Assembly: GCA_902769875.1 (NCBI GenBank)
Contig: CACXQV010000030.1
Location: forward strand, 1-48,771
Origin: an uncultured Bacteroidia bacterium
Lineage (GTDB): Bacteria; Bacteroidota; Bacteroidia; Bacteroidales; F082
Length of the DNA: 48,771 bases
Direction of reading: 5' to 3'
Made by a program: the position numbers and the translations under genes. Shown here in pieces: positions 1 through 48,771 of this stretch (positions within the stretch are counted from its first letter, which is position 1; each line of letters begins with the position of its first letter). The notes beneath the pieces are model-generated. The model was not told the origin of the DNA. It did not search any database and saw only the letters and a list, made by a program, of their open reading frames with translations.

Positions 1-3000
1 AGTCGACGGGGCTTGTGGTCACGTTGTAGGTGATGTTGATCGGGTTGCCCTGGACGGGAGCCGTAATGGTTTGGTAACCATCCTTGGCGGCTTGGCCGTT
101 GTAACTACCGGCATACACAGCGCCGCTGTAGTAACCTTGGGCGTTGGTGGTGAAGTTGTAGGTATGGTTCACACCAAACTCGTCAGGACCAACCATGGTG
201 ACGGTGGCGCCGGCGATGCCGGTGGTGCCGTCTTGCTCGTAGACGTGACCATCAACGTTGCCACGGCCAGAGACCTTCACGTTCACGGTGTTCGAAGGAG
301 CGCTTTCGCCTTCATCGTACACGGCAGTGACATAATAGGTGTAGCCACCCATGTTGTACGGCAGAGGACCGTCGGTGTAGGTGGAGTTGCTGATGTTGTT
401 CACCTGAGTGCTGCCAATCAATTCGCCGTCGCGGTACACATTGTACTTACGATAGGTGCGGTCGACAACAGCAGTCCAGTTGAGGACGATGGTCTCATCA
501 TTGAACACGGTCTCGTCGACAGCGGTCAGGTTCTGAGGCACATTGAGGTGAGTGGTGAAGCCCCAGTGAGCGCTCTCGATGCCATCTTGGCAAGCGCCGC
601 CGTTGCGGAATACCACATACCAGAAATAGTTGTTGTTGTTCCAGAGGTTGCGGACAGTGAAGCTACCAGTGGCGCCAGTCACAGGAGTCCAGTCGGAGAT
701 GACGGTCTGCGGGTGGTTGGGCTGCGGATAGTAAGTGCTGCCGAAGACCACTTGATATTCGGTGGCGTTGGCAGGATTGTTCCACTTCAGCGTAACGCTG
801 GCGGGTTCAATCTCGTCCTCATTGTCGGCAGGCATAGGATTGAAAGCAAAGCCTTCAACCTGCGGGCAAGGCATATCCTCGGCGTTGATGGTGACCTCGA
901 AGTCAGCATCGGTCGAAGAAGCGACCAAGTAGTAGGTGCCGGCAGCAACGGGAGCGTTGGTAATGACGGGGCCGTAGCTGATTTCGCCAGCGGGCTGGGC
1001 ACCACCGTTAGTGGCCTCGACAACGATATCGTCGATAGCAACGCCGTAACCATAGTGGTCATACATCATGAAGCCAAGTTCGTAGTTGGCTGCAAGGCCA
1101 GCGAGAGCGATGGTGTTTTCGGTCCATTCAGAATGGGCAGCCGTAGTATAGAACAATTCGTTCCAAGCACCACCATTGACGCGGTAATAAACACCAAACT
1201 CGTCGATGTCGCCAAGCCAGCTCCTGTTGATATAGGCAAAGCTGAGGGTGGCTTCGGTAGCGCCGCTCAAATCCATGGCGGGAGAAACAAGGTAAGTCTC
1301 GTTCAAATTCGATGAGTGAGTGCACATGGCATTGTAGGAGCCAGAGTGGGCACCCGTGCTGGTGGAATAGTCACCAGTACCGACAACCCAAACATTGTCG
1401 CCTTCGCTATGCCAATTCAAAGGCATAGTGCCATCTTCGAAACCTTCTTCCAAAACAACGTCACCGCTACGGTTGCCACGGGCAGCCTTCATGATGACGT
1501 TCGGGCGGGTTGTGCTGGTGTACATCGTGTTGGCAACAGTCGGGTCGTATGCGCCGCTGTCCTGATAACGATAAGCCATAGCAGTGAAAGGCATGCTACC
1601 AGTGGCTTGCCAATACACAGTGCTGTTCCAGCTGCCGTTGTTGCGCTGGCAGAAGATCAACACGTTGCTGTGGCCGTCCCAAGCGAAGGTGCCTTCGTTG
1701 AATACGAACTCGTTCCAGCCAATTTCGGGAGTCATGGCACCAGTGTAGACCTTGGTCATGTTGTTGACAATGTGAGAAGTCGTCGTCAGTTCGGTATCCT
1801 CGACATTGGCCATCCAGATGGTGATGCCTTGCTGGGCATAGCCCGGGGCATTAGTGGCATACCAGCTGAGGCTGGTCATAGGAGCAGTGGTCACACCGGC
1901 CTCGGCCAACTCAGTGGCGAGGTAGAGGTTCTCGGCGATGCTGTAATTATATAAGGTGTAGAAGGGGAAGTAGCCAGTAGTTGTGGTACCTTCACCGATC
2001 TGGGCCTCAAACGGAGCACCGGCAGCGCCGCCGCCAGCCATAGGACCATTGTAGTTGTTGGTAGCCATGGGGCCGCCTTCGCCATTGAAGTCCTCAGCAT
2101 AGAGGGCAACCTTGCCGTTTGCGCCGGCAGTGACTTCGGCATTCAGCACCATGTCATTGTCGAACACGAGCTTGTAGACGGCATCATAACCTTCCTCGAT
2201 TTCGGGGAAAGGCAGGGTGTAGTCGTTGTGCAAGGTCGTGGCGTGAGCCGTGGCGGGAACTTCGACGAAGGGGAAGTTGGTAGCCTCTTCGCAAGCCATT
2301 TCCCACACATCGGGAGTTTGGGGATTGTAAGGCTCGGCAGTAATCGTCCAAATGCGAGCGGTACGGGTGTCGTAGAGGGCCACAAACTGCCATTCGGTCA
2401 GGTTGGTGGTGCCAGTGTTGACGGTCACGTCAACAACATCGTTATGGTTCATAACGAGAGGCAGTTCAGGAGCAACGATGCCGAAGAAGCCATCGGGAGT
2501 GAAGTCGAGGTTGGTCACCGTGACGCGCTGGCCATCATTACGGAGTTGGAAGGTGAAAGGTTCCATCCAAGCGCCGTTCGGGCGGGTGCCCACGTTGATG
2601 GTTTCAACCTCAACGCCATTTTGCAGGGCAAAGAGTTGGTCAAGAGAGCCGCTGCCACCACCGTTGGTGGTGATGCTCAACTGGATCTGGTTCTTCACAT
2701 CCATCGTCGTACCGCTGTAGTTCGACGGGTTGGAAGGATCGTAGTTGGTGGGGTCGCTGTAAACGCGAAGGGCTTGCAAGCCGTTCGCGAGGTTGCTCGT
2801 GCCGTCGTAGGCAAACGGGGTGTCCAAAACGAAGGTTGTCCATTCGTTGGGGACCATGGTCACACTGCCTGAGAACACCAAGTCGGCAGCCGTAACCGGA
2901 ATCCAGTCAAAGTTGTCGGCAAAGGTGGTCTTGGTCGTGTTGACCAAATACAAGTCGTAGGTACGGGTTTTCTCCGTCCCACCGTTGTAGAAGGCAATGC

Positions 3001-3196
3001 TGTTGATTGTGCCAGCAGTGCCAATTTCGGCAGCAGTGTAGATCTGCTGCGTCAGAGAGTAGTTGTAAAGGGAGTAACTCGGCAGATACGAGTTTGTCGT
3101 AGTGCCACCGTCTCCAATTTCAACCACCTCAGCTCGTGCCACGCCCATAAAGGCCAGCACAAGCGTCATCATCAAAGAAAATACTTTCTTTTTCAT
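1..3196 (-). CDS. Secreted multidomain adhesin-like protein (3' end cut by window)
   Basis: About 1065 codons are open from an ATG at 3196 to the window edge without a stop, so the C-terminus is missing. Residues 1-22 form a signal peptide ending in ARA. Two related modules start near residues 27 and 398 (IGDGGTTTNSYLPSYSLYNY and IGEGTTTTGYFPFYTLYNY). Residues about 580-725 look like a cleaved-adhesin/choice-of-anchor-J jelly-roll domain (GFEDGTMPLNW, then SPAMDLSGA, ending AIDDIVVEA). Fibronectin type III-like segments follow at about 790-970. A carboxypeptidase-regulatory-like domain (GNVDGHVYEQDG) runs from about 977 to the edge. This is the usual architecture of large Bacteroidota proteins exported by T9SS, and sprA and sprE lie in the same window. 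A C-terminal T9SS sorting domain would lie outside the window. Protease activity is not supported: no catalytic domain is visible. Surface adhesion is inferred. Confidence 0.85.
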   Translation of the reverse strand, partial: MKKKVFSLMMTLVLAFMGVARAEVVEIGDGGTTTNSYLPSYSLYNYSLTQQIYTAAEIGTAGTINSIAFYNGGTEKTRTYDLYLVNTTKTTFADNFDWIPVTAADLVFSGSVTMVPNEWTTFVLDTPFAYDGTSNLANGLQALRVYSDPTNYDPSNPSNYSGTTMDVKNQIQLSITTNGGGSGSLDQLFALQNGVEVETINVGTRPNGAWMEPFTFQLRNDGQRVTVTNLDFTPDGFFGIVAPELPLVMNHNDVVDVTVNTGTTNLTEWQFVALYDTRTARIWTITAEPYNPQTPDVWEMACEEATNFPFVEVPATAHATTLHNDYTLPFPEIEEGYDAVYKLVFDNDMVLNAEVTAGANGKVALYAEDFNGEGGPMATNNYNGPMAGGGAAGAPFEAQIGEGTTTTGYFPFYTLYNYSIAENLYLATELAEAGVTTAPMTSLSWYATNAPGYAQQGITIWMANVEDTELTTTSHIVNNMTKVYTGAMTPEIGWNEFVFNEGTFAWDGHSNVLIFCQRNNGSWNSTVYWQATGSMPFTAMAYRYQDSGAYDPTVANTMYTSTTRPNVIMKAARGNRSGDVVLEEGFEDGTMPLNWHSEGDNVWVVGTGDYSTSTGAHSGSYNAMCTHSSNLNETYLVSPAMDLSGATEATLSFAYINRSWLGDIDEFGVYYRVNGGAWNELFYTTAAHSEWTENTIALAGLAANYELGFMMYDHYGYGVAIDDIVVEATNGGAQPAGEISYGPVITNAPVAAGTYYLVASSTDADFEVTINAEDMPCPQVEGFAFNPMPADNEDEIEPASVTLKWNNPANATEYQVVFGSTYYPQPNHPQTVISDWTPVTGATGSFTVRNLWNNNNYFWYVVFRNGGACQDGIESAHWGFTTHLNVPQNLTAVDETVFNDETIVLNWTAVVDRTYRKYNVYRDGELIGSTQVNNISNSTYTDGPLPYNMGGYTYYVTAVYDEGESAPSNTVNVKVSGRGNVDGHVYEQDGTTGIAGATVTMVGPDEFGVNHTYNFTTNAQGYYSGAVYAGSYNGQAAKDGYQTITAPVQGNPINITYNVTTSPVD

Positions 3197-3366
3197 AATG
3201 AAACTGATTTGGTTAATAAATAGGTGAATTAATTGATTGCTATAATTAGGAATCGCACCGCTTGTGGCGGCGCTTCGTTCTAATTCATCAGGGATTTTAC
3301 CGTGTCGATGTCGGTAGAATGTCATAAAAACGCGCTTTTAAAAGATCTTTCATTGGAAAGACATTC

Positions 3367-3431
3367 AACCCTGAGTTTACCCTTAGTCCATTTTTACCCT
3401 AATAGGACACAATATGTACCCTAATAGGGTA
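3367..3431. promoter_or_regulatory. Cluster of TACCCT repeats upstream of the adhesin gene
   Basis: The pentamer ACCCT occurs at 3368, 3379, 3396 and 3418 in the same orientation. The last copy belongs to a perfect inverted repeat, TACCCT-AAT-AGGGTA (3417-3431). The previous copy shares TACCCTAATAGG. It lies 170-230 bp upstream of the adhesin start, in a gene-free stretch, so a regulator-binding cluster is plausible but unproven. Confidence 0.4.
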
Positions 3432-3464
3432 ATAATTGATTGTTCGGATTTCGCAAGTCGCGGT

Positions 3465-3481
3465 GCATCCCGATGGGATGC
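3465..3481. repeat. Short hairpin GCATCCC-GAT-GGGATGC
   Basis: A perfect 7-bp inverted repeat with a 3-nt loop lies in the 542-bp gap between the adhesin and serine dehydratase genes. GCATCCCG recurs about 30 bp downstream. There is no T-run beside it, so it is not a typical terminator. Confidence 0.4.
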
Positions 3482-3560
3482 TCAACAACCTTTTGCATCC
3501 CGTATGGTTGTGTGCGAAACTTTGGGGCATTTCCAAAAATTGCCTGCAATTTTTATCTCA

Positions 3561-3650
3561 AATTAACTACGTTGAATCTTCGATTTCGATAAAATTCAAA
3601 TAATCAACAAAATAAAAACTCTTTAATTAACTACGTTGAATCACCGATTT
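3561..3650. repeat. Direct repeat AATTAACTACGTTGAATC, two copies 64 bp apart
   Basis: Identical 18-mers lie at 3561-3578 and 3625-3642. Each is followed 2 bp later by CGATTTC or CGATTT. A diverged copy (TTTAACTTCGTTGAATG, then CGCATTTC) lies at 47021-47048 upstream of another surface-protein cluster. No coding potential is seen in the surrounding AT-rich DNA (3197-3738). Confidence 0.45.
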
Positions 3651-3738
3651 CTCAAATTCTTGATAATTAGAAATCACCTTTAATAATTGATTGCACTTGA
3701 TCAAAAGGATTGGTCTTGGTTGACTCCAAGGAACGCTC

Positions 3739-4941
3739 CTATTGCATCTGCGCGTAGTCCCTGGCCAAGCCGCCCTGCGAAGTCTCCTTATATAAGGAAG
3801 GGATGTCCTTGCCGGTTTCCTTCATGGTTTCCACCACCTTGTCGAACGACACGCGATGGCGACCGTCTGAGAAAGTGGAATAGATGTTGGAGTCCAAGGC
3901 ACGGGCAGCGGCGTATGCGTTGCGCTCGATGCAAGGAATCTGCACAAGGCCACACACGGGGTCGCAGGTCATGCCCAAGTGATGCTCCAAAGCCATTTCG
4001 GCAGCATATTCAATCTGCGCCGGACTGCCCCCGAACAACTGGTTGGCGGCAGCGGCGGCCATGGCACAAGCCACGCCCACCTCCCCTTGGCATCCCACCT
4101 CCGCACCCGATATGGAGGCATTGGTGCGCACGATGTCGCCCACCAAACCCGCCGTCACCAAGGCGCGAAGGATGCGCTGCTCCGTGAACTCATAACTCTT
4201 GGAGAGATGATAGAGCACCGCAGGCATCACCCCGCAAGAGCCACAAGTGGGCGCCGTGACGATGACACCACCCGAAGCGTTCTCCTCCGAAACGGCCAAA
4301 GCGTAGGAATAGACCAAGCCACGGCTCTTCAAAGTATGCGTGTAGCCCGACGCCTTGATGTGGTAGGTGGCGGCCTTGCGGCTCAGGTTGAGCGGTCCGG
4401 GCAGCACGCCCTCGGCCTGCAAGCCCCGCTCGACCGCTTCGCGCATCACGCGCCACACCTCGCGCATATAGTCCTCAATCTCCTTCTGGTTCTCATATTC
4501 GTACACATATTCCCAATAGGTCCTCCCCCGCTGCTCGCACCATCCCAAGATGTCAGTCATTTTCGACAATGGGTAAAGGTCGGGCTGCTCGCTTTGCTTG
4601 CCTTCCTCGGCAAGGTTGCCGCCCCCGATGCTGAACACCTGCCACTCCCCCACCAATTCCTTGGCTTCGTTGAAAGCCTTGAAGAGCATCCCGTTGGGAT
4701 GGAAGGGCAAGATGACGTCAGGCTTCCAGACGATTTCGGTCGGGGCATGCAGGGCGCTGAGGATGGCCCAATCGGTCATGTGGCCTTTGCCTGTGGCGGC
4801 GAGGCTGCCGTAGAGTGTCACCTCGAAAGCCGAGGCATTGGGATAACGGTCGTTGAAGATGGTGGCCGCCTTTTGCGGGCCCATGGTGTGGCTGCTTGAC
4901 GGGCCTACACCTATTTTATATATGTCGCGTATGGTTTTCAT
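3739..4941 (-). CDS. sdaA: L-serine ammonia-lyase (serine dehydratase), iron-sulfur type, single chain
   Basis: Deaminates L-serine to pyruvate and ammonia in the cytoplasm using a [4Fe-4S] cluster. The 400 residues hold both the beta (N-terminal) and alpha (C-terminal) domains. The substrate-loop motif GPSSSHTMGP is at residues 13-22, and APTCGSCGVMP at 230-240. Cysteines C284, C326 and C337 have the spacing (42 and 11) of the three cluster ligands known in this family. It is slightly shorter than the E. coli enzyme, with no visible break. The ATG at 4941 is supported because MKTIRDIYKIGVGPSSSHT is the normal start of the family. A TACTTTTG promoter element ends only 5 bp upstream. It feeds pyruvate, which the PFOR in this window could use. 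The gene stands alone between the adhesin gene and a divergent tRNA. Confidence 0.95.
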   Translation of the reverse strand: MKTIRDIYKIGVGPSSSHTMGPQKAATIFNDRYPNASAFEVTLYGSLAATGKGHMTDWAILSALHAPTEIVWKPDVILPFHPNGMLFKAFNEAKELVGEWQVFSIGGGNLAEEGKQSEQPDLYPLSKMTDILGWCEQRGRTYWEYVYEYENQKEIEDYMREVWRVMREAVERGLQAEGVLPGPLNLSRKAATYHIKASGYTHTLKSRGLVYSYALAVSEENASGGVIVTAPTCGSCGVMPAVLYHLSKSYEFTEQRILRALVTAGLVGDIVRTNASISGAEVGCQGEVGVACAMAAAAANQLFGGSPAQIEYAAEMALEHHLGMTCDPVCGLVQIPCIERNAYAAARALDSNIYSTFSDGRHRVSFDKVVETMKETGKDIPSLYKETSQGGLARDYAQMQ

Positions 4942-4946
4942 GGCTG

Positions 4947-4954
4947 CAAAAGTA
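4947..4954 (-). promoter_or_regulatory. Bacteroidota -7 element TACTTTTG for serine dehydratase
   Basis: TACTTTTG on the minus strand matches the TAnnTTTG consensus. It ends 5 bp before the ATG at 4941, so the predicted transcript would have almost no leader. Confidence 0.55.
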
Positions 4955-5015
4955 CGGTTTTATTGGGGTTTGATGCTATTTTGAAGAAAAAAAAAGAAAA
5001 ATTTTCGCAAAAATG

Positions 5016-5045
5016 TTGCACCGATTGAAAAAAGTTGTACTTTTG
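5016..5045 (+). promoter_or_regulatory. Promoter of tRNA-Ala (TTG - 19 bp - TACTTTTG)
   Basis: TTG at 5016-5018 and TACTTTTG at 5038-5045 are separated by 19 bp, matching the Bacteroidota -33/-7 arrangement. The tRNA starts 15 bp downstream. Confidence 0.75.
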
Positions 5046-5060
5046 CAGCGTCAAAAGCAA

Positions 5061-5134
<74 letters not shown>

Positions 5135-5140
5135 CAAAAA

Positions 5141-5172
5141 ACCACCGCTGAAGTTTCGGCGGTGTTTTTTTT
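5141..5172 (+). terminator. Rho-independent terminator after tRNA-Ala
   Basis: CACCGC and GCGGTG form a stem followed by eight T residues (5165-5172), starting 7 bp after the tRNA. Confidence 0.85.
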
Positions 5173-5376
5173 GTCATTATCGCCACACATTCTGTAGTCT
5201 CTCAACTTCCAAATGCAATTTCTCAGGATTCTGGTTGACAAGTCTTTGCAAGTTGAAAAGTTTCCATTGGACGGAGGGCTTTGCCTGCGTTTTCACCATT
5301 TATTTGCCGAAATTTTTCTCTGGTATTCGTGATTTTTGCGAATTTGGAGAAAAATTTTAGGCAAATTCCCACATCA

Positions 5377-6969
5377 TTAGTTGGATTCGCGCAGCTCCTC
5401 CAACGCCCGCTGCAAAATCTCGTCCATCGGGGCATAGATGGGATAAAAAACCTCGTCATCGAAAAGGTTGCGGGCGATATAGGCCTTCAAAAGGATGTTT
5501 GCCTCGCGGCGAGCCACTTGCTTCTGTTCTTCCGTTCCCTTGATTTTTTTGGCGTCGGCTTGCTTCACCAACTCGTCGAACATCGCATCGCTCACCGCAA
5601 ACGAGCGGTCGAAAGCCGCCACGGTCTTGTATTGTTGCAGCTGCCGACGGTGACGGTCGGTATAGTCGAAGGCATACTGATAGAGCAAGCCTTGGTTGGC
5701 GATGCGATTGAAGTAATACTCAAGGCTGTCGTCGACGAGCGGCACATAGATGTCGGGCATAATGCCGCCACCGCCGTAAACGGTCTTTCCCTTCGGTGTG
5801 GTGAACTTCAGCGAGTCGGCGAAATGGATGCTGTCGGGATGGAACATCTCACCGTTGGTGTAACGGTCGAATGATTCGAACAAGTATTTTTCGCGGTCGC
5901 CATCGAAAGGCTTTTGGATGCAACGCCCGGTGGGTGTGTAATAACGCGCCACGGTGAGGCGGATGGCCGATTGGTCGCTGAGTATGATCTGCTCCTGCAC
6001 CAATCCCTTGCCGAATGAACGCCTTCCGATAATTGTGCCACGGTCGTTGTCTTGTATGGCACCTGCCACAATCTCGCTTGCGCTCGCCGACTCGCCATCG
6101 ATGAGCACAACCACGGGGATGCCTTCCAACATGCCACGACGGCGGGCCTTCATCTCTTGCCTTTGACGGTTGCGGCCTTCGGTGTAGACAATCATGCTGC
6201 CGCGTGGAAGGAATTCGTCGGAAATGTCGACGGCAGCGCTGAGATAGCCACCCGAATTGCCGCGAAGGTCGAAAACGAGTTGCTTCATGCCTTGCTTCAA
6301 CAAGCTGCGGATGCCTTTCTTGAACTCGTCGACGGTGGTGGCCGAGAATTTGCTGAGTTTCAGATAACCGATGTTTTCGTCGATCATATAGGCGATGTCG
6401 ACGCTATAGGTCGGGATGGCGGCACGAGTGATGGTGAAATCAATCAGGTCGTCAAAGCCACGGCGCAGTATTTTCACGCGCACCTTGGTGTTTTTCGGGC
6501 CTTTCAGCTTGCGCATCACGTCTTCGTTGGTCAGCTTTTTGCTTGCCACCAAAGAGTCGTCGACATAGATGATACGGTCGCCCGCCATGATACCCACTTT
6601 CTCCGACGGTCCTCCTTTGATGACGTTGACGACGGCGATAGTGTCTCGCTCCAAGCGGAACTGCACCCCAATACCATCAAAGCTGCCCATAAGTGGGTCG
6701 TTCACCTCATTGAACTCATCAAGCGAGACGTAAGCGCTGTGCGGGTCGAGCGCATACATCATCGCGGCGATGGCTTCGTCTTGCAGCTTGTCAGAGTCGG
6801 GCACATCGACATAGTCTTGGCCGACATACCACATCACCTCGTCGAACTTGCTTCCGCCTTCGACGTTGGCAGCCGGTCTGGTGACACCTTTATTAATATA
6901 GTGCCCCACCATCAGCCCGGCCAACACCAAAAAAACAATGACAATGGGTTTCGCCCTGTTCCTATCCAT
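5377..6969 (-). CDS. S41-family carboxyl-terminal processing protease (Ctp)
   Basis: A membrane-anchored periplasmic serine protease that trims or degrades envelope proteins. From the ATG at 6969 it is 530 residues. One N-terminal membrane segment lies at about 9-24, a PDZ domain at about 95-175 (GIGVQF...GDRIIYVDD), and the S41 core after it. The catalytic pair is S296 (GESASASE) and K321 (RSFGKG), spaced 25 residues as in Prc/CtpA. A GTG directly before the ATG (6972) could extend it by one residue; ATG is preferred. It starts 15 bp after the fabD stop, so the two are probably co-transcribed. The C-terminal part beyond about 420 is helical and not recognised. Its targets cannot be told from sequence. 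Confidence 0.93.
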   Translation of the reverse strand: MDRNRAKPIVIVFLVLAGLMVGHYINKGVTRPAANVEGGSKFDEVMWYVGQDYVDVPDSDKLQDEAIAAMMYALDPHSAYVSLDEFNEVNDPLMGSFDGIGVQFRLERDTIAVVNVIKGGPSEKVGIMAGDRIIYVDDSLVASKKLTNEDVMRKLKGPKNTKVRVKILRRGFDDLIDFTITRAAIPTYSVDIAYMIDENIGYLKLSKFSATTVDEFKKGIRSLLKQGMKQLVFDLRGNSGGYLSAAVDISDEFLPRGSMIVYTEGRNRQRQEMKARRRGMLEGIPVVVLIDGESASASEIVAGAIQDNDRGTIIGRRSFGKGLVQEQIILSDQSAIRLTVARYYTPTGRCIQKPFDGDREKYLFESFDRYTNGEMFHPDSIHFADSLKFTTPKGKTVYGGGGIMPDIYVPLVDDSLEYYFNRIANQGLLYQYAFDYTDRHRRQLQQYKTVAAFDRSFAVSDAMFDELVKQADAKKIKGTEEQKQVARREANILLKAYIARNLFDDEVFYPIYAPMDEILQRALEELRESN

Positions 6970-6984
6970 CACCTATGCTGTCAA

Positions 6985-7866
6985 TCAGATGGTTGCACTC
7001 GACAATTCCAAGTTCCTGTCCACCTTGCGGAACAAGCCCTGCAAGACGGTTCCCGGCCCCACCTCAACCACTGAACGCACGCCCGTGGCCAAGATGTTGT
7101 TCATGGTTTGCGTCCACATCACGGGCGACGTGAGCTGGGCGATAAGGTTTTTCTTGATGATTTCGGGATCGTTGACCGATTGCCCCGTAACATTCTGATA
7201 AACAGGGCAAATACCTTGGTTGAAGGTGGTATCCTTGATGGCTTCGGCCAATTCGACACGGGCCGGCTCCATCAATGGACTGTGGAAAGCGCCGCCAACG
7301 CTGAGCTGCAACACGCGCTTGGCGCCAGCTTCCTTCAGCTTTTCGGAAGCGGCGGCCACACCTTCCAATGAGCCGGAAATGACCAACTGGCCTGGGCAGT
7401 TGTAGTTGGCCGGCACCACCACCTCTTTCACCGAGGCGCAAACGCTCTCGATGGTGGCATCGTCCAAACCGATGACGGCGGCCATCGTGCCCGGCTGCTG
7501 TTCGCAAGCCTTTTGCATGGCCATGGCACGCTTGCTGACCAAGCGCAAGCCGTCTTCAAAAGTCAGGACCTTGTTGGCAACGAGAGCCGAAAACTCGCCC
7601 AAGGAATGGCCGGCCACCATAGTGGGGTCGAAATCCTCAAGCAGGGCGGCCAATATGACCGAATGCAAGAAAATGGCGGGCTGGGTAACCTTGGTTTGGC
7701 GGAGATCCTCATCAGTGCCTTCAAACATCACATCCGTGATTTTGAACTTCAGGATGCTGTTGGCTTTCTTGAACATATCCTTGGCTTTGGAAGATTTGTC
7801 GAACATGTCTTTTCCCATTCCCACAAATTGGGCACCTTGGCCCGGAAAAACGTATGCTTTAATCAT
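6985..7866 (-). CDS. fabD: Malonyl-CoA:ACP transacylase (FabD)
   Basis: Transfers malonyl from CoA to acyl carrier protein at the start of fatty-acid elongation, in the cytoplasm. The 293 residues carry the family N-terminus FPGQGAQFVGMGKDMF, the nucleophile elbow GHSLGE with S88, and the histidine region GGAFHSPLM. Length is normal. The open frame extends 16 residues upstream, but the family begins at MIKAYVFPGQ, so the ATG at 7866 is chosen. No Shine-Dalgarno is seen, as is usual in this phylum. The 66-bp gap to folE holds AT-rich repeats of AATCTTTGAAT. The protease gene follows 15 bp after the stop. Confidence 0.95.
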   Translation of the reverse strand: MIKAYVFPGQGAQFVGMGKDMFDKSSKAKDMFKKANSILKFKITDVMFEGTDEDLRQTKVTQPAIFLHSVILAALLEDFDPTMVAGHSLGEFSALVANKVLTFEDGLRLVSKRAMAMQKACEQQPGTMAAVIGLDDATIESVCASVKEVVVPANYNCPGQLVISGSLEGVAAASEKLKEAGAKRVLQLSVGGAFHSPLMEPARVELAEAIKDTTFNQGICPVYQNVTGQSVNDPEIIKKNLIAQLTSPVMWTQTMNNILATGVRSVVEVGPGTVLQGLFRKVDRNLELSSATI

Positions 7867-7932
7867 TGGTATGGTGTATTTCGTATTTATGATATTCAAA
7901 GATTTAAGATTCAAAATTCAAAGATTGTTGGT

Positions 7933-8556
7933 TTAGGAGAGTTTGGTTCCTATCAATTGCAAAAACTCGGCTCGGGTTGTCTCACGCTCAAAAGCACCGA
8001 TGAAGTCGCTCGTGACCGTCACTGCGCTCTGCTTCTGCACGCCACGCATCGACATGCACAGATGCCGTGCCTCGATGACGACGGCCACGCCCAAAGGATG
8101 AAGCGCATCGTTGATGGCATTCTTGATTTGGGTGGTCAGGCGTTCTTGCACCTGCAAACGGCGCGAATAGGCCTCCACCACGCGGGCTATCTTGCTCAGC
8201 CCCGTGATGTAACCGTTGGGGATGTAGCCCACATGCGCCTTGCCGATGAAAGGCACCAAATGATGCTCGCAGAGGGAATAGACCTCTATATCCTTGACAA
8301 TCACCATCTGGCGGTAGTCCTCCTTGAACTTGGCCGACAGCAGGATTTCCATTGGGTCCTGTGTGTAGCCTTGCGTGAGAAACTGCATCGACTTGGCCAT
8401 ACGCAAAGGCGTCTTTTGAAGGCCTTCGCGTTGAGGGTCTTCACCCAGCAACTCCAAGATGGCGGCGTAATGCTCCTGAAGTTTGGCCAGTTTTTCGGTG
8501 TCGTAGTGCTCAATGGCTTCGTAGCCGAAACGCTTCCTTAGCTTTTCGTCCATCAT
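7933..8556 (-). CDS. folE: GTP cyclohydrolase I
   Basis: Converts GTP to dihydroneopterin triphosphate, the first step of folate/pterin synthesis. The 207 residues contain the zinc ligands C96 and H99 in [10 protein letters not shown] and C167 in [10 protein letters not shown]. The GTP-binding core is [20 protein letters not shown]. An upstream in-frame extension exists but would run into the bactofilin gene. The ATG at 8556 shares its A with the bactofilin stop (TGATG), which suggests translational coupling; a second ATG follows at 8553. It is the last gene of the pseudokinase-sprE-bactofilin-folE group. No functional link to those genes is obvious. Confidence 0.95.
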
Positions 8557-8924
8557 CAGCCTACTTTTTGCTTTGGCATAGCCACCGACGACTGTTGGCC
8601 CATAACACATTTGCCCGTGAATTGGGCACCGACCTCTATGAGCAGTTGCTTGGTGTTCAGGTCGACTTCCACCCTCGAGGTTGACTTCAATGCGGTCAGT
8701 TCCTCGGTATTGATGTTGCCTTTGACGACGCCGGCAATCTCAGCTTGCTTGCAGTTGAGGTCGCCTTCCATGACGCCGGTTTGGCCAATCATGACCTTCC
8801 CGTTCGATTTGAGCGAACCAATCAGGTGGCCATCGATGCGGATGTCGCCATTCGACTCAATGTCGCCCTTGATGGTGGTTCCTTGTCCAAGAAGGTTGCG
8901 TGCGGATGATTCCATTATAGCCAT
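8556..8924 (-). CDS. Bactofilin (polymer-forming cytoskeletal protein)
   Basis: 122 residues, nearly all a single bactofilin beta-helix domain (about 15-110) with the regular short repeats [19 protein letters not shown] and [15 protein letters not shown]. Bactofilins polymerise without nucleotide into membrane-associated filaments that position envelope-remodelling enzymes. It starts 5 bp after the sprE stop and its own stop overlaps the folE start by one base, so the three are almost certainly one transcript. Placement after a T9SS/gliding lipoprotein and a membrane pseudokinase-like protein suggests an envelope-scaffold role; this is inference. Confidence 0.92.
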
Positions 8925-8929
8925 ATTTC

Positions 8930-11608
8930 TTACTTTTTATTGTTGGAAATGAATGTATTGTATTCTTCCAAGTCTTTCGACTGATAGAAGACAGGATAGT
9001 TCTTGTTTGAGATTGGGATGATTGTGTATTTCGACTTGTCGATACCGCCAAAGACATAGTCGCCAAGGAACATGGAGGTGATGTAGTCTTCAGCCTTGCC
9101 CTCGTTTTCGAAGCTCCCTATGGTGACAAGGGTGCGGTTGTCATCCAAGACCACGTTCCTGACATTGAACGAGCGCGTGCGATGCTCTTTCTTGTTGAAG
9201 TCGCTGATGCGCACCATCAATGGGTCGATGCGGACACTCTTCGAGTCGCACACCACCATGACGAAATGCTCGACGTTGGGTTCGTATGTATAAGGTGCGG
9301 CTTTTTTCACTTCGGGTTGGTCGCCTGCTTCCTTGTTGTCGATTTCGGTCAGCACCATACCGAGTTGGTATTCCTCGTTCACCTCCTCAAGCACTCGTCG
9401 GGCGTATGGGGTGATGCTGCTTGTGGGATAGGTGCGCACCAAGTCATAAAGCGCGAAAGCCATCGTGTCGATAGCGACCAATCGGCCTTGTGCGACGGCG
9501 TGGAGGAAGGCGAAGCGCGGCATGAAAGCCGTGTCGGTCTCATAGAGCTTCATCGCCCGCTCGGCATTCATCTTCACGCGGTAGAATTGTCCCTGCTCAA
9601 AGGCCTCGTAAGTCTTGGAGTAGAAATCGGAGGCTTCTTTCTCTTGGGCTTCCAGTTTCTTGAAATAATCGGGGTCGTTGATGAACTCGGCGTAGCTTGA
9701 AGTGGGATACTTGTCGAAGATCTTTCCCTTGTAAACCAACGATTTCTCTTCGTTGGACAGGTCTTTGTACATTTTATACAATGCATACCAAGTGGGCAGT
9801 TCCTTCTCGTTGCCCGGATAGCGTGTGTCAAGCTCCTCGTATGATTCGATGGAGCGAGGCAGGTCGGCAAGGCGGTCCATATAGAGGAAGCCGAGGTGAT
9901 AGAGCCCGTCGGCGATGAGCGAGTCGCACACCTCTTTCTGTTCCATGGTGAAAGGCAGGTCGCGCAGGTAGTAGCCACGGTCGTGGTTGGTGTAGTTGGC
10001 GTTGATTGAGTCCTGCTTGGCTTTCGCGTTTTTGGCCTCGGTCAAGGCTTCATCGTCTTCTTCTTCGCCATTGATGGCATTGTTGAGGCTTTGCTTGTCG
10101 CTGATGCGCCAGTTGTCTTCGAGCTTACGCATGCCCCATTTTCGCGTGAATTCAGTGATGCCGCGCGAAACGGAAGATTGGTTGTAGAAATACCACGATG
10201 TGCCCGATGTCGTATTGGTTGGTTCCGACTTCTTCGCCTCGTCGCCGCCCACGGTCGAGCCCATCAGGGCCAGCTGTTCTTCATATTCGCGTTGCGCCTT
10301 TTCCATTTCCTCCTGCTCGATGACCTGAGCGATAATCTTGTCGATGAGCATATTGCGCGAGACGGAATCCATTGCCGCCACGCGCAGCAGGCTGTCTTGG
10401 TCGCGAACCGTGGAGGCATACATCACCAGTTCGTTCAGCGTCTGCGAAATGTTCATGATGCTGTCGTAGCCCTCGGTTTCGCGGGTCATGCTGGTGACGG
10501 CGGTATCGTAATAGGCTTGGGCCATTTCGTAGTTCATACGGTCGAAATACATCGTGGCCGCCTTGAGCGACGACTGGGCACGCTGTATTTGGTTGTCCTT
10601 GAAGGCCGACACCGACTTGCAGAGGTAGTTCAAGGCCTTGTTTTCGTCGCCTTCGCGAAGGGCCAATTCGGCCATGGCGTAATAGATACGGTCGCGGTAG
10701 TCATCGTTTTTCGTGTCGCGGAGCATCTTGTTCATCATCTTGTAGAGCTCTTTGGCATTGTCGGCTGAGCCCACCTTGGCGATGTTCATCCTCGACTCAA
10801 ATTCCATCTCGTAGACCGGGTTGCGTTTGATGACCTTTTTGAACTGGGCTGTAGCGCGTTCGGCGTCGTTTTGGTGCATATAGATTTGCCCCAAGATGAA
10901 CATCGCGCGGGTGCGCAAGTCGCGGTCCTTGTTGAACACGATGCCCGTCTTGAGGTAGCGCACGGCGTTGTTGTAGTCCTTGGTGGCGATGTAGTAGTCG
11001 GCAATGGTGAAGTCAAGGTTGCGTGCCAGCTCTTTGGGCAGCTTGGTCAAACCCGAAACCTTTGCCTGCAACTGCTCGATCATGGCGATGGCCTTGGGGT
11101 ATTCCTCGGTCTGGATGTAGGTCTTGATGAGCCACATGTTGGCCACATAGGCGATGTCGTTGTAGTTGAACTCCGTAGCCACAAAGTCGAAGGTGCGTTT
11201 GGCGGGTATGTAGTCCTGCTTGTAGAAATGCGCCTTGGCCATGACGAGGTAGGCATCGTCGATCCATCTCACCCTTTCGCGGCTGCCGAATTTCATCGAG
11301 TGTTTCTGCACGCAGATGGAAGTCTTTTCCAAAGCGCGGTCCATCACCGAGTTCATCGACATTCCGTTTTGCTTCGTTCCGTAATTATAGACGCGCAGCA
11401 CTTTCGAGTAGTCGTCTTTCACGGCTTCGCGCAGTTGCTTGTCGCCATCCTTGAGGCTCGCCTCGCCGTTGAAATAGACATTGTAGTGGCTGGTCAGGTT
11501 GTGGTACATACGACGGGTGAGCGTGTTTTTCTTGGTTGAGCAGCCAGTCATCAGCAGCAGCCCCATCACGCAGCCTATCGCAATGATTATGTTGGTTCTT
11601 TTATGCAC
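8930..11608 (-). CDS. sprE: T9SS/gliding TPR lipoprotein SprE/PorW
   Basis: 892 residues. The lipoprotein signal MHKRTNIIIAIGCVMGLLLM is followed by TGC (lipid-modified C23), then STKKNTLTRRMYHNLTSHYN, a segment typical of SprE/PorW. Tetratricopeptide-like helical repeats fill about 110-460 and 560-760. A low-complexity charged linker lies near 430-480. The C-terminal portion (about 790-890) is a small alpha/beta region. In Flavobacterium SprE and Porphyromonas PorW, this lipoprotein is needed for T9SS function and connects the outer-membrane SprA/Sov translocon with the PorL-PorM motor. SprA is encoded 21 kb away in this window. Sixty-five bp separate it from the upstream pseudokinase gene. 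Confidence 0.88.
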   Translation of the reverse strand: MHKRTNIIIAIGCVMGLLLMTGCSTKKNTLTRRMYHNLTSHYNVYFNGEASLKDGDKQLREAVKDDYSKVLRVYNYGTKQNGMSMNSVMDRALEKTSICVQKHSMKFGSRERVRWIDDAYLVMAKAHFYKQDYIPAKRTFDFVATEFNYNDIAYVANMWLIKTYIQTEEYPKAIAMIEQLQAKVSGLTKLPKELARNLDFTIADYYIATKDYNNAVRYLKTGIVFNKDRDLRTRAMFILGQIYMHQNDAERATAQFKKVIKRNPVYEMEFESRMNIAKVGSADNAKELYKMMNKMLRDTKNDDYRDRIYYAMAELALREGDENKALNYLCKSVSAFKDNQIQRAQSSLKAATMYFDRMNYEMAQAYYDTAVTSMTRETEGYDSIMNISQTLNELVMYASTVRDQDSLLRVAAMDSVSRNMLIDKIIAQVIEQEEMEKAQREYEEQLALMGSTVGGDEAKKSEPTNTTSGTSWYFYNQSSVSRGITEFTRKWGMRKLEDNWRISDKQSLNNAINGEEEDDEALTEAKNAKAKQDSINANYTNHDRGYYLRDLPFTMEQKEVCDSLIADGLYHLGFLYMDRLADLPRSIESYEELDTRYPGNEKELPTWYALYKMYKDLSNEEKSLVYKGKIFDKYPTSSYAEFINDPDYFKKLEAQEKEASDFYSKTYEAFEQGQFYRVKMNAERAMKLYETDTAFMPRFAFLHAVAQGRLVAIDTMAFALYDLVRTYPTSSITPYARRVLEEVNEEYQLGMVLTEIDNKEAGDQPEVKKAAPYTYEPNVEHFVMVVCDSKSVRIDPLMVRISDFNKKEHRTRSFNVRNVVLDDNRTLVTIGSFENEGKAEDYITSMFLGDYVFGGIDKSKYTIIPISNKNYPVFYQSKDLEEYNTFISNNKK

Positions 11609-11673
11609 TTCGTTGTAGTTTTATAAGCAATAACTCCAATTTGCGCGTATTATTTCAGGCTTGGGAAGAAAAG

Positions 11674-12870
11674 TCACTGGCGGTTTTCGTACCATTTACG
11701 GGCCTCGTTGAGCAATTCGGCATCAGTGGGATCGGCCAAGCCCTTGCGCAAGGCCACGGCTATGCTGTCGTTGGTCGACTTGAACTCGTTGAGCAGCAGT
11801 TGGTCGAAGTCGGCTTGGCGGCTTTCGGCGATGGCTTCGCTCTGGTCGTGCAAGGCTTTCATTGCCTTTCCACGGTAGTTGTCCATCGTGAGGTAGCGCA
11901 TCAGGTTCTCGGCCATCTCGAGGCTGTCTTCCGACCAGTCCACTGCAATGGGCTCGGAGAGCGAAGTCAGATGGTATTTCTCGCAGAGGTCTGGCGTAGC
12001 AGCCTGCATCCTCTCGATTTCGTGGGCGAAGTCCACTTCGAGCCTTTCGCGGCGTTCCTTCTCCACGTTGGCCCTGATTTTCGGGATGTAGATGACGGCC
12101 AGCGCCCCAACCACCACCGCTACGACTGCCAAAACGATGATTTTCACGAAAGAATGGCCTTTGCTGATGGCCGATCGCACATCACTTATAGTGTCGAAGC
12201 GCTGTTCTTTCGAGAACTGGGTGCTGTGTGTGGCCGCGTTATGGAACTGTTTGGAAATATTGCGTTGCCCGATGAATTCCATGATCTTTCCCAAGGAGTA
12301 AATGTCGGCGCGGGCATCATAGTCCTCGCCCTTGATGATTTCGGGCGCGACGAATTCCATCTCCTTGATAAGCAGCTCACGGTCAGCGTCTTGCCGCGTT
12401 TCGGGCACACCGATGTCGATGAGCTTGACACGATAGTCGTTGGCCGTCACAAGGATGTTTTCAGGGTTGAGGTTGCAATGCACGAGGCCGTTGCGGTGGA
12501 GGTAGTACAAGGCGTCGCAAACCTCGGTGAGGATGCTTTTCACCTGTTTCTCGGAAAGCGTTCCCACCCTCACATGCTCTGATAGGGGTTTGCCTTCGAG
12601 GTACTCGAAAATGATGCAATCGCCCAAGCCTTCAATTTTCACGAAATCCAAAGCCTTGCGGATATATTTGTTGTCGAGCATCGAGGTGGTGTCAAATTCC
12701 TGTTTCAGCGATGCACGGCAGGCGGCATCATCGGCGCACTCGGCCTTCAAGGCCTTGACAATGACTTTCTTGCCTCCGAATCTTGCCGTAAAAACCCGAC
12801 TGTTGCCGTAGCGCGAGGTGTGCAACGGACGAATGTCGGTGAAATCGGTTGAGAAATTGTTTTCTGACAT
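11674..12870 (-). CDS. Membrane-anchored Ser/Thr kinase-like protein, probable pseudokinase
   Basis: 398 residues. Residues 15-235 have a protein-kinase fold: an ATP-lysine candidate K39 (VIVKAL), hinge FEYLEGKPL, catalytic loop HCNLNPEN at 131-138, DIG at 152-154 and APE at 175-177. The catalytic loop normally reads HRDLKPEN. Here both the base Asp (N133) and the Lys (N135) are replaced by Asn, and the glycine loop is poor, so catalysis is doubtful. One membrane segment lies at about 242-262, followed by a charged, helical extracytoplasmic region (265-398). A TATATTTG promoter element lies 21 bp upstream. It heads the group leading into sprE, bactofilin and folE, so a regulatory or scaffolding role in the envelope is inferred. 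Confidence 0.82.
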   Translation of the reverse strand: MSENNFSTDFTDIRPLHTSRYGNSRVFTARFGGKKVIVKALKAECADDAACRASLKQEFDTTSMLDNKYIRKALDFVKIEGLGDCIIFEYLEGKPLSEHVRVGTLSEKQVKSILTEVCDALYYLHRNGLVHCNLNPENILVTANDYRVKLIDIGVPETRQDADRELLIKEMEFVAPEIIKGEDYDARADIYSLGKIMEFIGQRNISKQFHNAATHSTQFSKEQRFDTISDVRSAISKGHSFVKIIVLAVVAVVVGALAVIYIPKIRANVEKERRERLEVDFAHEIERMQAATPDLCEKYHLTSLSEPIAVDWSEDSLEMAENLMRYLTMDNYRGKAMKALHDQSEAIAESRQADFDQLLLNEFKSTNDSIAVALRKGLADPTDAELLNEARKWYENRQ

Positions 12871-12890
12871 TCTTCATTGATATTTGGGCG

Positions 12891-12898
12891 CAAATATA
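12891..12898 (-). promoter_or_regulatory. Bacteroidota -7 element TATATTTG, start of the pseudokinase-sprE group
   Basis: The minus strand reads TATATTTG 20 bp before the ATG at 12870, the expected distance for a short leader. No other promoter of this form was seen in the short gaps further down the group. Confidence 0.6.
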
Positions 12899-12963
12899 GT
12901 TCATTTTTCCGAACCTACGGCAAAATGGTCTGGAAAAAGAGTTTTTGGCGGAAAAGTGACGGC

Positions 12964-13611
12964 CTATTTCGCCTCATCGAGGCTTCCGGCGAGCGGAATG
13001 TCGTTGTTGATGAGATAAATTTCTGCCTTTAGGTCAAGCGGTCCCTGAGCCTGTCGAAGGGCCGCTGGACAAAACTTCTTCAGATTCCTGTAAACCGTCC
13101 TGATTTCCGCCCGCGAAACCTTGGGCAGCATGTTCGTCCAAAAGACGAGCACGGTGTAGTCGGCCTCCACTTTGATTTCGGGGAAAATGGCTTGCAAATC
13201 AGCGCGTTTTAGCGTATACCCGTCCAAAGCGACGGATGATCGAGGCGGAAACACATCGAACTGGTGGTCGTAGTTCCAATTCAGGTTGAAGCCAAGCGTG
13301 GGCGGACAGTAGCAGTTGATGTGGAACGAAACAAGGCTGTCGCCGTGGAAATACATGATTTTCAGCGGCTGGGCGAGGTCTTTCATCTGCATCGAGTCCG
13401 CGCCGAGTCCGCTCACTTGCCAAAACTGTTTTTCGTCGCACACCAAGGGCGTAAACTCAAAGTCATTGGGCTGTTTCTTGTAGAATTTCTCGCATTGCTC
13501 TGCATCGTAGCCGTTGATTTCGCGGAAGCCGAAGAGCAAGGGAGCCAGCGTGTTGCAACTGGAAAGGGCGAGCAAAACCGCCGCAATCACAATAACCAAC
13601 ATTCTTCGCAT
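12964..13611 (-). CDS. Small lipoprotein with thioredoxin-like fold lacking CxxC
   Basis: 215 residues. The signal MRRMLVIVIAAVLLALSSC gives a lipidated C19. The middle and end (DYTVLVFWTNMLPKVSR, then KAEIYLINND) resemble a thioredoxin-like domain in which the usual WCxxC is WTNML, so it should not be redox active. I do not recognise the family. It starts 7 bp after the KilA-N stop. Residues about 181-192 (ALRQAQGPLDLK) are encoded by an interspersed repeat (13033-13070), which suggests an in-frame insertion. A second, CxxC-containing thioredoxin-like lipoprotein lies at 15372-16106. Confidence 0.65.
   Translation of the reverse strand: MRRMLVIVIAAVLLALSSCNTLAPLLFGFREINGYDAEQCEKFYKKQPNDFEFTPLVCDEKQFWQVSGLGADSMQMKDLAQPLKIMYFHGDSLVSFHINCYCPPTLGFNLNWNYDHQFDVFPPRSSVALDGYTLKRADLQAIFPEIKVEADYTVLVFWTNMLPKVSRAEIRTVYRNLKKFCPAALRQAQGPLDLKAEIYLINNDIPLAGSLDEAK
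13033..13070. repeat. Interspersed palindromic element with TGAGCCTGTCGAA core, inside a gene
   Basis: AGCGGTCCCT and AGGGCCGCT can pair around the core TGAGCCTGTCGAA (13046-13058). The reverse complement of the 13-nt core recurs exactly at 22023-22035 inside the sigma-54 activator gene. Both reading frames stay open. Confidence 0.55.
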
Positions 13612-13618
13612 ATCATTT

Positions 13619-14422
13619 TCATTTTAGCAGTTTCCTGTTTTCCACTTCTTCCAAAACACTCATTTGCTGTATGGCAATCCTATTCAATTCCACAAGCCGT
13701 GCTGATTGAGGCATACCGTTATTGATGAAAACAGCATTGAGGTTTTCCATATTCGACAAGCAAATCAATTGGTTTATGGAAGCGTAATCCCTGATGTTGC
13801 CTTTCAAATCAGGATTCAATTCGCGCCATTGCTTAGCAGTCATTCCAAACAGGGCCATATTCAACACATCCGCCTCATTAGCATAGATGATGGAAGTCTG
13901 TTGTTGTGACAAGGTTTCTGGAATCAGGTTTTGCTTGATTGCATCTGTATGGATATGGTAATTGATTTTCGACAATTCGCGCTTTGCCGACCACCCAAGT
14001 TGTTTTTGTTCCTCCTCCTTAAGCCGTTGGAACTCACGCAGAAGATAGAGTTTGAATTGGGGTGAAACCCACGAGGCAAACTCAAACGCCAAATCCTTAT
14101 GGGCGTATGTGCCCCCATACCGACCTGCTTTCGCAATGATTCCTATGGCATTGGTTTTCTCAATCCACTGCTTGACTGACAATATGAATCGATTCAATCC
14201 TGCCATGTTTTTAATTCCCTCGAATTCGGTGGAATTAAAGCTGGGGTTATACATTTCCTCCCAAATCCCAAGAAACTCGATTGTGTTTTTGTTTCTGAGC
14301 CATTTCTCGATCAAAGCCAAACCGTTTTCAATGGGCTTCACCATATCCGTAAGTGAGATATAATCACGCTCATTTACGCTCACGACAGTGATTCCGGCAT
14401 CTTGTACAATTATCTTTGCCAT
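13619..14422 (-). CDS. KilA-N domain protein
   Basis: 267 residues. Residues about 1-125 are a KilA-N DNA-binding-type domain: RDYISLTDMVKP, IEKWLRNKNTIEFLGIWE, then GRYGGTYAHKDLAFEFASW with the characteristic HKDLAxEFA. The rest is helical and resembles chromosomal KilA-N proteins rather than a phage antirepressor with an added domain. It has its own TATATTTG promoter element (14444-14451). The DNA is AT-richer than the sprE region, and KilA-N genes often travel in accessory DNA. Function is unknown; DNA binding is inferred from the domain. Confidence 0.85.
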   Translation of the reverse strand: MAKIIVQDAGITVVSVNERDYISLTDMVKPIENGLALIEKWLRNKNTIEFLGIWEEMYNPSFNSTEFEGIKNMAGLNRFILSVKQWIEKTNAIGIIAKAGRYGGTYAHKDLAFEFASWVSPQFKLYLLREFQRLKEEEQKQLGWSAKRELSKINYHIHTDAIKQNLIPETLSQQQTSIIYANEADVLNMALFGMTAKQWRELNPDLKGNIRDYASINQLICLSNMENLNAVFINNGMPQSARLVELNRIAIQQMSVLEEVENRKLLK

Positions 14423-14443
14423 ACCATTCGATTATTGACGGTG

Positions 14444-14451
14444 CAAATATA
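14444..14451 (-). promoter_or_regulatory. Bacteroidota -7 element TATATTTG for the KilA-N gene
   Basis: TATATTTG on the minus strand, 21 bp before the ATG at 14422. Confidence 0.6.
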
Positions 14452-14476
14452 ACAAAAGATTGTCAATTGCAGCAAA

Positions 14477-14710
14477 TCAACTCATAGCTTCATCCTCCCG
14501 ATATTCCAGAATATCCCCCGGCGTGCATTGCAGCTCGCGACAGATGGCATCTAAGGTGCTGAGGCGGATGGCCTTGGCCTTGCCTGTTTTCAATATGGAG
14601 AGGTTGGCCTGGGTGAGGCCTATTCTTTGGGCCAAATCGTTGGAGCGCATCTTGCGCTTGGCTAACATTACGTCTAAGTTTAGGATAATCATAGGGCGGT
14701 CGTTTTTCAT
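14477..14710 (-). CDS. XRE-family (Cro/C1-type) transcriptional regulator
   Basis: About 77 residues from the ATG at 14710. The core MIILNLDVMLAKRKMRSNDL, then AQRIGLTQANLSILKTGKAK and LDAICRELQCTPGDILEY, is a compact helix-turn-helix of the type usually paired with DUF2975 membrane proteins. The ATG at 14689 (MIILNLD) is an equally good start. The open frame reaches upstream to 14764, but that part reads through a hairpin element and is unlikely to be coding. A DUF2975 gene lies upstream on the same strand, the usual pairing for this regulator type. It probably controls that gene. Confidence 0.85.
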   Translation of the reverse strand: MKNDRPMIILNLDVMLAKRKMRSNDLAQRIGLTQANLSILKTGKAKAIRLSTLDAICRELQCTPGDILEYREDEAMS

Positions 14711-14753
14711 CACAAAACCATCAAAACAAGGCAAAACTTCAAATAACTGAAGT

Positions 14754-14825
14754 GGCGGCTGCACAACCGTGCGCCGCCGGAAGCCAGCCGTTCCGAATCA
14801 AGTTCGGAATGAAGGGCAGGCTTCC
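14754..14825. repeat. Compound hairpin element between DUF2975 and XRE genes
   Basis: Hairpin 1: GGCGGC-T-GCAC pairs with GTGC-GCCGCC (14754-14778). Hairpin 2: GGAAGCC (14779-14785) pairs with GGCTTCC (14819-14825) and encloses TTCCGAA-tcaag-TTCGGAA (14791-14809). It is far more GC-rich than its flanks and resembles a short interspersed palindromic element. It could also be a structured leader or processing site between two operon genes. Confidence 0.55.
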
Positions 14826-14873
14826 CTATACCAAACAAATGGTTTTGCAAGTTTTGTAGGTTTTGTGACATAA

Positions 14874-15347
14874 TCAGACGGTTAAATTGTTTTCCTCCAC
14901 CGCGTCGGCGGCCACTTTGTACATAAAGGCGAAGAAGAGCAGGAAGAAAGGCATGACAAATACAGTGTGTGGAAGTTGGAAAAGGATATCATTCCAAAGG
15001 ACGCTCAAATTGTTGAAACCCAACAGGTAGACGAAATCCGATAAGGCAATCCAAAACATCAATTTGACATTACTTTTTGGGAAAACGGTGTTTTCGCGAA
15101 GCCCTTTGAGCGTATTCAAGACCGCTTTGACACACAAGCCAATCATCGCTACTGCACCCAATACATAAAAAGCGAGCATAATGACTTTTAACACTGTGTT
15201 CTCCGACCAATCAATGGGATATGACCAAGTATCATAGCCTAACACATCGGCAATGAGATACCTCACTGTAACGCCAGCCCAGACAACACAAAAGGCCAGG
15301 GCTAAATAACAACACAAACGAATGTTTTTCAGGGTTTTGTCTTTCAT
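14874..15347 (-). CDS. DUF2975 membrane protein
   Basis: 157 residues with four predicted membrane segments at about 10-30, 50-72, 95-115 and 120-148, and the family's short loops. Function is unknown. The usual partner is a small XRE regulator, here 164 bp downstream on the same strand, separated by a hairpin element. The start at 15347 (MKDKTLKNIRLCCYL) places it 24 bp after the thioredoxin-like lipoprotein stop, so the three genes may share a transcript. Confidence 0.8.
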   Translation of the reverse strand: MKDKTLKNIRLCCYLALAFCVVWAGVTVRYLIADVLGYDTWSYPIDWSENTVLKVIMLAFYVLGAVAMIGLCVKAVLNTLKGLRENTVFPKSNVKLMFWIALSDFVYLLGFNNLSVLWNDILFQLPHTVFVMPFFLLFFAFMYKVAADAVEENNLTV

Positions 15348-15371
15348 AATTCTATTATTTTAGGTTAAACT

Positions 15372-16106
15372 TCAATGCTTGTTTATCGGGCAATAGTCGC
15401 CATTGCAAACAGGGAGGCCTTCAAAATAGCCGTCCTCCACTTCAAGACGGCAAATCGAATCGAAATCAATCTCTTGGATTCGGTCGAAATCGATTTGCCA
15501 CAATTGTGCCGTCTTGATAGCCGAACCCGAATGGGGCGTAGCGACAAGGCATTTCAACACGCGGTTGTCCTTGCTTACAATGAGCTCGCAAGGAATACCA
15601 AAGTTGCCCGTCACTTTCGGGCCTTTCGTGAAGATATGGTTGGCCAAGTTGTTGAGAACTTGCAAATTGGCGTTCTTGCCTTGCTTTTGATTGTCGAACT
15701 GAGGGCGGTCGTCAAGAAAACACAACACCTTGCCATCAAACAAGCCCAAACGTTCCAACTCATCGCGGCAATACTTGATACCGCCCGTGCTTTCGCTGAT
15801 GAAGTAAAACTTCACATCGTTGCGGTGTTGGGCATAGGCTGGAGTGTATGTCCTTCGCAAATGTTCCGCACAAGGGCCGCAACCTGTGCTGTAAAGCATC
15901 ACAATTTTGAAATGGGTGGTGTCTGTCAATATCATTTCCTTCAGTTGGTCAGCCGTGAGACATTCTATATAATCTTGCCTTTCGGCAAAGCGACGATTCC
16001 AACGGTTAGGGATGGCAACTTGGACTTGAATGCAAGATTGCAACGCAACAAAAGCCACCGAAACCACTGCCACCCAGCACAATAACTTCCGTTTGTTTAT
16101 AATCAT
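15372..16106 (-). CDS. Thioredoxin-like lipoprotein with CxxC
   Basis: 244 residues. The N-terminus has a lipoprotein signal ending VALQSC (C25). A thioredoxin-like active site STGCGPC (C76, C79) lies at the end of the strand HFKIVMLY, as expected for the fold. The C-terminal third (RLEVEDGYFEGLPVCNGDYC) has two more cysteines. Probably a periplasm-facing thiol-disulfide protein; substrate unknown. A TAATTTTG promoter element (16132-16139) lies 25 bp upstream. It may start a transcript that continues into DUF2975 and XRE. Confidence 0.75.
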   Translation of the reverse strand: MIINKRKLLCWVAVVSVAFVALQSCIQVQVAIPNRWNRRFAERQDYIECLTADQLKEMILTDTTHFKIVMLYSTGCGPCAEHLRRTYTPAYAQHRNDVKFYFISESTGGIKYCRDELERLGLFDGKVLCFLDDRPQFDNQKQGKNANLQVLNNLANHIFTKGPKVTGNFGIPCELIVSKDNRVLKCLVATPHSGSAIKTAQLWQIDFDRIQEIDFDSICRLEVEDGYFEGLPVCNGDYCPINKH

Positions 16107-16131
16107 AGTATTTTGAAGTTATGAAACGCTG

Positions 16132-16139
16132 CAAAATTA
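16132..16139 (-). promoter_or_regulatory. Bacteroidota -7 element TAATTTTG for the thioredoxin-like lipoprotein
   Basis: The minus strand reads TAATTTTGCAGC, 25 bp before the ATG at 16106. The rest of the 16107-16309 gap is AT-rich and holds only this and the divergent antitoxin promoter. Confidence 0.6.
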
Positions 16140-16275
16140 CAAATAATTATCGAATGACAATAAGTTTTTGATGAATTTTTTGAAATAATTTCCAAAATTC
16201 GCATATTAAACTCAAAAAAAATTCCATATTGCTTCACAAAACACATCCGAAATCGTCCAATTCAGAATAAATGTG

Positions 16276-16283
16276 TATTTTTG
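16276..16283 (+). promoter_or_regulatory. Bacteroidota -7 element TATTTTTG for the toxin-antitoxin pair
   Basis: TATTTTTG ends 26 bp before the chosen antitoxin ATG at 16310. Its position rules out the upstream in-frame ATG at 16271, which would precede the transcription start. Confidence 0.6.
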
Positions 16284-16309
16284 CACCATTAACCAACGGG
16301 AGAAAAACA

Positions 16310-16513
16310 ATGACTGAACTTACATTGAAAGTGACCGATGAGAGCCTGCTTCCTATGCTGCGCAAACTGTTTCGTTCCATAGAGGGCGTTGAGATTGCAC
16401 CGCGCCGCCATCGCAAAAGCGGTATTGAATTGGCATACGAGGATGTCGAAGCTGGCAGAATCTATTACGCCAAAAACGGCTCCGATCTTATTCGCCAATG
16501 TTTAGATGAATAG
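16310..16513 (+). CDS. Probable antitoxin of a YafQ-type pair
   Basis: 67 residues beginning MTELTLKVTDESLLPMLRKL. The open frame extends to an ATG at 16271, but that lies upstream of the promoter element, so 16310 is used. The short beta strand followed by helices, and the C-terminal segment YYAKNGSDLIRQCLDE, fit a small antitoxin, but it is not an obvious RelB/DinJ ribbon-helix-helix protein. The call rests mainly on position: the YafQ-like toxin starts 7 bp downstream. By analogy it would neutralise the toxin and repress the operon. Confidence 0.65.
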   Translation: MTELTLKVTDESLLPMLRKLFRSIEGVEIAPRRHRKSGIELAYEDVEAGRIYYAKNGSDLIRQCLDE

Positions 16514-16519
16514 ACCCCT

Positions 16520-16795
16520 ATGTATCAAGTTGTTTTCACTAACCAATTCAAACACGCTGTCAAACGGTGTGCCAAGCGTGGACTTGATGTGTCGAGAATT
16601 GCTGTAATCGTGGACATCTTGAAGCAAACGGGGACATTGCCTCAAGAATACCGTCCTCACAAACTTTCAGAATTCAAGGGCAACAACACTTGGGAGTGCC
16701 ACATCCAGCCTGACTGGCTGCTCGTTTGGGAGCAAAACGACAACCAACTTACTTTGTTAATGCTCAATACGGGCACACATTCCGACCTTTTCTGA
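16520..16795 (+). CDS. YafQ-family mRNA interferase toxin
   Basis: 91 residues of the RelE/YafQ superfamily. The C-terminal half ECHIQPDWLLVWEQNDNQLT and NTGTHSDLF matches the YafQ signature, including the catalytic histidine H87, the same position as in E. coli YafQ. LPQEYRPHKLSEFKG matches the segment before it. YafQ toxins cleave mRNA on the ribosome. The ATG at 16520 follows the antitoxin stop by 6 bp, the normal toxin-antitoxin layout. All key regions look intact, so it is probably active. Confidence 0.9.
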   Translation: MYQVVFTNQFKHAVKRCAKRGLDVSRIAVIVDILKQTGTLPQEYRPHKLSEFKGNNTWECHIQPDWLLVWEQNDNQLTLLMLNTGTHSDLF

Positions 16796-16849
16796 AGCGT
16801 TTGCCTTTGGGATAGTCGGTCAAAATATAACCTATTCAAAAATAATCCA

Positions 16850-18142
16850 TCAATCTTTCAAGCACCCAATAGGTACCACGAGCACTCCATCATCGGGGCG
16901 CTTGTAGGCATATTCGCCTATTCCCGTTAGCACCATCAGGAAAGACGGCTTCTTCATCTTGGTCGTGTCGAGCTTGCCTGCCAATTCAAGCAAAGTGGTT
17001 GCCCCTTCCCTCACCAACTGCGCACCGCCAAGCTTGATCTCCACAAGGCCGTATGAACCGTTTTCAAGATGCACCACAGCGTCACACTCCAAGTTGCTCT
17101 TGTCGCGGTAATGGTAAACCGTACCGTCAATGGCATCGGCATAAACGCGCAGGTCGCGCACGGCAAGCGTCTCAAACATCAGCCCGAAAGTGTTGAGGTC
17201 ATTAATCAAGTCTTTCGGCCCGATGCCCAAAGCAGCCGTGGCAATGGACGGGTCGGTGAAATAGCGCGTGTCGGAAGTGCGGATGGCGGTTTTGCTCCTG
17301 AGATTCGGATTCCAAGCCAATGAATCCTCTATGACAAAAATCTTTTTCAAGGCATTGATATAGGAATAAATGGTGTACTCCGTCAGCGTGTCGGCTTCGT
17401 TGTTTTTCAAATCTGCGAGCAACGTCCCCAACGTGGCCTGCGAGCCTTGGTTGCGTGCGTAGGAGCGCATCAACCGTTTCGCCAATTCTTCATTGCGTTC
17501 CACACCATCAACCCTCGAAATGTCCAATCCAACAACCGTTTTGTAATACTGCTTTGCCTGCATCAAGGCTGCCTTGGGATTCTCTTTCAGCGTAGCCTTT
17601 GGCCATCCGCCCCGGCAAACCAAAAAAGCGAGTTCGTCAAGGTCGATATGGCTTGTTCCTTCTACTTTCTCGGCATCCTCGAAAAGTGACGACAAACTCA
17701 CATCCCCCGTTGATTCGCCCGACTCATAAAGGCTCATCGTTCGAAGTTTCAGCCGCGAAATCCTTCCCGTTCCCGTGTGGAAAATCTTTTCTTCTTCAGT
17801 GGTCGGACGCGGAGGAACGGCCGAACCAGTCAGGATGAATTGCCCGTCTGCATTCCGTCGGTCAACCTCGTTCCTGACGGCATCCCAAAACTGGGGAGCC
17901 AACTGCCATTCGTCAATCAAACGCGGCGTTTCTCCTTCCAACAATTTCCTGATATTCGTCCTCGCCAATGAAAGGTTCTGCTCTATATGATCAGGGTCGG
18001 ACATAAGCAAAACGCTATTGGCCTGTTGGATTGCCATCGTAGTCTTACCACAATATTTTGGGCCTTCTATCAATACGGCACCCATTGCATCCAAATGGTC
18101 GGCAAGATTCTGCTCTGCAACACGCTTTTTGTAGTCACTCAT
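16850..18142 (-). CDS. AAA-family ATPase with DUF4143
   Basis: 430 residues. An N-terminal AAA ATPase carries the P-loop GPKYCGKTT at about 27-35 and a Walker B-like RLIDEWQLAP. A sensor-like ILTGSAVPP follows, and DUF4143 occupies the C-terminal half, with the restriction-endonuclease-like stretch DAVVHLENGSYGLVEIKLGG (D...E-x-K). The ATG at 18142 is preferred. A longer frame begins with TTG at 18166 inside the TATTTTTG promoter element (18164-18171). Proteins of this family are common in Bacteroidota and their role is poorly known; some have been suggested to act in mobile-element or defence contexts. Three 23-bp iterons lie directly upstream. Confidence 0.88.
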   Translation of the reverse strand: MSDYKKRVAEQNLADHLDAMGAVLIEGPKYCGKTTMAIQQANSVLLMSDPDHIEQNLSLARTNIRKLLEGETPRLIDEWQLAPQFWDAVRNEVDRRNADGQFILTGSAVPPRPTTEEEKIFHTGTGRISRLKLRTMSLYESGESTGDVSLSSLFEDAEKVEGTSHIDLDELAFLVCRGGWPKATLKENPKAALMQAKQYYKTVVGLDISRVDGVERNEELAKRLMRSYARNQGSQATLGTLLADLKNNEADTLTEYTIYSYINALKKIFVIEDSLAWNPNLRSKTAIRTSDTRYFTDPSIATAALGIGPKDLINDLNTFGLMFETLAVRDLRVYADAIDGTVYHYRDKSNLECDAVVHLENGSYGLVEIKLGGAQLVREGATTLLELAGKLDTTKMKKPSFLMVLTGIGEYAYKRPDDGVLVVPIGCLKD

Positions 18143-18163
18143 AGATTCAAAATTTTCACGCTG

Positions 18164-18171
18164 CAAAAATA
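18164..18171 (-). promoter_or_regulatory. Bacteroidota -7 element TATTTTTG for the DUF4143 ATPase
   Basis: The minus strand reads TATTTTTG ending 21 bp before the ATG at 18142. It fixes the start choice and lies 40 bp downstream of the iterons. Confidence 0.65.
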
Positions 18172-18210
18172 GTAATTTCTTTTTGATTATGAATAACTTT
18201 TGAAAAATTT

Positions 18211-18271
18211 ATCGAGGCACTTGGCGAGTTTTTATCGAGGCACTTGGCCGATTTTCATCGAGGCACTTGGC
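18211..18271. repeat. Three 23-bp iterons with core ATCGAGGCACTTGGC
   Basis: The 15-bp core is identical at 18211-18225, 18234-18248 and 18257-18271. Cores are separated by 8-bp AT-rich linkers, giving an exact 23-bp period. The array lies between the divergent DUF4143 ATPase and pheT genes, 40 bp upstream of the ATPase promoter element. Period and position suggest binding sites for one protein on about the same DNA face. Confidence 0.75.
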
Positions 18272-18335
18272 AAAATCAAAAACCTCTAATCAAAAGTCTT
18301 TCATATTTTCCGCGTGACATTTTGTCAGAATTTCG

Positions 18336-18343
18336 TATTTTTG
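18336..18343 (+). promoter_or_regulatory. Bacteroidota -7 element TATTTTTG for pheT
   Basis: TATTTTTGCGGC lies 23 bp before the pheT ATG at 18367. Confidence 0.65.
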
Positions 18344-18366
18344 CGGCTCAATAAAAATCTACGACA

Positions 18367-20835
18367 ATGAAGATTTCCTATAACTGGTTGAAACAATACG
18401 TCAACTGCGATTATTCGGCTGAGAAAGTCAGCGAGATATTGACCTCCACGGGCCTCGAAGTGGAAGACTTGGAACGTTTTGAGTCGGTGAAAGGCGCACT
18501 GAAAGGTGTCGTCGTGGGCAAGGTGCTCACCTGCATCGACCACCCCAACTCCGACCACCTGCACATCACCACCGTGGATGTGGGCGGTGAGGAACCGCTG
18601 CACATCGTGTGCGGCGCGCCCAACGTGGCTGCCGGACAAAAGGTGCTCGTGGCCACCATCAACACCGAACTCTGGATTGGCGACGAACACATCACCATCA
18701 AGAAGGGCAAGATTCGCGGCGAAGTGAGCGAAGGAATGATTTGCGCCGAGGACGAACTGCAACTTGGCACCTCTCACGAAGGAATTATGGTGCTGCCTGA
18801 TGATTACGAAGTGGGCAAGCCTGCCGCGTTCTATTTCCCCGTGGAAGAGGACTATACGATTGAAATCGGCCTCACGGCCAACCGCAGCGACGCCACCTCG
18901 CACATTGGATCGGCCCGCGACCTTGTGGCCGCCCTCAACCAGCGCGAGAACACTACCAAATACCACCTCATCCGCCCTTCAGTGGACGATTTCAAGGTGG
19001 AAAACCACGATTTGGACATTGAAGTGGTCGTTGAAGACACGCAAGCCTGCCCGCGCTATTCGGGCGTGACCATCAGCGGCGTGAAAGTCGGCGAATCGCC
19101 GGCTTGGCTCAAGAATCGTCTTGCCGCCGTGGGCATCCGCAGCATCAACAACATCGTCGATATCACCAACTTCGTGCTGATGGAAGTCGGACAGCCAATG
19201 CACGCCTTTGATGCCGACAAGATCACGGGTAAGAAGGTCGTGGTGAAATGCCTGCCCGAAGGCACGCCTTTCGTCACCCTCGATGGTGTGGAGCGCAAGC
19301 TCAACAGCCGTAACCTAATGATTTGCAACGCAGAAGAACCTATGTGCATCGGCGGTGTGTTTGGCGGACAAAAGTCGGGCGTGACGATGGAAACGACCAA
19401 CATTTTCCTTGAAAGCGCCTACTTCAACCCCACCAGCATCCGCAAGACGGCCAAGTTCCACGGTCTGCAAACCGACGCTTCGTTCCGTTACGAGCGCGGT
19501 GCCGACCCGAACATCACCCTCTACGCCCTGAAACGCGCCGCCTTATTAATAAAGGAGTTGGCCGGCGGAACGATTTCCTCAGAAATCAAGGACGTGAAAA
19601 ACGGCGACTTCGCCCCTGCTCGCGTGGATTTGAAATTTGACTATTTGAACAAAATGGCTGGCAAGGTCATCGACCCAACCCAGGCCGTCAATATACTGAA
19701 AAGCCTTGAATGTCAAGTTATTGAACAAGACGACAAACACGTTGTGGTGGATGTACACACCAGCAAGGTCGATGTGACACGTCCCGCCGATGTGGTCGAG
19801 GAAATCCTGCGCATTTACGGCTACGACAACATCGAAATCCCAAGCCGCGTTCATGCCTCCATCAGTCGCGCCGCCAAACCCGATGCCGACAAGATGCAGC
19901 AGAAAATCAGCGATATGCTTGTCGCCAACGGCTTCTACGAAATCATGAACAACTCGCTCACCAAGGCCGCCTACAGCGAAGCCTTCCCCGCTTTTGATCC
20001 AGAGCATAATGTCAAGATACTCAATCCTTTGAGCAGTGACCTTAACGTGATGCGCCAAACCCTGATGTGGGGTGGATTGGAGAGCATCGCCTTCAACCAA
20101 AACCGCAAGGTCAGCGACATGAAGTTCTTTGAGTTCGGCAATGTCTATTTCTTTGACGGAACGAAAGTTGGCGACGAGACGAAGCCGCTCAAGCCCTATA
20201 ACGAGCATACCTGCCTCGACATCTTCCTCACCGGCAACAAGCAATCCGAATTGTGGAACGCCCCGAGCAAAGCCCTCGATTACTTCGACCTGAAGGAATA
20301 CGTCATGGGCATCCTGAACCATTTCAAGTTCGACTTCAAGGCCTTCGAAGCCAAGGAAGCCGACCTGCCGCATTTCGACTACGCGACCACTTATTGCGTT
20401 GATGGTAAGGAGATTGTCACGCTTGGCAAACTCAGCAAGAAGACCTTGAAACACTTCGATCTGAAGAAGGACGTGTTCTACGCCACCTTCAACTGGACGC
20501 TGATGATGCAATGTTTGGCCAAGGCCAAGGAAGTGCATTTCGAGCCGCTGTCGAAGTTCCCCGCCGTGCGCCGCGACTTGGCTATGATTTTCGACAAGAA
20601 CATCACCTTCGACGCGGTGAAGAAAGTCGCCATGGGCGCGGAAAACAAAATCCTGCAATCGATGAGCCTCTTCGACGTTTACGAAGGCGAAAAAATCCCG
20701 GCAGGCAAGAAACAATACGCTATGAGTTTCGTACTGATGTCGCCCACCACCACCCTCACCGACAAGGTGATTGAGAAGACGATGGGCAAAATTCAGGGCG
20801 CGTTTGAACAGCAGTTGGGAGGAGTATTAAGATAA
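18367..20835 (+). CDS. pheT: Phenylalanyl-tRNA synthetase beta subunit
   Basis: 822 residues, normal length. With PheS it charges tRNA-Phe in the cytoplasm. The N-terminus MKISYNWLKQYVNCD is typical. A tRNA-binding EMAP-like domain covers about 40-150 (CTCIDHPNSDHLHITTVDVG-like stretch, then IVCGAPNV). The B3/B4 editing region lies near 200-390 (RSINNIVDITNFVLMEVGQP, then QTDASFRYERGADP). The B5 domain is at about 400-480, a catalytic-like core follows, and the C-terminal FDX-ACB anticodon-binding domain ends it (FPAVRRDLAMIFDKNITFD). pheS is not in the window. An AATGCGG repeat cluster begins at the stop codon. Confidence 0.97.
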   Translation: MKISYNWLKQYVNCDYSAEKVSEILTSTGLEVEDLERFESVKGALKGVVVGKVLTCIDHPNSDHLHITTVDVGGEEPLHIVCGAPNVAAGQKVLVATINTELWIGDEHITIKKGKIRGEVSEGMICAEDELQLGTSHEGIMVLPDDYEVGKPAAFYFPVEEDYTIEIGLTANRSDATSHIGSARDLVAALNQRENTTKYHLIRPSVDDFKVENHDLDIEVVVEDTQACPRYSGVTISGVKVGESPAWLKNRLAAVGIRSINNIVDITNFVLMEVGQPMHAFDADKITGKKVVVKCLPEGTPFVTLDGVERKLNSRNLMICNAEEPMCIGGVFGGQKSGVTMETTNIFLESAYFNPTSIRKTAKFHGLQTDASFRYERGADPNITLYALKRAALLIKELAGGTISSEIKDVKNGDFAPARVDLKFDYLNKMAGKVIDPTQAVNILKSLECQVIEQDDKHVVVDVHTSKVDVTRPADVVEEILRIYGYDNIEIPSRVHASISRAAKPDADKMQQKISDMLVANGFYEIMNNSLTKAAYSEAFPAFDPEHNVKILNPLSSDLNVMRQTLMWGGLESIAFNQNRKVSDMKFFEFGNVYFFDGTKVGDETKPLKPYNEHTCLDIFLTGNKQSELWNAPSKALDYFDLKEYVMGILNHFKFDFKAFEAKEADLPHFDYATTYCVDGKEIVTLGKLSKKTLKHFDLKKDVFYATFNWTLMMQCLAKAKEVHFEPLSKFPAVRRDLAMIFDKNITFDAVKKVAMGAENKILQSMSLFDVYEGEKIPAGKKQYAMSFVLMSPTTTLTDKVIEKTMGKIQGAFEQQLGGVLR

Positions 20836-20946
20836 ATGCGGAATGAGAATGCGGAATGATGAATGCGGAATGCGGAATAGGGCAAAGCCCAGCGTCGCAT
20901 TGCGATATTCCGTATTCAACATTCCTAATTCCGAATTAAAGACACC
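20835..20946 (+). repeat. AATGCGG heptamer cluster between pheT and the sigma-54 activator
   Basis: Imperfect copies of AATGCGG begin on the pheT stop codon (20835) and run to about 20880. Inverted forms (ATTCCGTATTC, ATTCCTAATTCCG) occupy 20908-20938, so the whole region can fold back. The same repeat follows lptE (22712) and ruvA (32993). Confidence 0.6.
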
Positions 20947-22206
20947 ATGGACGTACAAGCAATAAAACGGACCTTCGGCATCATCGGCACCGACCCCGAA
21001 TTGGACCGCGCCATCGGCATAGCCGCGCAGGTGGCCGCCACCGACCTCACCGTGCTCATCACTGGCGAGAGCGGCACGGGCAAGGATGTGTTTCCGAAGA
21101 TCATCCACCAAAACAGCACCCGCAAGCACGGACAATATTTTGCCGTGAACTGCGGTGCCATACCCGAGGGAACCATTGATTCTGAGCTGTTTGGCCACGA
21201 AAAAGGCTCATTCACGGGTGCCGTCAACGAGCGCAAAGGCTATTTCGAGATTGCCGACAAAGGCACCTTGTTTTTGGACGAAGTCGGCGAACTGCCCCTT
21301 TCCACCCAAGCGAGATTGCTGCGCGTGTTGGAAAACGGCGAGTTCATCCGCGTGGGCGGCAACAAAGTAATGAAAACCGATGTCAGGATCGTGGCCGCCA
21401 CCAACGTCGATTTGCCTGTAGCCATCGAGCGCGGACGTTTCCGCGAAGACCTTTATTACAGGTTGAACACCATCCCAATCCACATCCCTGCCTTGCGCGA
21501 AAGGAAGGCCGACATTCCGCTGTTGTTCAGGAAGTTTGCCGCCGACTTCGCCGAGCGGAACCACATCCCTGCCATCACTTTGATGCCCGATGCCGTGAAA
21601 ATGCTGGAAAACTACCGCTGGGACGGTAACGTGCGCCAACTGAAGAACGTCACCGAGCAGATTTCCATCATGGAAACCGACCGCAACATCACGACGGAAA
21701 CCTTGGCCAAATATCTGCCTAACAGGGTGATAAGCAACCTGCCTGTCTTGTTGCCCCGCGACGACACGCCCGAAGGAATGTCGGAGCGCGACCTGCTCTA
21801 TCGCGTCTTGTTCGACATGAAGAAAGACATTGCCGAGTTGCGAGCACAAGTCAACAATATGAATGCCGGGCGTCCTGTGGAGCAAAGCTATGTGCAAAGC
21901 AATCCTGTCACCCAAATCGGCGACACCGTGGTGACGCGCGTGAGCCACGACGAGCCAGAGGTCAGTGAGCAGGAATACGCCGAGTTCATTCCCGCCGAGG
22001 AAACTTCGCACTATGGGGTCGTTTCGACAGGCTCAATGACCAACGGCTCAACGCCCGAAACGCTCTCGCTCGAACATCACGAAAAAGAAATGATCATCAA
22101 GGCTTTGGAAACCCATAGGGGCAAGCGCAAAGACGCAGCCAAGGCTTTGGGAATCAGCGAGCGCACCCTTTACCGCAAAATCAACGAATACGGCATAGAC
22201 CTATGA
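20947..22206 (+). CDS. Sigma-54-dependent activator lacking a receiver domain
   Basis: 419 residues. The AAA+ domain carries Walker A GESGTGKD at 40-47, the sigma-54 contact loop GSFTGA at 87-92 (GAFTGA in most relatives), Walker B TLFLDEVGE at 107-115 and FREDLYYRLN. A linker follows, then a FIS-type helix-turn-helix at the end (AAKALGISERTLYRKINEYG). No N-terminal response-regulator domain precedes the AAA+ part, so control must come otherwise. It overlaps lptE by 4 bp (ATGA). The order activator-lptE-hypothetical-secG is one I associate with Bacteroidota. Residues VSTGSMTNG (near 360) are encoded by a TTCGACAGGCTCA interspersed element in the flexible linker. Confidence 0.93.
   Translation: MDVQAIKRTFGIIGTDPELDRAIGIAAQVAATDLTVLITGESGTGKDVFPKIIHQNSTRKHGQYFAVNCGAIPEGTIDSELFGHEKGSFTGAVNERKGYFEIADKGTLFLDEVGELPLSTQARLLRVLENGEFIRVGGNKVMKTDVRIVAATNVDLPVAIERGRFREDLYYRLNTIPIHIPALRERKADIPLLFRKFAADFAERNHIPAITLMPDAVKMLENYRWDGNVRQLKNVTEQISIMETDRNITTETLAKYLPNRVISNLPVLLPRDDTPEGMSERDLLYRVLFDMKKDIAELRAQVNNMNAGRPVEQSYVQSNPVTQIGDTVVTRVSHDEPEVSEQEYAEFIPAEETSHYGVVSTGSMTNGSTPETLSLEHHEKEMIIKALETHRGKRKDAAKALGISERTLYRKINEYGIDL
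22023..22035 (+). repeat. TTCGACAGGCTCA interspersed element inside the activator gene
   Basis: Exact reverse complement of 13046-13058. It lies in a glycine/serine/threonine-rich linker just before the C-terminal helix-turn-helix, where an in-frame insertion would be tolerated. Confidence 0.5.
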
Positions 22207-22706
22207 AAATCAGGGCGTTAATAGTGGTTGTTGTTTTGGCTCTTATGAGCCACAGTTGCGGCTTTTATTCCTTCTCGGGCGCATCGATTCCCGCCGAGGC
22301 CAAGACCGTCTCGGTAGACTATTTCCCCAACCACGCGCAGTTGGTCAACCCGATGTTGAGCAACATCTTCACCAACGCCTTGCGCGATGCAATGACCAAC
22401 CAAACCACCTTAGATATGGTGGAGGCCGGCGGCGACTTGGCTTTTGAAGGCGAAATCACCGACTACAGGACTTCGCCCGTGGCCATCACTTCGGGACAGA
22501 CCGCCGCCATGAACCGACTCACCATCACAGTGAAAGTCAGATTCAGCAACCGCATCGACGAAACGAAAGACTTCGAACAATCCTTCTCGCGCTACGAGGA
22601 CTACCCCAGCGACCAAGACCTGAACGCGGTGCAAGAGGCACTGACCACAACAATCACCGAACAACTGGTGGAAGACATATTTAATAAGGCATTGGTAAAC
22701 TGGTAA
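22203..22706 (+). CDS. lptE: LPS assembly lipoprotein LptE
   Basis: 167 residues. Lipoprotein signal with C19 in LMSHSCGFYSFSGASIP. The core alternates strands and helices in the way of Bacteroidota LptE: VSVDYFPNHAQLVNPMLSNI, FEGEITDYRTSPVAI, and the RLTITVKVRFSNRID strand. It would sit in the outer membrane plugging LptD to deliver lipopolysaccharide. Its ATG overlaps the activator stop (ATGA), so the two are translationally coupled. A heptamer repeat array begins 5 bp after its stop. Confidence 0.88.
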   Translation: MKIRALIVVVVLALMSHSCGFYSFSGASIPAEAKTVSVDYFPNHAQLVNPMLSNIFTNALRDAMTNQTTLDMVEAGGDLAFEGEITDYRTSPVAITSGQTAAMNRLTITVKVRFSNRIDETKDFEQSFSRYEDYPSDQDLNAVQEALTTTITEQLVEDIFNKALVNW

Positions 22707-22711
22707 TTATG

Positions 22712-22760
22712 AATGCGGAATGCGGAATGTGGAATGCGGAATGCGGAATGTGGAATGATG
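22712..22760 (+). repeat. Six tandem AATGYGG heptamers plus a degenerate seventh
   Basis: Copies run from 22712 to 22753 in the order CGG, CGG, TGG, CGG, CGG, TGG, then AATGATG. They fill most of the gap between lptE and the next gene. The array is related to those at 20835 and 32993. Confidence 0.75.
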
Positions 22761-22794
22761 AATAACGAACAACTGTAAACTTTCAACTGAAAAG

Positions 22795-23622
22795 ATGGAC
22801 AGCAAACAATTGATAGGATACATAAAAATGCCGGAGCGGCTGAGAGGCGAGGCCGTCAAGGAAATGGAAGACTTGGTGGCCGACTATCCCTATTTCGCCA
22901 TCGGGCATGCACTTTTGACCGTGGCCTATCAAAACACCAAAAACGAGCGCTACAACGAACAACTGAAACGCACGGCAGCCATTATGCCCAACCGCGACAA
23001 GCTGCGCCTGTTCACCCTGATTGCCCGTCATCGCCTTGAAAGCGCACCCGAAAAGCCAGCCCTTCCCGACGAATTCACACCTAACGACAATGTTTTCTCG
23101 GCTATCGAGTCCATCGACACGAAGGAAGAATCGAACCATAGCATCATCCGCGAAAAAGTCTTCATCATCCCAGAAATCAACCTCAGCGGCAGCCACGAGG
23201 AACTCTCGGCCGAGATGGCCTTGCTCGAAGAAAAACGGAAATCGTTGGACGAGCTGAAAGCCATCATCGCCAACCGCCTGAAGGAAATCGAAGAAGAAAA
23301 GAAGCGCAAGGAAAGCGAGCAGCCCAAGCCAAAGAAACTGTCACGCAAAGAGCTGATAGACAAGTTTATACTTGAAAACCCAAGCATCTCACGCCCCAAG
23401 GCCGAGTTCTACAACCCCATCTCCGTGGCGCAAAACAGCATCATCGACCAAGAGAACATCGTGAGCGAGACTTTGGCCAAAATTTACGAAAAACAGGGGT
23501 ATAACGAGAAGGCCATGTCAATTTATGAAAAATTAGGCTTGAAATATCCAGAAAAAAGTCGTTATTTTGCAGCCCAAATTGAACGCTTAAAGGAAAGCAA
23601 AGAAAGTCAAACAATAAAATAA
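22795..23622 (+). CDS. Conserved hypothetical protein with C-terminal TPR-like motif
   Basis: 275 residues with no signal peptide or membrane segment. The N-terminal 80 residues are helical (MKMPERLRGEAVKEMEDLV-like start, PYFAIGHALLTVAYQNTKNE). A charged coiled-coil stretch (about 145-185, rich in E, K and R) is followed by a single TPR-like unit at the end (ETLAKIYEKQGYNEKAMSIY). I do not know its function. It lies between lptE and secG, an arrangement that I think is conserved in Bacteroidota. The secG ATG follows its stop by 6 bp. A cytoplasmic, protein-binding role is inferred only. Confidence 0.75.
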   Translation: MDSKQLIGYIKMPERLRGEAVKEMEDLVADYPYFAIGHALLTVAYQNTKNERYNEQLKRTAAIMPNRDKLRLFTLIARHRLESAPEKPALPDEFTPNDNVFSAIESIDTKEESNHSIIREKVFIIPEINLSGSHEELSAEMALLEEKRKSLDELKAIIANRLKEIEEEKKRKESEQPKPKKLSRKELIDKFILENPSISRPKAEFYNPISVAQNSIIDQENIVSETLAKIYEKQGYNEKAMSIYEKLGLKYPEKSRYFAAQIERLKESKESQTIK

Positions 23623-23628
23623 TCAAAA

Positions 23629-23982
23629 ATGTACACATTAGTAGTAATTTTAATCCTGATTGTCAGTGTGTTATTGGGATTGATCGTTTTGGTTCAGAAT
23701 TCAAAAGGTGGTGGTTTGGTGTCCAATTTCGGAGGTGCCAACCAGATGATGGGCGTGCGTCAGACGACCGATTTCCTTGAAAAAGCCACATGGACGATGG
23801 CTGGCATCTTGGTTGTGCTCTGCCTGATTTCGAGCATCAGCCTGCCTAAGAACTCCAAGGAAGGTGCTCCTAAGAGCGAGGTTGAAGGCATCATTCCGGC
23901 CTTGCCGACTGCCGAAGCCCCTGCCGCTGCGATGGAAATGCCCGCCGCTTCGGAGGCTCCCGCTCAGACGCCAGCTGAATAA
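23629..23982 (+). CDS. secG: Preprotein translocase subunit SecG
   Basis: 117 residues. Two membrane helices at about 2-22 (LVVILILIVSVLLGLIVLVQ) and 54-76 (TWTMAGILVVLCLISSISL), separated by the family motif NSKGGGLVSNFGGANQMMGV. A proline/alanine-rich tail follows, common in Bacteroidota SecG. It is the accessory subunit of SecYEG. It starts 6 bp after the preceding gene and is followed by a terminator at 24011. A truncated transposase frame reads antisense through its 3' half; this is incidental. Confidence 0.95.
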   Translation: MYTLVVILILIVSVLLGLIVLVQNSKGGGLVSNFGGANQMMGVRQTTDFLEKATWTMAGILVVLCLISSISLPKNSKEGAPKSEVEGIIPALPTAEAPAAAMEMPAASEAPAQTPAE

Positions 23983-24010
23983 AAAAGACAGACAATCGTA
24001 CAAATGATAA

Positions 24011-24041
24011 AGAGGATGATTCCGGTCGTCCTCTTTTTTTG
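24011..24041 (+). terminator. Rho-independent terminator of the secG transcript
   Basis: AGAGGATGA pairs with TCGTCCTCT around TTCCGG, followed by seven or more T residues. Confidence 0.85.
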
Positions 24042-24132
24042 TTTTTCCAACCATTTCATTGTCGAGATTTGCGGCTGCCTTGGTTCGGGAGTCATAAAAC
24101 CCGAAATTATACATCATATTTCCGTTTCGGGC

Positions 24133-24161
24133 TGTAGGGCTGTCACACTGTGGCAGCCGCA
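24133..24161. repeat. REP-like 29-bp half-site inside the transposase remnant
   Basis: The sequence begins TGTAGGGCTGTC and ends GGCAGCCGCA. It is identical at 28 of 29 positions to 44853-44881, and its reverse complement shares both ends with 24524-24552. Confidence 0.8.
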
Positions 24162-24523
24162 TATCATCAGGCCATTCAATTGGATTATCAATAATAACAA
24201 TCATGTGAACGTGATTCGGCATCACCACAAATTCAGGGACCGCCATATTATCATTGATTTCCGGGATTTTTTCGATGCAACGTAACGCATAATCCCCAAT
24301 TTCCGACAATTCCATCCGACCATCAACCACATCGCCAAAATACAAATCATGGTTTTTCGTGCAAAAGGTCACGAAATACCTTCCGCCATTGTAATCGTGC
24401 CATGTTGCACGCGGTGATTTCCGTTGTGGTAGATTGTATGGCATTGACGTTCATTTTTCCGCAAAGATATTGATTTTTCATGACAAAACAAATTGGCGGA
24501 AACAATTATGCAATTTTCATGAT

Positions 24524-24591
24524 TGCGGCTGCCGTAGTACGACAGCCCTACAGCCCAGCAGGGCAAATTCACCCCTGGGCTGTAGGCTGTC
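24524..24591. repeat. REP-like palindrome upstream of the transposase remnant
   Basis: It begins TGCGGCTGCC, continues GACAGCCCTACAGCCCAG (24541-24558), and the inverted arm CTGGGCTGTAGGCTGTC ends at 24591, giving a stem of about 18 bp with one bulge and a short loop. It lies 80 bp upstream of the remnant's start, a typical place for REP elements around RAYT genes. Confidence 0.75.
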
Positions 24592-24643
24592 CCGAAAAAA
24601 AGCATTATTATTTAAAAAATACAATTCAGCAAAGAAAAATTAC

Positions 24644-24651
24644 TATTTTTG
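24644..24651 (+). promoter_or_regulatory. Bacteroidota -7 element TATTTTTG for the deoxyribosyltransferase-like gene
   Basis: TATTTTTG lies 85 bp before the ATG at 24737, leaving an unusually long leader of about 75 nt that contains a perfect hairpin. Confidence 0.6.
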
Positions 24652-24665
24652 CAAACTTAAATCTA

Positions 24666-24688
24666 ATTAGACATTAATTATGTCTAAT
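24666..24688. promoter_or_regulatory. Perfect 9-bp inverted repeat in the leader (ATTAGACAT-TAATT-ATGTCTAAT)
   Basis: Arms 24666-24674 and 24680-24688 pair exactly with a 5-nt loop, 14 bp downstream of the -7 element. It could be an operator or an RNA hairpin controlling the following gene. Confidence 0.5.
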
Positions 24689-24736
24689 ACTGATAACATA
24701 AAAGAAACAATTTACTGATTATAAAACCTTATAATT

Positions 24737-25633
24737 ATGGCAAAAAAAGAAGAATTCAAAGTTGATACTGGTGAAAACAAAACCGAAATCACTGAAAGTA
24801 AGCCTGTCTGCGGAATAATAATGCCTATCTCTGCAATTGATGGTTGTTCAAGAGAGCATTGGAAAGAAGTTAAGGATATTATTTCTGAAGCTATTAGCGC
24901 TTCTGGTTATGAGCCAAATCTAGTAAGCAATGCAGATGACAGTGGTATTATCCAACAACGAATAATCCAAAACCTATATAACAATGACATTGTAGTTTGT
25001 GATGTTAGCGGTAAAAACCCAAATGTAATGTTCGAATTAGGTATGCGTTTGGCATTTGACAAACCAACGATTATTATTATTGATGATAAAACAGATTATT
25101 CTTTTGATACATCACCAATTGAACATTTGTCATATCCACGTGATTTGAAATATTACGACATTCTAAAATTCAAAGATCAATTAAAAACAAAGATTGTTGC
25201 TACAATTGAAAAAGCTAAAAATGATCCCCATTACACAACATTTCTGAAAAACTTTGGCGAATTTGAAGTTGCACATGTTGAAAAAAAAGCAGGTTCTATC
25301 GATGAGGTAATACTTTCCAGATTAGATAATTTGAGTCAACAAGTACAACGATTAAACAGAACATCCCCTCCAAGCATAAGGCAACCATTTGAAGATATTA
25401 AAACAGATGATGAATTTGAGATCCTACAGAGAGTTCACAGAGGAATTAGCAAATTCATCGAAGAAACTGGTATCTCGATGATAGAATTAATTGACAATAA
25501 AAACAATGAAAGGCGTACTCTTCAATCATATCTAGAAAATGATCAAGATTTATGTATGATGTGTAGATACGAAAGAGTAATGCAAAAAGCAATCAACGGA
25601 GTGCTTTCTTTTTATGAGGAAACTAAAAAATAG
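24737..25633 (+). CDS. Nucleoside-deoxyribosyltransferase/TIR-like domain protein
   Basis: 298 residues. Residues about 22-150 form an alpha/beta domain with the signature NDIVVCDVSGKNPNVMFELG (83-102), containing the candidate catalytic E100. A strand then follows (KPTIIIIDD). This pattern (aDivi.DvS..NPNV.yElG) is that of nucleoside 2-deoxyribosyltransferase-like domains, seen among other places in retron and other immune effectors. The C-terminal half is helical with a coiled coil (about 190-215) and no recognised domain. The DNA is clearly AT-richer than its neighbours, which suggests transfer. No reverse transcriptase or partner gene is adjacent. A substrate such as nucleotide or NAD cannot be assigned. 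Confidence 0.7.
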   Translation: MAKKEEFKVDTGENKTEITESKPVCGIIMPISAIDGCSREHWKEVKDIISEAISASGYEPNLVSNADDSGIIQQRIIQNLYNNDIVVCDVSGKNPNVMFELGMRLAFDKPTIIIIDDKTDYSFDTSPIEHLSYPRDLKYYDILKFKDQLKTKIVATIEKAKNDPHYTTFLKNFGEFEVAHVEKKAGSIDEVILSRLDNLSQQVQRLNRTSPPSIRQPFEDIKTDDEFEILQRVHRGISKFIEETGISMIELIDNKNNERRTLQSYLENDQDLCMMCRYERVMQKAINGVLSFYEETKK

Positions 25634-25674
25634 TACTTAAGACATATTCACTTCAATAATACCATAGAATAGAT

Positions 25675-25711
25675 GCAAAAAAACAGCGCACCCCAACGAG
25701 ATGCGCTGTTT
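25675..25711 (-). terminator. Terminator of PFOR (possibly bidirectional)
   Basis: AAACAGCGCA (25681-25690) pairs exactly with TGCGCTGTTT (25702-25711). On the minus strand the stem is followed by a T-run, 20 bp beyond the PFOR stop. It separates the convergent deoxyribosyltransferase-like gene. Confidence 0.85.
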
Positions 25712-25730
25712 TCATTAGAATTGGGAAGGT

Positions 25731-28700
25731 TTATTTCCCTTCAGCCAGCCTCTTATACCCCTCATAGCGGAGTTTAGCAAACTGCTCGGTCTTGGCGAAC
25801 AGTTCCTTGGCTTCCTCGGGGAAGGTCTTCAGCAGTGAGTTGTAACGGACTTCACCCATAATGAAGTTCTGGAAGTCGGCCCAGTTGGGTTCCTTCGAAT
25901 CCAAGTGGAAGCCGTTCTCGCCAGCGTCTTCCTCGGCGGGGTTGAAGCGCCAGAGGTGCCAGTAACCGCAGTCGACGGCGAGCTTCTCTTCGTGCTGGGT
26001 GCGACCCATGCCAGTCTTGATGCCGTGGTTGATACACGGGGCGTAGCAGATCACCAACGACGGGCCCGGATAAGCCTCGGCTTCCTTGATGGCCTTGAAA
26101 TACTGGGCTTGCGAAGCACCCATGGCGACTTGAGCCACATAGACATAGCCGTAGCTCTTGGCAATCATGCCGAGGTCTTTCTTGCGGACCTTCTTACCAG
26201 AGGCGGCAAACTTGGCGACAGCACCAGCAGGCGTAGCCTTCGAGGACTGACCGCCCGTGTTCGAGTAAACCTCGGTGTCGAGGACGAGGACGTTGACGTC
26301 TTCGCCGCTGGCCAGCACGTGGTCAAGGCCACCGAAACCGATGTCGTAAGCCCAACCGTCGCCACCGAAGATCCACTGGCTACGCTTGGCCAAGAAGTCC
26401 TTCTGGCCGAGCAGTTCGCTCTCGAGTGCGCAACCGTGGCAGGGGCAAATCTTGCTGCCCGCAGCCTTGGCGTCCTTGGCCTCTTGCAACTTCTGGGCGG
26501 CCACTTCGGCACCGTAGAGTTCCTTGCCTTGTCCGTTCCAGAAATCAACGCAAGCATCGATAGGCATAATGGCCTTTTCGAGGGCGACGATGAATTCATC
26601 AGTAGCCTTGCGGTTGGCGATGGTGTCGTTGTAGGTGTTCAGCCAATTCTGCGTGGCTTCCTTCATCCAGTCGAAGACGGTGGTGTTCACCAATTCTTCA
26701 GCCTTCTTGCGGAGGCCTTCGCGAATCTTGCTGTAACCCGTGGCCATACCGAGACCAAACTCGGCGTTGTCCTCAAACAATGAGTTGGCCCAAGCCACGC
26801 CCTTGCCCGAGCGGTTGTTCTTGCAATAAGGCGTTGCGGGAGCCGAACCGCCGTAGATGGACGAGCAACCTGTGGCGTTGGCCACCATCATACTCTCACC
26901 AAAGAGTTGGGTGATGGTCTTGATGTAAGGCGTTTCGCCGCAGCCGGCGCAGGCACCCGAGAACTCGAACAGCGGCTGTGCAAACTGGCTGTTCTTCACG
27001 TTGGCGTACTTGTCGATGAGTTCATCCTTGTAGGTGACTTTCTTCTGGCTGTATTCCCAGTTTTCGGTTTCGCCAAGCTGGCTTTCGAACGGTTTCATCA
27101 CGAGGGCTTTTTCCTTGGCGGGGCACACATCGGCGCAGTTGCCGCAACCCGTGCAGTCCATAACGGAGACCTGCATACGGAAGTTCATGCCGGCCATTTC
27201 CTTGGGCATCTTCATCTCCACGGCCTTCATCGAGGCGGGAGCGTTCTTCATTTCCTCGGCGGTCATCACGACGGGGCGGATAGCAGCGTGAGGGCAAACC
27301 AACGAGCACTGGTTGCACTGGATACAATTGGCAGCATTCCATTCGGGAACGTAGGTGGCCACACCGCGCTTTTCGTAAGCCGTGGTACCAGCCGGGAAGG
27401 TGCCATCGATGATGTCCTTGAAGGCGCTCACAGGCAGGTCGTTGCCGCATTGGGCCACCATCGGGCGCATCACCTTATTAATAAACTCGGGGTCGTTGTC
27501 GTTGTGCTCGAAAGCGAAGTCGGTCGTGCAAGGCAGTTCGGCCCACTCGGCGGGGATTTCCACCTTCGTGATTTCGCCACCACGGTCGACGGCGGCATAG
27601 TTCATATTGACGACATCCTCACCCTTCTTGCCGTAGCTCTTCACGATGAACTTCTTCATCTGCTCGACAGCGAGGTCGTAAGGAATGACACCCGAAATCT
27701 TGAAAAATGCGCTCTGGAGGATGGTGTTGGTGCGGTTGCCCAAGCCAATCTCGGCGGCAATCTTCGTGGCATCGATGATGTACATATTAATATGGTGCAA
27801 GGCCAAATACTTCTTCACGAAGTCGGGCAGGTGGTGCTTGGTTTCCTCAACATCCCAAGGCGAGTTGTAAAGGAAGGTACCGTTGTCCTTCAGGCCGCGC
27901 AGGCAGTCGTACTTGCGGAGGTAACTCGGCACGTGGACAGCCACGAAGTCGGGCGTACCGACGAGGTAAGGAGCCAGGATGGGCTGGTCGCCGAAACGCA
28001 GGTGCGAGCAGGTGTAGCCGCCCGATTTCTTCGAGTCGTAGTCGAAGTAGGCTTGGCTGTATTTGTTGGTGTTGTCGCCGATAATCTTGATGGAGTTCTT
28101 GTTGGCACCCACCGTACCGTCAGCGCCAAGGCCGTAGAATTTGGCCTCGAAGGTGCCCTTCGGCAGGATGCTGATTTCGGGCAGCAGCGGCAATGAACGG
28201 TGTGTCACGTCGTCGTTGATGCCGACGGTGAACTGGTTCATCGGGTTCTCGCTGGCGAGGTTGTTGAACACGCTCATAATATGGGCGGGAGTGGTGTCCT
28301 TCGAAGACAGACCATAACGGCCACCGATAATCATCGGCTTGTTGGCAGCCGGGATGTCCTTGCAGTTGGCGAAGGCTTCGACGACATCCAGATACAGCGG
28401 GTCGCCATTGGCGCCGGGCTCCTTTGTACGGTCGAGGACGCAGATGCGCTTGACGGTCTCAGGCAGTACTTGGCCGAGGTACTTCACGCTGAAGGGGCGA
28501 TAGAGGTGTACGCTGACGAGGCCGAGTTTCTTGCCGTTGGCGTTCTCACGGTCGATGACGGTCTTGATGACATCGGTGATGGAACCCATAGCAATGATAA
28601 CGTCGGTGGCATCGGGAGCGCCGTAGAAGGTGAACGGGGCGTAGTTGCGGCCCGTAATCTTGCTCATTTCCTTCATATACTTGGCCACGATGTCGGGCAG

Positions 28701-29357
28701 AGCGTCATAATACTTGTTCTGCGCCTCGCGGGTCTGGAAGTAGATGTCGGGGTTTTGGGCAGTGCCACGGGTTACGGGGTGTTCGGGGTTCAAGGCTCTG
28801 TCGCGGTATTCCTTCAGGGCTTCCCAGTTGACCAACGGACGGAGGGCTTCCATATCGGCAGCCTCAACTTTCTGGATTTCGTGGGAGGTGCGGAAACCGT
28901 CGAAGAAGTGCAGGAAAGGCACGCGGCCTTCGATGGCGGCCAAATGTGCCACGGGAGCGAGGTCCATAATTTCTTGCACCGAACCGGTGGCAAGCATAGC
29001 GAAGCCCGTCTGACGGGCACTCATCACGTCGGCGTGGTCGCCGAAAATGGACAAGGCTTGGGCGGCAAGGGCACGGGCCGAAACGTGGAACACGCCCGGA
29101 AGCAACTCACCGGCAATCTTGTACATATTGGGGATCATCAGCAAGAGACCTTGCGAGGCGGTGTAGGTGGTGGTGAGGGCACCAGCCTGCAACGAGCCGT
29201 GAACGGCACCGGCGGCACCGGCTTCGGATTGCATCTCGACGACCTTAACAGTCTCGCCAAAGAGGTTCTTCTGACCTTTGGCAGCCCATTCATCGATATA
29301 CTCGGCCATCGGCGACGACGGAGTGATAGGATAAATGGCGGCCACTTCACTGAACAT
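25731..29357 (-). CDS. nifJ: Pyruvate:ferredoxin (flavodoxin) oxidoreductase, N-terminus apparently truncated
   Basis: Oxidises pyruvate to acetyl-CoA and CO2, reducing ferredoxin. The 1208 residues span the pyruvate-binding domain (YPITPSSPMAEY at 9-20), CoA and gamma domains, two 4Fe-4S motifs (CIQCNQCSLVCPHAAI and CTGCGNCADVCPAKEK), and the thiamine-diphosphate domain (GACAGCGETPYIK, GGDGWAYDIGFGGLDHV). The odd point is the start. Homologues begin about 20 residues earlier with a segment ending in H-x-AYMFSEV. Here the codons just before the ATG still read IHNAY, but a TGA pair lies 8 codons upstream and no in-frame start exists. No promoter element is seen in the 60-bp gap to the nuclease-like gene. 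Activity of the shortened product is uncertain. Confidence 0.93.
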   Translation of the reverse strand: MFSEVAAIYPITPSSPMAEYIDEWAAKGQKNLFGETVKVVEMQSEAGAAGAVHGSLQAGALTTTYTASQGLLLMIPNMYKIAGELLPGVFHVSARALAAQALSIFGDHADVMSARQTGFAMLATGSVQEIMDLAPVAHLAAIEGRVPFLHFFDGFRTSHEIQKVEAADMEALRPLVNWEALKEYRDRALNPEHPVTRGTAQNPDIYFQTREAQNKYYDALPDIVAKYMKEMSKITGRNYAPFTFYGAPDATDVIIAMGSITDVIKTVIDRENANGKKLGLVSVHLYRPFSVKYLGQVLPETVKRICVLDRTKEPGANGDPLYLDVVEAFANCKDIPAANKPMIIGGRYGLSSKDTTPAHIMSVFNNLASENPMNQFTVGINDDVTHRSLPLLPEISILPKGTFEAKFYGLGADGTVGANKNSIKIIGDNTNKYSQAYFDYDSKKSGGYTCSHLRFGDQPILAPYLVGTPDFVAVHVPSYLRKYDCLRGLKDNGTFLYNSPWDVEETKHHLPDFVKKYLALHHINMYIIDATKIAAEIGLGNRTNTILQSAFFKISGVIPYDLAVEQMKKFIVKSYGKKGEDVVNMNYAAVDRGGEITKVEIPAEWAELPCTTDFAFEHNDNDPEFINKVMRPMVAQCGNDLPVSAFKDIIDGTFPAGTTAYEKRGVATYVPEWNAANCIQCNQCSLVCPHAAIRPVVMTAEEMKNAPASMKAVEMKMPKEMAGMNFRMQVSVMDCTGCGNCADVCPAKEKALVMKPFESQLGETENWEYSQKKVTYKDELIDKYANVKNSQFAQPLFEFSGACAGCGETPYIKTITQLFGESMMVANATGCSSIYGGSAPATPYCKNNRSGKGVAWANSLFEDNAEFGLGMATGYSKIREGLRKKAEELVNTTVFDWMKEATQNWLNTYNDTIANRKATDEFIVALEKAIMPIDACVDFWNGQGKELYGAEVAAQKLQEAKDAKAAGSKICPCHGCALESELLGQKDFLAKRSQWIFGGDGWAYDIGFGGLDHVLASGEDVNVLVLDTEVYSNTGGQSSKATPAGAVAKFAASGKKVRKKDLGMIAKSYGYVYVAQVAMGASQAQYFKAIKEAEAYPGPSLVICYAPCINHGIKTGMGRTQHEEKLAVDCGYWHLWRFNPAEEDAGENGFHLDSKEPNWADFQNFIMGEVRYNSLLKTFPEEAKELFAKTEQFAKLRYEGYKRLAEGK

Positions 29358-29417
29358 GTAGGCATTATGTATTTTGTTCTTTCATCAGTTTTCTATTCAA
29401 TATTTCATTCTGCCCAA

Positions 29418-30002
29418 TTAAAAACGAACCTCCCTTTCGAAACTCAAGCCCACCCCATTATTTGACAACGCAAACATAAGCATCATATTTTGTTCCAACG
29501 CTGACACACGAGGGAATTTTTCCGACACAATAATATGGCAAATCACATTCACCTTCTTAATAAAATCTATTGCAACTTTTTCATCTTTGAGTTTATCAGA
29601 GAACAAATCTAATGCTGCCGATAATTGGCTTGCTGCTTTTGTGTATGTTCCTTCTATGGCTTCAGACGTGTGGCCTTGTGCTTGGTCTTTAAACTCCAAA
29701 AAAGCGAATTTGTTTTCATCAAATGCGGCTCCGTCTGCCATTCCGCCCTGTCGTTGCTTAATGAGTTTCTTATCAAGAGGCAAAACCACGATTTCGTTTC
29801 GATTCGGATTAAAACAAACACAACAACGTGAAGCATCTTCTGTAGCAGTAGAAATATGGGTACATTCCTCATCATCCACAACCATTATTTGGTCATTGCG
29901 CGATATTTCGATGCAATCAAGGACTCCTGGATTGTATCCCTTGAAGGCACTGACCAGTTTAAGCCTCTTCACAGCGTTTGGTATGTATCCTATTGATGTC
30001 AT
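29418..30002 (-). CDS. Small protein with possible PD-(D/E)xK nuclease core, partner of AAA15 ATPase
   Basis: 194 residues, no signal peptide. I do not recognise the family. Residues 86-105 (GGMADGAAFDENKFAFLEFK) resemble a PD-(D/E)xK active site: D90, then a strand ending in E103-x-K105. A helix with SQLSAALDLF follows, as in many such nucleases. A C-rich strand (RCCVCF, 59-64) precedes the core. The ATG overlaps the ATPase stop by 4 bp (29999-30002), implying translational coupling and probably a complex. With the ATPase it resembles the two-gene logic of Septu and PARIS-type defence, but those partners are HNH or TOPRIM proteins. Nuclease function is inference. Confidence 0.6.
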   Translation of the reverse strand: MTSIGYIPNAVKRLKLVSAFKGYNPGVLDCIEISRNDQIMVVDDEECTHISTATEDASRCCVCFNPNRNEIVVLPLDKKLIKQRQGGMADGAAFDENKFAFLEFKDQAQGHTSEAIEGTYTKAASQLSAALDLFSDKLKDEKVAIDFIKKVNVICHIIVSEKFPRVSALEQNMMLMFALSNNGVGLSFEREVRF

Positions 30003-31171
30003 TTCTTGAGCGTTTTCAGGTAAAGCTGATACAACTTGTTGAAATCAGAACCAATGGCATCCGATACCACATCAAGATAATTGACGGAAACTATTCCTGT
30101 CTTGTCGTCTTTAATAGACTCACAATAGTTCTCGCCACCAAGTGAAAACACAGACACTTCAGCACTATCTACACGGAATTGTGGCGGGACAACACTATCA
30201 ACTTCCTCTTTGTAATCATCTGATTTTGATAATTTTGCGGCCAGCATACTTACGTTCAACGCAGAAAGCAAATACGGGCTGTGCGTATTGATGATAATAG
30301 TACAATCCTTTTTGTGCTGTGACAGTCTGATAATCCTATTCAAGACCTCTCGTTGGTTGGTCGGGAACAGGTTTTGCTCGGGTTCTTCTATTACAAAAGA
30401 TTCAAAACCACTATCTTCCCTTGCATAATCAAGAACCATCAACAAAGGTAATGCAGATTGAATCCCCGACGAGCAAGCCTCCAATGGAAGGTGCTTCTCG
30501 GAATTCTCCAAAAGGGATATACATTCATTGCCAAAATCCCTGTTGTATTTCACTCCCAAAAACGAGGCATCATAAGTCGCGTAATGATTCCTTGCCCTTT
30601 CAAAAAAAGACATAAACTCAATTAGCGTATTGGGCAGTGGAACTTTTGACACAAGAATGTTTGCCAAAGATGAAGCAACAGCCCCTGTCAGGTTTCGTTC
30701 GGCAGGAATATAACAGGCGAGTCGCAAATATGCCCTCAAATAGTTGAGGTTTTTTGCCAATAGCCTATCTCCCTGAAGTTTATCTATGTCTAATCCAAGT
30801 TTTACCAGTTCCTTCTTCGCCGCAATACCGATTAAAGCCTTGCAAAAATTACTTGTATCCTCGGACTTCACGTCTTTGACAGATACAGAAAACACCCCTT
30901 TGTCAAATGTGATATGAACTTCATCCCTCCAGTGATAGTTGATGATTGTATCTGGTTGGAAACAACTCTCAATACCGATTTTCCGGAACGCCTCCATTGG
31001 ATTATCATTATCGCATACCTTGAGCCACCAGTACACATCGGAAAGCACAGTCAGCAGTTTTGCAATGGTGCTTTTCCCCGACCCTTGGGGGCCGATGAAT
31101 ACCATTAGTTTCGACAATTCTATGTCAACATCCTTTACCGGACCAAAGTTATGTATTTTAATACAATCCAT
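29999..31171 (-). CDS. AAA15-family (OLD/ABC-type) ATPase
   Basis: 390 residues. Walker A GPQGSGKST at 27-35, the family segment CYIPAERNL near 153-161, ABC-like signature ACSSGIQSALPLLM at 232-245, Walker B FVIEEPEQNLFP at 259-270 and the H-loop NTHSPYLLSALN at 295-306. This is the MukB/SMC-like arrangement of single-domain AAA15 ATPases; no TOPRIM domain is fused (unlike OLD nucleases). The partner gene overlaps its stop. The pair lies between a broken RhuM-like gene and PFOR, in DNA AT-richer than PFOR, as expected of acquired accessory genes. An anti-phage or other self-versus-foreign role is inferred. Confidence 0.88.
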   Translation of the reverse strand: MDCIKIHNFGPVKDVDIELSKLMVFIGPQGSGKSTIAKLLTVLSDVYWWLKVCDNDNPMEAFRKIGIESCFQPDTIINYHWRDEVHITFDKGVFSVSVKDVKSEDTSNFCKALIGIAAKKELVKLGLDIDKLQGDRLLAKNLNYLRAYLRLACYIPAERNLTGAVASSLANILVSKVPLPNTLIEFMSFFERARNHYATYDASFLGVKYNRDFGNECISLLENSEKHLPLEACSSGIQSALPLLMVLDYAREDSGFESFVIEEPEQNLFPTNQREVLNRIIRLSQHKKDCTIIINTHSPYLLSALNVSMLAAKLSKSDDYKEEVDSVVPPQFRVDSAEVSVFSLGGENYCESIKDDKTGIVSVNYLDVVSDAIGSDFNKLYQLYLKTLKK

Positions 31172-31198
31172 TTACCCTTTGTTTTTTCGTTTCTACAT

Positions 31199-31508
31199 CT
31201 ATTTCAACTTGTCATCCGAATGGAATTGGACATCACAATCTGTGATTTCCAAATTTCCATTTTCGATCTTGAACCGTTGCAGTTTTTGCAACAGTTGCCA
31301 CTCTTGTAAGCTCACCCTCAGCATAAATAATGCGTAAATGGCGAGATATGACCGACCTATCCCTATCAAACAGCATAGCAAGTTGATTAAGTGTCAACCA
31401 AACCGTTTCATCCGCCACCTGCACATCCAATTGCACGACGCCGTCGTTGCTCTTGTAAACAACAATGGACTCGTCAGAAGGTTGATATAGGCTCAAGTTG
31501 CTATTCAT
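31199..31508 (-). pseudogene. RhuM-like protein remnant (N-terminal fragment)
   Basis: From MNSNLSLYQPSDESIVVYKS the frame reads VQLDVQVADETVWLTLNQLA, then MLFDRDRSVISRHLRIIYAE, the N-terminal helix-turn-helix part of RhuM/virulence-type proteins. The reading stops at 31233. A shift of frame near 31262 would add about 20 residues to 31199. The rest of the usual protein of about 330 residues is absent. A promoter element TAATTTTG (31554-31561, minus) lies 46 bp upstream. Such genes are frequent in mobile and defence regions, which fits the neighbouring ATPase pair. Confidence 0.65.
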
Positions 31509-31553
31509 TGATATACATCGAAATACCTTTTTTGCAGTCAAAATTATTGACCG

Positions 31554-31561
31554 CAAAATTA
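31554..31561 (-). promoter_or_regulatory. Bacteroidota -7 element TAATTTTG for the RhuM-like remnant
   Basis: TAATTTTG on the minus strand. The 13-bp unit GCAAAATTAGGCC is partly repeated beside it (31553-31577). It may now drive the ATPase pair. Confidence 0.45.
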
Positions 31562-31663
31562 GGCCGCAAAATTAGACATTCCCCGATAAATAAACAACCT
31601 TATATAAAAAAAGATTTTTTTGGCGAAAAAACACATTTTTTCAAGGGCTATTGAAATAATTTG

Positions 31664-31671
31664 TACTTTTG
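31664..31671 (+). promoter_or_regulatory. Bacteroidota -7 element TACTTTTG for the cysteine-rich lipoprotein
   Basis: TTGTACTTTTGCGCGC lies about 52 bp before the ATG at 31724. The upstream in-frame ATG at 31661 precedes the promoter and is discarded. Confidence 0.65.
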
Positions 31672-31723
31672 CGCGCTCAAAAAGAAGAAAACAACATCAA
31701 TCAACAATTTAAACTTATTAAAA

Positions 31724-32257
31724 ATGAAGAAGTTATTCTTTACTTTAGGTTTGGCCAGTCTCTTTTTGGTGGCCTGCAACAACACCCCCAAGCAATCCGA
31801 ACAAGCCGCTCAGCCTGTTCAGGAGCAAAAGACCGAAGTGGTCGAGGAAAAGCACGAATGCCCTATGGAAGCCCTGAAGGCCGAATACGCCAAGTGGGAT
31901 GAGATGACCGACGAAGCCAAGGCCGAAATCAACAAGAAAGCCTGCGAAATGTTTGCCCAAATGGATGCCAAGAAAGCCGAGTGCGAAGCCGAAGCCAAAT
32001 CGTGCTGCAAGGAAGGCAAGGAAGAATGCGAAAAGAAGATGGCCGAAATGACCGAAGAGCAAAAGGCCGAATGTGAAAAGAAATGCGCCGAAATGAAAGC
32101 CCAGTGCGAGCAAATGAAGGCCGCTTGGGAAAACTTCGCCAACCTGACCGTCGATGAGCAGAAAGACCTCATCATGAAGCGCCTCGAAGGCTGCGGCGGC
32201 GAAAAGAAATGCTGCAAAGGCGAAGAAGGCCACCAGTGCCAAAACGAGGCCAAATAA
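31724..32257 (+). CDS. Cysteine-rich, lysine/glutamate-rich small lipoprotein
   Basis: 177 residues. MKKLFFTLGLASLFLVACNN is a lipoprotein signal (C18). The mature part is a long, highly charged helix of A/E/K-rich repeats with 13 cysteines, several in pairs (SCC, KCC) or with ECEKKC spacing, and two HxC-like spots (HEC, HQC). I do not recognise a family. A metal-binding or disulfide-cross-linked envelope protein is possible. Start chosen at the signal peptide; the longer frame from 31661 starts before the promoter. It has its own promoter and terminator. Confidence 0.75.
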   Translation: MKKLFFTLGLASLFLVACNNTPKQSEQAAQPVQEQKTEVVEEKHECPMEALKAEYAKWDEMTDEAKAEINKKACEMFAQMDAKKAECEAEAKSCCKEGKEECEKKMAEMTEEQKAECEKKCAEMKAQCEQMKAAWENFANLTVDEQKDLIMKRLEGCGGEKKCCKGEEGHQCQNEAK

Positions 32258-32282
32258 GCATTCGCTTCAAAAACAACAGGAA

Positions 32283-32311
32283 AAAGAGGGCTGGAAAGTC
32301 CTCTTTTTTTG
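32283..32311 (+). terminator. Terminator after the cysteine-rich lipoprotein
   Basis: AAAGAGG pairs with CCTCTTT around a short loop, followed by T residues, about 25 bp after the stop. Confidence 0.75.
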
Positions 32312-32343
32312 TGCAGTTTTGTTTCCCTCTATCCTCTTTTTTT

Positions 32344-32351
32344 GTATTTTT
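32344..32351 (+). promoter_or_regulatory. Bacteroidota -7 element for ruvA-sprA
   Basis: TATTTTTG lies about 25 bp before the ruvA ATG at 32377, in the order terminator-promoter-gene. Confidence 0.65.
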
Positions 32352-32376
32352 GCAGTTTATTCCAAACTGCGCCAAA

Positions 32377-32958
32377 ATGTACGCCTATATCACCGGCAAG
32401 ATAGCCGAAAAGTCGCCTACTTTCGTCGTTCTCGACAATCAGGGCATCGGCTATTTCATCAACATCACGCTCAACACCTTCACCGCCATCGGCGAGAAGG
32501 AGGAAGCGAAGTTGTTCGTCCACGAGCAAATCCTTGAGGACGCGCACAACCTCTTCGGCTTTTATTCGGCCAAGGAGCGCGACCTCTTCGAGCTACTCAT
32601 CTCCGTTTCGGGCGTGGGCTGCAACACCGCGAGGCTCATCCTCAGTTCGCTGACCGTCAACGAATTGAGCAACGCCATCGCCAACGACGATGTGAAGACC
32701 ATCCAAGCCGTGAAAGGCATCGGCGCAAAGACTGCCCAGCGCATCGTCATCGACCTGAAGGACAAACTGAAGAAAAACGACTTCCCGACGGAAATTTTCG
32801 CCACGCCAAACAATACAATCAAAACCGAAGCGTTATCAGCATTGACGATATTGGGCTTCAGCAAAGCGGCGGTCGACAAGGCTTTGGACAAGCTGCTCAA
32901 GCAAATGCCCGAAGCCACCGTCGAAACTCTTATTAAAGAAGCACTTAAGATTCTGTAA
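32377..32958 (+). CDS. ruvA: Holliday junction branch migration protein RuvA
   Basis: 193 residues. The ATG at 32377 begins the usual MYAYITGKI; the frame is open further upstream through the terminator and is not coding there. The N-terminal OB fold is followed by two helix-hairpin-helix motifs (SVSGVGCNTARLIL and AVKGIGAKTAQRIVIDLKDK) and the C-terminal RuvB-contact domain (EALSALTILGFSKAAVDKAL). It binds four-way junctions and loads RuvB. ruvA directly before sprA is an order I know from other Bacteroidota; the two are separated by 5 bp if sprA starts at 32964. Confidence 0.95.
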   Translation: MYAYITGKIAEKSPTFVVLDNQGIGYFINITLNTFTAIGEKEEAKLFVHEQILEDAHNLFGFYSAKERDLFELLISVSGVGCNTARLILSSLTVNELSNAIANDDVKTIQAVKGIGAKTAQRIVIDLKDKLKKNDFPTEIFATPNNTIKTEALSALTILGFSKAAVDKALDKLLKQMPEATVETLIKEALKIL

Positions 32959-32963
32959 AGCAA

Positions 32964-35900
32964 ATGAATTTATATTATACACGAGATATAAAAATGCGGA
33001 ATGCGGAATGCGGAATGTGGAATGCCATTCGCCATCCATCATTCCTAATTCTTTTCTTTTTCGCCATATTTTTATCCTCAGCTCTCCGCTTGACAGCAGC
33101 AGAAAGCTACGACATTTTCTACCCCAATCCTTACACCGTCGAACCCGACTCGACCAAAGTGATTTTCCCCATCCCCGTCAGCACGGGCAACCCCTTGGAA
33201 GACCTCAACAACCAATCGCCGCTCTACCTCAGCGACCCCGACAACTTCCAGACCGAAATCATCTACGACCCATTGACAGGCCAATACACCTTCAAACGCC
33301 GCGTCGGCCAATTCTATTACGATACGCCTACCACCCTTACCCAAAACGAATACTTTGAGTATCAGAACCGTAAGGGCATACAAGAATACTGGAAAGAACG
33401 CCGAAGCCAAAACGCACGCTCCACCACCAACGGCAGCTCCATCATCCCGCCAATGTTTGTCGGAGGCAAGGCCTTTGAGACCATCTTCGGAAGCAACACT
33501 GTGGAAATCAGGCCACAAGGCTCGGTCGACCTCACCTTCGGCTTCAAGCACAGCTTCCGCGACGACAAGTCGATGAGCGAACGCCGCAAGCGCCACAACG
33601 ACTTCATTTTCGAGCAGGACATCCAACTCAACGTGATGGCCAAAATAGGCGACAAAATCAATTTCAACATCAACAAGAACACCAAGGCGACATTCAACTA
33701 CCAAGACAAGCTCGCCCTGAAATATGAAGGCAAGGAAGACGAAATCATCCAACTTTTGGAAGCCGGCAACGTCAGCTTCCCGCTCAACAGCACCCTCATC
33801 CAAGGCACGCAACAGCTGTTCGGCATCAAGAGCAAGCTGAAATTCGGCAAAACCACCATTTCGTCCATCGTTTCCTACCAAGAAAGCGAGTCGCAAAACG
33901 TTACCGTGCAAGGCGGAGCGCAAACCAACCAGTTCGAACTCAGCTGCTTGGACTATGAGGAAAACCGACACTTCTTCCTTAGCCAATACTTCCGCGACCA
34001 TTATGAGGAGGCCTTGTCGACCCTGCCCACCGTCACTTCAAGCGTCAACATCACCAAAATCGAGGTTTGGATAACCAACACGAACACCTCGACGCAAAAC
34101 ACTCGTAACATCCTTGCCTTGAACGACTTGGGCGAAGGAAAAAATGAATGGATCTACAACCCCGAAGTCAACCCGACCAACAGCAAGGTGTATCCACGCA
34201 ATGGGGCCAACAACCTCGTTGCCCGAATGGACACGACCCAAATCCGCAACATCAGCAATGTGACCAACTACATGAGCAACGACCCGATGCGCATCGGACG
34301 CTCGGGCTACATGGTTTCGGGCCGCGATTTCGAGAAGGTCGAAAACGCCCGCCGATTGAGCAACACCGAGTTCTCAATCAACTCGAAATTAGGTTTCATT
34401 TCATTGAACGTCAGCCTCAATTCCAACCAGACCTTGGCCGTCGCCTACCAATACACCATCGTGGGCAGCGACGAGATCTATCAAGTGGGTGAGTTTTCCG
34501 ACCAAGGCATCGAAACGCCCAAGGTGTTGGTGGCCAAGCTGCTGCGCGGCACCACGGTCAACACGAAAATGCCTATCTGGAACCTGATGATGAAGAACGT
34601 CTACAACATCAGGGCCTACCAAATCGGGTCGCAAGACTTCATATTGAACATCTTCTACAACGGCAATTCGAGCAGCACGCCCTACGGCTATTTCACTGAA
34701 GGCTCGGTGAAAGGTGTCTCGATGCTGCACCTGATGGGCTTGGACAACCTGACCACGCAAAACAACCCCATAGCTGGCGGCGACGGCGTGTTCGACTTCT
34801 TGGACAACGCCGCCACGCAAGGCGGTACCATCAACTCGTCGAACGGACGCATCTTCTTCCCCGTGCTGGAACCTTTCGGCAAGCACATCCACACCAAGGT
34901 CTTCCCCGACGAGCCCGAATTGGCCGACAAATATGCCTACGACTCGCTTTACACGTTGACCAAGACCTCGGCTGAGCAATATTCGGAGAAGAACAAGTTC
35001 AGCCTCAAGGGTTATTACTCGTCGCAATCGGGGAGCGAAATCAGCCTCAACGCGATGAACGTGGCACAAGGCTCCGTCACCGTTACCGCAGGAGGCGTAC
35101 AACTTGTCGAAAACGTTGACTATACCGTCGACTACACCTTGGGCCGTGTGAGCATCCTCAACGAAGGCATCCTCAACTCAGGCACGCCCATCAACATCTC
35201 GTTGGAGTCGAATTCGGGCTTCAGCGCCATCAAGAAGACCTTCCTCGGCACCCGCATCGAGCACGAGTTCAACCGCGATTTCCGCCTCGGCGGCACAATA
35301 CTCTATTTGGGCGAGAAATCGTATACCCAGAAAATCAACTACGGAGAAGAAGCCATCGCCAACACCATCTATGGCGCCGACCTCAGCTACAACGCCGAAG
35401 CCCGTTGGCTGACCAGCCTCATCGACAAGCTGCCCGGCATCAGCACCAAGGCGCCATCGCGCATCAGGGTTGATGGTGAGTTTGCCCGATTCATCCCCGG
35501 CCTCACCCACTCGGCCAGCGAGCGCAACACGTCATATATCGACGATTTTGAAGGCGCCAAGTCGACCATCGACCTGCGTCTGCCCACGCTTTGGTATATG
35601 GCCAGCACGCCCCAAAACCAGAACGACCTCTTCCCCGAAGCAGCTGCCGGCACAGGGCTCGCCTACGGCAAAAACCGCGCAAAATTGGCGTGGTATGTCA
35701 TCGACAACTCCATCTTCTACGACCGCAACTACAATTACCGCCCCTCGAACATCGACAACGAAGAGCTTTCGAAAAACTCTGTGCGTCAAGTGCTTGAAAC
35801 AGAGATTTTCCCGACCAAGAACATCGAGACCGGCACGCAAACCAATGTCTCGGTGCTCAATTTGTCGTATTATCCATCGGAACGCGGCCCTTACAACTAC

Positions 35901-38900
35901 GATGTAGACCCGACCTCCTATTCAGCAGGCATTGACGCCGAGGGCAACCTCAATGACCCACGCAGCCGTTGGGGAGGCATCATGCGCAAGATGGAGTCGA
36001 CCGACTTTGAGGCCACCAACATCGAATACATCGAGTTTTGGCTGATGGACCCCTTCTCGGAGGAACAATTCGCCAACAATCCCGGCAAACTTTACATCAA
36101 CTTGGGCGACATCAGCGAAGACATCCTACGCGACGGTCGCAAGTTCTACGAAAACGGCTTGCCCACCTCGTCGGTCGTCAAAGATGTGGATACCACCATT
36201 TGGGGTCGTGTGCCCGTTTTGCAAGACCTTGTGGGAACCTTCAGCAACTCATCGGAAGCCCGTCAATACCAAGACGTTGGCTACGACGGATTGCGCGACG
36301 TTGACGAACGCAGTTTCTTCGAGGGAACTTTCCTTAGTGCGATAAGGAGCCGTTTCGGCGAAGGCTCGGCAGTTTACGAGAAGGCCTCCAACGACCCATC
36401 GAGCGACAACTACCACTATTTCCGCTCAACCGATTGGGACAACTCCGACGATCCCTATTACAAGAGCATCCTGAACCGCTACAAGCACTATAACGGCCCC
36501 GACGGCAACTCGCCTGCCGATGTCCAGCAAACCGAAGGCTACCAAAACAGCAACTCGACCCTGCCCAACGCCGAAGACATCAACGACGACAACACCTTGA
36601 GCGAATCGGAACGTTACTACCAATATGTCATCGACCTCGACCCAGCCAAGATGGTTGTGGGCCTAAACCACATTTCCGATGTGATGGAGTCGACCAATGT
36701 AGCCTTGCCTAACGGCCAGATTGGAGGCGTCACATGGTATCAGTTCCGCATTCCCGTGAGGCAGCCCGACCGCGTCATCGGCCACATCGACGACTTCTCT
36801 TCGATTCGCTTCATGCGTATGTTCATGACCGGCTTCGAGCGTCCCATCGTGCTGCGTTTCGCCACATTAGGCCTCGTCAAGGGCGAATGGCGCACCTACA
36901 CACAGAGCATCCAAGCCCCGGGCGAATACGAGCCTAACGACATCAGCAACGAGACCACCTTCGACATTTCGGCGGTGAGCATCGACGAGAACAGCCGCCG
37001 CCAACCCGTGCCTTACGTCATCCCGCCCGGCATACAGCAGGAAACCGTCATCGGCATGACACAAACCACCCGCATCAACGAGCAATCGCTGCAAATGACG
37101 GTCAACAACTTGGTGGACGGCGACGGACGCGCCATCTACAAGACCGCCGACTTCGACCTGCGGCAATACAAATACCTGAAGATGTTCGTCCACGCCGAAG
37201 CCGCCCACGAGGACGTTCCGCTTGAAGACCAAGACCTGACCGTTTTCATGCGCATCGGCACCGACTTCACCGAGAACTACTACGAATATGAAGTGCCGCT
37301 GAAGGTAACCCCATGGGGCACGCCTTACACCAACCGGGATGCCATCTGGCCCGAAATCAACCATTTGGACATCCAATTGGAAGACCTCGTCCAAGTGAAG
37401 CAACACCGCAACGAAGCCATGATGCAGCCCAATAGCAACGTCAGGGTCAATTACATCTATTCCGAAAAGACGAAAAAAGGCAACGTGGACGGAAAAGACT
37501 ACTATCACACCATCAAGGTGATAGGCAACCCAAGCATCAGCGATGTGGAAGCGATGATGATCGGCATACGCAACCCGAAACGCCAAAACCTCGCCGACAT
37601 CGACGACGGTTTGCCTAAGAGCGCGGTGATTTGGGTCAACGAGCTGCGCCTCACCGACCTGAACAGCAACGGCGGCGTTGCTGCCACAGGCCGCCTCGAA
37701 GCCACTTTGGCCGACTTGGGCCGCGTGGCGGTCAACGGTTCCTACAGTTCGGCAGGCTTCGGCGCCTTGGATAGCCGCATCACAAGCAACACCTTCGAGG
37801 CCAATTCGGCCTTCAACGTCTCCACCGACCTCGAACTCGGCAAGTTCCTCGAAAACACTGGCCTCAAAATCCCGATGCACATCGACTATGGCGAAACCCG
37901 CATCACCCCGCTTTACAACCCTTACGACGCCGACATCAAGCTGAAAGACGCCATGGCCTTGCTCAACACCGACCGAGAAAGAGACTCGCTTCGCTCGACC
38001 ATCCACGACTTCACCCGTCAGAAGAACATCAACTTCATGAATGTCAGGAAAGAGCGTGTCCAAAAGAAGCGCAATGCCGACGATGGCGAAAGCAAGCCCA
38101 AAGAAAATCTGCGCGACCCCAACCGTGCCCTTGGCGGCGGTCGCGGCAACATGCCCAAGGTACACATCTATGACATCGAGAACTTCAACCTTTCGTTCTC
38201 CTACAGCGAGACTTATCAGGAAAACACCGACATCAAATACTACCTGACCAAGGCCTACCGTGGCGGATTAGGCTACACCTATGCAGGCAACCCCACCAAC
38301 GTAGCGCCATTCGCCAAGGCCAAGTGGGCCTCGAAACCCGCCTTGCAAATCATCAAGGACATCAACTTCTATTATGCACCCAAGAGCATCACGTTCAACA
38401 CCGAAATGTATCGCTTCTATTCCGAAAGGGAGCTGCGCAACAAGAGCGGCGGCGAAATCCTCATCGCCCCGACCTTCTCAAAACAATGGGATTGGAACCG
38501 CAACTACCAACTGCGCTACGACCTCACCAAAGCCCTGACATTCGACTATTCGGCCCAGGCCCAAGCCTACATCTATGAGCCCGCCGGCATGGTCGACCGC
38601 AACATAGACCCCGAAACCTACCAAAAATACCAAGACACCATCAAGAACGAACTCAAGCACTTGGGCTCGATGTCGCGCTTCCAGCAAAGCCTCAACGCCA
38701 ACTACACCCTGCCCATCAACAAGATCCCGATTTTCAACTGGATCACGACAAGCGCAAGCTACCAAGGCACCTACAACTGGACGGCATCGGCACAATCCAT
38801 CCAAGCCCGATTAGGCAACACCATCGAAAACTCGAACAACATCCAAGGCAACGCCACCCTCGACTTCACGAAGCTATATAATAAAGTACCCTACCTGAAA

Positions 38901-40463
38901 ACCCTCAGCACACCGCAACGACGCAACAACAACGACCGTGGCGGAAGAAACAACAAAAACGACAAGGAAAAAGATGGCGACAAGCCCGCCGACTCCACAC
39001 AAACCGCCCCAAAGGTCAACGTCGGAAAGATAATACTGGACAACAGCTTGCGCATCGTCACCTTGGTGAAGAAGGTTTCGGGCACCTACTCGTTGGTCAA
39101 CGGGCAGTCGCTGCCGGGCTTTATGCCCAAGGCGCAATATGTCGGCCTGAACACCGCAACTTGGGCACCCGGAGTAGGCTTTGTCTTGGGCAGCTCGTTT
39201 GGCGACGACGACAACATCTACGAAAAAGCCGTACTCCACAGCATCGACCTTGAAGACAACAAACGTTGGCTCACCACCGACTCCATCCTCAGCCAGCCCT
39301 ACATACGAAGAAAGACCGAAACGATAAACTACCGCGTCAACACCGAAATATTCCCCGGACTGAAAATCGACTTCACCGGCAACCGCAACTATGCCGAAAA
39401 CCAGCAGCACTACTTCCGCTACAATGAAATGACGAACAACTTCGACGTGTTCACCCCCACCAACAACGGCAATTTCAGTATGAGCTACTTCATGGGAACC
39501 ACCTCATTCGTCAGGTCCGACTCGGTGCAATCGAGACTGTTCGACAACATGTTGTCGAATCGCATCATCATCGCCGAGCGTTTGGCACGCGACAACCCGC
39601 AATGGATTGATCAAGTCAACGAATACACCTTCGACAGCCTTGCCGGCGACTACTTCCCGAAAGGCTACAACTCCTCCTCGATGGAAGTGGTGCTCTACTC
39701 CTTCATAGCGGCATACAGCGGCCAAGACGCGAGCAAAATCACCCTCAGTCCCTTCCCGCGCATCCCGCTTCCCAACTGGAACTTCACCTACAGCGGATTG
39801 ACCAGCATACCCGCCATCGGCAAGATTTTCAAGACCTTGAGCGTCACTCACAGCTACAAGTCGAACTACAACATCAACTCGTGGGCCTCAAACGTCTATT
39901 ACGACGAGGAAAACACCATCCAGACCTACGAGAACTCAGACCTGATCATACCGAGATGCGACATGACACAAATCGTGCTCAACGAGCAATATGCGCCTCT
40001 GATTGGCATTGACATAGGCCTGCAAAACTCGATGACGGCCAACGTGCAAATCAGGAAAGCGAGGACGCTGACCTTGGCTTTCGCCAACAACCAGCTCACC
40101 GAGGTGAACAGCCGCGAAATCGTCATTGGAGGCGGATACCGCATCAAGAACCTGAGTTTCAACGTCACGCCCATCGGCGGCAACGGCAAGGCCCAAACCA
40201 TCAAGAACGACCTCGTCCTCAAGCTCGACTTGGGCTTCAAGAAAGACATCACCATACTGCGCCGCATCAACGAAAACAACAACCAAGTGTCGGCAGGCCA
40301 GAACAAGATCAACATCTACCTCACCGCCGACTACAACTTCAGCCAACGCCTGAGCGCACAAGCCTTCTTCAAATATGATGTGACAATCCCGGAGGTGGCC
40401 AACACCTTCAAGAACTCGACCACATACGGAGGCGTAACCATCAGATTCAACTTGGCGCAATAA
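32964..40463 (+). CDS. sprA: T9SS outer-membrane translocon SprA/Sov
   Basis: 2499 residues, the very large size typical of SprA/Sov. SprA forms a 36-strand barrel that releases T9SS cargo across the outer membrane. Signal-peptide core FLILFFFAIFLSSALRLTAA ends near residue 46. Motifs typical of the family include ESYDIFYPNPYTVEPDSTKV after it, RPQGSVDLTFGFKHS, and the last strands ending RFNLAQ. A charged low-complexity stretch (RRNNNDRGGRNNKNDKEKDG, about 1990) sits in one loop. Start choice is uncertain: 32964, 32994 (MRNAECGMW) or 33015 (MWNAIRHPS). The residues RNAECGMWNAIR come from an AATGCGG repeat array. The ruvA-sprA-gcvH order is typical of the phylum. SprE/PorW, its partner lipoprotein, is encoded at 8930-11608. 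Confidence 0.96.
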   Translation: MNLYYTRDIKMRNAECGMWNAIRHPSFLILFFFAIFLSSALRLTAAESYDIFYPNPYTVEPDSTKVIFPIPVSTGNPLEDLNNQSPLYLSDPDNFQTEIIYDPLTGQYTFKRRVGQFYYDTPTTLTQNEYFEYQNRKGIQEYWKERRSQNARSTTNGSSIIPPMFVGGKAFETIFGSNTVEIRPQGSVDLTFGFKHSFRDDKSMSERRKRHNDFIFEQDIQLNVMAKIGDKINFNINKNTKATFNYQDKLALKYEGKEDEIIQLLEAGNVSFPLNSTLIQGTQQLFGIKSKLKFGKTTISSIVSYQESESQNVTVQGGAQTNQFELSCLDYEENRHFFLSQYFRDHYEEALSTLPTVTSSVNITKIEVWITNTNTSTQNTRNILALNDLGEGKNEWIYNPEVNPTNSKVYPRNGANNLVARMDTTQIRNISNVTNYMSNDPMRIGRSGYMVSGRDFEKVENARRLSNTEFSINSKLGFISLNVSLNSNQTLAVAYQYTIVGSDEIYQVGEFSDQGIETPKVLVAKLLRGTTVNTKMPIWNLMMKNVYNIRAYQIGSQDFILNIFYNGNSSSTPYGYFTEGSVKGVSMLHLMGLDNLTTQNNPIAGGDGVFDFLDNAATQGGTINSSNGRIFFPVLEPFGKHIHTKVFPDEPELADKYAYDSLYTLTKTSAEQYSEKNKFSLKGYYSSQSGSEISLNAMNVAQGSVTVTAGGVQLVENVDYTVDYTLGRVSILNEGILNSGTPINISLESNSGFSAIKKTFLGTRIEHEFNRDFRLGGTILYLGEKSYTQKINYGEEAIANTIYGADLSYNAEARWLTSLIDKLPGISTKAPSRIRVDGEFARFIPGLTHSASERNTSYIDDFEGAKSTIDLRLPTLWYMASTPQNQNDLFPEAAAGTGLAYGKNRAKLAWYVIDNSIFYDRNYNYRPSNIDNEELSKNSVRQVLETEIFPTKNIETGTQTNVSVLNLSYYPSERGPYNYDVDPTSYSAGIDAEGNLNDPRSRWGGIMRKMESTDFEATNIEYIEFWLMDPFSEEQFANNPGKLYINLGDISEDILRDGRKFYENGLPTSSVVKDVDTTIWGRVPVLQDLVGTFSNSSEARQYQDVGYDGLRDVDERSFFEGTFLSAIRSRFGEGSAVYEKASNDPSSDNYHYFRSTDWDNSDDPYYKSILNRYKHYNGPDGNSPADVQQTEGYQNSNSTLPNAEDINDDNTLSESERYYQYVIDLDPAKMVVGLNHISDVMESTNVALPNGQIGGVTWYQFRIPVRQPDRVIGHIDDFSSIRFMRMFMTGFERPIVLRFATLGLVKGEWRTYTQSIQAPGEYEPNDISNETTFDISAVSIDENSRRQPVPYVIPPGIQQETVIGMTQTTRINEQSLQMTVNNLVDGDGRAIYKTADFDLRQYKYLKMFVHAEAAHEDVPLEDQDLTVFMRIGTDFTENYYEYEVPLKVTPWGTPYTNRDAIWPEINHLDIQLEDLVQVKQHRNEAMMQPNSNVRVNYIYSEKTKKGNVDGKDYYHTIKVIGNPSISDVEAMMIGIRNPKRQNLADIDDGLPKSAVIWVNELRLTDLNSNGGVAATGRLEATLADLGRVAVNGSYSSAGFGALDSRITSNTFEANSAFNVSTDLELGKFLENTGLKIPMHIDYGETRITPLYNPYDADIKLKDAMALLNTDRERDSLRSTIHDFTRQKNINFMNVRKERVQKKRNADDGESKPKENLRDPNRALGGGRGNMPKVHIYDIENFNLSFSYSETYQENTDIKYYLTKAYRGGLGYTYAGNPTNVAPFAKAKWASKPALQIIKDINFYYAPKSITFNTEMYRFYSERELRNKSGGEILIAPTFSKQWDWNRNYQLRYDLTKALTFDYSAQAQAYIYEPAGMVDRNIDPETYQKYQDTIKNELKHLGSMSRFQQSLNANYTLPINKIPIFNWITTSASYQGTYNWTASAQSIQARLGNTIENSNNIQGNATLDFTKLYNKVPYLKTLSTPQRRNNNDRGGRNNKNDKEKDGDKPADSTQTAPKVNVGKIILDNSLRIVTLVKKVSGTYSLVNGQSLPGFMPKAQYVGLNTATWAPGVGFVLGSSFGDDDNIYEKAVLHSIDLEDNKRWLTTDSILSQPYIRRKTETINYRVNTEIFPGLKIDFTGNRNYAENQQHYFRYNEMTNNFDVFTPTNNGNFSMSYFMGTTSFVRSDSVQSRLFDNMLSNRIIIAERLARDNPQWIDQVNEYTFDSLAGDYFPKGYNSSSMEVVLYSFIAAYSGQDASKITLSPFPRIPLPNWNFTYSGLTSIPAIGKIFKTLSVTHSYKSNYNINSWASNVYYDEENTIQTYENSDLIIPRCDMTQIVLNEQYAPLIGIDIGLQNSMTANVQIRKARTLTLAFANNQLTEVNSREIVIGGGYRIKNLSFNVTPIGGNGKAQTIKNDLVLKLDLGFKKDITILRRINENNNQVSAGQNKINIYLTADYNFSQRLSAQAFFKYDVTIPEVANTFKNSTTYGGVTIRFNLAQ
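32993..33020 (+). repeat. Four AATGYGG heptamers overlapping the sprA 5' end
   Basis: Copies at 32993, 33000, 33007 and 33014. The ATG at 32994 belongs to the first copy. The array encodes the residues RNAECGMW before the hydrophobic core of the signal peptide. Inverted form ATTCCTAATTC follows at 33043, as at 20923. Confidence 0.75.
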
Positions 40464-40501
40464 AATTTTCGGGAAAATGCGGAGTGAGCGACTAAAACAT
40501 G

Positions 40502-40509
40502 TATTTTCG
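40502..40509 (+). promoter_or_regulatory. Possible -7 element TATTTTCG for gcvH
   Basis: TATTTTCGCAGC, one mismatch from TAnnTTTG, lies 35 bp before the gcvH ATG. Confidence 0.45.
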
Positions 40510-40544
40510 CAGCCTGATTGAACAACTTTTTAAATACATAAGAA

Positions 40545-40934
40545 ATGAATATTCCAGCAAACCTGAAGTACACCAACGACGACGAATGGATTCGCCTTGA
40601 AGGCGAGACCGCTTACGTCGGCATCACCGATTACGCACAACACGAACTTGGCGACATCACCTTCGTCGATGTCGACCCCGACTTGGTCGGCGAAACCCTC
40701 GACGCCCAAGAAGAATTTGGCGCCATCGAAGCCGTGAAGACCACCGCCGAGCTCCTCATGCCCGTGGGAGGCGAAATCCTCGAAGTCAACGAAGCCCTCG
40801 CTGACGAAGAAAACGCCAAACTCGTCAACACCGACCCCTACGGCGAGGCTTGGATCATCAAAATCAAAGTGAACGACGTGGCCGAAGTCGACGCCCTGAT
40901 GGACGCCGCCGCCTACCAAGCCAAGATTGGTTAA
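40545..40934 (+). CDS. gcvH: Glycine cleavage system H protein
   Basis: 129 residues. The lipoyl carrier lysine is K65 in IEAVKTTAEL, with the usual flanks (DITFVDVDP, VNTDPYGEAWIIKIK). It shuttles the methylamine intermediate between the P, T and L proteins. The gcvP and gcvT genes are not in the window. The frame is complete. The following VanZ frame overlaps its end by 8 bp if it starts at 40927. gcvH after sprA is an arrangement known from other Bacteroidota. Confidence 0.96.
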   Translation: MNIPANLKYTNDDEWIRLEGETAYVGITDYAQHELGDITFVDVDPDLVGETLDAQEEFGAIEAVKTTAELLMPVGGEILEVNEALADEENAKLVNTDPYGEAWIIKIKVNDVAEVDALMDAAAYQAKIG

Positions 40935-41325
40935 TCCATTGGAAAAACTGACCAGAAACAGCATCCCGGGAATCCTGTGCGGAACGGTCATACTGATCCT
41001 CACAGGGCTTCCGGGGTCTTTGTTGCCCCCAGTGAAACCCGTGGTGGGGATGGACAAGGTGGTGCATCTGCTGATGTATGCCACTTTCGCCTTCCTCTGC
41101 ATCTGGGGCTATCGCCGGCAGTTCGTCGAAAACGGGGAAGCCTACCGCAAAAAGGCCCTCATGCTTGCGCTCGTCATCAGCATCGCATACGGCGGCCTGA
41201 CCGAGCTGATGCAGGAATTCTTGGTTCCGAAACGCACCGGCGACTGGTTCGACTTCCTTGCCGACAGCATCGGGACAGGCATCGGAGTGCTCGTTTTCCA
41301 TCTTTTTTTCCGCCGGAAAAAATAA
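40927..41325 (+). CDS. VanZ-family membrane protein
   Basis: About 128-132 residues with four membrane helices (about 13-30, 48-63, 77-95 and 110-126) and the VanZ-type pattern MDKVVHLLMYATFAFLCIW, then ELMQEF and DWFDFLADSIGTGIGV. No ATG exists before the first helix. Candidate starts are TTG at 40927 (overlapping gcvH) or TTG at 40939. Function of such chromosomal VanZ-like proteins is unclear; envelope association is likely. It sits right after gcvH, as often in this phylum. Confidence 0.8.
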   Translation: MVNPLEKLTRNSIPGILCGTVILILTGLPGSLLPPVKPVVGMDKVVHLLMYATFAFLCIWGYRRQFVENGEAYRKKALMLALVISIAYGGLTELMQEFLVPKRTGDWFDFLADSIGTGIGVLVFHLFFRRKK

Positions 41326-41410
41326 AATTCGCTTCGCGTGCGTTTCATAAACAAATAATTCCTATCTTCGCACCGATTTTAGGAAGCAAAAATTTAAAAA
41401 ACACATAACC

Positions 41411-42091
41411 ATGGAAGAAAAGAAATCACCTAAAGCTAATCTTGAGAACAAGAAGCTGATGTTCATACAGATAGGTATGGTTATCAGCTTGCTCGTCGCT
41501 TGGTTGGCTTTCGAACACAAGAGCTACGACAAGCGCGAAATCGACCCCAGCCTGCTCCGCCAGACCGAGGTTTTGGAAGAAGAAATGGTGGAAATCACCA
41601 AACAAGAAGAGCAAAAGCCACAACCTGTGGAAGTGCCCAAGCAGACCACCCAGCTCGAAATCGTGCAAGACGACGTCGAAGTTGAAGACATCGACATCAA
41701 TGCCGAAGTGGAGCAAAACGAAATCATTGAGGAATACGTTGCCCCTGAAGTCGTCGAAGAAGAAGTCGTCGAACAGGAAATCTTCCAAATCGTGGAAGAG
41801 ATGCCCGCATTCCCCGGTGGCGAAGTCAAACTGATGGAGTACATCTCGAAGAACATCAAGTATCCCCAGATTGCCCGTGAAACCGGCATCCAGGGCCGTG
41901 TGTTCGTCGGCTTCGTCGTCGAGCCCGATGGTTCCATCTCCAACGTGAAGCTGCTCCGTGGCATCGGTGGCGGCTGCGACGAAGAAGCCATGCGCGTCAT
42001 CAAGTCGCTGCCCAAATGGAAGCCCGGAAAGCAACGTGGCAAGGCCGTGCGCGTGTCGTACCAAATCCCCGTGTTCTTCAAGTTGCAGTAA
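41411..42091 (+). CDS. TonB-family energy-transducing protein
   Basis: 226 residues. Inner-membrane anchor at about 17-35 (FIQIGMVISLLVAWLAFEH). A periplasmic acidic region (45-130) is rich in E, V and Q rather than the classic PK repeats. The C-terminal TonB domain has PAFPGGEVKLMEYISKNIKY, GRVFVGFVVEPDGSISNVKL, and IGGGCDEEAMRVIKSLPKWK, then ending YQIPVFFKL. This is the common Bacteroidota TonB variant that would energise outer-membrane SusC/TonB-dependent transporters; ExbB/ExbD are not nearby. A possible -7 element (TATCTTCG) lies about 35 bp upstream. Confidence 0.92.
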   Translation: MEEKKSPKANLENKKLMFIQIGMVISLLVAWLAFEHKSYDKREIDPSLLRQTEVLEEEMVEITKQEEQKPQPVEVPKQTTQLEIVQDDVEVEDIDINAEVEQNEIIEEYVAPEVVEEEVVEQEIFQIVEEMPAFPGGEVKLMEYISKNIKYPQIARETGIQGRVFVGFVVEPDGSISNVKLLRGIGGGCDEEAMRVIKSLPKWKPGKQRGKAVRVSYQIPVFFKLQ

Positions 42092-42404
42092 GCGACTGGA
42101 GAAAGGTGAAACAAAAAGCCGGCTTTGCGCTGGCTTTTTTTGTTTTGTCCTTGGAAACGAGAGATTGCGGGGCAAGCCCGCAATGACGGTTAATGGGATG
42201 GAGGAGCTATGAAAAGGTGAAACAGAAAGCCGGCCTTGCGCCGGCTTTTTTTGTTTTTGTTACCGGCAGCAACCCCAAAAACGACGGACCCAAGCCAATC
42301 ATCGTCATGGCGGACTATGATCCGCCATCTCCCAAGCCCTTTGGCAACGCCTTTCATTTCGAGAGATTGCGGGGCAAGCCCGCAATGACGGTTAGTGGGA
42401 TGGG
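42092..42404. repeat. Duplicated terminator and REP-like units between tonB and uvrC
   Basis: This 313-bp gap holds no gene. Terminator-like hairpins lie at 42113-42142 (tonB) and 42226-42252 (GCCGGC-cttgc-GCCGGC plus T-run). Each is preceded by nearly the same GAAAGGTGAAAC. The REP-like element with ATTGCGGG-gcaag-CCCGCAAT occurs at 42159-42202 and 42360-42403, 43 of 44 bases identical including flanks. Another hairpin, TGGCGGActatgaTCCGCCA, is at 42308-42327. Confidence 0.8.
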
Positions 42405-44213
42405 TTATGATTGGTGAAAATAGCCATAAATCACCTTGGCCTTGGCTGGACCAATAACTTCCGAAAGCCGCTCCAACGAAGCCTCCTTGATGCCTTTCAC
42501 CGATTTCAGTTCCAAAAGCAGCTTTTCCGCCGTCTTCTTCCCTATCCCTTTGATTTCGGCCAGCTCGGAATGCATAAAACCTTTCTCGAACTTCTTGCGA
42601 TGGAAGGTGATGGCGAAACGGTGAACTTCGTCCTGAATGTGCGTCAGCAAGCGGAACACTTCCGAATTGGGCTTCAAGCCCACCACACACGGCGGGAAGC
42701 CAAACAGCAACTCGTTGGTGCGGTGGCGGTCGTCCTTGGCCAAACCCGCAATGGGAATGTTGACATGGAGTTCATCCTCAATCACTTGGCGCACTACCTC
42801 CATTTGGCCTTTGCCGCCGTCGGTAATGATAAGGTTGGGCAAAGGCTTTTGCTCTTCGATGAGTCGAGAATAGCGTCGGCGCACCACTTCCTTCATCGAG
42901 GCGTAGTCGTCGGGGCCTTCCACCGTCTTGATGTTGAAATGCCGGTAGCCCGCCTTGTTGGGCTTGCCTTTCACGAACTGCACCATACCCGCCACGGCAT
43001 AGTCGCCTTGGAAGTTGGAGTTGTCGAAACACTCGATCACTTCGGGCATTTCGTCAAGATGCAGCGCTTCTTTCAGTTGGTTCAAGACCCGCTTTTGGTG
43101 GCGTTCCGGGTCGACGAGGGAGCGTTGCTTCTCAAGGTCGATGCGATATTGCATGGCATTGCGGCGCGAAAGGTCAAGAAGTTTCAGCTTGTCGCCGCGT
43201 TGCGGAACCGTCACTTCAACATTCTCGATTTCGTAATCCAGCTTCATCGGCACTATGATTTCGGAAGCGTGGTCGCCAAACTGCTGTCGCAAATCCATGA
43301 TGGCCAGCAAAAGAAGCTCGTCGGCGGTTTCCTCCAACTTGCGCTTCATCTCAAACGAATGGCTCTGCACCACCGCGCCGTCCCTGACTTTCATGAAGTT
43401 CACATAAAGCGTCTCGTCGTCGTCGACGAAAGAATACACTTCCACATCGTGAATCGTCGCGCTGACCACCGTCGAGCGGCTGCGATAGTTTTCCAACAAG
43501 TCGTATTTCATCTTGACGACTTGGGCTTGCTCAAACTCCATCCGCGAGGCGTAGTCCATCATCTGCGCTTTCAAGTCGCGAAGTACCCCACCCATGTTGC
43601 CCTTGATGATTTCGCGGATTTCGGCAATCATCGCATTGTAGTCGGCCTTCGAAACCAAGCCCTCGCAAGGGCCATTGCACTTGTGGATGTGGTAGTCCAA
43701 GCAGACCTTGTATTTTTGTTTCTCCACTCCGATTTCAGTCAGCGGCGTGCGGCACGAGCGCACCTTATACACTTGTGTGAGCAAGTCAAGCAGGATATGC
43801 GCGGTGCGCACCGAGGGATAAGGCCCGAAATAATCCGAGCCGTCGTTCAGTTTTTTTCGCGTCAGGAACACGCGCGGAAACGCCTCTTTCTTGATGCAAA
43901 TCCAAGGGTAGGTCTTGTCGTCCTTGAGCATGATGTTGTAGCGCGGCTTATACTGCTTGATCATCGTGTTTTCGAGCAGCAAAGCCTCTGATTCCGAGTC
44001 GACTATGCTGTATTCGAGGTCGGCGATCTTGCTGACGAGGACGCGAGTCTTGCCGAATTGCTCCTTGTTGAAATAGCTGCTGACGCGGCGTTTCAGGTTC
44101 TTGGCCTTGCCCACATAAATCAGTTCGCCCTTCTTGTCGAAATAGCGATACACGCCGGGCTTGTTGGGCAGCGCGGCGAGTTTTTGTTTTACTATTTCGG
44201 GATGGTCGGGCAT
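42405..44213 (-). CDS. uvrC: Excinuclease ABC subunit C
   Basis: 602 residues. With UvrA and UvrB it makes the dual incisions of nucleotide excision repair. The GIY-YIG domain is at about 15-95 (KPGVYRYFDKKGELIYVGKA with NLKRRVSSYF). A cysteine-containing zone (C..C in CNGPC) and the UVR motif (about 205-240) follow. The RNase-H-like 3' nuclease region is at 370-540 (ECFDNSNFQGDYAVAGMVQF, LIITDGGKGQ). Two C-terminal helix-hairpin-helix motifs end it (LAEIKGIGKKTAEKLLLEL). Size and order are normal. Convergent with tonB across the repeat-rich gap. Confidence 0.97.
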   Translation of the reverse strand: MPDHPEIVKQKLAALPNKPGVYRYFDKKGELIYVGKAKNLKRRVSSYFNKEQFGKTRVLVSKIADLEYSIVDSESEALLLENTMIKQYKPRYNIMLKDDKTYPWICIKKEAFPRVFLTRKKLNDGSDYFGPYPSVRTAHILLDLLTQVYKVRSCRTPLTEIGVEKQKYKVCLDYHIHKCNGPCEGLVSKADYNAMIAEIREIIKGNMGGVLRDLKAQMMDYASRMEFEQAQVVKMKYDLLENYRSRSTVVSATIHDVEVYSFVDDDETLYVNFMKVRDGAVVQSHSFEMKRKLEETADELLLLAIMDLRQQFGDHASEIIVPMKLDYEIENVEVTVPQRGDKLKLLDLSRRNAMQYRIDLEKQRSLVDPERHQKRVLNQLKEALHLDEMPEVIECFDNSNFQGDYAVAGMVQFVKGKPNKAGYRHFNIKTVEGPDDYASMKEVVRRRYSRLIEEQKPLPNLIITDGGKGQMEVVRQVIEDELHVNIPIAGLAKDDRHRTNELLFGFPPCVVGLKPNSEVFRLLTHIQDEVHRFAITFHRKKFEKGFMHSELAEIKGIGKKTAEKLLLELKSVKGIKEASLERLSEVIGPAKAKVIYGYFHQS

Positions 44214-44313
44214 GGGTTTTCAGTCTGTTTTGCAAAATTACCGATTTTATTTGAATTACAAAACAAAATACCGCTGGGCGCAAAATCTTTTTGCCTTGGG
44301 CGTACACCGCATC

Positions 44314-44567
44314 GTCGTCATTTGCGTCCTTGCAAATGGACACGACCTTGTCGTCATTTGCGTCCTTGCAAATGGACACGACCTTGTCGTCATTTGCGTC
44401 CTTGCAAATGGACACGACCTTGTCGTCATTTGCGTCCTCGCAAATGCATAGGGTATTCTCCCATACAACGGCGAATTATGCGAATTAAACGAATTTTTCT
44501 TTGTCGTCATTTGCGTCCCCGCAAATGGACACGACCTTGTCGTCATTTGCGTCCCCGCAAATGCATT
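44314..44567. repeat. 36-bp tandem repeat, six copies in two blocks
   Basis: Units begin GTCGTCATTTGCGTCC. Starts are 44314, 44350, 44386 and 44422 (truncated), then, after a 55-bp spacer, 44503 and 44539 (truncated). Each holds the palindrome ATTTGC-GTCCTT-GCAAAT; the loop becomes GTCCTC in copy 4 and GTCCCC in copies 5-6. Because 36 is a multiple of three, all frames stay open and yield repeated 12-residue peptides, but no start, signal or unrepeated protein is visible. It lies 100 bp upstream of uvrC. Confidence 0.85.
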
Positions 44568-44813
44568 GTCGATGGCGTTACACACCGTTTTTTGGGGCAA
44601 GGTTACGCACCGCATCACCGGCAGGGGTTCACACCGCCTGCCTGCTTTGCTGCCACCCCCTTCGGGGTTCCCATCGCGTGCCAAACAAAGTCACGGAGTG
44701 ACGTAGGATAGTAGGCAGGGGTGAAATGAAATGCAACCCCTGCCGATAAACAAACCCCTGCCAACAAAAAACAAACAAACCCCTGCCGATAAACAAACGC
44801 ACATCTGCCAAAA
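44568..44813. repeat. Mosaic of short repeats, no gene
   Basis: Gene-free DNA with ACCCCTGCCGATAAACAAAC exactly at 44736-44755 and 44779-44798 and partly at 44754. A hairpin CCCC-TTCG-GGG lies near 44660, and several copies of GGCAGGGG/CCCCTGCC occur in both orientations. Looks like assembled small repeats rather than decayed coding DNA. Confidence 0.55.
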
Positions 44814-44881
44814 TGCGGTTGCCGCATTGCGACAGCCCTACAACCCCAAAACTGTAGGGCTGTCACACCGTGGCAGCCGCA
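44814..44881. repeat. REP-type inverted repeat, 29-bp arms
   Basis: The left arm (44814-44842) and right arm (44853-44881) are imperfect inverted copies around a 10-nt loop. The right arm matches the REP half-site in the transposase remnant (24133-24161) at 28 of 29 bases. Confidence 0.8.
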
Positions 44882-44894
44882 CACCCACCAACAC

Positions 44895-44930
44895 AAAAAA
44901 AAGACGGCCCTCCATAACGAAGGCCGCCTT
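44895..44930 (-). terminator. Terminator of the GIG-repeat lipoprotein gene
   Basis: On the minus strand GGCGGCC pairs with GGCCGTC and is followed by eight T residues, about 70 bp after the stop. The stem resembles that of the terminator at 47425. Confidence 0.8.
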
Positions 44931-44998
44931 CCATGGATTTGTTTAGGTTTGTTTTATATCATTCCCGCATTGCAAATGCGCATGAACGGAACGGGATT

Positions 44999-46681
44999 TT
45001 ATGGCAGGGGCGGGTAATAGTATGGGCTTTCCGTTATCGAACCTGTTACGCCGCCAATGGTCACCGTGCCGCAACTGGGCTGAGCCGCTTTTCTGGCCAA
45101 GCCGATGGATTTCGATGCTCTGCCACCCTTGGTGGCTGTGACTTGGGTCACCCCATCGGTGATGGTGATGGTGCCGCAGCGTCCTAAATATGCCGTACCG
45201 ATGCCAGCACCATAATAGCCTCCTGTCGCTTCGACTGTTCCGCCTGTGATGAGGATGTTGCCACATATTTGATTACCAGCGCCAGCTGTTCCAATGCCCG
45301 CGCCGCCATTGCTGCTACCAGTAAGATTGCCACCTTTAGCAATGACCGTGCCCCCTGTGATGGTGATATTGCGGCAAGTATAGTTTTTACCGGCGCCGAT
45401 GCCAGGAGCTGTGCCATCGCCAATAGCGGTAATGTGACCGCCTCTTATTTCGATGTTGCCGCACGATTGAACACAAGAACCAATGCCCGGCCAATCATAA
45501 CCACCCGAAACCACGAGGCTGCCGTCTCCATCAATGACCAAAGTGTAGTATTGATTACCATTATAAGAAGCCCCATTAACACCGAGACCAGCATAATTAA
45601 AAAATCGATCCTCGCATCCTATGACATTGTTTCCCTTAAGCGTAAGAACGACGTTGCCAGAGCAATCGAGGTTCTCATGGATTGTCGCGTCTTTAAGTGT
45701 ATAATGGCCCCAACCTCCATCGTTATTACCGAGGCTCGTGGGCTGTAGGCTCACCCCAAGTTCACCCGTATAAATGTCATAGTCTTGTTCTTGAAAACTA
45801 CCACTGGTCATGTATGTAAAGTCCACCAAACGACGATTTGTGGTGATTGCCAAACTGATAGCGTCGTCACTGCCACTGTAATACTTGTTGGACTCGATTT
45901 CATGCACTTGCGGGCGGCTACTATAATAATTGTAGATCGTTTGGGGAAGTAGGGTATAGGCCGAGCCTTCTTCGCCTTCCTCCAACGCGGCCTGCGGCAG
46001 CACGATGGCCCACGAAACATTGTCGGCGTCTTTGGCGGGCATCTTAATCACGCCTTCGCCATCTATTCCATACTCGAAGCCGTTGTCATCGCCATTCGGG
46101 GTGTCGAAGTGAACGGTCACCTTGTTGTTCATGCCCGTGATGCAAATCGGAGCCGCAGCAACGGCATCAGGCAAGGTTGCATTGACCTTCAAGATGGAGC
46201 ATTTGTTCTTCAGCTTGGCCGAATAAGAGCCTTCGCCGGTGAAGACCTCGTTTGAAGGGGAATACGAAATCACGGGGTATTTCGCCGTTTGGTCGGAAAT
46301 GACGACCGTGGCAGTGTTGCCGTCAACAGTCGGAGTGAAACCCGCGCCGCCGAGGAAGTAGAAATGCAGGTGCTCACCTTCCACGGTTTCCGAAATGTTG
46401 ACTGTGCCGTCAAACATGCCGTCTCCGTAGGTAAGCGTGCCTACATATTGATTGTTGTAGCCCACATAAATCACGTCGCCAGCTTCAAAACTGACGGTGG
46501 CATAGTCCGGGTTGGTGTGGCCCATAGGGTCAACGATAACTTTAGAGTTGTTGGTGCCCTTGTTCACATTGAGCGTAATCCTGACGCCTTCATTCCCGTT
46601 GACGGGAGTTTCTTCTTTCTTGCACTGCGTGAAGCCCAGCGCCAAGGCCAAGGCCATCACGAAATAGGTCGTTCTTTTCAT
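44999..46681 (-). CDS. Fimbrillin-like lipoprotein with C-terminal GIG beta-helix repeats
   Basis: 560 residues. Lipoprotein signal with C20 (ALGFTQC). Residues about 30-300 resemble Bacteroidota fimbrillin-like domains (FEAGDVIYVGYNNQYVGTLT, HLHFYFLGGAG). Residues about 330-540 are glycine-rich repeats of about 30 residues built on CGxIxIxGGxVxAxGGxxGAGIG, predicting a parallel beta-helix with one Cys per turn. The protein is likely exposed on the cell surface; ligand unknown. Its ATG overlaps the stop of the small CTERM-like gene by 4 bp (46678-46681), so the two are coupled. A related repeat protein lies upstream at 47484-48771. Confidence 0.85.
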   Translation of the reverse strand: MKRTTYFVMALALALGFTQCKKEETPVNGNEGVRITLNVNKGTNNSKVIVDPMGHTNPDYATVSFEAGDVIYVGYNNQYVGTLTYGDGMFDGTVNISETVEGEHLHFYFLGGAGFTPTVDGNTATVVISDQTAKYPVISYSPSNEVFTGEGSYSAKLKNKCSILKVNATLPDAVAAAPICITGMNNKVTVHFDTPNGDDNGFEYGIDGEGVIKMPAKDADNVSWAIVLPQAALEEGEEGSAYTLLPQTIYNYYSSRPQVHEIESNKYYSGSDDAISLAITTNRRLVDFTYMTSGSFQEQDYDIYTGELGVSLQPTSLGNNDGGWGHYTLKDATIHENLDCSGNVVLTLKGNNVIGCEDRFFNYAGLGVNGASYNGNQYYTLVIDGDGSLVVSGGYDWPGIGSCVQSCGNIEIRGGHITAIGDGTAPGIGAGKNYTCRNITITGGTVIAKGGNLTGSSNGGAGIGTAGAGNQICGNILITGGTVEATGGYYGAGIGTAYLGRCGTITITDGVTQVTATKGGRASKSIGLARKAAQPSCGTVTIGGVTGSITESPYYYPPLP

Positions 46682-46989
46682 TGCTCGTCCTCCTTCTTTT
46701 TGAGTGCGACATAGCCGAGGCCTGCGCCAAGCAGGATGAAGAGGCCGCTGCCAAGCGGAGCGTCATTGCTTTGGCCAATGCCGTAGTTGGTGATTCCTTC
46801 GGAAGGAATGGTGATTTGGCCACGGTTATTCGTGGAGTTCATCATTCCATGTTTCTTGCCGCTGTTGTCCTTGTAAGGATTCTGCAAAAGCCCGTGGTTG
46901 ATTTGGGCGTTCATTGTGGACGGCGCCATCAGTGCCGCCAGCCCGAGCGAAAGCGCGAGGGCTTTCAAACTTCTTTTGTTGCTTTTCAT
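46678..46989 (-). CDS. Small secreted protein with sorting-signal-like C-terminus
   Basis: 103 residues. A signal peptide (about 1-29, ending MNA) is followed by a short polar mature part, then PLGSG, a hydrophobic segment LFILLGAGLGYVAL and a basic tail KKKEDEQ. This three-part end resembles PEP-CTERM/GlyGly-CTERM sorting signals, and I recall similar ends on small Bacteroidales proteins. No sorting enzyme is visible in the window. The following fimbrillin-like lipoprotein overlaps its stop. Function unknown. Confidence 0.75.
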   Translation of the reverse strand: MKSNKRSLKALALSLGLAALMAPSTMNAQINHGLLQNPYKDNSGKKHGMMNSTNNRGQITIPSEGITNYGIGQSNDAPLGSGLFILLGAGLGYVALKKKEDEQ

Positions 46990-47020
46990 TTTGACAGTTT
47001 AGAATTTGTTGGTTTCAATA

Positions 47021-47048
47021 TTTAACTTCGTTGAATGTTTCGCATTTC
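47021..47048. promoter_or_regulatory. Motif related to the adhesin-upstream repeat
   Basis: TTTAACTTCGTTGAATG followed by CGCATTTC matches the duplicated AATTAACTACGTTGAATC/CGATTTC motif at 3561 and 3625. It lies about 35 bp upstream of the small CTERM-like gene. Confidence 0.4.
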
Positions 47049-47130
47049 AAGATTTCTCATTTCAAGATTGCCCTTTTTTGAAAGAAGGTGCAAAATTACT
47101 TTCTTCCTTATTACAAGGTGTTTTTTCGAC

Positions 47131-47218
47131 TCGGCGATTTGTGGATTTACATTCGGCGATTTGTAAACCTTTGGCCAAAAATTCGGCGATTTGTGGATTT
47201 ATTCGGCAAAATGTAAAC
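47131..47218. repeat. Four iterons with TTCGGCGATTTGT core
   Basis: Cores at 47131 (TCGGCGATTTGTGGATTTAC), 47152 (TTCGGCGATTTGTAAACC), 47182 (TTCGGCGATTTGTGGATTTA) and 47202 (TTCGGCAAAATGTAAAC). GTGGATTTA and GTAAAC tails alternate. The array lies 140-230 bp upstream of the small CTERM-like gene; the 46990-47483 gap holds no gene. Confidence 0.7.
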
Positions 47219-47379
47219 ATTATCAGTGCTTACGCATACCTTTCAGGCCCGCATTGCAAAATGTAGGCTGAACATCAGTTTCGTCCCGTCGTGCGATTTG
47301 GTGTTGAACTTATTGCGAAGCAATCCAGGCGCAAAGCGACGCAAATTCCGGATCCGGTAGGCCTGCTCCCGGTAGGTTT

Positions 47380-47397
47380 CCCCCTTTGCAAAGGGGG
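47380..47397. repeat. Perfect 18-bp palindrome CCCCCTTTGCAAAGGGGG
   Basis: Self-complementary through its centre, with additional G-runs after it. Likely a short interspersed element; not a terminator, since no T-run follows. Confidence 0.6.
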
Positions 47398-47424
47398 CAG
47401 GGGGGATTGCACGCCACACCAACC

Positions 47425-47459
47425 AAAAAAGGCGACCCTCAAAAAATGAAGGCCGCCTT
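47425..47459 (-). terminator. Terminator of the second GIG-repeat gene
   Basis: On the minus strand AAGGCGGCC and GGGTCGCCTT bracket a loop and are followed by T residues, about 25 bp past the stop at 47484. Confidence 0.65.
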
Positions 47460-47483
47460 CCGTATTGATTCTGTTGTTGATTA

Positions 47484-48771
47484 TTACGGCTGGTAAACCA
47501 GCGTGCTTTGGATGAGATAAGTGCCGCCGCCATTTTGATAGGCTGAACCATCCCAATACACCACGCCGCCGATAGTAACCTTGTCGCAGGTGCTAAAGTC
47601 ATGGCCTTTGCCGATGCTGTCGGGAGCATCTTTGCCCTTCGTGGCGGTCACCTGAGTCACGCCAGTGGTGATGGTGATGGTGCCGCAGCTGGCACTGTTA
47701 TTACCACTACCGATGCCGGCAGCCCACTCACCTCCAGTAGCCGAGACAGTGCCGCCAGAGATGGTGATGTCGCCGCAGCTGGCATGGTCATTACCACTAC
47801 CGATGCCGGCAGCCCGCTCACCTCCAGTAGCCGAGACAGTGCCGCCATAGATGGTGATGTCGCCGCAAGAAGCATAATAACCACTACCGATGCCGGCGGC
47901 ATTGACACCTCCATTAGCCATGACAGTGCCGCCAGTGATGGTGATGGCGCCGCAGCTGGCTTCGTAAAAACCACTACCGATGCCGGCAGCTTGCTCACCG
48001 CCAGTAGCCGTGACAGTGCCGCCAGTGATGGTGATGGTGCCGCAATTAGCAGCACTTTCACCACTACCACTACCGATGCCGGCGGCAATGTCACCTCCAT
48101 TAGCCGTGATGTCGCCGCCCTGAATCTCGATGTTGCCACAGGGTATATCGTATCCTCCTCCTATGCCGGCACCTACGGAATTGGTATCGTTGCTGTATGC
48201 CGTGAGCTGGCCGCCACCTTTGATGGTGAGCGTCTTGTCCGGTGCAATCCAGATGCCGGGGTAGATGCTGAAACCGTCGCCACCCCTGCCTGCGCAAACG
48301 GTGTTGGTCGAGCCGTCCTTGAGGATGATGGTGGCGTTGCCCGGGCAGTTGATGCCCGCCCAGTTGCAGTTGTTGCCTAGATTGGTGATGTTCACGCCGT
48401 CGAGCGTCACCGTGGCACCGGCGGCAATGGAGATTTGCACGTTAGCTCCGAGTGTGCCGGTCACAGTGTAGCCGTCTTCCACGGTGGTGTTGCTTGTCAC
48501 CGTCGCGAGGTCGATAATGGTGGAAGCAGCCTCCGTCAGCGTCATGGTGGCATCGGTCAGGAAAGCGTTGGTGTAGGCCGCCGTGGGGATGCTGAACGTG
48601 CCTTCGAAGCCATCCGCGCTGATGGCACCTTCGGTCACTGCGGCTTGGTCGCTGAGCACCACGGCGTAGCGCGTCGAGCCTGTGCCGTAGGTTGCGATGT
48701 CGCCCGTCGCCGTGCCGTTGGTCACCGTGCCGTCGAAGCCGATGGTGGCCTCGGTCTTCACGCCCGTGAGG
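47484..48771 (-). CDS. Surface GIG-repeat (beta-helix) protein, 5' end cut by window
   Basis: The frame is open from the window edge to a stop at 47484, so the N-terminus is missing. The first possible in-window start is a GTG at 48761, which is unlikely to be the true one. The visible part begins with an N-terminal domain rich in T, A and V, then a repeated region of five near-identical units of about 30 residues (CGTITITGGTVTATGGEQAA then GIGSG). At DNA level the 90-bp units at about 47665-48130 are nearly identical. The end (CDKVTIGGVVYWDG) parallels that of the gene at 44999. Probably a paralogous surface protein. Confidence 0.8.
   Translation of the reverse strand, partial: LTGVKTEATIGFDGTVTNGTATGDIATYGTGSTRYAVVLSDQAAVTEGAISADGFEGTFSIPTAAYTNAFLTDATMTLTEAASTIIDLATVTSNTTVEDGYTVTGTLGANVQISIAAGATVTLDGVNITNLGNNCNWAGINCPGNATIILKDGSTNTVCAGRGGDGFSIYPGIWIAPDKTLTIKGGGQLTAYSNDTNSVGAGIGGGYDIPCGNIEIQGGDITANGGDIAAGIGSGSGESAANCGTITITGGTVTATGGEQAAGIGSGFYEASCGAITITGGTVMANGGVNAAGIGSGYYASCGDITIYGGTVSATGGERAAGIGSGNDHASCGDITISGGTVSATGGEWAAGIGSGNNSASCGTITITTGVTQVTATKGKDAPDSIGKGHDFSTCDKVTIGGVVYWDGSAYQNGGGTYLIQSTLVYQP

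Follow-up and report, generated by a model that had tools for sequence, protein, structure and literature searches.

Organization of the gene pair

The window analyzed here, meaning the whole 48,771-nt stretch of DNA, comprises positions 1-48,771 of contig CACXQV010000030.1 (assembly GCA_902769875.1) from an uncultured gut bacterium of the Bacteroidia (Bacteroidales; F082). Two adjacent genes, A and B, lie on its minus strand (Table 1). A first-pass annotation of this DNA had described both open reading frames and their overlapping stop and start codons, and the coordinates bear this out, with the sequence ATGA being common to both genes. The 4-nt overlap recurs in 24 of 45 homologous loci, a count for which the start of each B was set by script at the ATG nearest the stop of A, a rule that favours short overlaps. 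The GC content of the pair is 41.2%, compared to 51.2% for the window, in agreement with its earlier description as AT-richer DNA. The neighbouring RhuM-like reading frame matches the PADLOC model PDC-S05 (9.1e-27) and encodes a 107-aa piece with 58% identity over 98 residues to a 307-aa relative, which occupies this site in a different species (L121:3221-4144); the gene is broken, as had been proposed.

Table 1. Positions in the window of the gene pair, its conserved motifs, and the surrounding variable stretch.
Feature	Position	Strand	Description
Stretch without counterpart in L120 and L122	29365-31553	.	Between PFOR-like and lipoprotein-like genes
Gene A	29999-31171	-	390-aa AAA_15 / OLD-like ABC ATPase, proposed sensor
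Gene B	29418-30002	-	194-aa PD-(D/E)xK-type candidate nuclease, proposed effector
A stop/B start overlap, ATGA	29999-30002	-	4 nt; read from the open reading frames
RhuM-like fragment (PDC-S05 kind)	31233-31556	-	Neighbour on the same variable stretch; PADLOC
A, Walker A GPQGSGKS (residues 27-34)	31070-31093	-	K33 and S34 in 47/47 rows
A, ABC signature-like SSGIQ (residues 234-238)	30458-30472	-	G236 in 47/47 rows; S235 and Q238 in 46/47
A, Walker B FVIEE (residues 259-263)	30383-30397	-	E262 and E263 in 47/47 rows
A, H-loop H297	30281-30283	-	47/47 rows
B, N65	29808-29810	-	Conserved; 45/47 rows
B, D77	29772-29774	-	Conserved acidic residue ahead of motif; D in 45/47 rows
B, D90	29733-29735	-	Motif II aspartate; D in 45/47 rows, E in 2/47
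B, E103-F-K105	29688-29696	-	Motif III; E and K in 47/47 rows
B, Q126	29625-29627	-	On helix after motif; 46/47 rows

The pair is found at a site that varies among relatives. Homology of the flanking DNA ends at 29364 and picks up again at 31554 in L122, 31560 in L120, or 31648 in L119, and the pair is absent from this site in all three of these relatives. We read the empty sites as indicating an insertion in the window. The junction of the PFOR-like and lipoprotein-like genes, both of which were named by eye, was not seen in four other relatives (L123-L126). At the same site L121 (3221-6092) carries different cargo, consisting of the RhuM-like gene and genes for a WG-repeat-like protein and a possible NYN-domain protein, the latter two named by eye. 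The PFOR-like gene of the window (25731-29357, minus strand) is without an N-terminal stretch found in the L128 copy (9867-13559), and approximately 112 nt that lie between the PFOR-like gene and the pair in genome G018 are missing from the window; these gaps could reflect either a deletion or an assembly fault. Across the PFOR-like gene from the pair is a gene for a 298-aa TIR- or deoxyribosyltransferase-like protein (24737-25633, plus strand), which matches a PADLOC TIR effector model at 2.5e-8 and Pfam PF05014 at 2.6e-4, below the curated cut-off. This TIR-like gene was not found in L099, the equivalent site in G018.

Gene A encodes an ABC-type ATPase

The best Pfam match of A is to PF13175 (AAA_15, 8.8e-25), and none of the 15 Pfam families that A matches at E up to 10 is TOPRIM, consistent with the earlier claim that no TOPRIM domain is fused to the ATPase. 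Of 113 PADLOC models matched, the best is PDC-M29A (9e-45), followed by AriA (2.8e-26); PDC-M29A is also matched at 0.001 by all eight rows of the A homologue set A2. The predicted model of A has a pLDDT of 77, and its top PDB matches in Foldseek are PtuA, retron PtuA, AriA, and Rad50, with Rad50 and SMC chains among the matches. The Walker A, signature, Walker B, and H-loop motifs are complete, as the first-pass annotation had maintained, and residues K33, R159, G236, E262, E263, and H297 are invariant in 47 of 47 rows; residues 262-265 form the sequence EEPE. A thus has the four motifs of an OLD/Rad50-like ABC ATPase without a fused nuclease, its placement in the OLD family being drawn from fold neighbours rather than from a tree.

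Gene B encodes a candidate PD-(D/E)xK nuclease

The first-pass annotation had noted D90, E103-x-K105, and a later helix in B as features of a PD-(D/E)xK nuclease. These features are present; however, the pattern D-x(8-20)-E-x-K arises in 47% of shuffled versions of B and its [DE] form in 70%, and we therefore discarded the motif in the single sequence as evidence for a nuclease. Because the motif could have been due to chance, homologues were collected and aligned. The alignment contains 47 rows (46 loci and the window), and leaves out L001, six duplicates (L030-L034 and L053), and L052, a weak match to B (E 5e-5) with no ATPase in its 3-kb locus. The conservation across these 47 rows (Table 1) indicates that the motif is beyond chance, and makes available for the family a residue signature composed of N65, D77, D90, E103-x-K105, and Q126.

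The predicted structure of B (pLDDT 89) has a strand-strand-strand-helix-strand order around the motif, as in the PD-(D/E)xK fold, with Q126 carried on a helix modelled at residues 113-139. The structure prediction that had been proposed as a check thus gives the order expected of a nuclease core, with PDB matches that are weak. These are mainly to PD-(D/E)xK nucleases, mostly DNA nucleases; 33 of the 50 listed fold matches (VIA) are nucleases that we take to have the PD-(D/E)xK fold. No family in Pfam or NCBIfam is matched by B, and its only PADLOC match is a weak one to Cas4_II (0.0045) over residues 37-113, a region that spans the motif. No TOPRIM or HNH model was matched in Pfam, PADLOC, or NCBIfam. 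A profile search against PDB sequences was set aside, its matches being chance-like (best, an APC5 subunit at 0.0077). We accordingly describe B as PD-(D/E)xK-type by predicted fold and by aligned motif, the alignment carrying the motif and the fold search being weak on its own.

The two genes behave as a unit

The pair has a patchy distribution. With B as query, relatives were found in 3 of 60 related genomes and 6 of 393 genomes of the order, and with a 9-row profile of B in 24 of 393 genomes of the order and 21 of 395 of the phylum, the window's own genome being counted in each case. Within the genus the pair is present in 2 of 35 genomes besides the window's own. The B sequence itself found no relatives in viral contigs, plasmids, or phages; other queries yielded relatives from genome contigs, viral contigs, phages, and plasmids, and two such queries gave no matches. 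The closest copies, based on identity in A, are in RUG11504 (99%) and RUG13092 (94%), both uncultured Bacteroidia MAGs, and in a Bacteroidales MAG (92%). The RUG in these names presumably refers to the rumen.

An ATPase gene adjoins B on the same strand in 45 of the 46 loci; the remaining locus, L035, starts at a contig edge. The ATPase is split into two pieces in L010 and L024, and B of L036 contains an in-frame TGA. We examined co-variation in a set of 47 rows, from which five of 52 were excluded (L007, L010, L024, L035, and L036, in which A is short, split, or missing) and which differs from the B alignment by five swapped rows. In this set the identity of B to that of the window is 94% for L002, 38% for L004, and 13-26% for the others. 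The distances for A and B correlate with an r of 0.83 (47 pairs), a value that none of 2000 permutations reached. Comparison of the window with three close copies gave dN/dS ratios of 0.10-0.19 (A) and 0.14-0.26 (B); at the sequence level both genes are thus under purifying selection.

The family signature is also present in the small partners of L133, L134, and L135, from viral and phage collections, those of L133 and L134 being 139-142 aa in length. The L134 partner was missed at 1e-3 both by the 9-row B profile (A1) and by PDC-M29B, and was taken as the partner because of its place and its likeness to that of L133. An ATPase tree, built with a quick method, places the window together with L002 of G018 inside a starred set of 19 rows, L133, L134, and L135 among them. 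L003, which belongs to the window's genus, falls in the other large ATPase clade alongside the plasmid copy L136, a position that fits horizontal spread.

Genomic context of the relatives

Neighbourhoods were sampled as 20 stretches around homologues (L099-L118), leaving 19 once the window's site in G018 is set apart. Defence genes lie near the pair in at least six of the 19, and in four of the six these are type I restriction-modification (RM) genes; this is a lower bound because only defence-looking neighbours were scanned one by one. In the remaining 13 no defence genes were seen by eye, and many of the sampled copies sit among housekeeping-looking genes. The pair of L100 lies between genes for a DrmD-like helicase (2.9e-207) and a type III methylase (5.4e-221), L109 has a HEC-01B-like ATPase nearby (3e-201), L111 and L116 have type I RM genes on both sides of the pair, the L117 pair adjoins hsdR and a RhuM gene, and the L118 pair adjoins hsdM. 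At 5018-6834 (minus strand) L100 has another PDC-M29A-like ATPase (3.7e-29), whose 221-aa partner may carry D-x-C in place of the expected E-x-K and is possibly a degenerate nuclease lying close to the intact pair. In L105, L106, and L110, which share one genus code, a lysyl-tRNA synthetase-like gene (named by eye) adjoins the pair, perhaps through a shared integration spot or through vertical descent.

At a threshold of 1e-12, 277 PADLOC families were matched by 125 neighbour proteins compared to 8 by 101 control proteins, the 277 stemming from a few genes that match many overlapping models. The neighbour batch consisted of the 19 stretches and L131, with three L132 proteins excluded from 128; of 14 control stretches taken from those contigs, 13 yielded proteins. 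Proteins of less than 110 aa or at least 1500 aa, as well as A and B themselves, were excluded from the neighbour lists.

Relatives on mobile DNA provide further context. On the Persicobacter plasmid L136 the pair lies immediately upstream of type III Mod and Res genes, and its proteins match PDC-M29A (5.7e-147) and PDC-M29B (5.7e-48) over nearly the full model length. All genes of this region (2554-11386, plus strand) run in the same direction, and the pair is preceded by a gene that matches the PADLOC models Orf5, HEC-06, and SspE and that we take to be DUF262/GmrSD-like. In the viral contigs L133 and L134 a repressor-like gene, named by eye, adjoins the pair. The pairs are not limited to housekeeping surroundings, the tabulation of neighbours having turned up RM, plasmid, and viral contexts. 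The defence role proposed in the first-pass annotation gains from the setting of part of the relatives.

Relationship to known systems

The pair had been put forward as a candidate new one, a claim that finds no support: PADLOC-DB (2023) lists the phage defence candidate PDC-M29, and the published systems WonAB and PD-T4-4 share the architecture. What stands of the proposed ATPase-nuclease defence pair is the pairing with a PD-(D/E)xK-type partner and, for part of the relatives, the defence setting. The comparison originally drawn was limited to Septu and PARIS. PARIS (AriAB) and Septu (PtuAB) have a related ATPase fold, 8eea and 8v47 being among the top PDB matches of A, and their partners are a TOPRIM protein (AriB) and an HNH protein (PtuB). 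We rejected membership of the window pair in either system, as B lacks a match to models of both types.

PDC-M29, a term not found in our literature search, has the same gene order as the window, with A and B adjacent in one operon, an arrangement that the window shares. Neither of the two PDC-M29B models is matched by window B with the limit set at E 10; among nine homologous partners (A1 rows) at the same limit, PDLC04563 was matched by six (best 2.1e-17) and PDLC04564 by three (best 4.6e-8). The ATPase of the plasmid copy L136 belongs to a different large clade from that of the window. Because B is without a PDC-M29B match, the window pair was filed as PDC-M29-related rather than as PDC-M29. 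Based on these model comparisons, it is a distant and divergent representative of a known kind.

WonAB, from a Vibrio prophage, pairs an OLD-ABC ATPase with a PD-(D/E)xK nuclease and, in the available portion of its description (PMC12137116), shares architecture, motif set, and operon order with the window; this likeness is one of description, not of sequence, and window B may differ in length and target. By residue number, its WonA K34, R182, E300, and H333 and WonB K71 compare with K33, R175, E292, and H327 and B K67 of L134. According to the same portion, both genes, the ATPase motifs, and WonB K71 are all required, a change of WonA R182 abolished protection, overproduced WonB is toxic only with active WonA, and the outcome is growth arrest in which translation is blocked and chromosomal DNA stays intact (PMC12137116); the part of PMC12409358 available to us agrees. 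Judging from its spacing, R159 of A may correspond to WonA R182. The WonAB authors name as relatives the 'OLD-ABC ATPase + Novel REase' systems (Krishnan 2020) and PD-T4-4, and describe the wider family as larger and as yet uncharacterised, in the portion available (PMC12137116). PD-T4-4, from an ICE-like element of E. coli, and the 'OLD-ABC ATPase + Novel REase' systems likewise appear in the available text of the sources as an ATPase with a PD-(D/E)xK partner (PMC12137116, PMC10952713, PMC9519451), PD-T4-4 being listed with PF13175 and PD(D/E)XK (PMC10952713). Window A scores 3e-16 against PD-T4-4_A compared to 9e-45 against PDC-M29A, and B has no PD-T4-4_B match in PADLOC, the presence of such a model in the library being unconfirmed.

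Proposed function and alternatives

A and B are very probably a defence pair. We consider it likely that together they make up an anti-phage module belonging to the 'OLD-type ABC ATPase + PD-(D/E)xK nuclease' class, in which A would act as a sensor that activates B and causes abortive infection. In such a module, A as an ATP-bound dimer would sense a cue of infection; B, a small metal-dependent nuclease held by A, would then be activated and cut nucleic acid, RNA more likely than the genome; and cell growth would stop before phage is produced. The pairing and the enzyme types of A and B rest on the comparisons made here, which supply the motifs, the nuclease-like predicted fold, the co-variation of A and B, the presence and absence at one site, and the RM and viral placement of some relatives. 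The dimer, the sensing, the activation, the RNA target, and the growth arrest are inferred from published relatives (WonAB, along with PARIS and Septu for tRNA).

A less likely alternative to the module just described is that B is a DNase, making the pair either a restriction-like module or a back-up that cuts DNA, often on behalf of neighbouring restriction systems. The location of some copies within or next to RM genes of types I and III would suit such a role, as would the predominance of DNA nucleases among the fold matches of B and, in the portion of the source available, the part of back-up effector that OLD-ABC ATPases paired with nucleases of the PD-(D/E)XK or another type play in BREX loci (PMC12839542). 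However, the relative WonAB is described as sparing chromosomal DNA and blocking translation (PMC12137116, in part), and no RM genes lie beside the window copy among the reading frames read.

It is improbable that the pair is a toxin-antitoxin-like stability module of mobile elements, in which A would restrain B with no direct anti-phage role. The tight gene overlap and the presence-absence pattern at one site are what such a module might show, but PARIS and Septu have related ATPases and act against phages, and the dependence of WonB toxicity on WonA, as given in the available portion of PMC12137116, argues against simple sequestration. A RecF/Rad50-like pair for housekeeping DNA repair, to which the Rad50 and SMC chains matched by A and the housekeeping-looking surroundings of many copies might point, is very hard to reconcile with the patchy distribution (2 of 35 genomes in the genus, 24 of 393 in the order), the empty sites in relatives, and the RM and viral contexts.

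That copies recur within or next to RM genes of types I and III also leads us to a speculative and rather unlikely refinement of the proposed abortive-infection module, namely that it guards restriction systems: A would respond to an anti-restriction protein or to restriction being inhibited, and would unleash an RNA-cutting B whose active site would include N65 and D77. We know of no description of an active-site geometry with these two additional residues for the PD-(D/E)xK fold.

The pair anchors a divergent branch of ATPase-nuclease immune pairs in the Bacteroidia, one whose nuclease is missed by the PADLOC models tried. The copies that adjoin RM genes, the plasmid copy, and those in viral contigs offer material for asking which cue the sensor responds to and whether RNA or DNA is the target.
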